64,000 nt of DNA from Antedon mediterranea. Taxonomy: Eukaryota > Echinodermata > Crinoidea > Comatulida > Antedonidae. The stretch lies in assembly GCF_964355755.1 (NCBI RefSeq), contig NC_092678.1, positions 4,932,922 to 4,996,921 on the forward strand. Reading direction: 5' to 3'. The notes under the pieces were generated by a model. It was not told the origin of the DNA and searched no databases. It saw nothing but the letters and a program-made list of their open reading frames with translations. The position numbers and the translations under genes are program-made. Positions 1-64,000 of the stretch are shown piece by piece (position 1 is the first letter of the stretch; each line of letters opens with the position of its first letter).

Positions 1-564
1 CAAAAACAACAAGTTTACGTAATTAACAGGTAAATGAATTTGATCACATTTCTTCTAGGAAATCGTCGCAAGCGAAAGTAAACAAAGATTTCAAACGAGT
101 ATGCATGCATGATGCTAATTAGAATTGTTTACAACTCGTCACGGTTGAGAAGGTGTTTTCACACAGATTTAGTTATTTAAGTTTATGATTATGCATACAG
201 AGTAGACAAAGAAGTGCGTTGCATTATGATATATGTTTTGATCGAAAACTTTGACTGGAAGTCAAAGTTATTTTTTGAACAAAAAACGTCTGTATTTCAA
301 TTAAATGGATTTTCTTTGGAGTAATTTTTGGTGAAAGTTAATAACTATTATAATACTTCAAAACGACCCACTTTTTTTCGAAATAATTTGTTAAAAATGT
401 TTTTGGAATTAGTAAATGGAACAATACATCTTTACTGCATGTATTACTTGGTACTTATTAGTACCTGGTGGTTAATTGTCCTCTTGAATGCTCCACAAGG
501 AAGTCTGACAAAGAGGCCCTGGGAAGTGGCTTATTAATTGGACACTATCTCTTATTTATTTCAG

Positions 565-1965
565 GAACCAGTAGTGAGGAGGGCGTTGGTATCTGTCACG
601 CAATCTGTGAATTCTTACTCAGTTTTAATGCGTTCACATTTTTCGCTACGCACTATCAGCAGATTACTAACTTGGACGCCCTCTATCCTAATGTTGAAAA
701 GTAAATTTTTATCGATTATAAAATAAACATGATATATATTGTATGACATCAACATCATTCTCACATGACATCATTCTCACATGACATCATTCTCATCAAC
801 ATCATTCTCACATGACATCATTCTCACACCCCATCATTCTCATCAACATCATTCTCACATGACTTCATTCTCACATGACTTCATTCTCACATGACATCAT
901 TCTCATCAACATCAACATCATTCTCATCAACATCATTCTCACATGACATTATTCTCACATGACATCAATATTCTCACATTTAATAAACATGAATTCATTT
1001 TTGTAACCCAATGTAGTTACCATTTTGAAGTTGAGCATCATGCCGTAGGTAAAGACAAGTTTCAAAAGGTTTTCTACACACATACCCTGTCACGAGGGAG
1101 GACACAAGAGAAAAACTACGGTAAATTATGTTTGAATAATATTTATGTACGTTACAATTACATAACATACTCTTGAACACTTAAAATTATTAAAATTAAA
1201 TATTATATCGTAAATTATTATATTACATACTTTTAAACAGTTACCCTAAAAAGAACATGAAATAAAAGACTTTAAATTATGTTTTAGGAATCAAACTGGC
1301 GGAAGTTTCCACTCTTCCCCCGTCTATCATAGCAGAGGCAAAGAAGATCTCAGAAACTTTGAAGGCACAAAAAAAGGTAACTATAATATCGGCAAGAGTT
1401 CCAAGCCGACTCACTCCATAGTTCTGGTGGAAGAACCAGTTTTCTCTAATAAGGACTACAAAGCGTAGCCCCGTTGTACACATGTTTGCGAGACGGGTAG
1501 CGGGATACCTCATTGTGCTAGTTCACGTTCAGCCACTGTCATGAACAGAGTGCTGTAGTTGGCTGCACTGATATGGCTGTTAGAGAAGAAACATGTAGTT
1601 AAAAAGTGTAACATTTAAAGTCTAAAATTACGTAAAGCAGCTTCACAAGTTTATTCACAAGGGCGCCATATACATCATAAACGCAAACCAACACAACTTG
1701 CTGCCTTACATCATCATTTGTTTTTGTATCTCACAATTTTCTTGATACTTTGTGCAAATAACAAATCACTCAATTTAATTTTATCTAGACAAATGAAGAA
1801 GACACAATGGAATTACGAAAGCAAAGAGCAGATTTCCACCTTGCCAACAGACTGATCCAAGTGGCTCGTAACTCACGTCTGGATGAGGACAGTTTAAAGG
1901 AATATCTGGCAACATTAAAAAAACAGTATCTATCAGATTTAGGCGCTTCAGAGTCGGAGGAGTAA
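565..1965 (+). CDS. MSH4: MSH4-like meiotic MutS homologue, C-terminal four exons (partial)
   Basis: Exons are 565-700, 1017-1120, 1288-1376 and 1789-1965 (stop TAA 1963-1965); all splice sites are GT-AG and the phases join without a break. The first exon reads [19 protein letters not shown] then [20 protein letters not shown], the MutS ATPase segment just after Walker B, including the conserved FATH motif. Later exons give [26 protein letters not shown] and a helical tail ([18 protein letters not shown]), which match the MSH4 C-terminus as remembered; mismatch-repair MSH2/MSH6 differ here. MSH4 pairs with MSH5 (MutS-gamma) and stabilises crossover intermediates in meiosis. Walker A and Walker B must lie on exons left of the window. 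The gene is convergent with srGAP; its end and the srGAP stop are 3.3 kb apart. Confidence 0.9.
740..985. repeat. Minisatellite in MSH4 intron
   Basis: Irregular tandem array of units like CATCATTCTCACATGA with interspersed CATCAA pieces. It fills almost the whole short intron between the first two visible MSH4 exons. No coding potential is implied. Confidence 0.9.
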
Positions 1966-3006
1966 AGGACATCAATTGCTGCTAAATTCGATGAAGAATT
2001 TACGTTATAGTGTATCTGTTGAGTTAGTTAAAGTGTTTTGAGAGCATTGCATGTGACTGCACTACCTTGCATTAGTTATATTATTCACTGTATAGTATTG
2101 GATTGAAAAAAGCACCTTTGAGCATACAAATTTAACAATTTACCATTTCAAATATTAAAAAAGTATTACACACATACGGTTGTAGTTTGACAAATATCAT
2201 TGACATATCAAAAAGAAGTCAAAAACAATTACTTTACAGAAGGAGTTAAGCCTTTTTATTGTGGTATATTATGACATTACCCGTCACCAAGAGATGCAAC
2301 CAATCAGGTTTGCGATCAAGCTACCACTAATTATGATAAAATAATATTAATTATCTAATTATCAGTCTGTCTGTTTGTCCGGTCTTCTACTAATTTAAAC
2401 ATTTTGTAAAGAACGCGTTTAACTTACATTAAATGGATATTGTACATGTATAAGCTAAGCACTTTCTTACATATTCAAACATGGTATAGGAACTTAACTC
2501 CAAGCTGAGTTTATACCAGTCCATATAGCAAATCTATAATATATAGACACTACATGTCTCATACAAGTATCAATTCTAAACTAAATATTAAGTTTATAAA
2601 AAATAAGCTTTGGATTGAGATTAAACTTAAGATGCGAGGTATAGGAAGACAAAAAGCATACAATAATAATATATATAAAATTGTAAGATATTTATAGTCA
2701 TCTTGAGTATTTAAAATTAATGGAAGTTACCTTGGGAGTTTAACATTGATGTGGAGAAACATGTACCTAATTAAATGTAGTACTAATGGTTTAACTTAGT
2801 ATAATATCTTAAGTCGCTTGTTAGCACCTACCAGAAAATAAAAACATGTAATATACAAGTATACAAATTTGAGTTTCTGGTCACAACTATGGGCAGCCTG
2901 CGGTGCCTGAAATAGTATGCCTATAATTTAGTTTTAACCAGAAATCAAAATAGGTATATTTTTGTTTTATTTTATGAATTAAACACTTGATCACAACTAC
3001 TGTTCT

Positions 3007-3214
3007 AAATCTCTGTCTACATTATCAAACTAGTTTGACAAAAAAAAGTGTGATGTGCCCAAATATGGTAGTGATATGGCCAAATATGGTAGTGATATGG
3101 CCAAATATGGTAGTGATATGCCCAAATATGGTAGTGATATGACATCATCATGTCCATATATGGGAACATCACATTTTTTGTCACATAAAGTTTGATAGTG
3201 TAGACAGAGCTTTA
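3007..3214. mobile_element. MITE copy A of the CTCTGTCTACACTATCAAAC family
   Basis: The ends are inverted copies: TCTGTCTACATTATCAAACT on the left and AGTTTGATAGTGTAGACAGA on the right. They are followed inward by TTGACAAAAAAAAGTGTGATG and its counterpart. The centre holds four tandem copies of a ~20 bp unit with CCAAATATGG, then CCATATATGG. There is no coding capacity. Five relatives are in this window (near 8300, 12734, 16586, 41500 and 48842), so this is a dispersed non-autonomous inverted-repeat element. Confidence 0.9.
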
Positions 3215-4012
3215 AGTGAACTCAAAATCCCAGGCGAAGTCATCATGTGATGCTCTTTCAACCAATCGCTGGACAGTAAATGTTTGAGCCATAATATAAA
3301 GTGTACTACCTGTACTATGTATCTGTGTAATTAAATCATTTAAAATAACTACTTAGTAAAAATACTGCAGCAAACAGTTATTTACTGCAGTAATGTATCA
3401 TTAAGTTCTTTAAAATGTTACTATGGATATAACATTGTGAAGCACATTCAATTCTTTGGGATGTCATATTACTGGAAGATTTAAAAAAAAAACACATAAA
3501 GTTATGGTTTTAAAAATTTTAAATAAAATTAAGCGAAAAATATTAAATACTGAGTATTTTACTGTTTGTATTCACTTAGGAGAATGTTTAGTGCGTTTTG
3601 CTTAGCCTAATTGTGATGGGCGATTATAATACAGCCATAATATCTTAAATTACATCTTGGGGGCTACATTTGTAATCCGATTAAATTTATGAAGGTCGAC
3701 AAATATAACAAAAAGTATAATAGAATATTCTATTGCTAATACCGTTCAATACCATTATCTTTATAACAGAATAGAACAAAACATTAATGTAATAATATAA
3801 ACAAATTAATGTAATTATAATATAAGATCACTGTACCATATACACATAAACACATTCAGAAATTTATATATAGAAAAAAGAAAATTTACAAAATAAAAAA
3901 CTAATTATTTTACAGAATAAATGTATTTTATGTAGGAACATTGGTTAATTACCAAAACTAGAAAATTATTAAATAACATTTCCTATTATTATTATTCATT
4001 TTCAAGTTCTGT

Positions 4013-4140
4013 AAACTTATCTGTTAAGTTCTGTAAACTTTTCTGTTATGTTCTGTAACCTTATCAGTTAAGTTAAGTAAACTTATTCTGTTATGTTTTG
4101 TAAACTTATCTGTTAAAATTCTGTAAACTTTAATGTTTAC
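4013..4140. repeat. Tandem repeat, unit about TTCTGTAAACTTATCTGTTA
   Basis: Five to six degenerate units of roughly 20 bp are visible between 4013 and 4140. It lies in the presumed 3' region of srGAP. The short minus-strand open frame across it is an artefact of the repeat. Confidence 0.8.
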
Positions 4141-5283
4141 TAAACAGAACAGAGATCCTGAAATATAATTTAAAAACAAAAATGAATACAAACTATTTAT
4201 GTATCGTAGTTTGCACACTAATGAGGTCAAAGGTCAGAATTTGTTGACCTTTCAACTTTCTAAATATATATTTACAAATTAACATAAATTGAATACTACT
4301 ACTATTGTCCTAAATCTGAATTTCTTGGTGTACATCATGCATCTTGCTGAGAATTTTTTCGGCCAGCAAAAGTCATGGATACCGGCGCCGTAAACTAATG
4401 CATAGGGTTGTTCCATTATTCTGAAAGGTGGTATCTAAATCTGGCTAACTATTTTAATATAAAGTATACAAATAGCATTATTTTTCCTTGTGTAATAAAA
4501 ATCTTTTTTTTCCCAACAAAACACCATCCACAACATTCTAAAATTATTACACACAGCAACATATAAGCAAAATACATTTTTTGGTCTAAAATTAGTTTTT
4601 CATTTTTTTTTTTTGGACTAAAATAATTATTTGCATTTTAGTTCCTTTTATTATGTACATGCAGCATCGCCCTCTATAGTTTGCGAATATTTTGCATTTT
4701 TCTAACTAACAAGTCTGTGACATGGCGTTAGGAATACCATACTCTTTTACTTAATTACATTTAAGTAATGTAAATCAAAATTTAAAATAGAAATTATTTG
4801 CATATTTTTGGATTCTGTTATATTTGTGAAATATAAAAAAAAAATATATTAAATTTGCCCAGTATTGTTGTAATCCTAGTCATATAAAATTAATCCAATA
4901 TCAATAAAAAAAATTAATTCAATTTGAAATTAAGCAAATTGTGATAAATTTTATCAAAAAATTACAAACTCAATTTTATAAAAATAATATAAATCATCTG
5001 CATAACTACAGAACTTGAAAGACTTAATTTGCATTATTTGCCGTCAACAAATAATTCTTTAAAAATATTTTTACAAAAATAAGTTAAAACTTGGTATTTT
5101 GCTTTTACATATTATGTTGGTGCATGCATGGGCATCGCATATTAAATTTAAGCTTTGCAAAACATCCAAAAATCAATTTTTAAAAATATGACATATTAGG
5201 TCGACACATGATGGGTGACTAAGTTTCTTGATAAAGTACTGTCTTAAAGTAAGCATTCCTTCCACCATTTACAATAGTATCAC

Positions 5284-8200
5284 TTATAATGTCATAGACT
5301 TGTTAGGGCCGGCAGATGTAGGCCTGTGGCGACTTAACGATGAAGACTGATTGGGTAGGGGTCTGACAGGCTTCGGCCTCACTGCAGGCTTAGGTGCTGT
5401 TGGCGTTGTAGGTGTAGTCGGGGTTGTGTGAGCTGGGAACATGACGTCGCGTACGATGTCTGGTGTAAGAGATGGTGATGGTGTGTCTGGAATCTGGTCG
5501 AGTTCTTTGAGGTTGTTTGCCATTGTGTTATCAATCTCACGGACCATGTGTTTGTACGAGTTCTCGTTGGATTGAGGTGATTGGTCAGTCTTTGGTTCTT
5601 CTATAACCACATCCAATGTGTTCGATGACTCACTTAAACTTCGACTGCACGACATAAAATAAGAAAACAAATTTGTTATACTTCATACAACTACAAGCGA
5701 AGATAGCAAAGGCAAATGAAACTGCAGTTGTACAAAGATTAAGATCAAACAATGGATGAAATCAGTTTGAACTAAAAACTTTTGCTAATTAACATGCGTC
5801 AATACTAACAATCATATTCAACAAAAGTTTCAATATCTAATCTTCAATATTTTTGTATTTTGCAGAACTGAGCATCTATTTTCTACATTAATATTCGATA
5901 TTGAAACTTCTACATTGTTTGCAACACAAACTGAAATAGATTAATTTTAAGTCTTTTCAATTTTTGCATTTCAATTAAAAATTATTATTTCTTTTAGGAT
6001 GATAGCTTGATTCACCAATTTCCTATTTAACATTCAATGTTAGTTTTTAAAAAATAATTCAAAATACTAAAGAAAAATACAGCAAAATACAAAATAAATA
6101 TAAAGACGTTCCTACACACAAAATAAAGCAAAAATCAGTAAAATAGTTGTTTATAGTCAATAACTTTCAGCCAATACTAAACATTGGAGCAGATTGTTAG
6201 TAACAAAAATATATCTATATACAGATAAAGCTGAAATAGAAAATATTTATGAAAATTAATATTTAAATCTATCATACATAATCAATGCAGTTACTGCAGT
6301 AAATCACAGTAGCTGCAGTAACTGTAATAAGTTACTGCATACAAATGAAATGAAAACACTGCACTCAAAGTTATGACTATCTACAAAAATATAAAACAAC
6401 GTATAAATGCAGATTACTAAACATTGCTGAAAATAAATATTGGCCACTCTGCGCTTGCGATAGGTTGCAAGTTTGTGTGAGGTGTATTTCTTACGTGTTT
6501 TTAAAGCTGATCTAAGCCATCCCATTCACAGAATGCATCTTACTGTATAGCATTGGACAAGGGAAAGAAATGAGATAAAATTAAACTACTTACTACCAGT
6601 GATGGCTGTAAGTATCTTCAGGGAATAATTTCGCCAGTGTAGCATAGCAAAAAGCTATACAAAACAACCTTTTTGCTACACATTTCTACAATTTTGTAGC
6701 AAAAAATACAATACAAAAATATGTTTCTTGACTAAAAAATCAGTTTGATTAGCAATTTTGCTAAACAAAATTTTCAAATGAAATTTTTCCCTGATCTTCT
6801 TTAAGATTACTCAGCACCCTTCATTGTACTTCCAATTTGTTTTAATTTGTTAATACTGTTAAATCTTGTTGATAAAAACTATTACAATTTTATTTTGTGA
6901 GACAAAGAATCTCGATTTTGACTGAAATGTGTCTATAGTACTTTGTTAGCATTGTTCACCACCAGGGTCTTAAAGAGGCGGCATGCTTTACGTGCAAAAC
7001 ATCGGTTTTGAAGTGAGAAATTCATGTTAAGATAGATTTCTTTTTAAACAGCTGCATTTATACAAGAAATTATGAAGATGAAATAATTTAAAAGATATGG
7101 AAAAAAAGGGTTATTGTTGATTAAATTATTCTAAAATAAGGTTTGTTAATTATTGGTTGTCGGCTGGGCAAGTGAAGATTGTCAAATAAATGTTGACTTA
7201 CGGGGCATCTTCGGGTCTTCTGGGCAACCAAGGCGAGGCGTCTTGCTCTTGGTCGCCCACTTGGTCGCCATCTGTTGCCGCCTTGAGCTGGTGAGGGTTA
7301 TTGACAATAGGGCGGCTCAGATCATTCAAATTGTTGTGTATGTCAAAATGTCGTACTAGAAGAATAGGATGAAACAACGTGTTATTGTATATGATGCGCT
7401 ATATGCTAAGCAAACAGCTATAGATGTGCTGCACCATAGTGCATAATGGTTATTTTTCAAATAGAATAGATATTTTTTTGCATGTACAATTTGAACACAA
7501 ACCATCATGTCTTGAAGAAGAGTTACACATTTTTATGCATTTTCACATTCACTGCCATTAGATTTAGGTTGTATGGAAAAATGACAATCCCATCATGCAA
7601 CAACAATAGCAAATTTAATTAGAAAAGGGGCGAGTTGTTTCATCCTTCACGATGCCAACTTTAATAACCAACATTGACTAGAGAAATAATGTGGCAGGGA
7701 ATGTGAAAGGAGTCGACTTTTGTCAATATTAGCAAGTTAGTTGCAGAATAATTATCAATAAAACTTTCTTTGGAAATGGAAAAAAAAAAATTAAGTGATG
7801 TAATTAAATTGCAATGCAAAGCGTTCAGAATTTTTATAGCAGAAAAATTGAGCCAATTAGAAAACAGCACATTTTAATCAGCCAATAAGAGAAGTTTGTA
7901 TATTAAATTATTCACATTATGCAAATGTTCTACAGAAAGTATGCCTATTCAGGGCACAAGGTTATCAAAGTCAAATATGCATGTTCAGGGTTTAAAAGGT
8001 CAGATTGAATGGTGCATACGTGCTGAAGAATGTAAATACCAAGTCGGTGGCAGCGGCGGGGGGAGGCATTTTAAGCTCTATGCTCTCCCATCAATAACTG
8101 TATCTCGTCATCATTTATGCAAATGAGAGGCGATCCCTGTAGTCGTTCATCTATGAATGTGTAATAATTAAATTAACAACTGACTGCATCTATACATTTT

Positions 8201-8529
8201 TAGATCTATTTAAGGGTAGTCAGCTTTGCCTTAGCTTCTATACTATATTTCTATATTAAAAATGGTTAGCAATTTTTTGCGAAGGAGCCATTTAAGCATA
8301 AAGATCTGTCTACACTATCAAAAAAGTTTGCTCAAATACGGTAGTGATATACCCAAATATGGTAGCGATATGACATCATCATGTCCATATATGGGCACAT
8401 CACATTTTTTTGTCGCATAAAGTTTGATAGTGTAGACAGAGCTTTAGACAACTGATTAGAAGCTTACCACTGACGTCATCCCCAAACTCACTGCCTATAT
8501 CCGTGATCGTATCTAGACTAGGCGACGGA
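5284..8529 (-). CDS. SRGAP: srGAP exon block 3: C-terminal tail
   Basis: Exons: 8475-8529 (or 8468-8529), 7202-7287 and 5284-5644 (stop TAA 5284-5286). The first gives SPSLDTITDIGSEFGDD. Its common-looking donor (GTAAGC, exon edge 8468) does not join 7202-7287 in frame with the last exon, whereas the upstream donor GTCAGT (edge 8475) does, giving LKAATDGDQVGDQEQDASPW and then RSLSESSNTLDVVIEEPK. The last exon contains IDNTMANNLKELDQIPDTPS and a PTTPTTPTAPKPAVRPKPVR stretch, like the conserved srGAP tail (MSTALHELRELE and the proline-rich end in human srGAP2). If exon 8468 is used, an unseen exon must lie between. Confidence 0.8.
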
Positions 8530-11500
8530 CTGAAAGAACAAAACACAGCATCATTTAAAATGTGTCACTTTTACCACCTAACCATGACAAAACAGCCTCA
8601 TGATCGTCTCATAATTAATTACAACAAAAACACTACATCGAAAGGGTCACAATATGTCAACACTTGCCTTATATCAGCTTCATTTAGACCAATTTCTTCA
8701 TACATACGTCCTGAGTCGCGTGGAAAGATACTCTCTTGATATCGAATGATTGTTCCGATAAGTTCGTTGATGGGTCCTTGGTAACAAAGGTTTTCCACAT
8801 TGACTGGAGTCGGCATAAGCGTCGGACCAAAACATATTGCTAAGTTATGAGAGTCCATCATGTTTTCATCACTGTACTGAGATAAACTAAAAGAAAATAT
8901 ATGATTGCAGTTTATAGTTTGCATATTGCATGACCCAGGTCAAAAAGAAAAAGGATTTAGTGGCAATTTTTTCAATTACTGAAAAGTAAGACAAAGTTAA
9001 ATAGGTAAAAACAACATTTTAAGATTAACTTTAAGATAAATTTTTGTTTAAACTTACTGTTTAAGGAAGGCAAATAGATACCGCATCACAATCATGATGT
9101 CATCTGGAAGCTGTTCAATTAGGTTCTTTACCATCGCTATCCTATCTGAGGGTGCTGTTGTCCCTATAATATTGAAAAAAATCATGATGAACCAATAACA
9201 TAATTAACAGAAAGCTAGAATAATACGCTCACTGTAGAAACTTAACTGTCCTCAAACTTGGTTGCTACTAAGACGCAATGCAATGCATCAGTCAAACTAT
9301 TGCTTGTGATTGGTCCATCCAACTATACTTAAGTCAGACTGTCATGAATAGACTACCTACCTGAGTCCATACATTCCATAAACTGTTTAAACATAAACGT
9401 TGGAAAAAGAGGTTCTGGAAGTTCTCTGAAGTAACACTTGAGTACACTAGCAACAGAATTAATATCAGCCGTCTCTCCTCGTTCCGGTAACGGATCTTCA
9501 CCTGCAACAATCATGTGTCACATTAATCACAATATACATTAATGTTATTATAATTGTAAAATAAAATACTATAGATATTCTGTTTCAGATACCCAAAATA
9601 TACAACATTCAAATTGTAATGAAATGTGTGTTTTTTTCTTACCTTTTTCAAATGCAGATTTAATATCATTTATTTCTGACTGAGATCCGCCCACCCGGAA
9701 TATACCTTGATGATGAAGACCTAGTTAGGAAAAAATGTTTTCAATTTTTAAAATAAATTATTATTGTATAAATAATAAATAATAATCATCTATTACCAAT
9801 ATTTAAAATCGTATTTTTTAAGTGTCTGTTTCTCCTTTGTTTGTAGGCCTTTGTGTGTTTGCTAAAAGATAATAGTTTCTGTTACTGCTTGTTTGACATT
9901 TGAATTTGAATTAATAAAGTGTATTTGAATAGAATTTATGTAAATTTATTTACAACAATTCAAACAAACACATTTAAAATTCAGCAACATACAGTTTGAT
10001 ATCTATGCTTCATTAGTTAATACGAGCAGGTATTTCAATGTGCTCTACATATACATTAATTACATAGGCATAATTATCATTTTCAAATTTTTATGAACAA
10101 AAAATACAGACTTTAATATTCAAATTATATTCTCTTTATGCTTCCAATTTTTGCAAATTTAAAAACCCGATTGATGTACTAGATTGAAGCGTGGCATTGG
10201 CCAGCTCAGTATTGCCAATTATAACACATTTTGTTCATTACAATCTCAGGTTATGAGCCTCAAAATCATCATAAGCAATAAAGATATTAATGCTAAAAGA
10301 TGACTCATAATAACAGAGAGATATCATGCATTACCAAATATGGACATGACACTTGTAAAACCACCCTTACTGTCAGAAGCGGACACAGTTAAAAGTAACA
10401 GTAACGCCGCAACAAAATAATAAAGAATAAAAACAAATTGTATTTTTAAATTACTAAAATAAAATAAGCTTAAAAGCTAGACAGAGACAAAAGTAAAAAT
10501 CTATTTTTAAATGGTTATCGTTTGCAGTAATAACTAAAGTGGCCTCATGAGATTTCAATCTAGAAACATGATTTAAGAGTTAAAAAATAAATTCTAAAAG
10601 CTCGTAATTTTCTTACCAAAATAACGAATATGTTCAATACAACTCAATACCACCACCGGTATGTCCTGCCCACTTGCCTACAAATAACAAAACAAATATT
10701 TTATCAATCAATAATTAATTTACTAATAATTTATTTATTAATCAATATTTGTCAAAAAAGAGTTAATTTTGTTCCACTATACTTACCGCTATATATTTTT
10801 GGAGGTCACCTTTAAATAAAGGAGCGCCACACCTTGATACCGGGCGTGGCTTGCGTACAGGTTTTGGTGGGATGTAGGGAATTGGTCCATCAGAGTCTGA
10901 AACAACAACCAAAATCATATTTCAAAATATTATAAAGCTATAATATAAACGTTTGGGAGAAATATGGCACTGTAGCTCTATTGCTTGCTATCAGAGTCCT
11001 GGGTTCACATCTAATCAGGGTGTCCTTTCAGTTGATGGTTTGTGGACATTTATCAGCACCTACATAATGTGAATTTGTTTATTGACAATAATAGCGATGA
11101 AATGAGAAAATGATTAGCTTTTGATTTGCAACTGCCGATGACCTAGGAACAGTTAGGTCAAGTTAATCCATTGTGCGCATACAGGCAAAGTTTGGACGTC
11201 CTTTCTCGACACATTGTTTCTAGGTCCTGACAATAATGATACATCAGGTCAAAGGTCATTGCAATTCCCAAGCTTCCCCTGAGTTACTTACTGTGACCAA
11301 GTGCTTTGCTTATCAAGTCGTAACGAGCTTGTAATCGTGTTTCTATGTTTGTGTTCCTCAAAAACTCTTTATATTTCTGCAATAAAATCAAACAATTCAG
11401 AAATATAATTATAAATAAATATAAATAAAATATTAAAGAAATCTACATCAATGTTTTGAAAACACAATATGCATTTTGTGTAGTTTTATTTGAATATTTT

Positions 11501-14500
11501 AGGAATATAATTGTATTTGTATTTACTGTACTAGTAAAACTGTCGGTATAATTTTAAATATTAAAGGATTTTCTACATGTTTAGTTTTCTGCTTGCATTG
11601 ATTCAATATATTTTGTTGATGTGCTGTTATTTTTTTTAATATGGCTTTTATATTAATAGAATACAGTTTATTTATTATCTATCTATTATACTCTGAAGGT
11701 GGATTTAAGACTTAACTGGCACACTTTTCACAGAAAAACTGAAGAAAACAAGATCACATGACAGATTGACTTCCTTTAGCAGGAAAAGTTCAATAAATTA
11801 GGAACTATTAAAGGCAGAAGAGGGGAGACGGTAGACAAATAGATCGGCAGTGAAGTGACTTATTGTAATACTTAGCAACTATTAACCCACTCTGCTAATA
11901 TAAACAACAACTTCCTCTAACTACTGAAATGTTATCTATACTCATAATGTATTAAGTAGTAGTAGTAGTCATTGTACTGTTTATGTAATAGCCATATTAG
12001 TATATCAACTTTTTTCATAATAAAAATATAATATATCAACTCTTTGTATAGACATAGTAATATATCAACTCTTTGTATAGACATATTAATATATCAATTT
12101 TTTGCATAATAGACATATCAATATGTATTATAAACTCTTGATATAATAGACTCATTTTAATATATCATTATCAACTCTTATATAATGGATAAAGTAGTAG
12201 GTAGGTATTTTTAAATAGGTCAAAGGTCATACATCCAAGTAGTAATTCTCTGTATCGGTTGGTTTGCTTGGTCGCCGGATTGATGGTGTACGCTTGAACT
12301 CGATCGGTATTTCCATATCTTGCGCGGTCTTGAATGCCGCTCTCACTTCATCCTCTTTGAAATGGCTCTCGTCCGTCTCCCAGTTTTTCTTCAGTTCATT
12401 CAACGTCTTTAGGATCTGAAATAAAATATTATCATTTAAAAGATGCAGAAACAATTCTGAAACTGATAAATAGCCTCACGTAATTACTATTATATTCCTT
12501 TAGTATTGACTGCCTGACCTCTTCACTCTCTGCTTTGACTTCTTTTAAGCGACCTGCTTGGCGTTGGAAACGTTCACTTAAGTCCTTATGTAATGGATCT
12601 TGTGCACTCACTTCATGAATCTGTCAACATTTAGACAAAATTTAATATTTGTTATCAATTTTCATTAGAAAAACCAGGCTACATACATATGTACAGAAGG
12701 CCTTACTGGATGGAAAACAAAATATCTAACTACCGTATGTGACAAAAGATGAGTTGTGCCCAAATATGGACATGATTATGTCATATCACTACCATATTTG
12801 GGCACATCACACTTTTGTCAAACTAGTCTGATAGTGTAGACAGAGCTTTACCTATAGCTTATCACCAGTTTTAGTCCAAGTTGGGCCTGGATTCGGAAAA
12901 TTAGCACAGGCGGGTGGGATTAAATTGGGCTTATGTTGGGATTAGATTAAAACCTATTTATCATAAGACTGAATTTAAATACAGGATTGGGGTTATACAG
13001 TACTTGGGCATGGGATTATATTCAATCCTATACAGTATATTTTCATACCTCGTCGCCCCCATGTGGTTGATAATGGAATGTCTGGGGAGGCACAAAAGCT
13101 GAACAATTCGTTTCCATGAACAGTTGCTTATCGTTCAAAGCATTCAGGTTGTTGACGCAATCCGTCAACTTGTTAATACCGTCCTCTCTCATCTCCTTCA
13201 TTTGTGTTTCAGCGGTCAGAAATGCCCCGAAGGTTTTCCGCGTTGACCGGACATAACCAAGGTCCAAGCACTGAAATGTGATGACAAAAGAAATAATCAG
13301 ATATAAACAGCAATGATGCATTTCAACTGATAAGACTATATATATTTTACTATATTGTGGTTTTTAATGTCCAATTTAATTTACTCCAGATTGTGCATAT
13401 TAAACTACATTTTTTAGATGCTTTTATGACAATACTGAAATAAAAACACCAGGATTTGAAGCATACCAACCAACACTCCCTAATAACTTTGCAAATTGCT
13501 GAAGATCCATCTATAATTATGATATCTACTCCAAATAAATATCTGTTTGAACTTTGCTCTTGCCGCTCAAATCATTTATTTCCAAAGGTTAAAAGATCAA
13601 TGATATAAAAAATAATTGCCTAAATGAAACTCGAAACCTTCTATTAAATTAGAAATGCTGAAGGAGATTTGAAAGGTTCTCATACATCAAGTTCACTTGG
13701 AGGTTAATTTGTCCCTTGATCCTTAACAACATGCAAAAGGCACAGAGAAAGCGATTGGCATGTTTTATGTACGAAGGATGCTATTTTTTTAAACATAGGA
13801 CTCGAGGAGTCTTGAAAAGCTTTGGTAGTCCCAGTACATTTAAACATCAAAGGGCAACTATAGAATAAGTACGGTTTTATTTTCACGCTGCTGCTCTAGC
13901 CCGTTACATCACACGAGATGACTCATTTATTAGATGAAATCAAGCAGCAGTTATAGTACTACACTTTGACATTTTTGCTAAAATGGAAACTCGACTATAA
14001 TTTATAGGTACCAGCTGCATTTCTGGTATTTATGAGTCTCATGACAATACTGTATTTCGCTGTCAGATAATCATTGAATTATTATCAAAACAGTCCATGA
14101 AAGTTTTTGTTTGTAATATGATACTTCAAACTTGAAGTATCTATTCACTTCTGTAACAAAATTCACATTAAAAAGAGAAAAGAAACGTTTAATTATAACT
14201 CAAAAACCATTGTCTGACAGACAATTGAAGTATTTTTTGTTTTTAATTACATTTTTTTCAGGTTGAATAACTATAATGTGACAATAAAATGACACATTCA
14301 AAAACAAATTTGAAATAAAAAATATTTTTCAGAGGGACAATATCTTTAAATCTGTAATCAATAAGCGAGCAGCGTTTTTTGTAAGAAATATTTCTTGTTT
14401 TAGTCAGAGGAAACATGGCAAAAGGCTTCTAATCACTCTCTAGGAGTTTTATCAGATAATCTATATTGTTTTGACAACTCTTGTAAGATGACCACAGTGC

Positions 14501-17500
14501 TGATTTTGCCATTTTCCCCTTGAACTTTTCAGGTATATTTCAGACCACAAATCCCACATGATGTTGAACATACCGCCATATTAATTGTTATATTATTGTG
14601 TAAATAGTATTGTTGCGTAGGATTGTATATATACAAGGACATAATATGGTTATATTATTGTGTTAGTATAGGTTGTATGCGTAGGATTTGTATGCATAAA
14701 AGGACATAATATGGTTATATTATTGTGTGTGTACAGTATAACAGGAGTTGTAGAGGTTGAACACTTTAAAAGGATATAATATGGTTAATGTGTGATAGTA
14801 GTACTAGTGCCTTTGTTGATTGACAAGAACGACAAAGGGAAGTAACGTAGGAAATGTCAATAAAATAGTCACTAATTGAGATTGTAACAAACCTAGTAAT
14901 ACAGTATAAACATCCTTATATAGATAGCAAATTGGCTTAAATTTACATTCACAAATCTCATGTAAAATCTAAAATAAGAGTCGACATCAAGCAACTTATT
15001 TGACCATGTCAGTTACTGCAGTTACTGCAATTATGTACTCTTTAACTGGTTATACAATTATCTATTTTTTTGGTATCTATATAATCATATACGTTGTTCA
15101 TTGCAGGGACAACCTCATAAATGTATAGTACATTGAAACAAACTATACTCATCAGTATAATAATTTTGACATGATCCCTAATATAAATGTAACATGTAGA
15201 TATTGCGAATAGTTGTAATCAAAACACATTATGAGTTTGTATAATTTCCTCATAGCTTTCATAATATGTTTTAATAATACTACATATGGTATGGTATTAG
15301 GGAGTTTCGCAACCTTACGAATACGGTAACGAAAACGGATACGTCATACATTTGTGAAACTTTTGAGCTGATCCCCATTTCATATTCGTAAAGCGTATTC
15401 GTGTTGACGAATATCACCAGTCATATTCGTAACTACAAAACGAGTATAGTTTTTGATCTATTTTGCACATTTTGCATTTGAATCAGGAATGATTCATGAT
15501 TATAATATAATTATAGATTTATTGAAAGTAATTTACTAAAGTAACGCGCCTCAATATTTCGTTGCCATGCGAAACAGATTTTTTTATGGCTTACGAAAAC
15601 AAATACGTGTGCGTGACGTATCCGTTTTCGTTATCGTATTTATAAGATTGCGAAACCTCTTTAGTATTGTGAGTTTTAATTGTGTATATGTTATTTACAC
15701 TTTTAGTTTCTAGTTTTTATAAAATAATTTTTTTTTCTAAATAAATATAAAGTAGAGTTGTGCTTTTGTTACCATATTATGTTAATAAAAATTACAATAA
15801 TATAATTGTATCCTGTATAAACAGTGGATATTGTAAACAAACATTTGTGAGTTTGTTATTGTCGTTTTGCATAATTTCCGTGTTTGCACAATATGGTATA
15901 TTACTGCCTTGTGTTTAATTGTGTTGTTATTTACCACGCCACATTGTTTTCTATTTTTTAGTTTTAATTTTAAATTTGAAAATGTAATGCTACAGATTAA
16001 TGTTTCAAATTTAAGAAGATAAAAACAAATTCGTTTGTACACAGAAAAATCTGCTTTAAAGCTGATGTACAGAGAGATATCACAATCATGAATTAGGTGT
16101 CTCCTATTTAATTGCAACGCATTGATAATAATAATAACAATAAGCTTTATTTAATCACGGATACTTAACTCAACTAAAAGTTGTTTTTCAGTAAGACCGT
16201 GCTCAAAGGAAAACACCAACAATAATAAATGTAAAAAGCAGATATCAAATCAAATAATAAAACAATTACAGAAGCAAAATGCAATAGCATTTTAATTTAT
16301 CCACACGCCACAGCATCAGGCCGCAAGCTATTGTAGGTCGTTACTTCAGAAAATGAGAGCGAACATCACAGATGATTAAATTGTTAATTGAGTTCAAAAA
16401 CAAAAGAGTTGTGATTAAATAATGGTCATGTGAGGCACACTTGGCATGTTAATTGAAAATTATAGTGTAATTGCATGTAATGTTAGAGTATAATAACGAA
16501 GTCAGTTAGGTTACTAATTGAGGTTACGGCAATTCTATCTACATGTTTTATAGGGGAGGATGTTAGGGGAGTCCCCCAATCCTCTTTAAGCCATGTCTAC
16601 ACTATCGAACTTTATGTGACAAAAAAATGTACATATATGGACATGATGATGTTATATCATTACCATATTTGAGCATATCACTACCATATTCGGGCACATC
16701 ACACTTTATTTGTCAAATAAGTTTGATAGTGTAGACATTGCTTTAGTAAGGTTTTGCCTTTCTCTGCTCATTTTTTGTTGATGAACTAATAGTACTTTTT
16801 AAATTACTAGTTGAATTTCCTAGAAGTAGGCTGAAAGATGATACTCACATCGATAAGTTCTGTGACATCATTTTCAAAATATTTCCTAAGTGCCGAGTTA
16901 GATGCTGCTATTGATAGGATATAGTCATTCCTTGCTTTTGTGGCTTCTATCTTCCTCTCTTGGTACCTCTGTAAATGCTGTAACCAAACAATACAATTAA
17001 TTATTTTGGATTTAAAATTAATACATGTTTACAGTAGAACAGCCAACCATGCAAGTCTCCCTATCTATGAGTGCTAGCTTACCTGGATAAACCAACAATA
17101 GCCCTTTTTTTCTCGAAGAGCAAGATATAAATGGTAGAGTCCATGAACTATGCTTTCAGGTGGGAGACTCCCCAAAAACCACCATCTTCTACTTTTCGAG
17201 TTATATCTCGTGTTTCAAGGAGAAAGGGCTATTGTTGGTTTATCCAGGAAAGCTAGGCACAAAATAGACTTATAATTATATATAGAAATTAAATAAATGC
17301 AGAAAAACCCAATAGATAGTAATTTAATATATTTGGTGCAGGTTTTAGTTTTTGGCATCTAACAAGAGATAATGTGATAATTTTACTGCGAGTAATTCTT
17401 TAATTCTTGTTTTAACTCAATCCTACAACTGACCTATATTTAAAAATCTTTACAGTGAACAAATAAGTATTCGCTGATATACAATCACAAGACTAACCCA

Positions 17501-20500
17501 TCAAATAATTTAATATGATTATCAATTTAATGTTTTTCACTTGACTGCATAATGATAATGATGAGCAGGCTGTGTACATCCTGTAGCTGGTTGGTGTTTC
17601 CCTGGGGAAGCAGCAACGAGGACGACGACGAGGGCGATAACCCAACCAGCTAGGACGATAAGGACGATAACCCAACGACAACATCATAAAGAAAGGATGT
17701 TAGCACTACTTTTCTTCAGGAAATACTTAAACATTCTTAAGCATTAACTTATTTTAATAATACCACCACACACAAACCATAAGGTGAGGTAATGCTCTCA
17801 AAATAGTATATTACTTTGAATTGTGATTTTGGTAATTACAATAACAACAATTTCTAAAATCTGGTACATGTACATGTCGAAGGTTAACATGGTCTTAACA
17901 TTCTGAGATTTCATTGTCCTATCAATATTGGCGTATTCCATAACCGATGCAATACATTGTTGTAATCTTGTTGTGAATTTTACTTGGTTGCCCATCGGGA
18001 CGGACACTTTTTTGGTTTCCCTGTCACCAAGGACAACTGATCATGCAAGCTCAGTTATAATAATTGAATAAAATAATTAAACCTTGTCACGTTGTTTTTC
18101 CAATGTTTTGCTTTTTGATCGTTTTTCTTCTTGTCGTTGTTTGTCCGCTTCTGTCTTTCGTAGTCGACTTTCAGCGGCTTTGCTTTCCGCATGCCACGTA
18201 TGATATGTCTTGATGTCCTTTAAAGAAAAATACATAAAAACTTTTGATTGTAAACTTGGTTAATTAAAATTTGCTACTTCATTTTTTTATATTTTTTAGG
18301 AACTTTAATATCAAATTACAACTAAAACAAGATTAGATATCGAATTTAAAATTACATTTGATAGCCTACAGGCTATTCATAATTTAAAGTGATGAAAATA
18401 CATAATTTGATATATGGCTGGTCGACTATTCAAGTGATTGTCATTACTACAGTACTTAATTTAAAAGAAAATATTTACAAACTAATTATTAAAATAACAT
18501 TGCCTCTTTAAATAATGAGTTGAATTTAGAAAGAAATAAAAGAAAAAAGAGGAAAAAAACAAAGAAAAAGTTAGCATGAAAAAAAAAATAAAATTGTTAC
18601 ATATTTTCAAAAATCAAATAACATATTTGTTTAGGAATTCATACAAATCTATAAGATATGTAAGTAATATTTTATATTGCATGTTGCTAAAAATCCAAAG
18701 TCCTATAAATAAACTGTATACTACCATGTATATAGTATGCCTGCTTTATAATTATCTTTTATGAGAATATTATAAACAAAAAACCAAGTCTTCTTTGAGT
18801 TTTATGAGTTGTGGCATGCTTAGTGTAGTAAAGTGCTTTGTATAAATGACATTTAATACCTTTATCTGCTTCAACATTTCATTTTAAATGCCGTTTGCAA
18901 CATATGCAAATATTTATTTAATAACTCAACAAAATAGACATTTAAATCTACTGTCGATCCTTTGGTAAATTTTAAATTGTTTTCCTACTACTCCAATATA
19001 ATTAAAATTGCTGAATTAAATGTTTTCCTATAGTGTTACTGCAGTAATCTAAATTGCTAAATTAAATTTTTCTTTATACTGTTGTTCATTACTGCAGTAA
19101 TCTAAATTACTGAATTAAATGTTTTCCTATAGTATTGTTCTTTACTTCAGTAATCTAAATGCTTACATCATTATTTATAGTTAGTAAATTCCATTATTAT
19201 TATTAACAACTTCCTCTTGTAAACATATTTTAAATTTTTAAATAATATTGTAATTTCTAAAAAAATCATAAATGGATCTAAGAGGTGATAGGCTGAGTGT
19301 AATAAATGCCAAAGGTAATAAACAAACTAAATACAAAACTGTAACACTATGCTATATTCCTATATAATATAATCTAAATATTTGCCATTGTTTAAATATT
19401 GTTTACACTAAAAAAATGAGCAATATGATCTTTTTGTTTGGAATAGGATTGTTAATGTATCTCTGTATAGGCCTAAATGTGGTAATGACACGGCTTAATA
19501 TTTAGTATATAAATTCTGAATACGATTCGCCAATTAGGTTGTAAGTTTTTACTAGTATTATGTGCATTTGGTTCCTCTTAACGTTCAGTGATACAGTAAG
19601 TGTTGAATATCGCAGTTTTATTGTAATCTAGACATCCTATTAGAATCCCTAAATGTTTGTTTTAATCCAAGATATCCGAACATTAATCCTACATGTTGGT
19701 TTAATATCGATATCCTTACACACTAAGCCACAGAGGTAACGCCATGGCTTAATACAATGTAATTACACTAACAAATAGCTGTCAAAATAATGTTACAATA
19801 ATAAGTCTTATTAGCATTAAACTACTGCAGCTACTGCAGAAACCATGACATGCCAAGTTATTAAAGTTAAAGTACATTGTCATGGAAATATTAAATTATT
19901 AAAAATTATAATATAATAGACACAATTAAAGAATAATTTCATTATAGGAAATTTCTTTTTGAGTTTTATAATAAGGAAATAGATTACATTTAATAACGGA
20001 AATCAATAACCACAAACCAGCAATTGTTGGATTATATAGTCTCTTTGATTTCATTCAGGAATCTCACCGTCACTGACTATAATAGGAACTCACATTCCTG
20101 GTAGTCATTTCAAATCCTTCTTTGTAGTAACTAACAATGTACAAAGGGTAAACAATGCTAAGACATTGTACACAGCTAGCATCATGTGACAAATGTATGT
20201 ATTATAATACCATTTACAGAACTTGGTACTTGGAAGCTGGGTTCTTGGTACTTTTGTTGTAACCAGTTCACAAGTTTATATCTTGTATTTGTGTAAATTA
20301 AATTACATAAAACCAACACTGGTAGTGTTTGTGACAAGCTATGTACGAGTACAAGTTCATTCTCAAACGGGAAAGTCATTACTTAAGACTTCTAAATTGG
20401 GGGAAAATATATTTCGGTATCTTTTATTCATCAAAAAGTATATACATAAAACAATTCATGGCAGTATTAACTGAATTGCGAACTGAGTAGTTAAATACAT

Positions 20501-23500
20501 TATACAAAATATACAGAATTAAACAAAAAGAGCAATATGAGGAAGAAAACTTTCCCTTGAAACAATCGGAGTATTAGTTTTAACACTACGGTCAACACAT
20601 TGCTATTAAGCAGGTGTCTACAATAAGGTTCTATTTTACTGTTGAAAGCTCAACTTTTCAGTATGAACATATCCTTTTAATTTACCTTTTGTAGTTGTGA
20701 CATCACTTTCAATAGTTCCTCGTGAACTCCTATCGCCAGTTCTTTACTCTACAAAATACAAAAAAAGCTTATATCAATCAATTTAATTCAGGAAACATTC
20801 AACAACAATTACAACAATACTTAAAATGATACTCAGTTTCAACCAGGAAAAAATGCCATTAGGTAGACTAAATTGTTCCCTCATATGTCCAAGGCCATCT
20901 TATAGTAATTACTGTATTTCTAATGTTGATTGAATGTTATTTAAATGTCATTTAAGTATATTATAATTGCATGAAATGTGAACATCAGAGCATGAATACA
21001 TGTTAAAAGAATTTAAAGGCTAAAAGGAGTTCGGTATATGAAACACATTTTCATTTAGCGCGCTTAATTTAGAAATCCCACGCATCATCAAAGGTAAAAG
21101 GTTAAATTGGAAGGGTAAAAGTCGATTAAAAACAAGCATCAACTGGTAAATCATAAGCTACAATATGTCCAAATTTATCTATGGTAAGAAACATATTCAT
21201 CTAATAATTACATATGAATTTCATATTAAATGTACAAGAAGTCCCGACAAAGGTATTTTACAGCAGTTACTGGAGGCAATAACCTAGTATGTATGAAATG
21301 AATCGTGTCATGCAAACTAGAAGAAGATATAAAAACTGACATTGATACATTGTAGATGAATTCTACAAATAGACATTATGAATACTAAAATATTGAAGAA
21401 GATGGATGAACTACTTCTGAAGGAATAAAAGAACATGAAAGAACGATAAGCTTGAATCAAAGTGATGATAAACTAAAAAGAAGAAATAAAAGAAGTTGAA
21501 AGAAGGATCAGCTCTGATGATAAACTAAAAAAAGAAGTAAAAGTACATGAAAGAACGATCAGCTTGAATCAAAGTGATGATAAACTAGAAGAAATAAAAG
21601 AAGATGAAAGAAAGATCAGCTTAAATCAAAGTGATGATAAACTAAAAGAAGAAATAAAAGACTGCAATACTAAACAACGACATGAAAGTGACAAGGAATA
21701 ATAGAAAATTGATATTGAAACTACAGTATTATTATAAGCTTTAGGGACATGTATTTGCTACTTTAGGTGTTTTCCAATAATATTCCATAAACAATGAAAC
21801 ACTTAGAAATTAGGAAAACAAAAGAAAGTAATATCAAAATAATTGTGTGCAAAACGTCAAAAACTACAGTAAAACTTGGGCATATTGACTTATACTGTAA
21901 TCTGAAAACAAAACTAAAAATACTCTGAAAGAACTTGTCCTAAGGAGTTCATTTCATTATTGACGGCAACTGCAAAACATGAATTCTACGATAATAATTC
22001 TGCTGTCAATCTTTAGCTTTAGATTGATCATTACTCAACCTAATCACTAGCTGTACGACAACACACAAGCTCAGATCGATGCCAACATAACTTTTCTATT
22101 GTTCGTAAAGTGATTACGTCTGCAGGGTATGCGCTCTGATGTTTCGTTAAGTTTCAATTTCGTACAAGATGCATTTTCTTGTTACAATAAGGCAGTTGAG
22201 TCTGTTTTGTAATATATTTTTAGCTCAATATGCTGACATTAATGTGACTTCAATTGAATGAAATCTTGAAAATATTATTAAAGATTTTTGTTGTTAAATT
22301 TTACTTTTAAGTATTGTTTGTGGTTTATTTACAGTACTTCAAACAAACATAATCAAACACATTTTCCCGACATAATTTTTAAATTATAAAACAATAGATT
22401 CTTAACAATATACTGTAGTCTTGCTAGACACACATAAGAATGTGTACTGTATATTTAGCTTCAGATTCAGTAAGCTATTTGATACCAAGAAATGTTAAAA
22501 TGACACTCAATTTATAGTATTTATTCAACCTAGTAGTAGTACCACTGGGTATTTTTATTACTCCCAATAAAGATAAATAAACTCTCAATAAATTAATCTA
22601 GATAAGATATATCAGCAGATGAAAGAACAGCCACCTGATAATGTGCTGCAAATAGGCGATGATAACATTGCTGATGATGACCTATGACCTATTAATAATG
22701 TGCTGCAAATAGGCGATGATAACATTGCTGATGATGACCTATGACCTATTAATAATGTGCTGCAAATAGGCATGATAACATTGCTGATGACGACCTATGA
22801 CCTATTAATATGCCGCAAATAAAGGCGATGAATAAACATATTCTTATTATATGAATAAAAAACAGTATATTTATATAATATTTATATCAGAATTCTGTCT
22901 CATTTCTATTAATTTAGTATCATCATTCATGTATAGATTGTAAATTATGACAACTCAGAAAAAAAACCTATCATTTTACATCCAGGTACTGGAAAAGGAG
23001 GTTATAAAACCATAAAAGGCAATGAAGTACTTATTGATGCAATATCTTTCTGTGTTTTTATAGCTTACACTGTGTTTGACAATAATTCAAAGTGAGCGAT
23101 GTATTGCAGGAGAATATCCCATGGGTCATTAGCACACAAAGGACTTGGAATTGTGGAATATTAAGAATAAATTATTGTATTTAATATATTTTAATGATAA
23201 GTAGCATACTGATTGTGGCATTGTAAGTTGAAAGTAATGAATTTGAAAAGAAAAATAATGACATAACAATTAACATCGATTATAATTGATGGTGGTAATG
23301 TACTGAAGATGATAGGATTGTTGACAGTCAAGGGAAAGAGAGAACTAAGATCTAGCCATCAGGTGCTACTGGACATTCCGAGGAGCAAACATAGTTGGGG
23401 AGATCGGACTTTCAGTGTTGCTGGACCTAGGCTCTGGAACCACCTACCCTTGAACATTAAACACACATCATTATTGAGTCACTTTAAGTCACTACTCAAA

Positions 23501-26500
23501 ACTTTTCTGATTTTTTCTACAGCGCCATGAGCAATGAATGTTGGAATGGCGAGCATAAATCGAACGATTGATTGATTGATTGATTGATTCATAATCATAA
23601 ATTTATCTCTTATTTGATTTAGTTTAAAGAAACTAGACTTACAGTAAATCAATTGGTGTAAAATCAATTATCAATAAATTCCTAAACATCTCTAAAACCT
23701 CTTTTAAATCCAAAAAGTAAAACTGACCAGCAAAATTTCCATTCGAAAGTCTAGACTTTTTATGATAAAAACAGAAAGTAGTGAAATACGACTCAATTGG
23801 AATAAATCCAATTTATTACTATGTGAAAGAACTCACTTTACAAGAACTATACTGTAGTATCTTGTAATACATCAATTGAGGTAAAATTTCTGTAAACAAG
23901 TGTTTTTGTATTGTACAGTACAGGAAGCTGTTGATGTCGATAATAGTGACAAAACATAGCAACCTTTAGTAGCACATTTGAGGTGTTTGCAAAAAAAACT
24001 AATCAAGAGAAAAGGAGGAAATAATTCAACAATGTTTATTGGAAAAACATTTCCTTGTTCAAATGATGTTCTTCCCTGTGAATTCTAACAAGATATCCTA
24101 ATGTGGTTTGTGGTTTATGAACTTTTCTTAGAATCTTGCATTTTAACCAATAATATTCCAATTTTGCTACTGATTTTTAGTAAAGTTGCTTGTGATGACA
24201 ACTCAGTTAATACTGGACCAGACTTGAACCACAACCCTATAATTTGAAGGACTGCATCAGGCTGCGCTGTCACAAATTAAAATACATGACTGTACAAAAA
24301 CAGTATTTGGTTACAAGGTGGAAAACCAAACATAATCTGCCAATTGTTTAAATTTTGGAGAAAGAGGAAACTAGAAAAGTCAGTGACATGAATACTGGCG
24401 AAACGTTGACATCTGTTAGACATTGATATAATGATCTTAGTCCTATTGTTCTTTCCTATCTGTAACTTCTTTCGATTTAAATTTCATTCCCACAATTTAA
24501 AACTTCTTCAATTAAGTCAGCCACTTGAAACAATCAAATATTAAAGTGGTGAGATTAAGATCTCTTAACTTACCTTTTTAAAGATTTTCTGCAACTCTTC
24601 TTGGGCTGTGGTGAAGCTATTTACAATGTTACTGCCATAAACCTGACTGACGATGGTGTGTTGTCTGTACTGGGACCTTGTTAACTGTAGAAGGGTATTC
24701 CAACAGGCTTGTGGCGACGGCCCTTGTATGTCTTTTCTAAAACAATAAAGGTAAAAATGTAAATTGATAAAATAATGTCATTTAATTTACACTGCAAAAG
24801 AATAATAAATGGTATTACAGTATAGATCTTTAAAAAGCCATTAAAAAAAATATAACAATAATGTTACTACAGTATTACATTAAAAAAATGATATTAAAGT
24901 TGTAGAATTAACTGCAATAATTAATTTATTATTTTATTTTATTTTTATTTTTTTAAATTTTATTTAATCGAAACCAACAGCTATAATTACCGCCACTAAC
25001 AGGTTTGATACAAACAAAGCCAGGACTGTTTAAAGCACCTTGATTGGTCCTAACATTGATCAAGGGCTTCTCTCGTCCAGTGCCCACCTTGACCAGAGGT
25101 CTGAGACAGATACTACTAGATGCAGGGGCTGCCATAAGAGTCAGCAGTGCTGATTTCAAATGCCTAACAGGACCCCAGCTCCGTATACAGCACCCGTTAT
25201 TCCCAGATGGTCTCCACCATCCAAGCTCTAACCAGGCCCAACATCGCTTAACTTCGGTGATCTGACGAGAACCGGTGTTTCAACGTTGTAAATATATATT
25301 ATAAAGTGCATTTCTTGTAAAATTCCCTTCCTTCCAATAATCAACTGCAAAATGGTCCCTAAAAATTTACTGATATATCCACCATCGTTTAGAGTCGCAG
25401 GCGAAATCTTTTGATTAATGGTTACTTAGATTGTAATAGTTTATCTAGGGCTTAAGTAAGTTTATTATTTAGGGGTTATATTATAATTTGGCTTTTCGTG
25501 ATCGATTTTATTGGCGTTATAAAAGATGTAATGGACATGACCAAGTACGAGTACATGATACATGACAAAGGTTCATGTTACCAGATGTCATGTGAACATG
25601 TGTTTGTGATGAATGAGGCACACGAGAAATGACACAAGCTTCAACAATGTTATTAAATCCAGTAACCAACGTGAATTAGACATTAGAGAGCCACTATACT
25701 CCGCTCAAATTTGTGCTCAGTAAATTATGTACAGAACAAGAAAAACAATCAATCATACTGTAGCATCTTTTCTAAATTTCTTCTTTTAAAAATTAACAGA
25801 AATTTGTTTTGAAAAAACTGGCATATCATTATAAAATTATAATAAATAAAAAAATTGCACCAACACAGAAAAGCACTACACCATCATCAAAACAACTTAA
25901 TTCTCTGATAAAAATGGCTAAAAGATTAAAAATTACTAACTAATTATTCAATATTGCACATTTATGATAATTAAAATAAGTTTATATATTTATCAGAATC
26001 AGAAAAGTACTTTCAGATTTCATGTTGTTGTACACTTTAATTTTTGTTTATTGTCGATTTCACAGACGAATTCTTCATATGATCTTGGTTCCTTGTAACC
26101 TAATCTGTCTTCATCAATAAATTTATAATTATTTCATAATCAGGTCACGTTAATAAATCTTGATAAATTATGTTCAGTGTGTTCCTTACTAATTAGCATT
26201 CCAGACAGAGATATGTCCGCACGAGACAAAATAAGGTATGCTCTCAAAATACATTAATTATAATAGGTGATTAACAAAGGTGATCAATTACTTTAACGAA
26301 CAGATGCCAACTCTAGGATCTTATATTATTATGTATGGTTTTCATGTTATAAAACTAGATTATTACATAGTATAGTACAGATAACTGTTATTGTCAAAAA
26401 AAAGACTTGAACCCAACCCAATGGGCTAATGGAAATTAAACGCCAGCTCCAAGCACCAGGTCCACTTGGTGGTTAAACAATCATAAATCATTTTTAAAAT

Positions 26501-29500
26501 ATTAAGAGATAAAATCATTTCAGACATACTGTACACTACAGATTTATTCAAAGACTACAGTAGGATGGTTGTAATATATCCACTAAAGTATTTTTAATTT
26601 GTCCACATTGATTGATGTTCTGGAATTAGAAATGACTGTGTACCAAATGTAGAATGTTTATTTCTTATTTTCTGTTTCAACAATCTGGGTTGAAATAACT
26701 CAAAGCAGGTCAAGCTATTTACCAATGAAATAAACATACAAGATGTATTGACACTTGGCTAAAGGAGTGTTATTCTACAGTTAATGCCCGAATGAACAAT
26801 ATCCATCTATCATGCTTGAACGAGCACCGACCTGAATGCCATGCTTGAGTGCACAACGACCTGTCATGATACACAGTACGCTTGAATACAATGTGTTAAG
26901 ATTTACAGGTATGTAACGCCATATGCTACTGTTTTCATAACTGATAACAATCTTGGTGTGGTCATGTACTACCTGTGTTTATGGGCCTGTTTCTGCTGAG
27001 CAGAAATAATCGATTATTAACCGTTTATTTTTTTAATCGATTATTTTTGGGCAGCAGAAACGACGCAAAATAAAATAACCGATTAAAAATAACCGATTAA
27101 AAACACTCAATCCATTGCGTGTTTTAATCGATTATTTCTTGTTTTAACCGATTATTGCGGAGCAGTTTTGAGCTGCAACACAAATAGCGATTATTGACCT
27201 CACTTTGACCTCTAGAGTATGACAAACTTATTCACGTCACAAAGCATGCTGTTTATTTGCGCGATATCGACGACGATCAGCAAAACCACGATCGCGATGT
27301 AGGGTAGACCGAATAACAATCAAATGTTAAACATTTGATTTTTATTATTTTGTGGGGGAGAATTATACCGAGAGACTCCGGGATTCTGTGTTACAAGTAC
27401 ACCCGTTACATACCACCAGTTCAGGCTAACGATGTTTTACATGTCATTTGTTAGGCCTGTTGTCTGTTGACTTGTTTCGGTAGAAATATATAGCCTCTAG
27501 GCTAGGCCCTAGCAGGCCGAAGGTAGAACCAACGAACGGCGAAACGAACTTTTTTCGCCGACGTGTCCTTATTAATATAACATCATTATTCTGTTGTATG
27601 TGGTACGGTAGTAGGCCTAGATGTTTATTTTACAAATAATATAGCTTTACGTAAGAGTAATTTTTAATCGTAGGTCTACATGTGAGAGTTTTAGGCAGCG
27701 ATAGGATGTAAACAAACCAACTCTCATCGGCCTTTCATAACTTGAACTGCGCTGTGGGGGAATGATGACTTGATTTTAAAAACCGATTACCTGAATAACC
27801 GATTAAAGTCGTAGCAATTTTCAATTGCAACGCGATTATTTTTGTGGTTTGCGGTGACTGGAAAAAATCGATTATTTTTATTTTTTCAGCAGAAACAGAC
27901 CCTATGTCATAATGCAAGGAGAAATAAGTTAGGACTTATTTCTCCTTGCATGAAAATAATGACTACCAATTACTGCTTTATCTATGTTCACTTTAATATC
28001 TTTTTTCTATTTTGTATATATTCATTCATTATTATCTAAATAAATATTATCTGAATTATCTGAATTATGTAAGAATAAATAAGTTATAACTTATTTCTCC
28101 TTGCATTATGTAAAGAAGAAATAAGTTAGGACTTATTTCTCCTTGCATTATGTAAAGAAGAAATAAGTTAGGACTTATTTCTCCTTGCATTATGTAAGAA
28201 GAAATAAGTTAGGACTTATTTCTCCTTGCATTATGTAAGAAGAAATAAGTTAGGACTTATTTCTCCTTGCATTATGTAAGAAGAAATAAGTTAGAACTGA
28301 TTTCTCCTTGCATTATGTAAAGAAGAAATAAGTTAGGACTTATTTCTCCTTGCATTATGTATGAAGAAATAAGTTAGGATTTATTTCTCCTTGCATTGTT
28401 ATTTTATTTATATATTTTATTTATATAAGAATAAATAAGCTAGGACTTATTTCTTTTTGCATTATGAATTGTAAGAAGAAATAAGTTAGGACTTATTTCT
28501 TTTTGCATTATGTAAGAAGAGTCATCAGCAAGGTGGAATGAAATAAAATAAGTTGCATTAATATTTGTTATCACCTGACCATCAAAATAAATTATTCAAA
28601 ACAACTTTAGATGACCTTGCAACCATACAATAGTCATGTTTATCACTCTCTTAGCTACAGTACAGTGATTAGTTTGTGTCTTAATTTGCTGTATAACAAA
28701 GACCATGGTGTGCTCTCAGTTTTCAATACGTACAATTAAAGTACTCATTAGCTAGGCAGTTTAATTCGTTTAAGTGGGTCTATGTAAACTGCTAAGAAAT
28801 CAATATTAGACCCTACAGTAGAGTAAGACACTATCATACCTAAAATGGACAAATATTAAAGACTGCATCAGTCAAATATTGACACATACAAATTACAATA
28901 TTGAATATGAATTCACAATCAACAGTCCATCTACTGTATGTTCTGAAAATGTCAAGATTAAAATAGAACTAACTATACTACTGTATGTACCTTTAGTCGG
29001 AAAATTATATTTAAAATTGCAACGTAATTTTAGAATCATCTGAAGTCAGCATCTTAAACTAAAAGTTATTCTGTAAAATCCACAGGGAATGAAAGAAAAG
29101 AGAGGCCATCTGGTGTGCAATTACAGTACTGTACTCGGTTGCATTGAAATTGAATACGACCTGAGCATTCATTGGTAATATTGAAAGTAAAACTTATTCT
29201 TTGTTATGCTTTAAAGCTAACTACACATTTTCAAAACGTTTGGGCAAGATATTCAAGTAAAAGATATAGAACAACAGAGTGTAATACCATAATGACTTGC
29301 TAAAGTGGTAAATATGTTTAGGTAAAAGATATAGCAACAAAGTTACCATAATGGCTTTCTAAAGTAATAAATAGGTGGAAGAGGATATGTCCCCCTCGTC
29401 TTCCCCTCCCCAATAAGGATCTGCGCTGTTGGTTACCATTATCACTTACTGTACATACTAAAGTAAAGTGTTCGCAATTCAGTACCTACAGTACAGTAAG

Positions 29501-32500
29501 CACACAACCATCCTTTTGTATGTAGTTTTAAATGACATCTCTTCTCTTCCAAAATAAATTACTAATTTTTTATGTCCATACAAATTAACTAATAAGGCAA
29601 GTGAGAGGTGTGGGTTGATGTTGCCCAATAAATCATATTGAAGATTCATGCAGTAGGAATCTTGCAAAGCCTGATGGATAGCACATGGCATCAGTGATAA
29701 CAGATGCTAGGCAGCTTAACACTGATCCACTCAAGTTTACAGAAGGTCAGTAAACTGCACATACAAAAAAAACCCCAGCACATAATACTGCGAATATCTA
29801 TTCTATTGTTTAGCAAATTCTTGTGTAAATGTACAGTAAGTTGAATTACGGAGTTTCTCTTTAAATCTTTGAGTTTGAAAATAAAATTGTCACAATTAAA
29901 TTTTATGATGGCAACTATTATTCGTCACAAACATCCTGAAACATTATTGGTTTTTAAAACATTAAAACAATCATACAATGTTTCTTATTGTCACAAAACA
30001 AAGGTCAAAGAAATATGAAACTTGTAGAATAGTCACGTAGTTGAGAGTTAGCGATAATAGTCACAACACCTCGTGATTATCTTTCCACTTAACGTACTAA
30101 TTACATTAACGAGCCTTGAAGGTCAACGTTAAATTAATGATGACTTAGCAGAATGCAAGGGTTATCACGTGACTTATTAACACTAACCAACTTTGCCAAT
30201 TCCAAAGTACTGTATGCTATGTTCGGTCAACGTTGGTATCAATACTACTATAATTGCCTTGGATCAGTTATAAATTATATCATTTTATCCATCCAAATTT
30301 TTCACAAATGTTTGGTTTATTTTGCGTTCTAAGCTAACTTCATGATAGCTTTGACCAGTTTACTAATACCCTAAACCGGCCTTTATAATTCGTTAGTTTT
30401 CTGCATATGTACATCTATATAAATCATCCTGTATACTCTATTACATCTTTTTTCTTGAAATTCTCTATGCCTTTGCATTTAAGATTTAATGCCAGGGATT
30501 ATACACTAGACAAATTGGCGTGGTATTTTATTTTTTGTACATTATTAAATAAGTTGAAATTGTAGCAATCTATAATGAAGTAGCTACTGTATACACCATA
30601 CAACAAGTAAATGCACTTAATTTCAAATGCAGATCTACTCTTAAAATACAGTAAGAAGAGATCATGTTACAGTATCTGACAGAAAAAAAAAAACGCCCAG
30701 AAGGTGTGGATTATATCAAATGAAAAATTAATCTAAAATTCATGAATAAATATGTCATAGAAAGTTTAACGCTCCACACTGGGAATTATTCAAACCATTG
30801 TTTTAAGGCGATGTCATTTATTATTCGTAGAAATCTGTCATTGTTTGAAAGGTAGCTTAGTGTTATTGGCCATTTCCTTCAACTCTCCCTCTCTAAAGAA
30901 TAACTTTTCTGCTGCAGTAATTGATTCACTGCAGTAATATTGAAGTAAGCTTTAATTTATGTACCGGTCAAACAAAAATATTTTGTTTTGTTGCTGTTTG
31001 AAATACAGTTGTAAAACAGAACAAAGACTATAATATTGGATATCATATCAATCTACTAGTGTACTATACTGTAGTGCAACAAATACTGTACAGTACTGCA
31101 GAAATTACTGTACGGTACTGCAGCAATTACTGTACCTAGTACAGTGTTACTTTGACATGGTTCTTGTACAAGTGAATTCAGAGCGGAGTATAACTTTATT
31201 GTGCACATACATGATTAACAATGCAGTAATTACTAATAGATTTATGTCGGACACGATACATCATAATAAAGACAATGGCATTAGTTAATTAATGAAATTG
31301 GACAATTAAGATCCATAGATTTGGTTTCATTATTGTTAATGCTTTTAACCTAGTTCATCCTACAATCAACAATATACAAGTTCACTCGCATGATCAGAAG
31401 CAAAAATACAGTTGAATTTGTCAATAATTACAGTACTTAATTTGATCAATTTAAGTTGAAAGTTAAGCAGAAAGTTACGTGGAAGGAAGAGTGTATTGGA
31501 CTGTTGTAGAGATGTATGACACATCATCATCATCAAGTGGACGCATCCAACATGTCTAATAAATAAATTGGAAACTTACGTGTGACTTGGTTTTTGTTTG
31601 CCAGTAAACTTATCATATAGACGTTCTAGTGCTCGAGCGTAGTCAAATTCAATCTCCGACCTTCGTTTGAAATATTCCTGGAAGTCGGCGATTAAACCTA
31701 GCTGCGATTCGTGGCGTGTATCCAGACATTTTAACTGTTCTGTTAATCTTTGACGGATTTCTGAAAAAAGAAATTAACAGAAAATATTATTACATTTTGC
31801 TTAATTTCATCTTATGCTACGCAGCTAGCCGTTCGCCGAGTCGCCGTGGGTGACTGAAGGTCTTATTTGCCGTTAAAAAAATCTGGAAAGAAAATTGGTT
31901 TTATAACTTTTACAAAACTGTACAAAAAAAAATTCAAGTCAATCAAATATTAAGTACCATAGAAAGCAGATGATTATCTTCAACACAATTTACAAACTTT
32001 CCCTTTAAAGTTTTGAAAAGGAACTTTTGGAGATAAAATTTGATTGTTCGTAATTGTATAACACAGACTGATTGCGTACCAATAGAGCTGGTTACAAGTG
32101 GTTACAATTAAAACTATTTACTTTCTTTAGCCTCCTGCTGCTGGCAAGGAAGACTATGTCGTCAAACTTCCATAACTAAAACAATTTTAGACGCTCAAAT
32201 CAGAGACGACCAATGGTTCAAACATAGTTCATTTCACAGTCTGGTGTCAATTCACAAATTACAGGCTTTGGATTAAGGTGTCAAAGTAAAAGCAAAATAG
32301 AAAATAATATAAAATATTTATTTATACATTTACTGTAAAATAAAAGAAACACTTTAAGTTTCAATGATTTTAACAAAGGTCAACGCCCATTCATTGAGTT
32401 TACTTTATTAGGCCCAATGTCCTAACAAACAATTCTACTGTAAAAGTAATTGTACAATAAACGAAGTAAAAATTCTGCATCTAAGTGTATCACAACTTCG

Positions 32501-35500
32501 GATCACTGCAAACTTTACATGTTTGATAAAGAAAGTCAGTTGTACAGTGTACTTAGTACAATATATTACCGAATCATTTCCTGTTAGTTAGTACTAGTAT
32601 CTACTCCTTGAAATCCGCTCATGAATTCAGTATACAACAGGTTGATGATAGAGAAGATATCATAAACAAACAACATCTATGTGACTACCTTACATATTAT
32701 AGATCACAGATTAAACCAGCTCTATACTGTATAAACTAATCATTTCAACTTGAGATTAATACTGTACTTACTTAAAATCTCTGGTTTTAAAAACGACATT
32801 ATTTCCTGCTGATATCAATTTTTGTTAGTACATACTTACTCTATGACTAAAACTAAAATGACCAGAATCTAAAAAGATTGAAGATTCCTGTTTAGTGTTA
32901 TGAGTCACAATAAACTAAATTTAACTTGAACACACGGTCTACAAATACAAAACCTTCAAAGCTAACAATAGTAAAATAAGCATGTATTATGGTGAGATAC
33001 TACATCCTTGGGCCATTAATTGTTGGTATTGTCAGACACAAAACAAAATCTGTTCAAAGTATACAGCTCTTTACATGCAAGGGCTTTGTTAATATCTTAA
33101 GTGAATGTTTTCGTCTCTTTACTTCACTACAATGATTTTAATAAGTGCTAAATTTCAACGAATACTGTAATTCAATCATAAAATTTGTACTGTACGGTGC
33201 TGGCGCTGGACTTTACAAGCACATTAGGGGCGTACTGTATTCGACTGGGCTGTATTCAGCAGATAATCAGCAGATCTGGCTCTCAAACTCCTCACTGTTT
33301 ATATACAAACAGTAGAAGTACTATAGACCACTGCAGCAAGGTTTTTGTGACTGACCAGTATGATGCAAAAAAAAGATTTATAACATGTTTTTATTAAATT
33401 CTTGATTAAAAATAGGAAAATTCCTAACAACAACATACAGAAAGACATATCTGGCAGTTTAGTAAAGTAGGACTAAAAGATCATTTGAAGATTTCTCTTT
33501 AAGATTTCCAATCTAGAAAGAATTGTACAGGCTATAGAATTCAAGGACAGCTTGTGTATGAGACCTAATGTATTGGAAAATGTGTTCCATTGCAGCAGAT
33601 CGCTACGCCTCCATGATTCAATGGCTGCGTTGAATTTACAAATTTGTGCTAATTAAAATCTTAAGTTTATTCAAACCCGTGGAGAGTAGACGTAGGCAAT
33701 AGAGTGGAAAGGTATTATTCTATTTTGGACGACAAGACGAGAGCCTAGGGCAGAATTTGTCATACAATAACAACAGCAGCAGATCGGCAGTTATCAACTT
33801 TCTCTTGCAAACTAAATAGTACAGACAAAATGGTGCACGCAACCAATTGATGACATAGTCTACTACAAATCGTCTTATTTAAAGATTACCTGAAATAATC
33901 TTTCATTTATGAAACTAAGTAATATTTTCTTATAGAAATTGGTAAAACAAATATCCAATTTTTTTTAATCATTATTGAACTGACTGTTGATATAATATTA
34001 AATTGAATAAAATTTAGACAAAAGATATAATTTAACCAAAAATAACAAAATAGAAATATGATCAAATAAACTTTGAAAACATATAAAAAACAAATTTAAC
34101 ATGCAAAAAGTTAGTCAATTTATCTTTATTAAAAAATAGTAGGCGTGCAAAAGATACCAAGATAACAAAAACTTGAATCAATAAATATAAATAAAATATA
34201 AATTAAGGTATTGTAGTAACTTAAAGGTACAGGTCACCAAAAATGACAACATTATAAACAAAATCAGAGGAATAAAATAACGACAATACATAGCACCATT
34301 TGCAACGATCAGAAATTAATTGTTATTTTATGAAATTAATAATTAATATTGTTGTCATTCAAGTCATTTGACTATTGGCGTGTCATACTTGAATGAGTAA
34401 TACTCACTCAAGTGTGACAATTGAAGTAAAAAGATTATATTCTGTACAACTTGTATTTTAAACAATACATTTAAAGTCTTCTTCAATAATAACAACAACA
34501 AACGGTAACTTGCACTAATTGTGGTTGGACAAATTTAGTGACTATCTTAAGAACTGTGTCAACATGTACTGCAGATGTGGCCTGCAAGTGCAACTTAATT
34601 TTCAATGTTTTTCTGATAACTTTCTAAACATTACCAACTGCAGTAGGAGATTTACTGCAGTACGTAACTAGTACTGCAGTACAATATTGACACAGTTTAA
34701 AGTTCAGTTTTAAGTGCAAGACTATACTGCAGTGAATGGAATTAATAACTGGAAAAATGAGTTAAAAGCAGAAATGATTTGATACAAACACTACAATTAA
34801 AAACCATGCACTAAACATTTGTAACTGGAAAAAAAGGACAACACTACAACGGAGAAACTAACAATAACAAAGGTTAATAAAACATTGGAAGAAAACACCG
34901 GAATCTGAAGACGATTGAAGCTCTTCATCGGCACGCATCGAGTTTAATCCATGCCTACATGCAGTTATGAGATCTCTTACCGTGTCTGATATTACGTCCT
35001 TGATTTGCGTTTGTTGGTAGAAGCGACACCATCGACTGACAACGCTGACGCACATTCTGTAAACTTTCCATTCTTGTGTATTTATTTTATTCTGACGGAT
35101 TCCAGGACGAATTAAAAAAAAAAACCTCAACAATTTTAAAAAATTAAAATGATTTTCTTATTGTAAAAATATTGAAAATCTTGATGACCTATGACCTGTA
35201 TTCATACAAACAGGCTCAGGTCATGACATAAACAAACCAGATTTTGCAAAATCAATCTAAAAAAAAAACTTGGTACAGTAAGTATTATTCCCAACAAATC
35301 GGCTTATATTTGACCTTCAGCTAAACATCCATAGATTAATTATCAAAAGTCATAACATGTTGAAATTCACAATAAAACAAAACCAGCGTGTACAGGTACA
35401 GTATTGCTATGATGTTTCTGCACAATTAATTCTCAATTAATTTGCTGTGTATTGCTGAATTCTTGGCTGTCTTTATTTAGTATTGTATGTTCAAAGAAGT

Positions 35501-38500
35501 TATTTAAGACTTTTTTCCAAATGAGGCAAGCCCGCAAATATTCCTATTTATACCAGAGCCACACACTGCTGTTCAGTCTTGCATCTCAGTAGGTTTTAAG
35601 AGCCTAGACGCCTTGTACCCCTGCTTGGGGCTAAGCCAGCTTGCTTGACTTAATCTCATATGTTTTTCATTACAATTCACAACAGTGAGTACATTATGTC
35701 CAGCAGCTGACCCCAAAGCTCGCTATCATCGTACCTTCACTCGGTAGAGACGAATAACTCAGGATATTCCATGTTACAGTAGGTTTCCTTCCTGTCGGAC
35801 CAATCATCTATCAAAACTTTGCTAAGAAGATAGTGTTCAACAAGTTAGGCAACAGCATTGAAATGAGCTGAATCACACAGTATGCAAATGAAGGAAATGG
35901 CAATCATGTTTGCCTTCACTTCACTATGTTTTTAGGTACTTCTTGTCAGACATAAAACTGGGGTAAATGTACTCTTGGTAGGTCAAAGTTAACTAGACGG
36001 AAATACTACTTTACACAAGTTATTTTTATCCCGATGTTTGAGTAGTTACAAGTATTATACAATATTATTAAATTTATGGATATATTTTTAGAGTATGTAG
36101 TCAAGGACAACAAATGAGTTCTCTATTTTTACTTTAACCAGACAATCTGATAATAAAATAAGAAAACATTTTGGCTAATTCTTCAGTTCTAATCATTATT
36201 CATTTCATCTTTTATTCTGGAAAAAAAGAATACATATTTATTACATTATTACAATATTTCTAAAAAAAAAACCAATTTCTACTGTAATTTGATGAAGACA
36301 TACTCATTTATACATTAGATTTTGTAATCACTACAGAACTTGTCAAAAACCAGATGTTTTGTTTCAATCCAAGTTTCGATTTATTCTGAGAAATTATATA
36401 AGACAGATTGGAAACAACTGGCACAAGCACTACTGTACTACAATACTGCTGTATGCCTAATGTAATAATTACATTATTTCTTTCTATCAGTAACCAGTGT
36501 CTTCTAGCATATTACAATATAAACTGTACAGACACACCCTTTTGGAGAGACTAAACGTTGATTGGTGAACACTTGAGTAAATTTGATTAAATAACTGTGA
36601 AACACCTTCAATTCCTCTACATCAATGGACACAAGGGCTAGTCACAAACCCTGTATCATATTTCCAAGTCACAACCCAGGCTCATCCTCAACCCCCATTT
36701 TCCTTTTAAACCAACTTGTCAACATCTGTCTTTTTAGTTTGTATTCTGTAAAACTAATTTAAAAATGATGCACATTTTGCAAACCAATATTAAACAAAGA
36801 TTAGTAATATGACATGGTCATTAATTAGTGAGAGATGCAGCAGGAATCTAGTCACCAGTGATTCTTCTCTCTCATTGATCACAATGTGACCTCAGCCCTC
36901 TTCTTCTTAATGAGCTTCATCTTTTTGTCAGGCTGTCAATTATTCAAATCTAGTATTCATAATGCAATGGATTGGACTAACGTCCTCCATTTAGCAAAAT
37001 AAAAATATTTGAAATTATCATAATTATCTTTTACATGTAAAATAAATGTCTTTTAACAACAGAATATGGTTTTTAATAGTCTTATGTGATTTAGAATTAT
37101 TGAGATACATTCTATTTAAAACTTTCCAATTCAATTTAACACAATAAATAAAAATTAAATAGATATTGTTTTAAAAATGTACGAAAAAAAATTAAATGAA
37201 AGGTTTTATTTTACAACGTACAAGTGTAGCAATTTATTATATAACTTAATGGATTGCGTTTTTAGTTAAATTACTTAATTACTCAAAACAAATGCAATTT
37301 ACTATAAATTCTGTTGATTCTATGATTTACGTTTTCTTTTACTTTCTCAGTTTAGCTTAGTAAAAACCATGTCGATCTTTTTAGCAGACAAAGTAACTAA
37401 ATATAACTTTATATTATGAATCATTTCTCCTAACTTGATATGAATAACAAGAGTTCACAGTTCCTGCAGCATAAAGGTTACAGACAGTTTTTGACAATTC
37501 AATTTATCAATGAATAATAATTTACTACTGCTCACTCCTGCAGTATATTGCCTGTTCTTTACTACTGTACATCTTTGATATAAATTCATTTGAATCATAA
37601 TTATTATTAAGAGAATTTTTCTGTTTTGTTGATCCTGTGTCGCAGGGAAACAAGCGGGGGAACTGACGTCAATGTCACAGTGAAAAAACACAGCGCTCTC
37701 AAAACACCAGACTATTTAACCAAGATCAATAGTGTACTTTGTGAAATGTCATAGTAAGTACAATTTTTAGTACTTTCAATCTATTGGATCAACAAAAAAG
37801 AAACATCATTCTTTTCTACTGTAGGTTGTATTACAGTTTTACTTATAATAATACTTTATTTGGATTCTTATATTTAAAAGATTCTTGGAAAAAAACGAAC
37901 TGAAATTTTAAATAACCCTGCAAATAATGTTTGAATTGTTTTTTGTTGTTTTTGTATTTAATTTCTTTTAATTTGTACCAACTTTATTATTATGTAAGAC
38001 TAGACTAGATCTCTTATTCGTCATGTTATTTTGCTTTTTCTTTTTAATTTTACTTCGGATGCACCGTTAGGTATTGTCTAACGTGTGCCACTGTTACTCA
38101 AGTGATTCCATTAAAATTGTATTGTATTGGAAGCTGATGTGGAATCATAATCAATCAATCAATAATAAATTTTATTTCTCAAATAAAAACAAAGATAATA
38201 CCCTTCTGGAAGTTTAAGCTATAAAATGTGTCATTAATAAATGTAGTCAGTCTGTGAGATGTGAGCAGAGTTTTAAACTGCTAATGTTGAGATAATAATA
38301 ACGTCGTTTAATAATATTTAAGATTGAAAATGTCCTGGAGTACTTGGTTGGAATCGTGCTACAGTAGTTAGCAAAACTTGATAATAGTTACAGGGACTTT
38401 TAAAATGCATAGCAATTGGTTGAGAATACAACATTATACATACACTGTAGCAATTACTTTACTAGATTACTTTCTATACAGTAAGACAATAGAAAAGAGT

Positions 38501-39115
38501 GTTTGACTGAAACTAGAAACAGAAAGTAAACTTAATGCTGTCTTCAGTATCACAATGACCTTCAACAGCAAACTTTTTCTTTCTTTTATTTAATAACGAG
38601 AAAAAACAATCAAACTACAGTATTGTATTCGGTTCATCCTTCCTGTATTCAATTATACTAAATAAAATGCAAAGGCCTAGATTTAAAAACGAAAATACAT
38701 AGGCCCCTAGTGGGATACACATAGTATAATAATAAGTGGATGATGTCTAGCCTAGTAATTAGGCTGCCTGAATAATATATAATAAATCTAGGCCTACCAC
38801 TTCACTGAGTGAAATAACATTTTTTTCAGTCTATTATTAGTATTATATAAATAAAAACAAATACATATTATAAATATTCAATAACATCCAGGACTCTCCA
38901 GGATTGCACAAAAGGGTCAGGGTCGAATTGACCAAGAAGGGCAGTGGAATTGACACCGAGCAATCACAGCCCAATCAATTTTCTGTCAAAGGTATCACCA
39001 CCCTACCTCATACCGGGAGGACGGGCTGCAAAACGACTTTCTATTTTAATTAATACTCACCACGCGTATTTCCATCAAAATCTTGTAAAATCTCTTTTTC
39101 TTGTTTTCTATCCAT
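5284..39115 (-). CDS. SRGAP: SLIT-ROBO Rho GTPase-activating protein (srGAP), complete gene
   Basis: Nineteen coding exons join in phase into about 857 residues, against roughly 1,070-1,085 in human srGAP1/2. The ATG at 39113-39115 starts MDRKQEKEILQDFDGNTR, followed by the F-BAR opening EIRQRLTEQLKCLD. Approximate order: F-BAR and its helical extension 19-450, a short proline/basic linker 453-480, RhoGAP 480-690, a serine/proline-rich tail 691-857. srGAPs bend and bind membrane through F-BAR and switch off Rac/Cdc42 through RhoGAP, acting in cell protrusion and neuronal migration. No SH3 domain was found between RhoGAP and the tail. One invertebrate gene probably stands for the three vertebrate paralogues, so no paralogue number is given. 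It is divergent from FAM72. Exons are listed in the three block entries. Confidence 0.93.
8030..8150. promoter_or_regulatory. Candidate conserved non-coding element in srGAP intron
   Basis: A ~120 bp block stands out from the AT-rich intron by its even base composition and low repetition. It holds a G-rich run (GGCAGCGGCGGGGGGAGG at 8048-8065), an octamer-type site ATGCAAAT (8117-8124) and a non-repeated core ending in GATCCCTGTAGTCGTTC. No splice sites flank a convincing exon, and the open frames across it are short. The regulatory role is inference. Confidence 0.35.
8300..8446. mobile_element. MITE copy B (same family as 3007-3214)
   Basis: Left end AAAGATCTGTCTACACTATC and right end GATAGTGTAGACAGAGCTTT are inverted copies. 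The interior has a CCAAATATGG unit and a CCATATATGG. It sits in the srGAP intron next to exon 8468-8529. Confidence 0.9.
8668..10896 (-). CDS. SRGAP: srGAP exon block 2: linker and RhoGAP domain
   Basis: Exons in transcript order: 10787-10896, 10617-10677, 9643-9720, 9361-9501, 9058-9163, 8668-8886. They encode LFKGDLQKYIAASGQDIPVV, GLHHQGIFRVGGSQSEINDI (its arginine is the expected GAP arginine finger), INSVASVLKCYFRELPEPLF, LIEQLPDDIMIVMRYLFAF and SDENMMDSHNLAICFGPTLM. This is a complete RhoGAP fold with the catalytic arginine and the usual asparagine-containing helix, so the protein should be an active GAP. The last exon ends ATATAAG followed by GCAAGT, a GC donor; using it puts the next exon in phase. 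Confidence 0.93.
10970..11070 (+). mobile_element. Possible tRNA-derived SINE fragment
   Basis: CTGTAGCTCTATTGCTTGCT followed ~25 bp later by CTGGGTTCACATCTAAT resembles a pol III A box and B box at tRNA spacing. The acceptor stem does not fold well, so this is not a functional tRNA. It could be chance similarity. Confidence 0.3.
11292..39115 (-). CDS. SRGAP: srGAP exon block 1: N-terminus and F-BAR domain
   Basis: Exons in transcript order: 39061-39115, 31580-31760, 24574-24736, 20686-20748, 18083-18217, 16849-16977, 13049-13270, 12480-12620, 12233-12415, 11292-11376. Diagnostic stretches are IEFDYARALERLYDKF (31.6 kb), NTLLQLTRSQYRQHTIVSQV (24.6 kb), IGVHEELLKVMSQLQK (20.7 kb), TKARNDYILSIAASNSALRK (16.9 kb), CLDLGYVRSTRKTFGAFLTA then PPQTFHYQPHGGDE (13.1 kb). 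All fit the srGAP-type F-BAR, including its extension that ends in ENYYLD-KYKEFLRNTNIETRL. Several junctions are phase 0. The first intron is 7.3 kb and the second 6.8 kb. Confidence 0.92.
12000..12185. repeat. Tandem repeat, unit about ATATATCAACTCTTTGTATAG
   Basis: Six or so degenerate 35-40 bp units (…ATATCAACTCTTTGTATAGACATA…) lie in the srGAP intron just downstream (minus sense) of exon 12233-12415. Confidence 0.75.
12734..12850. mobile_element. MITE copy C, 5'-truncated
   Basis: The right end CTGATAGTGTAGACAGAGCT is intact. The left copy starts only at TATGTGACAAAAGATG, so its terminal ~20 bp are missing. The interior keeps CCAAATATGG and, inverted, CCATATTTGG. Confidence 0.85.
14439..14508 (+). 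repeat. Dispersed repeat fragment, copy 1
   Basis: TAGGAGTTTTATCAGATAAT…ATGACCACAGTGCTGATTTT recurs nearly unchanged at 55822-55882, with a short indel between the two halves. No terminal structure is visible; it is probably part of a longer mobile element. Confidence 0.75.
14580..14790. repeat. Tandem repeat with ATAATATGGTTATATTATTG
   Basis: Three to four diverged copies of a ~65 bp unit (…GGACATAATATGGTTATATTATTGTG…GTAGGATTTGTAT…) are visible in the srGAP intron. Confidence 0.7.
15300..15660. mobile_element. 361 bp inverted-repeat DNA element with TTA target duplication
   Basis: The left end GGGAGTTTCGCAACCTTACG and the right end (reverse complement AGAGGTTTCGCAATCTTATA) form ~45 bp imperfect terminal inverted repeats, both continuing into AACGAAAACGGATACGTCA-like sequence. 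TTA flanks the element on both sides (15297-15299 and 15661-15663). TTA/TAA duplications are typical of PIF/Harbinger MITEs. There is no coding capacity. Confidence 0.8.
16115..16215 (-). mobile_element. Possible LINE 3' end
   Basis: ATAATAATAATAACAATAAGCTTTATT followed by non-repeated sequence looks like a simple-repeat LINE tail in minus orientation. The fragment is short and has no open frame, so the call is weak. Confidence 0.3.
16586..16746. mobile_element. MITE copy D
   Basis: Inverted ends are CATGTCTACACTATCGAACT and AGTTTGATAGTGTAGACATT. The interior has CCATATTTGAG- and CCATATTCGGG-type units, so the CArG-like motifs are decayed here. Confidence 0.88.
17074..17256. mobile_element. 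Palindromic MITE (different family)
   Basis: CTAGCTTACCTGGATAAACC … AACAATAGCCCTTTTTTTCT is repeated inverted at the right end (AGAAAGGGCTATTGTTGGTT … TATCCAGGAAAGCTAG). The arms are ~60 bp and enclose ~65 bp; the whole would fold into one long hairpin. It lies 100 bp from srGAP exon 16849-16977. Confidence 0.85.
18218..20685. other. srGAP intron (2.5 kb)
   Basis: AT-rich, with poly-A-like runs and a CTGCAG-bearing tandem repeat (18990-19165). No exon or protein-like frame was found. Confidence 0.6.
18990..19165. repeat. Tandem repeat around CTGCAGTAATCTAAATT
   Basis: About three units of ~55 bp (GCAGTAATCTAAATTGCTGA … ATGTTTTCCTATAGTATTG) with point differences. Confidence 0.85.
21400..21680. 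repeat. Purine-rich tandem repeat (AAGAAATAAAAGAAGATGAA…)
   Basis: Four to five units of ~55-60 bp with AGATCAGCTTGAATCAAAGT and GATGATAAACTAAAAGAAG. It is strongly purine-biased on the plus strand and has no long open frame. Confidence 0.85.
22635..22820. repeat. Tandem repeat, three units of ~57 bp
   Basis: AATAATGTGCTGCAAATAGG … GCTGATGATGACCTATGACC recurs three times; the first units are nearly identical, and the last carries small deletions and an ATAAAGGC end. Confidence 0.9.
23309..23600 (+). mobile_element. LINE 3' fragment, L2/CR1-like, with (GATT)n tail
   Basis: The frame 23309-23530 encodes RELRSSHQVLLDIPRSKHSW then GDRTFSVAGPRLWNHLPLNI, a signature of the C-terminus of L2/CR1-clade reverse transcriptase proteins. 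After the stop come ~35 bp and a (GATT)n run, the simple-repeat 3' end used by this class. Everything upstream is missing, so this is a 5'-truncated dead copy. Confidence 0.85.
24930..25290 (-). mobile_element. SINE with 5S rRNA-derived head (SINE3-like)
   Basis: Read on the minus strand, 25290 to 25186 matches the 3' two-thirds of 5S rRNA: ATCACCGAAGTTAAGCGATG, TTGGGCCTGGTTAGAGCTTG and CTGGGAATAACGGGTGCTGT. This part includes the internal pol III promoter. It is followed by ~220 bp of unrelated body and an A-rich tail (AAATAAAATTAAAAAAATAA, plus-strand 24926-24960). Head, body and A-rich tail fit a 5S-headed SINE. The first ~30 nt of 5S are diverged or absent, so it is not a working rRNA gene. 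Frames across it are not genes. Confidence 0.8.
25186..25290 (-). pseudogene. 5S rRNA-like segment (SINE head)
   Basis: This is the rRNA-homologous part of the SINE at 24930-25290. The match runs from the CAGATCACCGAAG region to GGGTGCTGT and has several substitutions and small indels relative to animal 5S rRNA. Confidence 0.8.
26983..27902. mobile_element. 920 bp inverted-repeat DNA element, non-autonomous
   Basis: The ends are GGGCCTGTTTCTGCTG and CAGCAGAAACAGACCC, inverted copies with one mismatch. TAT flanks both sides (26980-26982 and 27903-27905), a 3-bp target duplication. Both subterminal zones are full of AATCGATTATT and AACCGATTA motifs, probably transposase-binding repeats. The centre is less AT-rich, but I saw no transposase frame. 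A PIF/Harbinger-like origin is a guess from the duplication length. Confidence 0.82.
27912..28520. repeat. Tandem array of palindromes (~42 bp unit)
   Basis: About eleven units of the form GAAATAAGTTAGGACTTATTTC plus CTCCTTGCATTATGTAAGAA; each unit core is itself an inverted repeat (GAAATAAGT-TAGG-ACTTATTTC). The array is interrupted by unrelated sequence at 27950-28075 and 28398-28425. It begins right beside the end of the 920 bp element. Confidence 0.93.
31761..39060. other. srGAP first intron (7.3 kb)
   Basis: It is mostly AT-rich, with CTGCAG-rich clusters (34560-34735), a possible LINE tail (37970-38135) and two stretches of more balanced composition (34900-35110 and 35510-35830). Neither stretch has exon-like splice sites in frame with srGAP, and the first coding exon joins the second directly in phase. 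Confidence 0.6.
37970..38135 (+). mobile_element. Probable LINE 3' UTR fragment
   Basis: TTTAATTTTACTTCGGATGC … TTAAAATTGTATTGTATTGG resembles the 3' end of a non-LTR retrotransposon with a short (TTGTA)n-type tail. No open frame remains. Confidence 0.35.
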
Positions 39116-39522
39116 TTATATCTATCACCTTCTGCACAAAATAAAAGTTTATGAAGATGTAGGCCTTATAAACGATATAAATAACTCCAGTGACACAGAC
39201 AGGGACTACTCGATGGTGCTGCGCTAGTCCGCTCTAAAGGTCGCCATTTTATTAAATGAATAGAAACTTCCGGGTTTGCATTATGGGTAAATTTAAAGGG
39301 ATAAACGTATGACGTTCATTGGTTACTTTTGTCTACCTAGACCAATCAATCAAGCCATTTTAAACAATTAGCCAATCAGATCAGTTCCTGTTCAAGAATC
39401 TCACATTAATATGCACGTGCGGTTGATTTAAAAATAAATAAGAAACCGACCGCAACAACGCGAGAGAGCTAGCTAGAAAACTCCACTTGAATTCAATATT
39501 ATACTTGGTTTAACATTTTAAA
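39116..39522. promoter_or_regulatory. Shared divergent promoter of srGAP (-) and FAM72 (+)
   Basis: The start codons are 407 bp apart and face away from each other, so both 5' UTRs and promoters lie here. Visible sites: GGTCGCCAT (39239-39247, YY1-like), CTTCCGG (~39268, ETS-like), three CCAAT boxes (ATTGG 39318-39322, CCAAT 39342-39346, CCAAT 39372-39376) and CACGTG (~39415, E-box). The three CCAAT boxes are 24 and 30 bp apart (start to start). Clustered NF-Y sites with no TATA box are typical of bidirectional and cell-cycle promoters; factor binding is inference. Confidence 0.75.
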
Positions 39523-40438
<916 letters not shown>

Positions 40439-41071
40439 AAAAATACTGCAATGAATTCACAGACACAACTCTAGATACAGTAAATTAATCTCGGTTCATT
40501 CTAGCAATTCATGAAAATATTTGTGAATAGAGAAACATTTGGCATGGCATGTCACTCCTATACTGGAACTGGAATCTAGTTACGAAAAAAAAACATGAAA
40601 GACAAAATATTTAATATAATGTTTTAATCTCCATTTTAGCAGCAGTGTACCTATTTTGGATAGTAAAAAATTAATATATTATTAAAAAAAATAAAATAAC
40701 CTAAGGATATTTATAATATGGCTAAAAAACATGATCCCACATGCAATATGTCGTTAGCTACAATTAAATCCATCCATTTATTTCAAACAGAAAACTTATT
40801 TGTTTCCTTACTGTATTTGTCAAATTTGGGATGATGGTATATAAGAAAATTAAAATTAAAAACAATTTTACAACTATTTTAAACAGTGAAAATGTATATA
40901 ATTTTAGAACATTAAATAAAATCTGGCAAGCTATTTTATTTATCTTTATTGCTTGTGAACTTTTAGGGTCGGAACTGCCAACACAGTCAAGGTGGATACA
41001 TATTTATACAACATCTAACTACAAATATACATCTAATGTAAAAATACATTTTAACTTATTTAAATAGACGG
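40439..41071. other. FAM72-RXYLT1 convergent intergenic region
   Basis: 633 bp of AT-rich sequence that must contain both 3' UTRs. The open frame 40831-41067 is low-complexity and is not credible as a gene. Confidence 0.6.
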
Positions 41072-43225
41072 TCACATAATTTTAGTCCAAGCAAATTTGT
41101 CTCTTAATACAGACAAGAAATGTTGATTTGTTTCTTGCTTAAACCATCGGTACCACTTCACAATTTCTTGTCTTTTTTGTACAACATCGTTTGCGTTTGC
41201 ATCCAAATTCTTTAAAATATCTGGAAGCTGATTCCAGTCTTTAATATAAATGAACGGCGCATTCATCTTACGAAGAAGTCGTAATGGACTATTCCCATTT
41301 CTATCGCATTCACCTTCTGTGACAGCGTCCTCAACGATTGGTATTGAGCCGTACGACATCGCTTCGTATAATCTATAGCATTCCGTGTTGACACCAACAG
41401 GATTGAGTGTGAAATCACTTGTAGCCAGACCTCTCTTATAAACATCTAAACTCTCCTTTGACTCGAGTGGTTCCCAGCTAATAGAGAAAAAAAATGTATA
41501 AAGCTCTGTCTATACTATCAAAAAAGTGTAATGTGCCCAAATATAGTAGCGATATGCTCAAATATGGTAGTGATGTGTCCATACATTGGCACATCATTTT
41601 GTCACATAAAGTTTAATAGTGTAGACAAAGTTTAAGATGACCTTATAGAGGGCTAAATTATTGCACAGTAGTTTAGTAACTGAAGAGATTCTTGAATACC
41701 TTGTTCGAGTTTTTATGAAACATTTGTCGTCAAGTCCAGCTCCCTCTAAACTATTCATCAACTTCTCTCGTGATGAACCTGGGTAAATTGTTCCTAAAAA
41801 ATTGCATACATATGGTCTGGATATATTTATTCTGATTGCTTCTTCCTGTACAACTGGGAAGCCTCTATACCTGCAGGATAAAAGATAAGATTGTTCACAT
41901 CAATTTGCATAGATTTGAGGACAGAATGGTTAATACAGAACACACTGAAAGGTAAACATACGTTGCAACACCAAGTGGCCATTGAAAGATGTTGTCATCA
42001 TTGACAATTTGCGTGTCATACGTGATAAACAAAGCCTTGACAAGTCCGCCATGTGTTGTTAGGTACTGAAGTATCCATTCATTGTTACACTGTTCATTCC
42101 CTAAAAGAACCACAGCTATGTTCTTTAAATTAGAATAATGTGGAAGGTAGTCAAGCCATGACCTCGCAAAGTCTATTTTTTCTTGCGTTCTCCCGTTTAA
42201 AACCAAAACAAGGTTTTCAACATCTTGGGGTACAGTTGACTGCACCACACCGGGTCCTGTACGAAATCTACAAAGGAAATTACAAATTTAAGCAAATTAA
42301 TTTGATGAATTTTACCGAAAAAAACCCACTTGTATAATAGAGAAATACTTAGCAGAAAATACTTACTGGAATTTCAACTCATCTTGAGTGAATGTACCAT
42401 ACATTGAGAGTCCTCCTAACTCGCTTTCTAGTTCACCCTTTAATATATGTTCCCACAAGTAAAGACCTAAAAAAGGTGAAAAATTTGCATTTTTAACATA
42501 TAAAAAAAAAAATGGAGGATTCTGTTGTGTCAATTGTAAAGAAAGTGTATACAGTCTTTAAAGGTTTTATACCAACATTGCAGTGTAACTTATTAATGCA
42601 ATGGCCAACATCTTTAAAAGGATTGTAAGTACTTACAAAGTAAGTAAATTAAGTAAACTTACTTATAGCAGCTTTCCCCCATATTTCCACGTTCTTTGTT
42701 CTTATAGAACTTGTTTCATTTCTGCTAGAGAAGTTGTTTGATATGTGATTGATTCTTTTGCCAAACAGTTTAGACCGGGGACTGGTAGTCTTCTTCAATG
42801 AGAGAAGATTTTGCTTTAAATCTTTATCTGAAGAAAATCATTCATATTATACATATAAATAAACACAAAATATTTTAGTAGTAGGGAGTGAGGGTTTGGG
42901 GGTAGAATGGGGTAAAAGATGTGCAAGAAAAACAGTCTAGGGATCAGGGGATCACGTAAGCCACGTACATATTAATTAAAATAAATTCCAAAATAATAAA
43001 TATTTTCTAGGCCTAACATTTCACACACTCACTCGCCTGCCCGAAGCGATCGGCTAACTTTGTTGCAGGACGAGCCGTCCTATTGGCCCAGCCTAGAAAT
43101 TCAGGTACCTATTACTCACCAGTTTCGCCATATCTTTGATCATATAACGCATACAAACTGTACAGACTAAAGAAACAATACACAAGGATGATAATTCCTC
43201 CAAATATAGTCAACGAACACTTCAT
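41072..43225 (-). CDS. RXYLT1: Ribitol-5-phosphate xylosyltransferase 1 (TMEM5), complete
   Basis: Exons in transcript order: 43120-43225 (ATG 43223-43225), 42663-42827, 42367-42466, 41962-42267, 41700-41870, 41072-41477 (stop TGA); all join in phase to 417 residues (human about 443). The N-terminus MKCSLTIFGGIIILVYCFFS is a type II signal anchor for the Golgi. The catalytic part carries VEIWGKAAI, LYLWEHILKGELE, NLVLVLNGRTQEKI, IAVVLLGNEQCNNEWILQYL, NIFQWPLGVATY, RPYVCNFLGTIYPGSSREKL, GVNTECYRLYEAMSYGSIPI. In mammals the enzyme moves xylose from UDP-xylose onto ribitol-5-phosphate of alpha-dystroglycan matriglycan. An inverted-repeat element sits in the last intron. It is head-to-head with THUMPD3. 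Confidence 0.95.
41500..41635. mobile_element. MITE copy E in RXYLT1 intron
   Basis: Inverted ends are AAGCTCTGTCTATACTATCA and TTAATAGTGTAGACAAAGTT. Two CCAAATATAG / CTCAAATATGG units lie inside, no longer perfect CArG boxes. It is 22 bp from the last RXYLT1 exon, on its upstream side. Confidence 0.9.
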
Positions 43226-43419
43226 TTTGTAAAAAATAATTGTCAAGGCCTATCATCACTCATGGAGGTCGCCATGTTTGTTTTGAATTAAATGTCAAAG
43301 GTTACATACACACATGGCATTCAGTGGGTTTTAAATTTTATGTGGTGCTGCACACTAGCTGCTGCATTTTGAAGCATAAAAACTGGGTTTACAACTTAAA
43401 TATTAACATTTTAACGAAA
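43226..43419. promoter_or_regulatory. Divergent promoter of RXYLT1 (-) and THUMPD3 (+)
   Basis: Only 194 bp separate the two start codons. GGTCGCCAT is present at 43267-43275, the same 9-mer as in the srGAP-FAM72 promoter. No TATA box is evident. The plus-strand frame stays open upstream of the THUMPD3 start to 43240, but I chose the ATG at 43420 because the conserved sequence begins just after it. Confidence 0.65.
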
Positions 43420-46194
43420 ATGGAAACTGGAGACAGTATAGTAGAAATAGGTGCAACTGTGCCAACTGGTTTTGAGTACCTAATTAAAGAAGAATGCAAA
43501 GAAAAACTGGAGAACGAAGCACAGTGTCGCAGAGGAAAAGTTTATTTTCCAATTAAATTTGAAGATTTGCACAAGGTTGTTTGTAATATTAAATACCAAT
43601 ATGATTCACTGAGGGAGGGAACTGATTAGTGCCTCCTTTTAAATGAGCGGCCCTAGAAACCATCATCAAGAACTGATGACGTTTCTTTTGTTGTATGTCA
43701 TCCTTTTTATTAATTACAATAATTTGTCTATCATAGGTTATCACATTAAGAGGAGTCGATAATGTTTTCATCGTTGCAAAGGAGATTGTTAAAGATGAAA
43801 GACTATTAGATGAAAAAGTAAGTTGCAATAATTAATGTCTTTTACTATTTCATTAACTAGGAATGTAAACAGGTACATAATTGTTGAATATTTCATATTT
43901 TATACATTTATTGTTTTCTTTGTTTTCCCTAGGAAGCAGCAATTAAGTTTCTTGTTAACTTTACTGAAGGATTCAACTGGTTGCCTGCTCTTAATGCCTG
44001 GCAATCATTTACTGGAACAAACTTTGACCTCACTCTCCCTGACCCAAACAACAGCAGCGAACAACGTAACCTTCCATCATTCCGTGTCACCTGCACAAGG
44101 TCGGGTCAGAGACACAAGTTTGGTTCACCAGATGGAGCTTGTCACATTGGTGGTAAAATAAACGATATGTACCATTGGCCCGTCAAGATGAAGAACTCGG
44201 ACTTGGATATTATGGTTGATATAACGGATGATAGCGTTATCTTTGGAATTGCTTTGACTAGAGCAAGTCTTCATAGAAGAAATATTACACACTTTGGGCC
44301 AACCACTCTGCGACCCACCGTGGCATATGGAATGCTAAGGTACCCCCTGTTGACATCCTTTTAAGTTCATGATAAATTGCCATTCCTCCTCAGGATTCTT
44401 GCATATTAACATGCATAAAAAAAAGGTCTGTAAATTAAATTGTGACATTTTTTTTGTCCATTGTAGGTTGGCAAATCCAAAACCTGGAGAGGTGGTGTGT
44501 GACCCAATGTGTGGAGGAGGATCCGTCACAATAGAGGTATCAATCATTACAATCTACAACTTACTACACACATCCAAGACATTTGATATTAATTATAACA
44601 TTGTGATGTTTTCCTAGGGTGCATGTTCATGGGCGTCAAACTATTTTGTGGCAGCAGACATCAATAAAGTTGGAACTGAGCGTGCAGTGGGAAACTTAAC
44701 AGATATGGCAGCCTCTCGCAAGATAGAGCAAGGAAAGTGAGTGTGACAGTTACGACAAGTTTTCTTTGTCATGATGAAAAGATCATTGCTAACATTTTAA
44801 ACATTGCAGATTAATTATCACCAAGCCAGTTACCCATCATTTACTAGTAATCAACTTTGTCTTCTTTTTTTCAGAGGTGCTCTTATGAATGATGTGTTGA
44901 GATGGGATGTGTGCAAATTGCCTTTGAAAACCAATTCTGTGGATGTTTTTATCTCAGATATGGTGAGACAAAAAAGAACATATCTCTAGCAATAATTTCT
45001 TTTTTTCTGTAATCAAAAGCAGTAATAGAATAAATAATTCTAGGAATATTAACACTATTTTTTGTTTTTATCTCTTTTTTAATGAACGCTACTGCACCAA
45101 CATCAGCCTTTTGGAAAGAGGTAGGTATAATCAGTGTACCATGTCCCGCATACCTGGCTTAGCCTATATATTGTGCCAGTTCTGCGGTACATTTCATTTC
45201 GAAACCTGAGCTGCACTGACGAGATCTAATAAGATCGAAACAGTACTGTCCAGATTACAGATTGTACAGATTGGATATATAAAAGCCCTAGTGGTCTAAT
45301 GGTTAGGACATCTGCATATCAAGCAGGCGGTCCGAGTTAGAGTCTCTGTTTGGGAGACTTTTTCTCATTCTCACAGATTTCCTCATCTTTATCGTTTCAA
45401 ATTAATTAATTAAATTTCAGTATATCACCGGGCGGTTTCGAACTAATGTTCATTGCCTAATGTGTTTATATATATATATAAACTTGCACTGAGCTAGTGT
45501 TGCCTGAAAGCTCTGCTAACCTTTCTGGCTGTTTTACTTTATTGTTTTGATTTAGCTTTTCGCTTTTTTTTTTGTATCTCCATTGAGATCCACCCACTGC
45601 ATTTTTTTCAGTAATTTGTCTTTGGATTTATATTTAAACTTGTAACTATACTTTTAAAGGAATTAATGCAACATTTTATTCAGTTAATGAATTCAATTAT
45701 TAGTTAAACTGCTCTGTTTAAATTATAGAATGGGCTCAAAATATAGAAACTGGCAGTTGTATGAACAGGGTCTGCGAGAGATGGCTAGAGTATGCCGACC
45801 AACGACAGGGAGGGCGGTGTTGCTTACGCAAGACAAGAAATGCATGCAGAAGGTAATAAAAAAAACATAATTTTTAAACTCTTGTGTTGCTATTCATCCG
45901 TTAAAACATATTTTTATATCGGTTTTTTTTCGCCTTCTTCAGACTTTGTATCAGTTTACTACAATGTGGCGTAAAAAAACTCAACTTTTTATAAACATGG
46001 GAGGTATGTCTGCTTGTGTATATTTACTCCAAAGATGCAAGGACAAGTTAAACCATGAAGATAGTTCTGAAAACACACCAATGGAGGAGAGTGGAGATGT
46101 AGCAGACGACAACATGGAGGAAAGTGGAGATGGAGCAGACGACAACATGGAGGAAAGTGGAGATGGAGCAGCAGATGACGAGGGTTTTAAATGA
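43420..46194 (+). CDS. THUMPD3: THUMPD3, tRNA (guanine-N2) methyltransferase, complete
   Basis: Nine exons: 43420-43575, 43737-43817, 43933-44339, 44467-44536, 44618-44736, 44875-44962, 45107-45120 (14 nt), 45729-45852, 45943-46194; in phase, 436 residues (human about 507). The start METGDSIVEIGATVPTGFEY matches THUMPD3. A THUMP-type RNA-binding part leads to LTRASLHRRNITHFGPTTLR, then the SAM-binding motif DPMCGGGSVTIE (~227-238), DINK, and the catalytic motif SDMPFGKRMGSKYRNW (~305), then RPTTGRAVLLTQDKKCMQK. With TRMT112 the human enzyme makes m2G at tRNA position 6. The C-terminus is an acidic repeat of MEESGDGADDN units. The donor after exon 1 (AAG|GTTGTT) is unusual but is supported by frame and homology. 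Confidence 0.94.
45286..45368 (+). pseudogene. tRNA-like / SINE sequence in THUMPD3 intron
   Basis: AGTGGTCTAATGGTTAGGAC is a good D-arm and A box. CTGC-ATATCAA-GCAG forms a 5-bp anticodon stem with apparent anticodon AUC. GGTCCGAGTTAGAGTC is a weak B box. The acceptor stem pairs poorly (GCCCTAG against TTTGGGA), so it is a decayed tRNA or the head of a tRNA-derived SINE rather than a working gene. Confidence 0.5.
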
Positions 46195-46932
46195 AACAAA
46201 ACAAAGATCATGGCATCAAGAGTATCGAAAGTGAAAGTTGATATCGTGTAAACAAAGTTGTGTTGTGAAAGATAATAAATACTACACAACTTGTGTGATA
46301 GGATAGAGGATGGATCATTTGTTTATAGTGCTTTACTATTACTATATTTTGTTTTGACATTGTACAAAATGTACTTAAAAAGTACTCTATTTAAAAATAA
46401 GTTGTTTAAGAAAACCGTTTGGCCAGATTATTTTGTATAACCAACCAACCTCCATGGAAAGTGAAACAAAAGAAACATTGAAACTTGATGTTGTACAAAT
46501 ATCATATTTCATTTGTAGGCAGTACTTATTAAAGAAAGTTGTTTTGAGAACACCGTTTATCTTATTTATTTCACAAACATTAAATATATATTAATTAATT
46601 AATCAAGGCTTTTAATAACAAGGTTTATATACTGTATTAAATCAACAATGGTATGGTATGCTTTCAAAACATAAATATACTGCAAAAAAATAAACAAGTT
46701 TACAAAATTAATACATGTATACAAACTGAATCAACTGTATAAAATAACTCATTAATATGCATAGACAATATGAATATGCATTAAAACAATATGAATATGC
46801 ATAGAGCAATATGAATATGCAAGAAAATTGATTAATTTTGTAATTAATGTGCGCAATAACATGCACTTTGCATACGAATTAATAATTTGCATTAATATAG
46901 GTGTACAATGTTACATTAATATTTTATGAAAC
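46195..46932. other. THUMPD3 / ANKRD26-like convergent intergenic region
   Basis: AATAAA at 46274-46279, 80 bp after the THUMPD3 stop, is a likely polyadenylation signal for that gene. CCAACCTCCATGGAAAGTGA near 46446 recurs near 47990. The rest is AT-rich. Confidence 0.55.
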
Positions 46933-49900
46933 TCATTGTTCCCCGTCGGATAACTTCAACGTCAAATGCGCAAATTCAAAAGAAAAGGCTAAAAAAGTCC
47001 AATCATTGATTAGCAAAAATGTAAGTTTCATTTTATCTTTACATTGTAATATTCTAAAAATGTTTTAAAAACTCATTTTGTTATAAAACAAAAAATAACA
47101 AATTATAAAATTATTTTATAAATGGACGGAACTTGTAATGATTGCACATAAAATGTACTAGCATTATTAGACCTTGTAAGATAAATTATTATGTTTGAAA
47201 ATTAATAAACAAAAGCATTAGAAACTAATAGTTCATTTGCATCCAAACCCTGCATTTGTTTGTTTAGCACCAAAGATGTACTTTGCAACAAAAATTGCAA
47301 AATATTTAACGGAAAGCTGAATAATGTTGCAATTAGTACAATTTGCCGACAATGTTTATCGATTGCTACACGACGATGAGAACGATTACTGTTATGCTTG
47401 CAATGAATTGTGGGATACGATTACATATACACAATATTATAACACACAACACTACTGGAATTTATATTGTAAAATACATTTCAAACTTTTTTAGTTAAAA
47501 ATAAAAACACTCCACAAAAGTTAGATATTATGAAACTATTTATAATTAAATTAGAATAAATATGTTTACACTCAAGGTAGTTAAATCAAGCAAAGTTACT
47601 ATCTTATATAGAGATTTCTACTAAAATTATAGTTATTTGTACAACTTTATATTTACAATATTATATAATTTCTAAACATACACCGCATTCACAAATCAAA
47701 CTACATTAATGGTTATTTAAGAAATAATTAAGTAAAATACAAGTAACATGTTGTAAAAGTGGTTTATTGGTTTGCCTGTCCATCCAATGGCCTTGGTTCG
47801 AGCCTGGTTCCAGTCAAGTACCATATCATCATACTATTGCACAGTATTGACCAAAAAGAAATATTCACACAAAGTAGTTACGTCGAAGCGTGTCCATATA
47901 GTGATTGTTTTGTTGATGCGAAGTGGAAAGTCTTGAACGATCAAAACCATTGGCTAGATTATCACGTATGTCACCTACATTTGGACCAACCTCCATGGAA
48001 GCTGAGGAAACAAAATAAAAACATTTAACTGCGAAACTTGTGCAAGATTAATAAATATTTGTATTTTTTTTTGTTTTGTTAGAAGATCTTACCCGATCTT
48101 AAGTGCCTTGATATGCTTTTATCCAATTCACTCCACACCTGTAATTATTAAATCAAAATTATCAGATAAAAACAGACTAACAATATTTAAAATAAACTTT
48201 AAAATTGAAAAAATAATAGTGAAATCAACAACAAATATTGTGTACTTTTTCGGTAATGGAATCAATTTCTGTATCATTTCTTGTTCTGCGTTTGAGAATT
48301 GGTGAAGTAGGCGATACGCTAGCCTCTTTTAAATGTTGGTTGCGCTGTCGTTCAAAGCTGAAATGAAAACATTAAACGGTTTCAGTCAAGATGCTTATGC
48401 CATATAACTTAATTTTGGGTTGAATCAATAGATTACTTAGCTCTTCATCATAAGCACTTACTTAAGTTTGCTTTCATAGTTTGATAACCTATCTCTGGTA
48501 TTTTCAAGATCCATTGTCACTTTCTCTTTTGATTTTAATTCACGTTCATACAACTCCTGAAAATAGATTATTTTTGTTTTTTTAAACAATTGTTTTTTAG
48601 GCCAACATGAACAAATATTGCAGAGAAAATATTATTTTACCTTGAATCTTGCAGCTTCAGTTTGTAGTGTGTCTTTCTGTGCCATAACATCATGATAAGA
48701 TGTTCTTAATTTTACTATATCAGCCTGAAATAAAAACACAAACAAAAATCAAAACAAAATTCCTACCTCACAAGTTACTACATAGACGACAATTACATCT
48801 ACCCAAAACTCTTTCTTATTATTCTTTATGGTCATTATCTAAACGTCTGTCTACACTATCAAATTTCATATGGCAAAAAAATGTGATGTGCACCATACAT
48901 AGACATGATGATGTCATATCACATCATCATTGACATTTTTATATTTATTCTTTATTGAATTTTAACTATTGTAATATATTTTTTACTTGTAAGGTGTTTA
49001 TGTCGTATTGTTGAGGGCCCCTCAAAATCAGCTCCTGCTGGCTGGGTCACCCTCTTGAAATATGGTTGAATAAATAAATAACTACCATATTTAGGCATAT
49101 CACTACCAGATTTGGACACATCACACTTTTTTGTCAAACTAGTTTGATAGTGTAGACTGATCTTAAGTCTCTGTTACCTTTTGACTTGTAATAGCATTCT
49201 CCAGTTCTTTCTTCATATCTTCTTCATTTGAGTTTCTTAGTTGTTCTAGTTTTTCACGTGCTTGTGACTGCTCTTCCAAGTACGCGTTTACCTGATCCAG
49301 CTTCTCGTTTATCTCAATACGGGCCTAAAAAGATTACATACGAAGAGGATTTTAAATAAATATACTTGATAATGATGGTACTAATTATAAATGAGATAAA
49401 TAACAATCACAAAGAAAATGATAATGATTTAATTAACATATTTCACTAACCTTTGCATCCAATTCCTGCTTGTATCTTTCCAATTCACCTTTTTCGATAA
49501 AATCTTGATTAAGTGCACCCTAAAAAAACAAACAACCAACTTTAATAAATGTAAACAGAAGCAGCCGAGAAATCTAATCCAATCAAAATATTGTAAGTTA
49601 CCTTTAAAACCTTTAGTTCATCCTCCAGTTTCCGCTTTGACTTTTCTAATTTTTCTTTTCCCTAAAATAAATTTTTAAAATTCCGTTGAAAACAAATTAG
49701 ATAACAAACATCATTTTAATTTGTGCTTAACTTCTCAAAATATTGTGTATTAACTTGAAAATTGATCATCATAAAAAAAAATCAGAATACACACCTTTCC
49801 TATTATCTTCACGGACGATGCATCTGAAAAACACACAAAATAATTTAAACTTTGCAAATAGCATTAATTGATTTAAACTTCGCTTCAACTTTTTGCATTT

Positions 49901-51093
49901 AATCGTTACCTCTTTGTAATTGCCTGTTTATCATTTCAATCTCTGACCTCAGTTTGTTTTCTTGTTCCAATTGTTGATTAACGTCTTCAAGCTGAAATAG
50001 AACATTTATCAAACGTTTGCCTGTCAATGTTTCTCCATGCATCTATATAAAACCAATAAGAGAAAGACAAAGTATGGCCACAAAAAAGTCAGAGGTCAAA
50101 TAATAGCACTTACCTGTCGTCGCAATGCTGATACGGTTGCGTCCATGTTTATTCTTTCTCGTTCAAAGTCAGACTTCAAACTGTTGATACGCATTTCAGG
50201 CATCTCTAGATCCTGCAAAGTTTACAACATATACATTCAAAAGTCAATTTTTATCAAATAATCACTAATCTATTACTAATACAAATTATGAAATTGAAAA
50301 CTTAATTACTAACCTTTAATTTTTTCTTGGCCAATTTTAGTTTCATTTTGTAAGTGTTTAATTCTTCATCTTTTTGACGATTTCTGTATAAAACAAAAAA
50401 TATATGTATCAAAACTATACTGTACTCAGAAGTTAATGAAGAACATATATACAACAAATTACGATAAATAATTCATACCTTTGAATTTCATTCTCAAGTT
50501 TAGATTCTACAGATCGCTTCAGCTCGGCCATTTTTCTTGTTTTTCTTTTTTCCTAAAATGTAAATCAATTATTGAGTATGACTGACACATATTCTTAATT
50601 CTTATATTAATAATACTTAATATAAAAATATAAAAATTTAAATATTTGATTCTTACATCTTCAACTTGTCCCATCACTCCAGCCCTTGACCTTTCCAACT
50701 GAGCCATCTATTTGTTGAAAACAAAAATAATAAATATTACTCAATTATCAAATATATGAGCTGTGCAATCCTTATTACCATTTTCCATGGTAACTTACTT
50801 TTACACCAAGCCTTGACCTTGATTTGACCTCTGTTTCCCATAAGTCTTTGTGTTCTTCAGCTTCTTTTGCAAACAAACTTCTTGCAGCAGTTTCATCCTA
50901 AATTCCAAAGAAAAAATGAATTTCTCCTTTTATAGATGAAGGCAGAAATTTGTTGCAGAAAAACAAAAAATAAATGATAAAATAGATGCAAATTGGTAAA
51001 AAAAAAACGGTGTAGACTCACACTAAGCCTTCCTTCCATGTGAATGTTTGTAGAATTCAAGTTGTTCACGATTGCTTCCATTCCTTCACGCAT
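46933..51093 (-). CDS. ANKRD26-like exon block: C-terminal coiled coil
   Basis: Exons from the stop upward: 46933-46988, 48093-48138, 48246-48357, 48462-48556, 48641-48724, 49178-49324, 49451-49519, 49602-49661, 49795-49823, 49910-49991, 50114-50212, 50314-50383, 50479-50552, 50657-50707, 50799-50897, 51022-51093. The last exon (FAHLTLKLSDGEQ) is the least certain; it is supported by phase and an acceptor TTTTTTAG only. Exon 48246-48357 could instead be read through to a TGA ten bases past its donor, giving a shorter end. Confidence 0.75.
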
Positions 51094-54000
51094 CTGAGAA
51101 TAAAAGCAATCATTACTTAGTCAGTATTTAGGCAACACCTGTATTTAGGGGACACCTGTATTGAGAGGACACCTGTATTGAGAGGACACCTGTATTGAGA
51201 GGACACCTGTATTGAGAGGACACCTGTATTGAGAGGACACCTGTATTGAGAGGACACCTGTATTGATAGGACACCTGTATTGATAGAGGACACATTTATT
51301 TAGGCGACACCTGTATTGAGAGGAAACCTGTATTGAGAGGAAACCTGTATTGAGAGGACACCTGTATTGAGAGGACACCTGTATTGAGAGGACACCTGTA
51401 TTGAGAGGACACCTGTATTGAGAGGACACCTGTATTGAGAGGACACCTGTATTGAGAGGACACCTGTAATGAGAGGACACATGTATTTAGGCAACACCTG
51501 TATTGAGAGGACAACTGTATTGATAGGACACCTGTATTGATAGAGGACACCTGTATTGATAGGCGACACCTGTATTGATAGGCGACACCTGTATTGATAG
51601 GCGACACCTGTATTGATAGGCGACACCTGTATTGATAGGCGACACCTGTATTGATAGGCGACACCTGTATTGATAGGCGACACCTGTATTGATAGGCGAC
51701 ACCTGTATTGATAGGCGACACCTGTATTGATAGGCGACACCTGTATTGAGAGGACACCTGTATTGAGAGGACACCTGTAATGAGAGGACACCTGTAATGA
51801 GAGGACACCTGTATTGAGAGGACACCTGTATTGAGAGGACACCTGTATTGAGAGGACACCTGTATTGAGAGGACACCTGTATTGAGAGGACACCTGTATT
51901 GATAGGACACCTGTAATGAGGACACATGTATTTAGGCAACACCACCTGTATTGAGAGGACACCTGTATTGAGAGGACAACTCTATTGATAGGACAATTGT
52001 ATTGATAGGACACCTGTATTGATAGAGGACACCTGTATTGATAGAGGAAACATGTATTTAGGCGACACATGTATTTAGGCGACACCTGTATTGAGAGGAC
52101 AACTGTATTGAGAGGACACCTGTATTGATAGGACACCTGTATTGATAGGACAACTGTATTTAGGAAACACCTGTATTGAAACATCAAGCTAGCGTAGAGA
52201 ATGAATGAGGATGTGTGTACATGTGCCCAGTTCACACATCAGCTCAACCACCAATAACAAGTTAGTATTATTTTTTACCTTATGTGCTTCTTGTAGGTTC
52301 TTTTCTAGAGTCTCACAGCGAGCACTTTCTTGTTTTAGCATCACTTCTAGTTTGGCGTTCTTTGTTTCAACTTCTCTTAAATGATCATCCATCTCAATCT
52401 ATACAGAACAAATCAATTAGATATTTAGAAAAAAAGCTTATGATTTAATGCAAAACTGTCTCAAATTTTAAACTGTTCGACTATAAGCAATATTATATAT
52501 CTATGCATATAATTAAAATGTTTTTCAACTGATTAGCTCTAGCCTTACACGTCATCACCTACCTTTCGTTGGACGGCATCTTTGGCAGTAGATAGCTGCT
52601 CCTTTGCTTCAATTTTAGCAGTCTCTGCTTGGCCTAGCTTCTCTTCCAATCGGTGAATCTTTCCAATTAAATTATCTTGATTATGTCCAGATAAAACCAA
52701 CTACAAACACAGAAAATAACATTAACTATTAAAAGAAGGAGGATAGTATATGAGCATAGCATCATGAGATTATTGTATGAAATAGTGTGAAATAAAGTTT
52801 TTATTTTAAGACACACTTATTCGAAAGAAGCCCTTTTTGAGAGGACACTTTAATGTGGAAGGTACAAGGTAAGTTTAACACAATGTCTTTATTATAGGGA
52901 CCCTATGTTGAGCCATAAAGGTGTCCCCTTAATAGATAACATATAGGCATGTTCATACTTTTTCTTCCATTTGCTCATGTTGTTTTATAATCAGATTCTT
53001 TTCTCTTAAGAACGCTTCATGGGTCTGAAAAAACAAAACGTATCATGTTATTAACATCCAAACATTCTAAGCTAACTATTATTAAAGAAACTACTGGGGA
53101 AGAGAAACCAGGGAAGGCATTGGTGTCTGACATGGGAAGAAGATTGGACACAACTGGGATACATATTACAAGACTTGTCTTTCAAGACTTGACTTGTCTA
53201 GAAACAGAAGACACTGGAATAAGTTTGCTCTATTGAGGTTTGACAGGCGTAAGTCTACGTAAGCTAAGTAGGTAACTTCACAGTCTCAGATTATAACCCT
53301 TTCTTCCTGTCTGGTAAGTCTAGTAATTCACCAAACACACATTTGTTTGTTACTTACATTAGCTGCATGCTGGAGATGTGCCTCTGCAACAGACAGCTTG
53401 CTTGTTGTATCCATCAAATTCTGAATAACAAAAGATTAGAGTTAATGATGTAATCAAGGATTTATTAAAAGAAAACAAACGATTAAAGGAACAAGTTGAT
53501 GGTACACTTTTAAAAGTAAAACACAAGTGTATTACTAATGTCAACAGAAAATCAATGACACCTATCTATTCCAGAAGAAGGTGTTATTATCAAATTCTAA
53601 ATTAAACATTTTAGATCAGCGTACCTTTTGAAGAGTTTTAACATCCTGGTCTTTCAAACTACCGGTTTGGTCTCTCTGTTGTATTTCATTCCTCAACTGA
53701 GAAATAGTTGCCGACAAATTTTCATTCTTTTCTTCTAGCAATACTTGGGCCTATATGGATGCAACAACAATAATAGTGATTTCCAATAAAATAGGAGACA
53801 AAAACTAACATCTGTTAGTATATGTATTTATTATGGAATTGGACGTAATTCTGTCTTGTGTACATACAATTGAAGACCTTGGTAGACAAGTAAAAAAGAG
53901 TAGGATATTGTCTACCGGTGTGCTGATCTGGGAAGGTAATGCGCTGCTGACAGCCGTGGGTTCATTGATTAATGACAAAAACTCGTTCGGAAACAGAGCT

Positions 54001-57000
54001 TTTTAAAATTATAAACAGTGGTTTTCTTCAGTCTTCATATTCCAAACTTTTACTTATAACATTAATAATTACCTCCGCCAAGGAGGTTATATTTTCACCC
54101 CTGTATGTTTGTATGTTTGTATGTTTGTGTGTTTGTGTGTGTGTGTGTCTGTGAACAGCCTGGAGGCCACAGTTTTTATCTGATTCTCACCAAATTTGGC
54201 AACAATGATCTATGCCCCAAAAGCTCGAACGAGTTCGAATTTGATGGGGAAAGGTCATAGGTCAAGGTCACAACTAACAAAAAACTATTTTACTGCCTAG
54301 AGACCACAGTTTTTATCCGATTCTCACCAAACTTAGCCACAATGATCAATGACACATCATATAATTGTGGTTAAATTTTGAAGGGTCAGGGTCAAAGATC
54401 AAGGTCCACAAAAAGTTTAAAAAAAAGAAATAAAAAAAAAAAAAAAACCTCAGTGGGACTTGAACCAGCGATCTCAACTGTGAGAGGCTGGATACATAAC
54501 CATTTTACAGTAGGCGGAGGTTTGTACTCTCGGAGTATCCTCTAGTTAAATATGAATCACACTGTGTTAGTAATAAGGTTAGTAAATAGATACTATGTTA
54601 ATGATAATGAAACAAGGAATATTTTTAAAAATAATATATAAAATATTCCCTAATAAGTAAAAAAGAGGAAGTAAATCTATAGAAAGCAGTAAAAACATGA
54701 TAATAAAAACAATCTGTTATAAACACAAAAACATTTCAGTAATGTTATTATATAAAAGATACATATCATCATATGAATGTAAATATCTTTGTAATTCAGC
54801 TAAGGCTGCGATGATGATATTGAAATAAATGAAATGAAATGAAAAAAATGAAATGAAGTGCAAGTAACATGTTTGCCACGAGGATAATTCCCTCTTTTTA
54901 CGAGAATGTCCGCAAGTGCGGCATCTATGGTTTTAGAATAAGAGTTTTGGAATAGTGAAATGATCTGGTTAGGTGTACGGCAAACTATTTGTTACAATCC
55001 TCAAATCCCTTCACTAAATGGAAGAAAATCCTTTTTGAGTGTAATTTTTTATTGTTTGTTGTATATATGGAATTTTTATTCTGAAACCATTGTCACTACC
55101 TACCTAAAAGTTGGATCATTGTTAATCTAGTGTTAAGACTACAATTAATTTAACAAACAAACCATGATATGAATAAATGTTAGTTTATTAAATGTTAGAA
55201 AATGTTGAGTATGTATGATTACAGTTTGTCAACCTACCCTTTCCTTGTCAGCACGTAATGTATTAAGGGTCACATTTAGTTTATCCTGAAAATTGTTACA
55301 ACAAAAATACTTATATTTCAAAGAATTTCTTAGCTATGCTTTTGAGAGGATATTAATCAATCTCATCCTTACATCAAATCTTGATTATTTAGGGAGATAA
55401 AATAAATGACAAATAAGCAGTTATTCTTACCGTGACATCAAAAGCTTCTCTGTCTGTGACTTGCTTCTCACTCTGCGATGTTTCCAAAGATTTCTTAAGT
55501 CCTTGAATTTCATTCTGTGCATCAGTAAGTCTACAAAACAAGAAAAGAGTCAGTGGATATTTTTTTTTTCTATCTTGAATGTAATTTAATTTTTTCCCTC
55601 ATCTTCAATCTGTATATTATGTTTTACTTTAATATTTCAATTGTAAAACATAAATTTAAAATAAATATTTAAAATGTGAATATTGTTTTCTTATTTTGAT
55701 TTGAAATAATGAGATCTTCAATGGGTTTTTACCTCTCTTTTGTTGTTTCCAATCTGGCAGCCAGGCGAACATTTTCTTCCTACAAAAATGAGATGGATTA
55801 AAAACATTATGTTACTACTTTCTAGGAGTTTTATTAGATAATCTATATTGTTTTGTAACATGACCACAGTGCTGATTTTGTGACTGATCAAAAGAACAAT
55901 AAAAATGATGTTGACCTTTTCTCGTTGTAGTACAGATTCCTGCATATGTACTTTGTTTGTTCGTTGGTCAAGTTCCCGTTGCAACGTCATCAACTGATTG
56001 TTGCGTTCCATCAATGATGACTGCGTCACATGAATCTGAAACAGAAAAGGTTTGAAAATTATTTGTGATTGTTTTCCAGCTTTTGGGAACTCTTGTTTGG
56101 CAAAATTATCTGTATTTATATCATCATGTTATCAGTTACCTCATTTTCCAGACTGATCACTCTCGTTTCAGCCGAGCCAAGTCGTACAGCGTTTGCCTAA
56201 ATCAACAATTAATCAACACATAAATGAAGTAAAAAGCATTGCATAAACATTATAAGAACACTTCTTTACGAGACAAACACTTTTATTTGTGAGTAAATGA
56301 ACAACGTGACACATACCTGTGTGGCGTCTTTACTTGCTATTATATCCTGATCGGTTCTCAGTCGTATTTGCCGCGTCTCATCTCGCTCTCGATGTAAAGC
56401 CCTTAAATTAAAAACAAAACGCTGTCATGACAACTAGATAATAACTAAATAGTATCATCCAATTTATCTTACGTTGCGTTATTGCATCAAATTTGCAGTA
56501 TTCTAATACATCAACATGTTACCTTTCAAGTTCACTGCGTGCTTGTTGAGATTTCTCAAGTTCTTGTAATGTGGTGTCAAGTCGGTTGTTGATTGAGTGT
56601 AGCTTAAACAAAATGTTAAACATAATAAGAACAAACAGATTGAGTTTATAGGCAGCAAAAAATTAAGAAATGACAACAAATTATTGCATATGAAACTTTG
56701 CTTTCAGAAATACAAGAGTATGCATAGAGTAACTGTAAAGCTATGGCTCCCACTAGAACGCAACGCAAGGACATAAACGCAAGGTAAGCGAGTTCACCAA
56801 TCACAAGCTTCGGATTATTGGAAATTGGCAACACGCTTGCATTTTGTCTACAGTGGGAACTAGGCTTAAGGCTCAAAAGATGCGTAGCCCTGTATATAAT
56901 GTACAATTAAACACAAAAGTGTGTATATAAACAAACCTCTGACAGGAGTTTCTCTTTCTCACTTTGGTCCCTTTCTATTTCAGAATGCAGCCTTGCGTTT

Positions 57001-60000
57001 TCGGTTTTCACAGCTGCTAATTGCGTGTTGAACGTGAAAGTAGCGTGAGCTAATGCTTCTTCATTCACATGCTACGACAAAAAAGAAGACGATAAGTTAG
57101 ACATGAACTATATCATTATCAGCAATACAATCAATAGTCATTTTAATTTTTAAGTTAATACTTACAATGTCATTTTTAAGTTGATCTATTTTGTGAGAGA
57201 GTTCTTCGTTCTCCGATGCAAGCAAGCCGTGACTGTCCTTGAACTTCAGTTTCTGTCGTTCATATTCGACCTTTAAAAAATGATAACAAAATCATTTGAA
57301 TAACATTCTCCACAAGTTTTATTTAACATAAAGTTAGAAAGATATGATAACAACGAGACATGAACTGCCTGCAGTGCTAATGTTTGTTTAGAGAATATTT
57401 TTTATAATAGTCTAAATAAAGCTTCGACAGCCACCTTGAGCATGTAGAGTTGATCTTTGAGTTTATCGTTTGTTGATATCGCTGTTTTTCTATTCTCATC
57501 TGCAAGTTCAAGTCGGTTTATTATTTCAGCCTGGAAAAGAAATATTTCATATTCAATATCAAAATTGATTATATTGAGATCGAAATATGAAAATATGTTT
57601 AGATAAAGATTAATAAAACGATAGAACTAGTTATACAAAATGTATATTGATTTTGGTATAAAGTTTTCGGTACACAACATATTTATATTTCTTAAAAGAA
57701 CTGTTGAGTTTCTCAACGTTTCATTACGTCGTGTACTGAAAACTTTATATCAACATTTGATTTTGCCATGCAAACCTTCAAACTATATATTGTTTATTAT
57801 ATTAAAAGGCAATAAGAAAATTATATTAAATGAAACAAAACACATCAATAAATTATTAAAATATTGGATGTGGCTGAAGTGTAGCTACTAGTTTGAAAGC
57901 AACACATTAAATATAAATATCAAAGTGTAGTATAATAAATTACAAAAACAGTGTGTAGTTAAATTAATGCAATATTTAAACATACTGAAGAAAATATTAA
58001 ATTATTAATATAAAATAACTATATAATATTAATAAAGTAATATAGTATTGATAAAATAAGACATCCACAAGATAAATTTATGTTGCTATTAGCAGCATTT
58101 ACCTAATACTACATTTTATTGTTAGTTTGTACTAAGAGTTTTAATTTAATAAGTTTGGCAAACAAAACAAATAGCTTAATTGTGCCAAGTACTAAGCCAA
58201 AAGTTTCTTCTAATAGTTAAGTTATTAGTAAAAGTCTGTCTATTCACAAACTTTACCTTCTCTAAGATTGTCTTGTTTACTTCCTAAAGTACAAGCACAA
58301 TAAATTAAGACATGAAATAAAGAATACAGAAGAAGAAAATCACTTAAGCACAGTTACTTAAGATAATCAAATCTCATTAATAAATGCACATCAAACATGA
58401 TGATCTACCTTTTCATCATCCTCATCAACTTCTTTAAGCTAAGCAAAAAGATCGATAAAAATTAACGCATTGAAACAAAACGAGAGAGATGTGATGAAAC
58501 AGAAAATGATGAAGAGGAATGAATTAGTAAGTTATGTCACATGAAAGAAATATAAGTTGAAAATGAATGGCATAGGGATTGCATTATTTTATACTTTTCA
58601 AATTCATATACATATGTGATAATGATATGATGTCACATGTGACAATGTTTCAAAGGGAATCCAGTGTAATCATAGAAATGTCTGATATGATCGATTAAAC
58701 CTGTACTATTTAAGGTACCAACCTCTTGAAGGAATTCATGTTTCTTTACAATGCCTTCGCTAAATTCCTCATGACGGACCCGAGTATTACGTTCTTGAAC
58801 AAGCTGCTTTCGTAACTCCTCACATTCCTCTTCCAACTATCAAAAACAGAAATATTTCGTAACAATATATTACCTGAATATTTACAAAATGGTGAATTAA
58901 AAAGAAGAGTATTTTCAATGGAGCTTCTTAGAATGAAGAAAGAAGATTCACTAACAACATCTAAAGATAGAACAACTTTCAACAATTTTTAGTGACAAAT
59001 CCAGAATTTTGAAGTAGCACGGTGAAGTGGGGTACAGCATTACTGGTACCTGACACCACCCTGAGTAAATGCTTACCTGCTTAAGGTTATTCTGTACTGT
59101 TCTTAGTTCCAGCATAGCGTTACGTGAATTCAATTCTGTTTTCTGTCGTGCATCAATCTCACTATAAATAACAAAACTCAATGTATAATTTTTTTAATGT
59201 TTAAAATATTGCAAAACTTAAACGATGATCTGACCAACTAAATACTCACAGACTATACAGTTCTTCTTTACGTGCCAATTGCTCTCTCGTTTTCTCTAAA
59301 ATAATTTGTGAGTTGTTCCGTTTTTCTACCTCAAGACCAAGATGAAACCTGAAGGGAAACAAGTTATTAAAGAAACAAATAAGAATATCATTTTTAAAGT
59401 GTTTACCTTTTCTGGGTATCAAGGCCTGTTCTTTTTCTGCAATCACCATTTTCAATGTTGTTTTTAACCATTGATTACTAAACAATTAAACTCAAAACAC
59501 TAAATCATAATCAGTATTAAGGTGACTTACTCAAGGTCTCGTATCTTAGACTCAAGCTCCACAAACTCTTGCTCCAAGTCATTCTTAGATTTCATCACCT
59601 CAGATTTTTGCCTGAAAAAAACAAAAAACAAATGCAAAAGTTAACGACAAATAACGTTCCATATACATTTGATACTTAATCTAGTGTAACACTGCACAAA
59701 GTTAATATAATCTTAATGGTACAGTAAACATTTTTAATTTATATAGAAAGTTTCAAACCTGTGTAACTCTTTGTTTTCCGCTTGCAATGCTTTACACCTG
59801 TTTTCAGCATTCACTCTTGCCGATCTTTCCTGTTCTGCCATTCGTTTATTTTCCCGAAGAGCTACATGCATTCGGAAAGCACCGTCTAAAAAATAGAGAT
59901 TCGCAAAAAAGAATATTTTTATAAGAGAGTTGTAAATATAAAAGGATGAAAAACAGGAAAAAGTGAACAATTCCACACATTTTGAATGTTTTTAGAAATT

Positions 60001-63000
60001 AAAATTCAGCAATTATGTTTTGCTTACCATGTCCAGTGTCAGCATTTCCGCTGGTATTTAACTGTAGGTGCGGGCTTGGTTGCAAGTATGATGGACGAAA
60101 CTCAGTAGCGTCATCCAAACTGTCGCCACCCTCGCTTGACGTAAACGAAAGACCATCATTATCATCAAGAACTGCTTTCCAAGCTGGAACAAAGGAATTC
60201 CCCTGGAAAAGAAAAGTTAACATTGAAGTGTCCAATAAGATAATTTAATTCTTTGTCAGGACCTAACATCTAACAAATGTTCCATTATGATTTTGACTTT
60301 TTTATGATCATACATCTGAATGTAAGCATACACTTACCACTACTGTGGGGTGGATTATCATGGAGCTGTATGGATCCATGCTATATGTTGAATTCTCAGG
60401 CTTGTAGGGAATTGCGGCACCTTCAAGATTTCCAGGACTAACAAAAATTATTGAAAAATGATGACAAACATATAAATGATAACATGACTTTCTGCATTAT
60501 TTGGAATAAGTTTTATCCTATGATCTATAGATAACAGAAGAGGATACTTAATTGAATATATCATGAATAACAACATCTATAGAATTCAGGACAATTAGGG
60601 AAGTCGCACTTATTTATATCAAATTAATGTAGAATACAGAATGTAGCAGGAAAAATGGAAAGAGGAAGTACTTTAATAATCATGCATACCTGTTAACAGT
60701 TGAATGTTTGATGCCTTGTCTTTGATCAGGAGAGGTAGAAGAGTGAGTTTGATTTCTTAACATCATCTCCGCTTCATCTTCAAGTTGTCCTAGCATTTCA
60801 TCGAAATCTTTGTTTTCTTCCACGGCACCTGGCTGCCGTGTAGGCCTATTGTTTGATACATTCATTGCACGGTTCACCGCATTTCCGTCATCTTCGTACG
60901 CTAGTTGTTCTTCCAAACTTCGCTGATAGCGGATTAAATTCCGTTCGCTGGACCTGGCATCACCTTCTCCAGCTATTTTCAGGTTTTCCAATTCCAATTT
61001 TTCTTTCTCGATTTGCCTTCTCTCTTCCTCTAACTTCTTTTTCTCTGCTTTAATTCTTTCTTCTTCCTTCTTTTGAAGATCATCAGCTTCTTTTCGTAAC
61101 GCTTCTTCCTTTTTCATGTTCTCAATTTGTTTTCTTTCCATTTCTCTTCGCTGCTCCTCCAGTTTCTTTCTTTCTTCTTCAAATTTTTGCTTTTCTTCTT
61201 CCATAAATTTATCTTCAGTCATTTTACCGGATGTCACTTCGTTCATGAACGTTTCTTTTTCCTTCTGAAGTTCTCTCTCCATTGCCAACTTCTCTTCTTC
61301 AAGTTTTCTTTTCTCACGTTCGAATTCAACTCTTAAAGCTCTAGTTTCTTCCTCTTTGTTTCTCTTAATTTCCTCTTTTTCATTTTCAAGCTTTTTCTTT
61401 TCACTTTCCAATAGTTGTTGCTGCTCTTCTTGTCGTTTCTTTTCAGCCTTCAACTTCCTTTCTTCTTCAGTTCTTCTTTGATGTTCTTTCTCATTTGCTT
61501 CCTCCTCCATTTTCTTAGCTAGTGCTTTTCTTTCATCTTCCTGTTTCTTCCATTCCATCTCTTGTCGTTTTCTGTCTTCTTCTAACTTCTTTCTCTCGAT
61601 TTCCAGTTGCTTAAGTTCATCTTTTCTCTCTTTTTCCTTTAATTGATGGTCATGTTCTAGTTTCTTTTTTAGTTCTTCTAATTTCTTTTCTTCCTGAATT
61701 CTTTTCTCTTCTTCTGCATTTTTCATAGCTTCTAATTTTTCTTGTTCTTTTTTCTTCATTTTCTCTAATTTCTTTTGTTCTTCAATCTGTTGTTTCTCAA
61801 ACTCCGATTTAATTTCAAGAAGTCTTTTTTCTTCTTCTTTCCGCTTCTCTTTTGCAGCTTTATCTAGTTGTTTTTGCTTCTCTAATTCTTCTTTCCTTTT
61901 ATTTTCTGCAGCTATCTCCAATTCATGAATACGTTGTTTAGCATTTTCTTCCTCTTGCAAAACTCTTTCTCGATCTCTTTTGATAATTTCTTGTTGTTTT
62001 TCATACTCTTCCCTTTCTTCTTGCTGCCTCCTTTCTTCCTTCATTTGTTTCTCCTCATCCATTCTTTGTCTTTCCTTCTTTAATTCAACTTCAACTCTTT
62101 GTTGTTCTAATCTCTTCTTTTCCTCATCTTGTTGTTTCTGTTTAGCTTTTCTCTCTTCTTTCTTTCTTAAAAGTTCATCTTCTTTTCTTTGTCGTTCTTG
62201 TTCATCGCGTTCTCTTTGCATTTCTTCATCTGCATCTCTCTTCATTCTTTCTTCTCGTTCCCTCATATCTTGATCCCATTTATTTTGTCGGAGTAATTCA
62301 TCATCTTCATCTTTCTTTTTCTTTGCCTAAAATTAACAAATTAACTTAAGGTATAGAAATCAAACGATACAAAACAAATTTTTTATTTTTCATTTATATT
62401 TTTCATTGATATTTAAATACTCACAAAGAAATGCAGACTTACGTCTTTTCTTCTTTTTTCTATTTCCCATTCACTTTCTTCTTCTTCTTGATCTTCAGAG
62501 TCCCAATCTTCCTCTTCATCATCATTGCCGTTCCTCCCATCACCAGATCCTTGCTGTTTTCCAACATTGTCTTTCGGTGATATTATTGTTGGACCACGAA
62601 CTAAAAGATAAAGAAAGTAACATCAAAGGGTCTATTGGATTGTTAATAATTCCACAGACCAAAATGTATTTCAAATATCAAAAGCATAGCAACAAACATC
62701 ACTATAGCTTACAATTACAATTTCTAATCAGTAGATTTAGACTAAAATAAATCATGATTAAATTACCAATATTTTGATTCAGTTTACCATTTATTTTATG
62801 AAATACGCCAAGAGCTCGCACTCGCCGTCTTTTAGTATTCTTCTCCATGTTTGCATAGGTCGATATAGTATAAACTAATCAATGAACGCTTTTGTATAAT
62901 GATGTCTACTTACCTTTGTTGTTAGAGGCATGTGATGGCAGCATATCATCCTTGGAGGTAAGAAACAAATTATTTATCAAACAAACAAATCATAAGTCAT

Positions 63001-63671
63001 ATTATGCTCACATTCATAAGTTATTTAAGGATCATTTTGATGTTTAGTTGTTTTTCGAAAAGATGAATTTTTATATCATAATATATTATTCATAAAAGAA
63101 GGATATTGAATGTGTTCACTCAAGTGGAACGTGCTTAATCAAGTGGAATGTAAGAAGCATGGCTGACTACACAGCGGATACAAGAAGGATGTACTGTGTA
63201 ACAATGTATTGATACGCTTTATTTAACAACAATATCCTACGGTAAAATTTGTTGCACACTGATACTGCGTTTACACAATGAGGTTAATGTGCGGAACACG
63301 CACATTGATAGTGCGTTTATACAATGAGGTTAATGTGCGGAACATGCACACATGAACACAGTCAATCTTAACAAAAAGGATCAAACACTATATACTTATT
63401 AACAATCAATTAAACATGTCATACTACTTTAGCCCTTTTTTACAACCTAGTAGAGACGCTGCTATCATAATGATAACCATTACTTACGTCAGCCGAGTCC
63501 CAATCTGAAAGAAGACAAAGAACAATAACAGTAGTACTTTATTGTTTTAAAAGTAAAAAATGTAAGAAATATTTGGTTTAGATTTGTCGTTTTTTTTTCC
63601 TTACCATCATCAAAAATATCATCCTTTACTGATCTAGGGGTAGCATGATTGGTTGCCTTGGTAACAGATTC
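46933..63671 (-). CDS. Long coiled-coil protein, ANKRD26-like (5' end beyond window)
   Basis: Forty-five exons join in phase into about 1,794 residues, ending at TGA 46933-46935; the first visible exon (63605-63671) opens in phase 0, so more lies to the right. Order: an acidic/low-complexity start (DDIFDD, DWDSADDDM), EEEDWDSEDQEEEESEWEIE, a ~500-residue charged helix (exon 60690-62326), a serine-rich stretch, then ~1,000 residues of heptad-rich coiled coil. The C-terminal part EINEKLDQVNAYLEEQ, GELERYKQELDAK and ELYERELKSKEKVTMDLENT resembles the C-terminus of ANKRD26/CCDC144 (KLEEVNLFLQTQ, ELEKYKQLYLEELK). ANKRD26 sits on centriole distal appendages. Ankyrin repeats would be outside the window and were not seen, so another coiled-coil family is possible. 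Confidence 0.65.
47759..48028 (+). other. Unassigned open frame overlapping the ANKRD26-like 3' intron
   Basis: The frame reads to PPWKLRKQNKNI and shares CCAACCTCCATGGAA and the following A-rich stretch with 46446-46490 beyond THUMPD3. It has no start context or family match that I know, and it overlaps the opposite-strand intron. It is more likely a repeat or retro-copy fragment than a gene. Confidence 0.3.
48842..49166. mobile_element. MITE copy F, split by an insertion
   Basis: Ends GTCTGTCTACACTATCAAAT and TAGTTTGATAGTGTAGACTG are the family's inverted repeats, but they lie ~325 bp apart because a foreign ~155 bp piece (48925-49079) is inserted. The remaining MITE parts have CCATATTTAGG-type motifs. 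Confidence 0.88.
48925..49079 (+). mobile_element. LINE 3' end inserted in MITE copy F
   Basis: TTGTTGAGGGCCCCTCAAAA … CTGGCTGGGTCACCCTCTTG followed by AATAAATAAATAA has the look of a non-LTR retrotransposon 3' UTR with a short simple tail. It interrupts the MITE, so it is the younger insertion. Confidence 0.65.
51125..52175. repeat. 1.05 kb minisatellite, 17-bp and 19-bp units
   Basis: About 60 units. The main unit is ACACCTGTATTGAGAGG (17 bp). A central block (51553-51745) uses a 19-bp variant ATAGGCGACACCTGTATTG in near-perfect array. Scattered edges have degenerate units. It lies inside one intron of the ANKRD26-like gene. Because the unit lacks stop codons in all minus frames, three long overlapping open frames arise; they are not genes. 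Confidence 0.97.
52279..57530 (-). CDS. ANKRD26-like exon block: middle coiled coil
   Basis: Exons: 52279-52398, 52563-52700, 52959-53024, 53358-53420, 53625-53750, 55238-55285, 55431-55530, 55733-55779, 55916-56035, 56140-56196, 56317-56401, 56523-56602, 56937-57071, 57166-57270, 57435-57530. Most are phase 0 at both ends and 16-46 codons long, as in repeat-built coiled-coil genes. Typical sequences are LEKNLQEAHK, HRLEEKLGQAETAKIEAKEQ, NEIQGLKKSLETSQ, RNNQLMTLQRELDQRTNK and SENEELSHKIDQLKNDI. No enzyme motif is present. Confidence 0.8.
54070..54547 (-). mobile_element. Non-autonomous element with CCTCCGCC ends and tRNA-like segment
   Basis: The left end has the hairpin CCTCCGCCAAGGAGG followed by a GTTTGTATGTTTGT-rich stretch. 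Two internal half-repeats carry CCACAGTTTTTATC-GATTCTCACCAAA. On the minus strand 54530 to 54445 reads as a tRNA-like segment, with A-box-like TGTAAAATGGTTATG and B box GCTGGTTCAAGTCCCACTGA. The right end is GGCGGAGGTTTGTACTCTCG … CCTCTAG. A fragment, CCTCCGCCTACTGTAAAA, recurs at 63729-63746. I recall similar CCTCCGCCAAGGAGG elements in many aquatic invertebrates; class uncertain (Helitron-like or SINE-derived). Confidence 0.7.
55822..55882 (+). repeat. Dispersed repeat fragment, copy 2
   Basis: AGGAGTTTTATTAGATAATC … CATGACCACAGTGCTGATTT is the partner of 14439-14508. The two copies differ by ~11 bp of indel and a few substitutions. Confidence 0.75.
56739..56872. mobile_element. Short inverted-repeat element
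   Basis: GGCTCCCACTAGAACGCAAC on the left and TCTACAGTGGGAACTAGGCT on the right are imperfect inverted copies around ~130 bp. AAGACGCAATGCAATGC … GTGATTGGTCCATCC at 9265-9325 looks like a related, more decayed copy. Non-coding. Confidence 0.5.
58257..60437 (-). CDS. ANKRD26-like exon block: upstream coiled coil and serine-rich linker
   Basis: Exons: 58257-58283 (9 codons), 58409-58438 (10 codons), 58723-58836, 59077-59161, 59250-59348, 59531-59611, 59759-59885, 60028-60202, 60338-60437. The two tiny exons (EVNKTILEK and LKEVDEDDEK) are both multiples of three and could be skipped without a frame change. Exon 60028-60202 is not helical (PAWKAVLDDNDGLSFTSSEG). Exon 59759-59885 (MHVALRENKRMAEQERSARV) marks the start of the long coil. 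Confidence 0.8.
60690..62326 (-). CDS. ANKRD26-like giant exon: trichohyalin-like charged helix
   Basis: A single 1,637 bp exon gives 545 codons. From AKKKKDEDDELL through about residue 440 it is almost only E, K, R, Q and L, with no proline, a single long charged helix or coiled coil. The last ~100 residues (NLIRYQRSLEEQLAYEDDGN, EDFDEMLGQLEDEAEMMLRN) leave that pattern. The opposite strand has open frames that are only composition shadows. The exon is flanked by TTTTAG and GTATGC. Confidence 0.9.
62443..63671 (-). CDS. ANKRD26-like exon block: most 5' exons in window
   Basis: Exons 63605-63671 (SVTKATNHATPRSVKDDIFD), 63488-63504 (17 nt), 62914-62950 (DDMLPSHASNNK) and 62443-62600 (RGPTIISPKDNVGKQQGSGD, then a very acidic run). 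All have clean GT-AG sites and continuous phase. The pattern of short acidic exons suggests a disordered linker. Confidence 0.75.
62788..62848 (-). CDS. Possible alternative first exon of the ANKRD26-like gene
   Basis: ATG at 62846-62848 opens MEKNTKRRRVRALGVFHKIN and ends at a good donor (AAATG|GTAAAC) in phase 1. That is exactly the phase needed by exon 62443-62600, and the same phase as the competing upstream exon 62914-62950. No acceptor stands just upstream, so it would be an initiating exon from an internal promoter rather than a cassette. Confidence 0.45.
63240..63360. repeat. Tandem duplication of ~48 bp
   Basis: TGATACTGCGTTTACACAAT + GAGGTTAATGTGCGGAACAC appears twice with few changes (second unit from about 63300). 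It lies in an intron of the ANKRD26-like gene. Confidence 0.85.
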
Positions 63672-64000
63672 CTATAAAAAATGATTAAAACATTACTTTG
63701 AAAACTAGAAAGCCACTGAGAGTGCATACCTCCGCCTACTGTAAAATTCTCCTACATAAGATTTCTCCGGAAAAAAATATATATATTTGTGTGTGTCTTA
63801 ATGCTGTTTGTGATTTCGGCTAATTTCACTACAAGCATGTGTATGCGAGTTTGATGTAATGGTTATGTAACAAGCCTTTCAATTAACAATAGCTTCAGTT
63901 GACTAACAATAGAACAGCAACGCGAAAATCAAACGAGTGAATTTGTAAAGAAATAGGTTTTTTAAACTACTCGCATCAAAAAAGGTGCACATTAAATCCA
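63672..64000. other. Window end: intron of the ANKRD26-like gene
   Basis: No exon was seen. An 18-bp match to the right part of the 54070-54547 element is at 63729-63746. Confidence 0.5.

Follow-up and report, generated by a model that had tools for sequence, protein, structure and literature searches.

A probably pre-vertebrate srGAP–FAM72–RXYLT1–THUMPD3 gene block with a promoter-like spacer between srGAP and FAM72

The closest described counterparts of the locus studied here are the vertebrate SRGAP genes and their neighbours. Human FAM72A is divergent from SRGAP2, and one review confines the SRGAP2–FAM72 pair to notochord-bearing vertebrates (PMC7957592). A human listing restricted to OMIM genes gives AVPR1A, DPY19L2, TMEM5, SRGAP1, XPOT, TBK1 and RASSF3 (PMC4525753), and a second gives OXTR, RAD18, SRGAP3, THUMPD3, LOC440944 and SETD5 (PMC7902511), neither paper stating that its listing follows map order. 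A sole BAC is listed with mapkapk2a, dirk3 (as printed), rassf5, ikbke, srgap2 and fam72a (PMC6579814). The presence of TBK1/IKBKE and RASSF3/RASSF5 beside SRGAP1/SRGAP2 marks these as duplicated regions. Among open-licence titles and the opening parts of abstracts, we found no prior description of either the pair or the larger block outside vertebrates, and an earlier report may exist elsewhere.

Within the window, by which we mean the whole 64,000-nucleotide stretch of DNA that was analysed, genes of these families, among them srGAP, which acts in brain development, and FAM72, which acts in cell division, form a 41-kb block (5284–46194) in the order srGAP(-), FAM72(+), RXYLT1(-), THUMPD3(+):

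5284–39115, minus strand: srGAP gene, start codon to stop, with F-BARx, RhoGAP and a conserved C-terminal tail; no SH3 found
39116–39522, no strand: divergent 407-bp spacer between start codons, putative bidirectional promoter
39523–40438, plus strand: FAM72 gene, 4 coding exons, 148 aa (spliced alignment, Pfam)
41072–43225, minus strand: RXYLT1 (TMEM5) gene in 6 coding exons with approximate ends, facing FAM72 tail to tail
43226–43419, no strand: divergent 194-bp spacer between RXYLT1 and THUMPD3; no CCAAT, CGCCAT at 43270
43420–46194, plus strand: THUMPD3 gene (THUMP plus UPF0020 methyltransferase), modelled in 9 coding pieces

The original prediction had srGAP and FAM72 head to head with start codons 407 bp apart, and the distance from the start codon of srGAP (39113–39115, minus strand) to that of FAM72 (39523–39525, plus strand) is exactly this. 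RXYLT1 and THUMPD3 are also head to head, with 194 bp between them. For RXYLT1, the automatic splice model and the hand-joined protein are not letter-identical, and the THUMPD3 stop codon was read by eye. FAM72 is complete, as had been proposed, with 148 codons in four exons (39523–39665, 39859–39936, 40049–40170 and 40335–40435; stop codon 40436–40438) and a match to Pfam PF14976 at E 3.2e-55 over profile positions 2–131 of 145. It is identical to human FAM72A at 74 of 145 aligned residues, and a Trp is conserved where the human protein has W125. A search of FAM72 against solved structures returned no relative at E up to 1.

The srGAP gene had likewise been called complete, and this is borne out from start codon to stop, with F-BARx, RhoGAP and C-terminal exon in place, the one qualification being an SH3 domain, which we did not find before the C terminus. 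Spliced alignment resolves the gene through the end of RhoGAP into 19 pieces, some of the short ones uncertain. Residues 1–479 of the model match the solved F-BARx of srGAP2 (5i6j, E 1.7e-91), Pfam recognizes RhoGAP (PF00620, E 2.4e-46) and FCH domains, and 5287–5644 is a C-terminal srGAP exon matching at E 2e-4. Between RhoGAP and the C terminus, neither tblastn nor spliced alignment detects an SH3. Pfam finds none in three frames of 1186 codons, of which it covered the first 604, 608 and 681, nor is one seen by eye in the remainder of these frames; a domain split by introns could have escaped detection.

As far as our searches of the 354.4-Mb assembly reach, each gene of the block is present in one copy. 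All matches lie inside the window for FAM72 (2/2), RXYLT1_C (2/2) and THUMPD3 (8/8), these counts being of reported matches, where the lack of a match is no proof that a copy is absent; a weak second copy of FAM72 or srGAP could be missed. For the srGAP protein, 14 of 23 matches fall within the srGAP gene of the window, while the other nine cover the RhoGAP part alone (query 497–673) at 26–37% identity. The F-BARx part has no match elsewhere in the assembly, which is likewise short of proof of absence.

The genome is very probably that of an echinoderm, because it contains a bindin core (PF02084, E 2.3e-28, C1:15552879–15553076) and bindin is not known outside echinoderms. A search for COX1 gave no match. 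A vertebrate source and a misassembly were both raised in the original prediction. We reject both, and give them next to no credence: the single srGAP together with the bindin core indicates that this is very probably not a vertebrate, and the window has no N letters, lies on a 26-Mb contig and carries intact gene models. The proposal that the pair is older than vertebrates therefore holds on this one, very probably non-vertebrate, genome, with RXYLT1 and THUMPD3 alongside. A non-vertebrate srGAP–FAM72 pair contradicts the restriction to notochord-bearing vertebrates in the review (PMC7957592).

When compared to the human and vertebrate SRGAP2–FAM72A pair, the locus has the same two families head to head, a four-exon FAM72 and a CHR-type element between the genes. 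The differences are that its srGAP is single and unduplicated, that RXYLT1 and THUMPD3 are still attached and that its source is very probably not a vertebrate. The neighbours of human SRGAP1 (RXYLT1, or TMEM5) and SRGAP3 (THUMPD3) are also found here, on strands that fit those of the human genes. In human, however, SRGAP1–RXYLT1 and SRGAP3–THUMPD3 are at 12q14 and 3p25, respectively, whereas the window keeps both in one 41-kb block with FAM72 (PMC4525753, PMC7902511). Distances differ as well, with 407 bp between start codons here against a 4-kbp intergenic region for SRGAP2–FAM72A, as given in a figure legend of the review (PMC7957592).

Because human SRGAP1 and SRGAP3 have RXYLT1 and THUMPD3, respectively, beside them, independent pairing of srGAP with FAM72 in echinoderms and vertebrates is implausible. 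The comparison does span only two lineages, as such convergence would allow, but it would demand three coincidences among some 20,000 genes, a negligible prospect, and with these neighbours next door we reject it as exceedingly improbable. We instead consider it highly probable that the row srGAP(-), FAM72(+), RXYLT1(-), THUMPD3(+) is a preserved pre-vertebrate gene block, on the evidence of one genome. Of this older block, it seems, each of the three vertebrate SRGAP copies has retained its own, distinct 5' neighbour. The row would already have existed in the ancestor that echinoderms and vertebrates share and been copied by the vertebrate whole-genome duplications, after which each surviving SRGAP copy would have lost all of its 5' block neighbours but one. 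Reciprocal loss from one ancestral row would explain why the 5' neighbours of the three human SRGAP genes differ. OXTR and TBK1 have no match (E up to 0.1) in the window or the 80 kb on either side, and the synteny does not extend to KICS2, a neighbour of SRGAP1, all four matches of which are on another contig, C1.

Turning to the spacer between srGAP and FAM72, we observe the following motifs:

39242–39247, minus strand: ATGGCG, core of a YY1-like site, srGAP side
39266–39273, minus strand: CCGGAAGT, ETS-like site, srGAP side
39318–39322, minus strand: CCAAT box 1, reverse orientation
39342–39346, plus strand: CCAAT box 2
39372–39376, plus strand: CCAAT box 3
39414–39419, no strand: CACGTG E-box
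39419–39432, plus strand: CDE/CHR-like tandem GCGG-TTGA-TTTAAA with a 4-nt spacer, at -104 of FAM72

The 407 bp resemble a pair of core promoters set back to back, with ETS/YY1-like elements on the side of srGAP and CCAAT boxes, an E-box and the CDE/CHR-like tandem on that of FAM72. The TTTAAA, at -96 of the FAM72 ATG, is, along with TTCGAA, a known CHR variant (PMC4705690). The CDE hexamer is GTGCGG, its GCGG core 4 nt upstream of the CHR, and does not match the common GGGCGG/TGGCGG; CDEs are described as sitting 4 nt upstream of CHRs (PMC5716687). For this motif set, which was picked after inspection of the sequence, three CCAAT boxes plus the strict tandem occur together in 1 of 5000 dinucleotide shuffles (375/5000 for three CCAAT boxes alone and 13/5000 for the tandem alone). 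The strict composite of the tandem and two plus-strand CCAAT boxes has one match in the 354-Mb genome and none in a reversed control. Another CDE pattern, written in a different form, has no match in the 407-bp spacer, and a relaxed CDE/CHR tandem occurs twice in the window. CHR-like hexamers number five in the 300 bp upstream of FAM72 and three each in the RXYLT1 and THUMPD3 control promoters, so the hexamer is weak on its own. The retained regulatory link of the original prediction is upheld only in part: the promoter anatomy of the spacer fits reported FAM72 regulation, while the motifs were chosen post hoc.

One alternative is that srGAP and FAM72 are a co-regulated unit driven by a single bidirectional promoter that serves both, a view put forward for the brain in the "master gene" literature. 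The shortness of the 407-bp spacer and its CpG observed/expected ratio (1.07 versus 0.61 for the window) agree with this, the central CCAAT boxes could serve both genes, and a common control region has been proposed for SRGAP2–FAM72 in the review (PMC7957592). The CDE/CHR-like tandem at -104 of FAM72 and the ETS/YY1-like sites on the srGAP side, however, suggest separate tuning, and the same review assumes that E2F4 could repress FAM72A yet support SRGAP2, which amounts to opposite expression. We therefore regard a shared promoter as unlikely; judged from its motifs, the spacer suggests two separately tuned promoters rather than co-expression.

The srGAP and FAM72 promoters, back to back in ~400 bp, may also be what held the two genes together, because any break there would part one of the genes from its promoter. 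The half facing FAM72 would be a G2/M promoter with NF-Y on the CCAAT boxes, where DREAM/MuvB on CDE/CHR would repress FAM72 in resting cells and MMB/FOXM1 would activate it in G2/M, while the srGAP half, with ETS/YY1-type elements, would be able to fire independently. We give this promoter mechanism for the retention slightly less than an even chance. Neutral, slow rearrangement in conservative deuterostome genomes, which would leave adjacency without regulatory meaning, is a rival account of why the neighbours stayed together and leaves the ancestral block itself undisputed. Gene order decays slowly in marine invertebrates, the tail-to-tail link of FAM72 and RXYLT1 has been kept with no promoter to share, and the strict cell-cycle composite occurs just once in the genome. 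The head-to-head spacers of 407 and 194 bp, on the other hand, are so short that breaks in them would hit a promoter, and we hold neutral retention to be possible but rather doubtful. A fuller reading, to which we give somewhat less than an even chance, is that the whole block goes back to the deuterostome ancestor or further and that the spacer is an ancient proliferation/differentiation switch, in which NF-Y and CDE/CHR (DREAM) would drive FAM72 in dividing cells and the other half srGAP. If so, the regulatory logic considered for the human SRGAP2–FAM72 brain genes was inherited and is no vertebrate invention, and what the human-specific duplications copied was a promoter module over 500 million years old. 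The block offers a clean case in which to ask if short divergent promoters keep gene order intact.

CCAAT boxes are typical of CDE/CHR cell-cycle promoters such as those of CKS1, CCNB1 and BUB1, which the spacer resembles in its CHR variant TTTAAA, its 4-nt spacing and its CCAAT boxes. It differs in having an off-consensus CDE hexamer and in being shared with srGAP. Within the genome studied, the strict composite has no match at any gene but FAM72 and therefore does not serve as a general signature of cell-cycle genes. L006, another CKS-like gene, has none of the elements of the set, and a CDK2-like gene (L010) has three CCAAT boxes and an E-box with the tandem absent. The motif background comprised L004, L008 and L009 (the latter two being other CDK-type matches) and the window, and the CDK1 promoter was left out of the scoring, its first coding exon seeming to be preceded by an intron. 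One CKS promoter (L005) of this genome does look alike, carrying the same set of three CCAAT boxes, E-box and CDE/CHR-like tandem.

The claimed head-to-head arrangement of srGAP (minus strand) and FAM72 (plus strand), with 407 bp between the starts, is right. The main features of the locus, in window positions, are as follows.

462-1970, plus strand: C-terminal exons of a MutS-family gene (MutS_V match)
5284-46194: the block of srGAP (minus), FAM72 (plus), RXYLT1/TMEM5 (minus) and THUMPD3 (plus)
5287-5644, minus strand: srGAP C-terminal exon, matching the human tail
39115, minus strand: srGAP start codon
39116-39522: the 407-base spacer
39523, plus strand: FAM72 start codon

Spliced alignment to human proteins resolves FAM72 into four exons and srGAP into 19 pieces that extend through RhoGAP and include short, uncertain ones. 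Independently of these human queries, the FAM72 model matches Pfam PF14976 (E 3.2e-55), while the srGAP model contains the Pfam RhoGAP and FCH domains and matches the solved srGAP2 F-BARx over residues 1-479 (E 1.7e-91). Both genes had been described as complete, which holds for FAM72 with its four exons. For srGAP, the F-BARx, RhoGAP and C-terminal exon are present, but the term needs a caveat because no SH3 domain was found after RhoGAP, ahead of the conserved C-terminal exon (5284-8900, minus strand); loss of this domain in the lineage is possible. An srGAP intron also holds a 5S rRNA-like sequence (25182-25299, minus strand, 52.7 bits).

The stronger finding is the larger four-gene block. 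RXYLT1 (RXYLT1_C, E 4.4e-74; RXYLT1_N, E 2.1e-59) lies tail to tail with FAM72, 633 bases past its stop codon, and THUMPD3 (UPF0020, E 4e-36; THUMP, E 1.8e-5; identity with human THUMPD3 at 183 of 391 aligned positions) lies head to head with RXYLT1, 194 bp from its start. Both proteins were joined by hand; the automatic splice model agrees fully for THUMPD3 but is not identical for RXYLT1, whose exon ends are therefore approximate. The genome search found no further copy of either gene. To the left, tail to tail with srGAP, is the MutS-family gene (MutS_V, E 2.9e-21), which we take to be probably MSH4.

The vertebrate neighborhoods share these genes. A 12q14 list, restricted to OMIM genes, gives AVPR1A, DPY19L2, TMEM5, SRGAP1, XPOT, TBK1 and RASSF3 (PMC4525753), and a 3p25 list gives OXTR, RAD18, SRGAP3, THUMPD3, LOC440944 and SETD5 (PMC7902511); neither passage states a map order, although each list reads like one. 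A sole BAC carries rassf5, ikbke, srgap2 and fam72a, according to a passage of PMC6579814. Thus, the vertebrate partners are SRGAP1-TMEM5, SRGAP2-FAM72 and SRGAP3-THUMPD3, whereas here all three are the next three genes beside srGAP. We take human TMEM5 to lie upstream of SRGAP1 on the same strand, and THUMPD3 and FAM72A to be divergent from SRGAP3 and SRGAP2, all of which fits the strands of the block. A passage of PMC7957592 likewise describes FAM72A as divergent from SRGAP2. TBK1/IKBKE and RASSF3/RASSF5, lying beside SRGAP1 and SRGAP2, identify these two regions as copies of one another. The simplest account is a single ancestral row that was duplicated in early vertebrates, each copy being thinned differently, and we consider an ancestral four-gene block highly probable. 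The proposal that the pair predates vertebrates is therefore supported on this one genome, with the RXYLT1 and THUMPD3 neighbors also matching. Beyond the block, the match to vertebrate gene order ends: KICS2 is on contig C1 rather than on the block's contig (C9), and neither OXTR nor TBK1 has a match in 80 kb on each side. No invertebrate report of the pair or block was among the matches listed in the open-licence literature, mostly titles and abstract starts; in the passage of one source, the non-vertebrate outgroups are C. elegans and yeast.

The genome (354,431,138 bases in 18 contigs) has one srGAP; a search of it for COX1 gave no match. The 686-residue model gives 23 matches, 14 of them within this gene, while the remaining 9 are confined to the RhoGAP part of the query (residues 497-673; 26-37% identity). 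Vertebrates carry three SRGAP genes as well as ARHGAP4. The genome also encodes a bindin core (E 2.3e-28), bindin being an echinoderm sperm protein, in a frame that includes the presumed bindin fusion peptide. With a single srGAP and a bindin core, a vertebrate origin, which would undercut the deep-conservation claim, is very improbable.

The spacer has a CpG observed/expected ratio of 1.07, compared with 0.61 for the window, and carries the following motifs (FAM72-side positions are relative to its ATG).

39273-39266, srGAP side: CCGGAAGT, ETS-like
39247-39242, srGAP side: ATGGCG, YY1-like
-205 (reverse), -181 and -151, FAM72 side: CCAAT boxes
-109, FAM72 side: CACGTG
-104, FAM72 side: GCGG-TTGA-TTTAAA, a CDE/CHR-like tandem

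The ETS-like and YY1-like labels are our own assignments. As described in passages of PMC5716687, CDEs (GGGCGG/TGGCGG) sit four nucleotides upstream of CHRs, of which TTTAAA is a common form; the spacer's GTGCGG only approaches these CDE motifs. Passages of PMC4705690 give TTTAAA in Ccnb1 and TTCGAA in Bub1 as CHRs, and list CKS1B and CKS2 in a pathway-target table.

Among 5000 dinucleotide shuffles, three CCAAT occurred in 375, the strict tandem in 13 and both in 1, figures that overstate significance because the motifs were picked after inspection. An alternative formulation of the CDE pattern, run alongside, gave no hit in the spacer. Three CCAAT plus an E-box occur in 8 of 2897 overlapping 300-bp windows, every one at the spacer, and a relaxed form of the tandem is found at two places in the window. 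The genome contains a single instance of the composite CCAAT-CCAAT-GCGG-N4-TTTRAA, the one at the spacer, against none in the reversed control, so the composite singles out the spacer and does not mark other cell-cycle genes. Besides FAM72, the CCAAT/E-box set was present in 2/3 scored cell-cycle promoters and the tandem in 1/3, CDK1 being left out as its start apparently lies behind an intron. In a CKS gene (L005), CCAAT boxes lie at -169, -127 and -107, with an E-box at -144 and the tandem GCGGG-CCAA-TTCGAA at -112; a presumed CDK2-like gene (L010) carries an E-box and an E2F-like site in addition to three CCAAT, without the tandem; and the scored promoter of a second CKS-like gene (L006) lacks CCAAT, E-box and tandem. 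In contrast to L005, L006 (C8:2198949) has TTTGCGCGAAA, E2F-like by eye, about 310 bp upstream in place of CCAAT/CHR. The RXYLT1 and THUMPD3 promoters have three CHR-like hexamers each and neither CCAAT nor E-box.

From these motifs, we tentatively propose that the spacer may comprise two back-to-back core promoters, with initiation predicted near 39260 for srGAP and at 39440-39460 for FAM72, a possibility that we rate somewhat short of probable. DREAM at the CDE/CHR would repress FAM72 outside G2/M, NF-Y and MuvB complexes would activate it, and srGAP would be driven separately. It would then be the cost of breaking a 400-bp spacer that keeps the gene order in place, with no requirement that the two genes be expressed together. 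The retained regulatory link originally suggested is thus plausible but unproven: the spacer has promoter-type motifs, but these were chosen after inspection.

RXYLT1/THUMPD3 forms a second head-to-head pair, whose spacer (43226-43419) carries a reverse ATGGCG (YY1-like) and two TTTGAA. A THUMPD3 intron contains a tRNA-like sequence (45285-45356, plus strand; tRNA-Asp with anticodon ATC by ARAGORN), possibly a tRNA-derived repeat. Further right, one or more long coiled-coil genes occupy 48458-62622 (minus strand) and L019, where an ankyrin-like frame suggests an ANKRD26-type protein. A 17-bp minisatellite (51135-52179) consists of about 60 copies of ACACCTGTATTGAGAGG. In the right flank on C9, CNBP-like and ISY1-like frames lie close together (L022, L024); their human counterparts are presumably neighbors at 3q21, which may point to a further conserved link. 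Retroelement polyprotein-like frames occur in flanking loci L017, L025 and L026, with near-identical copies in the latter two.
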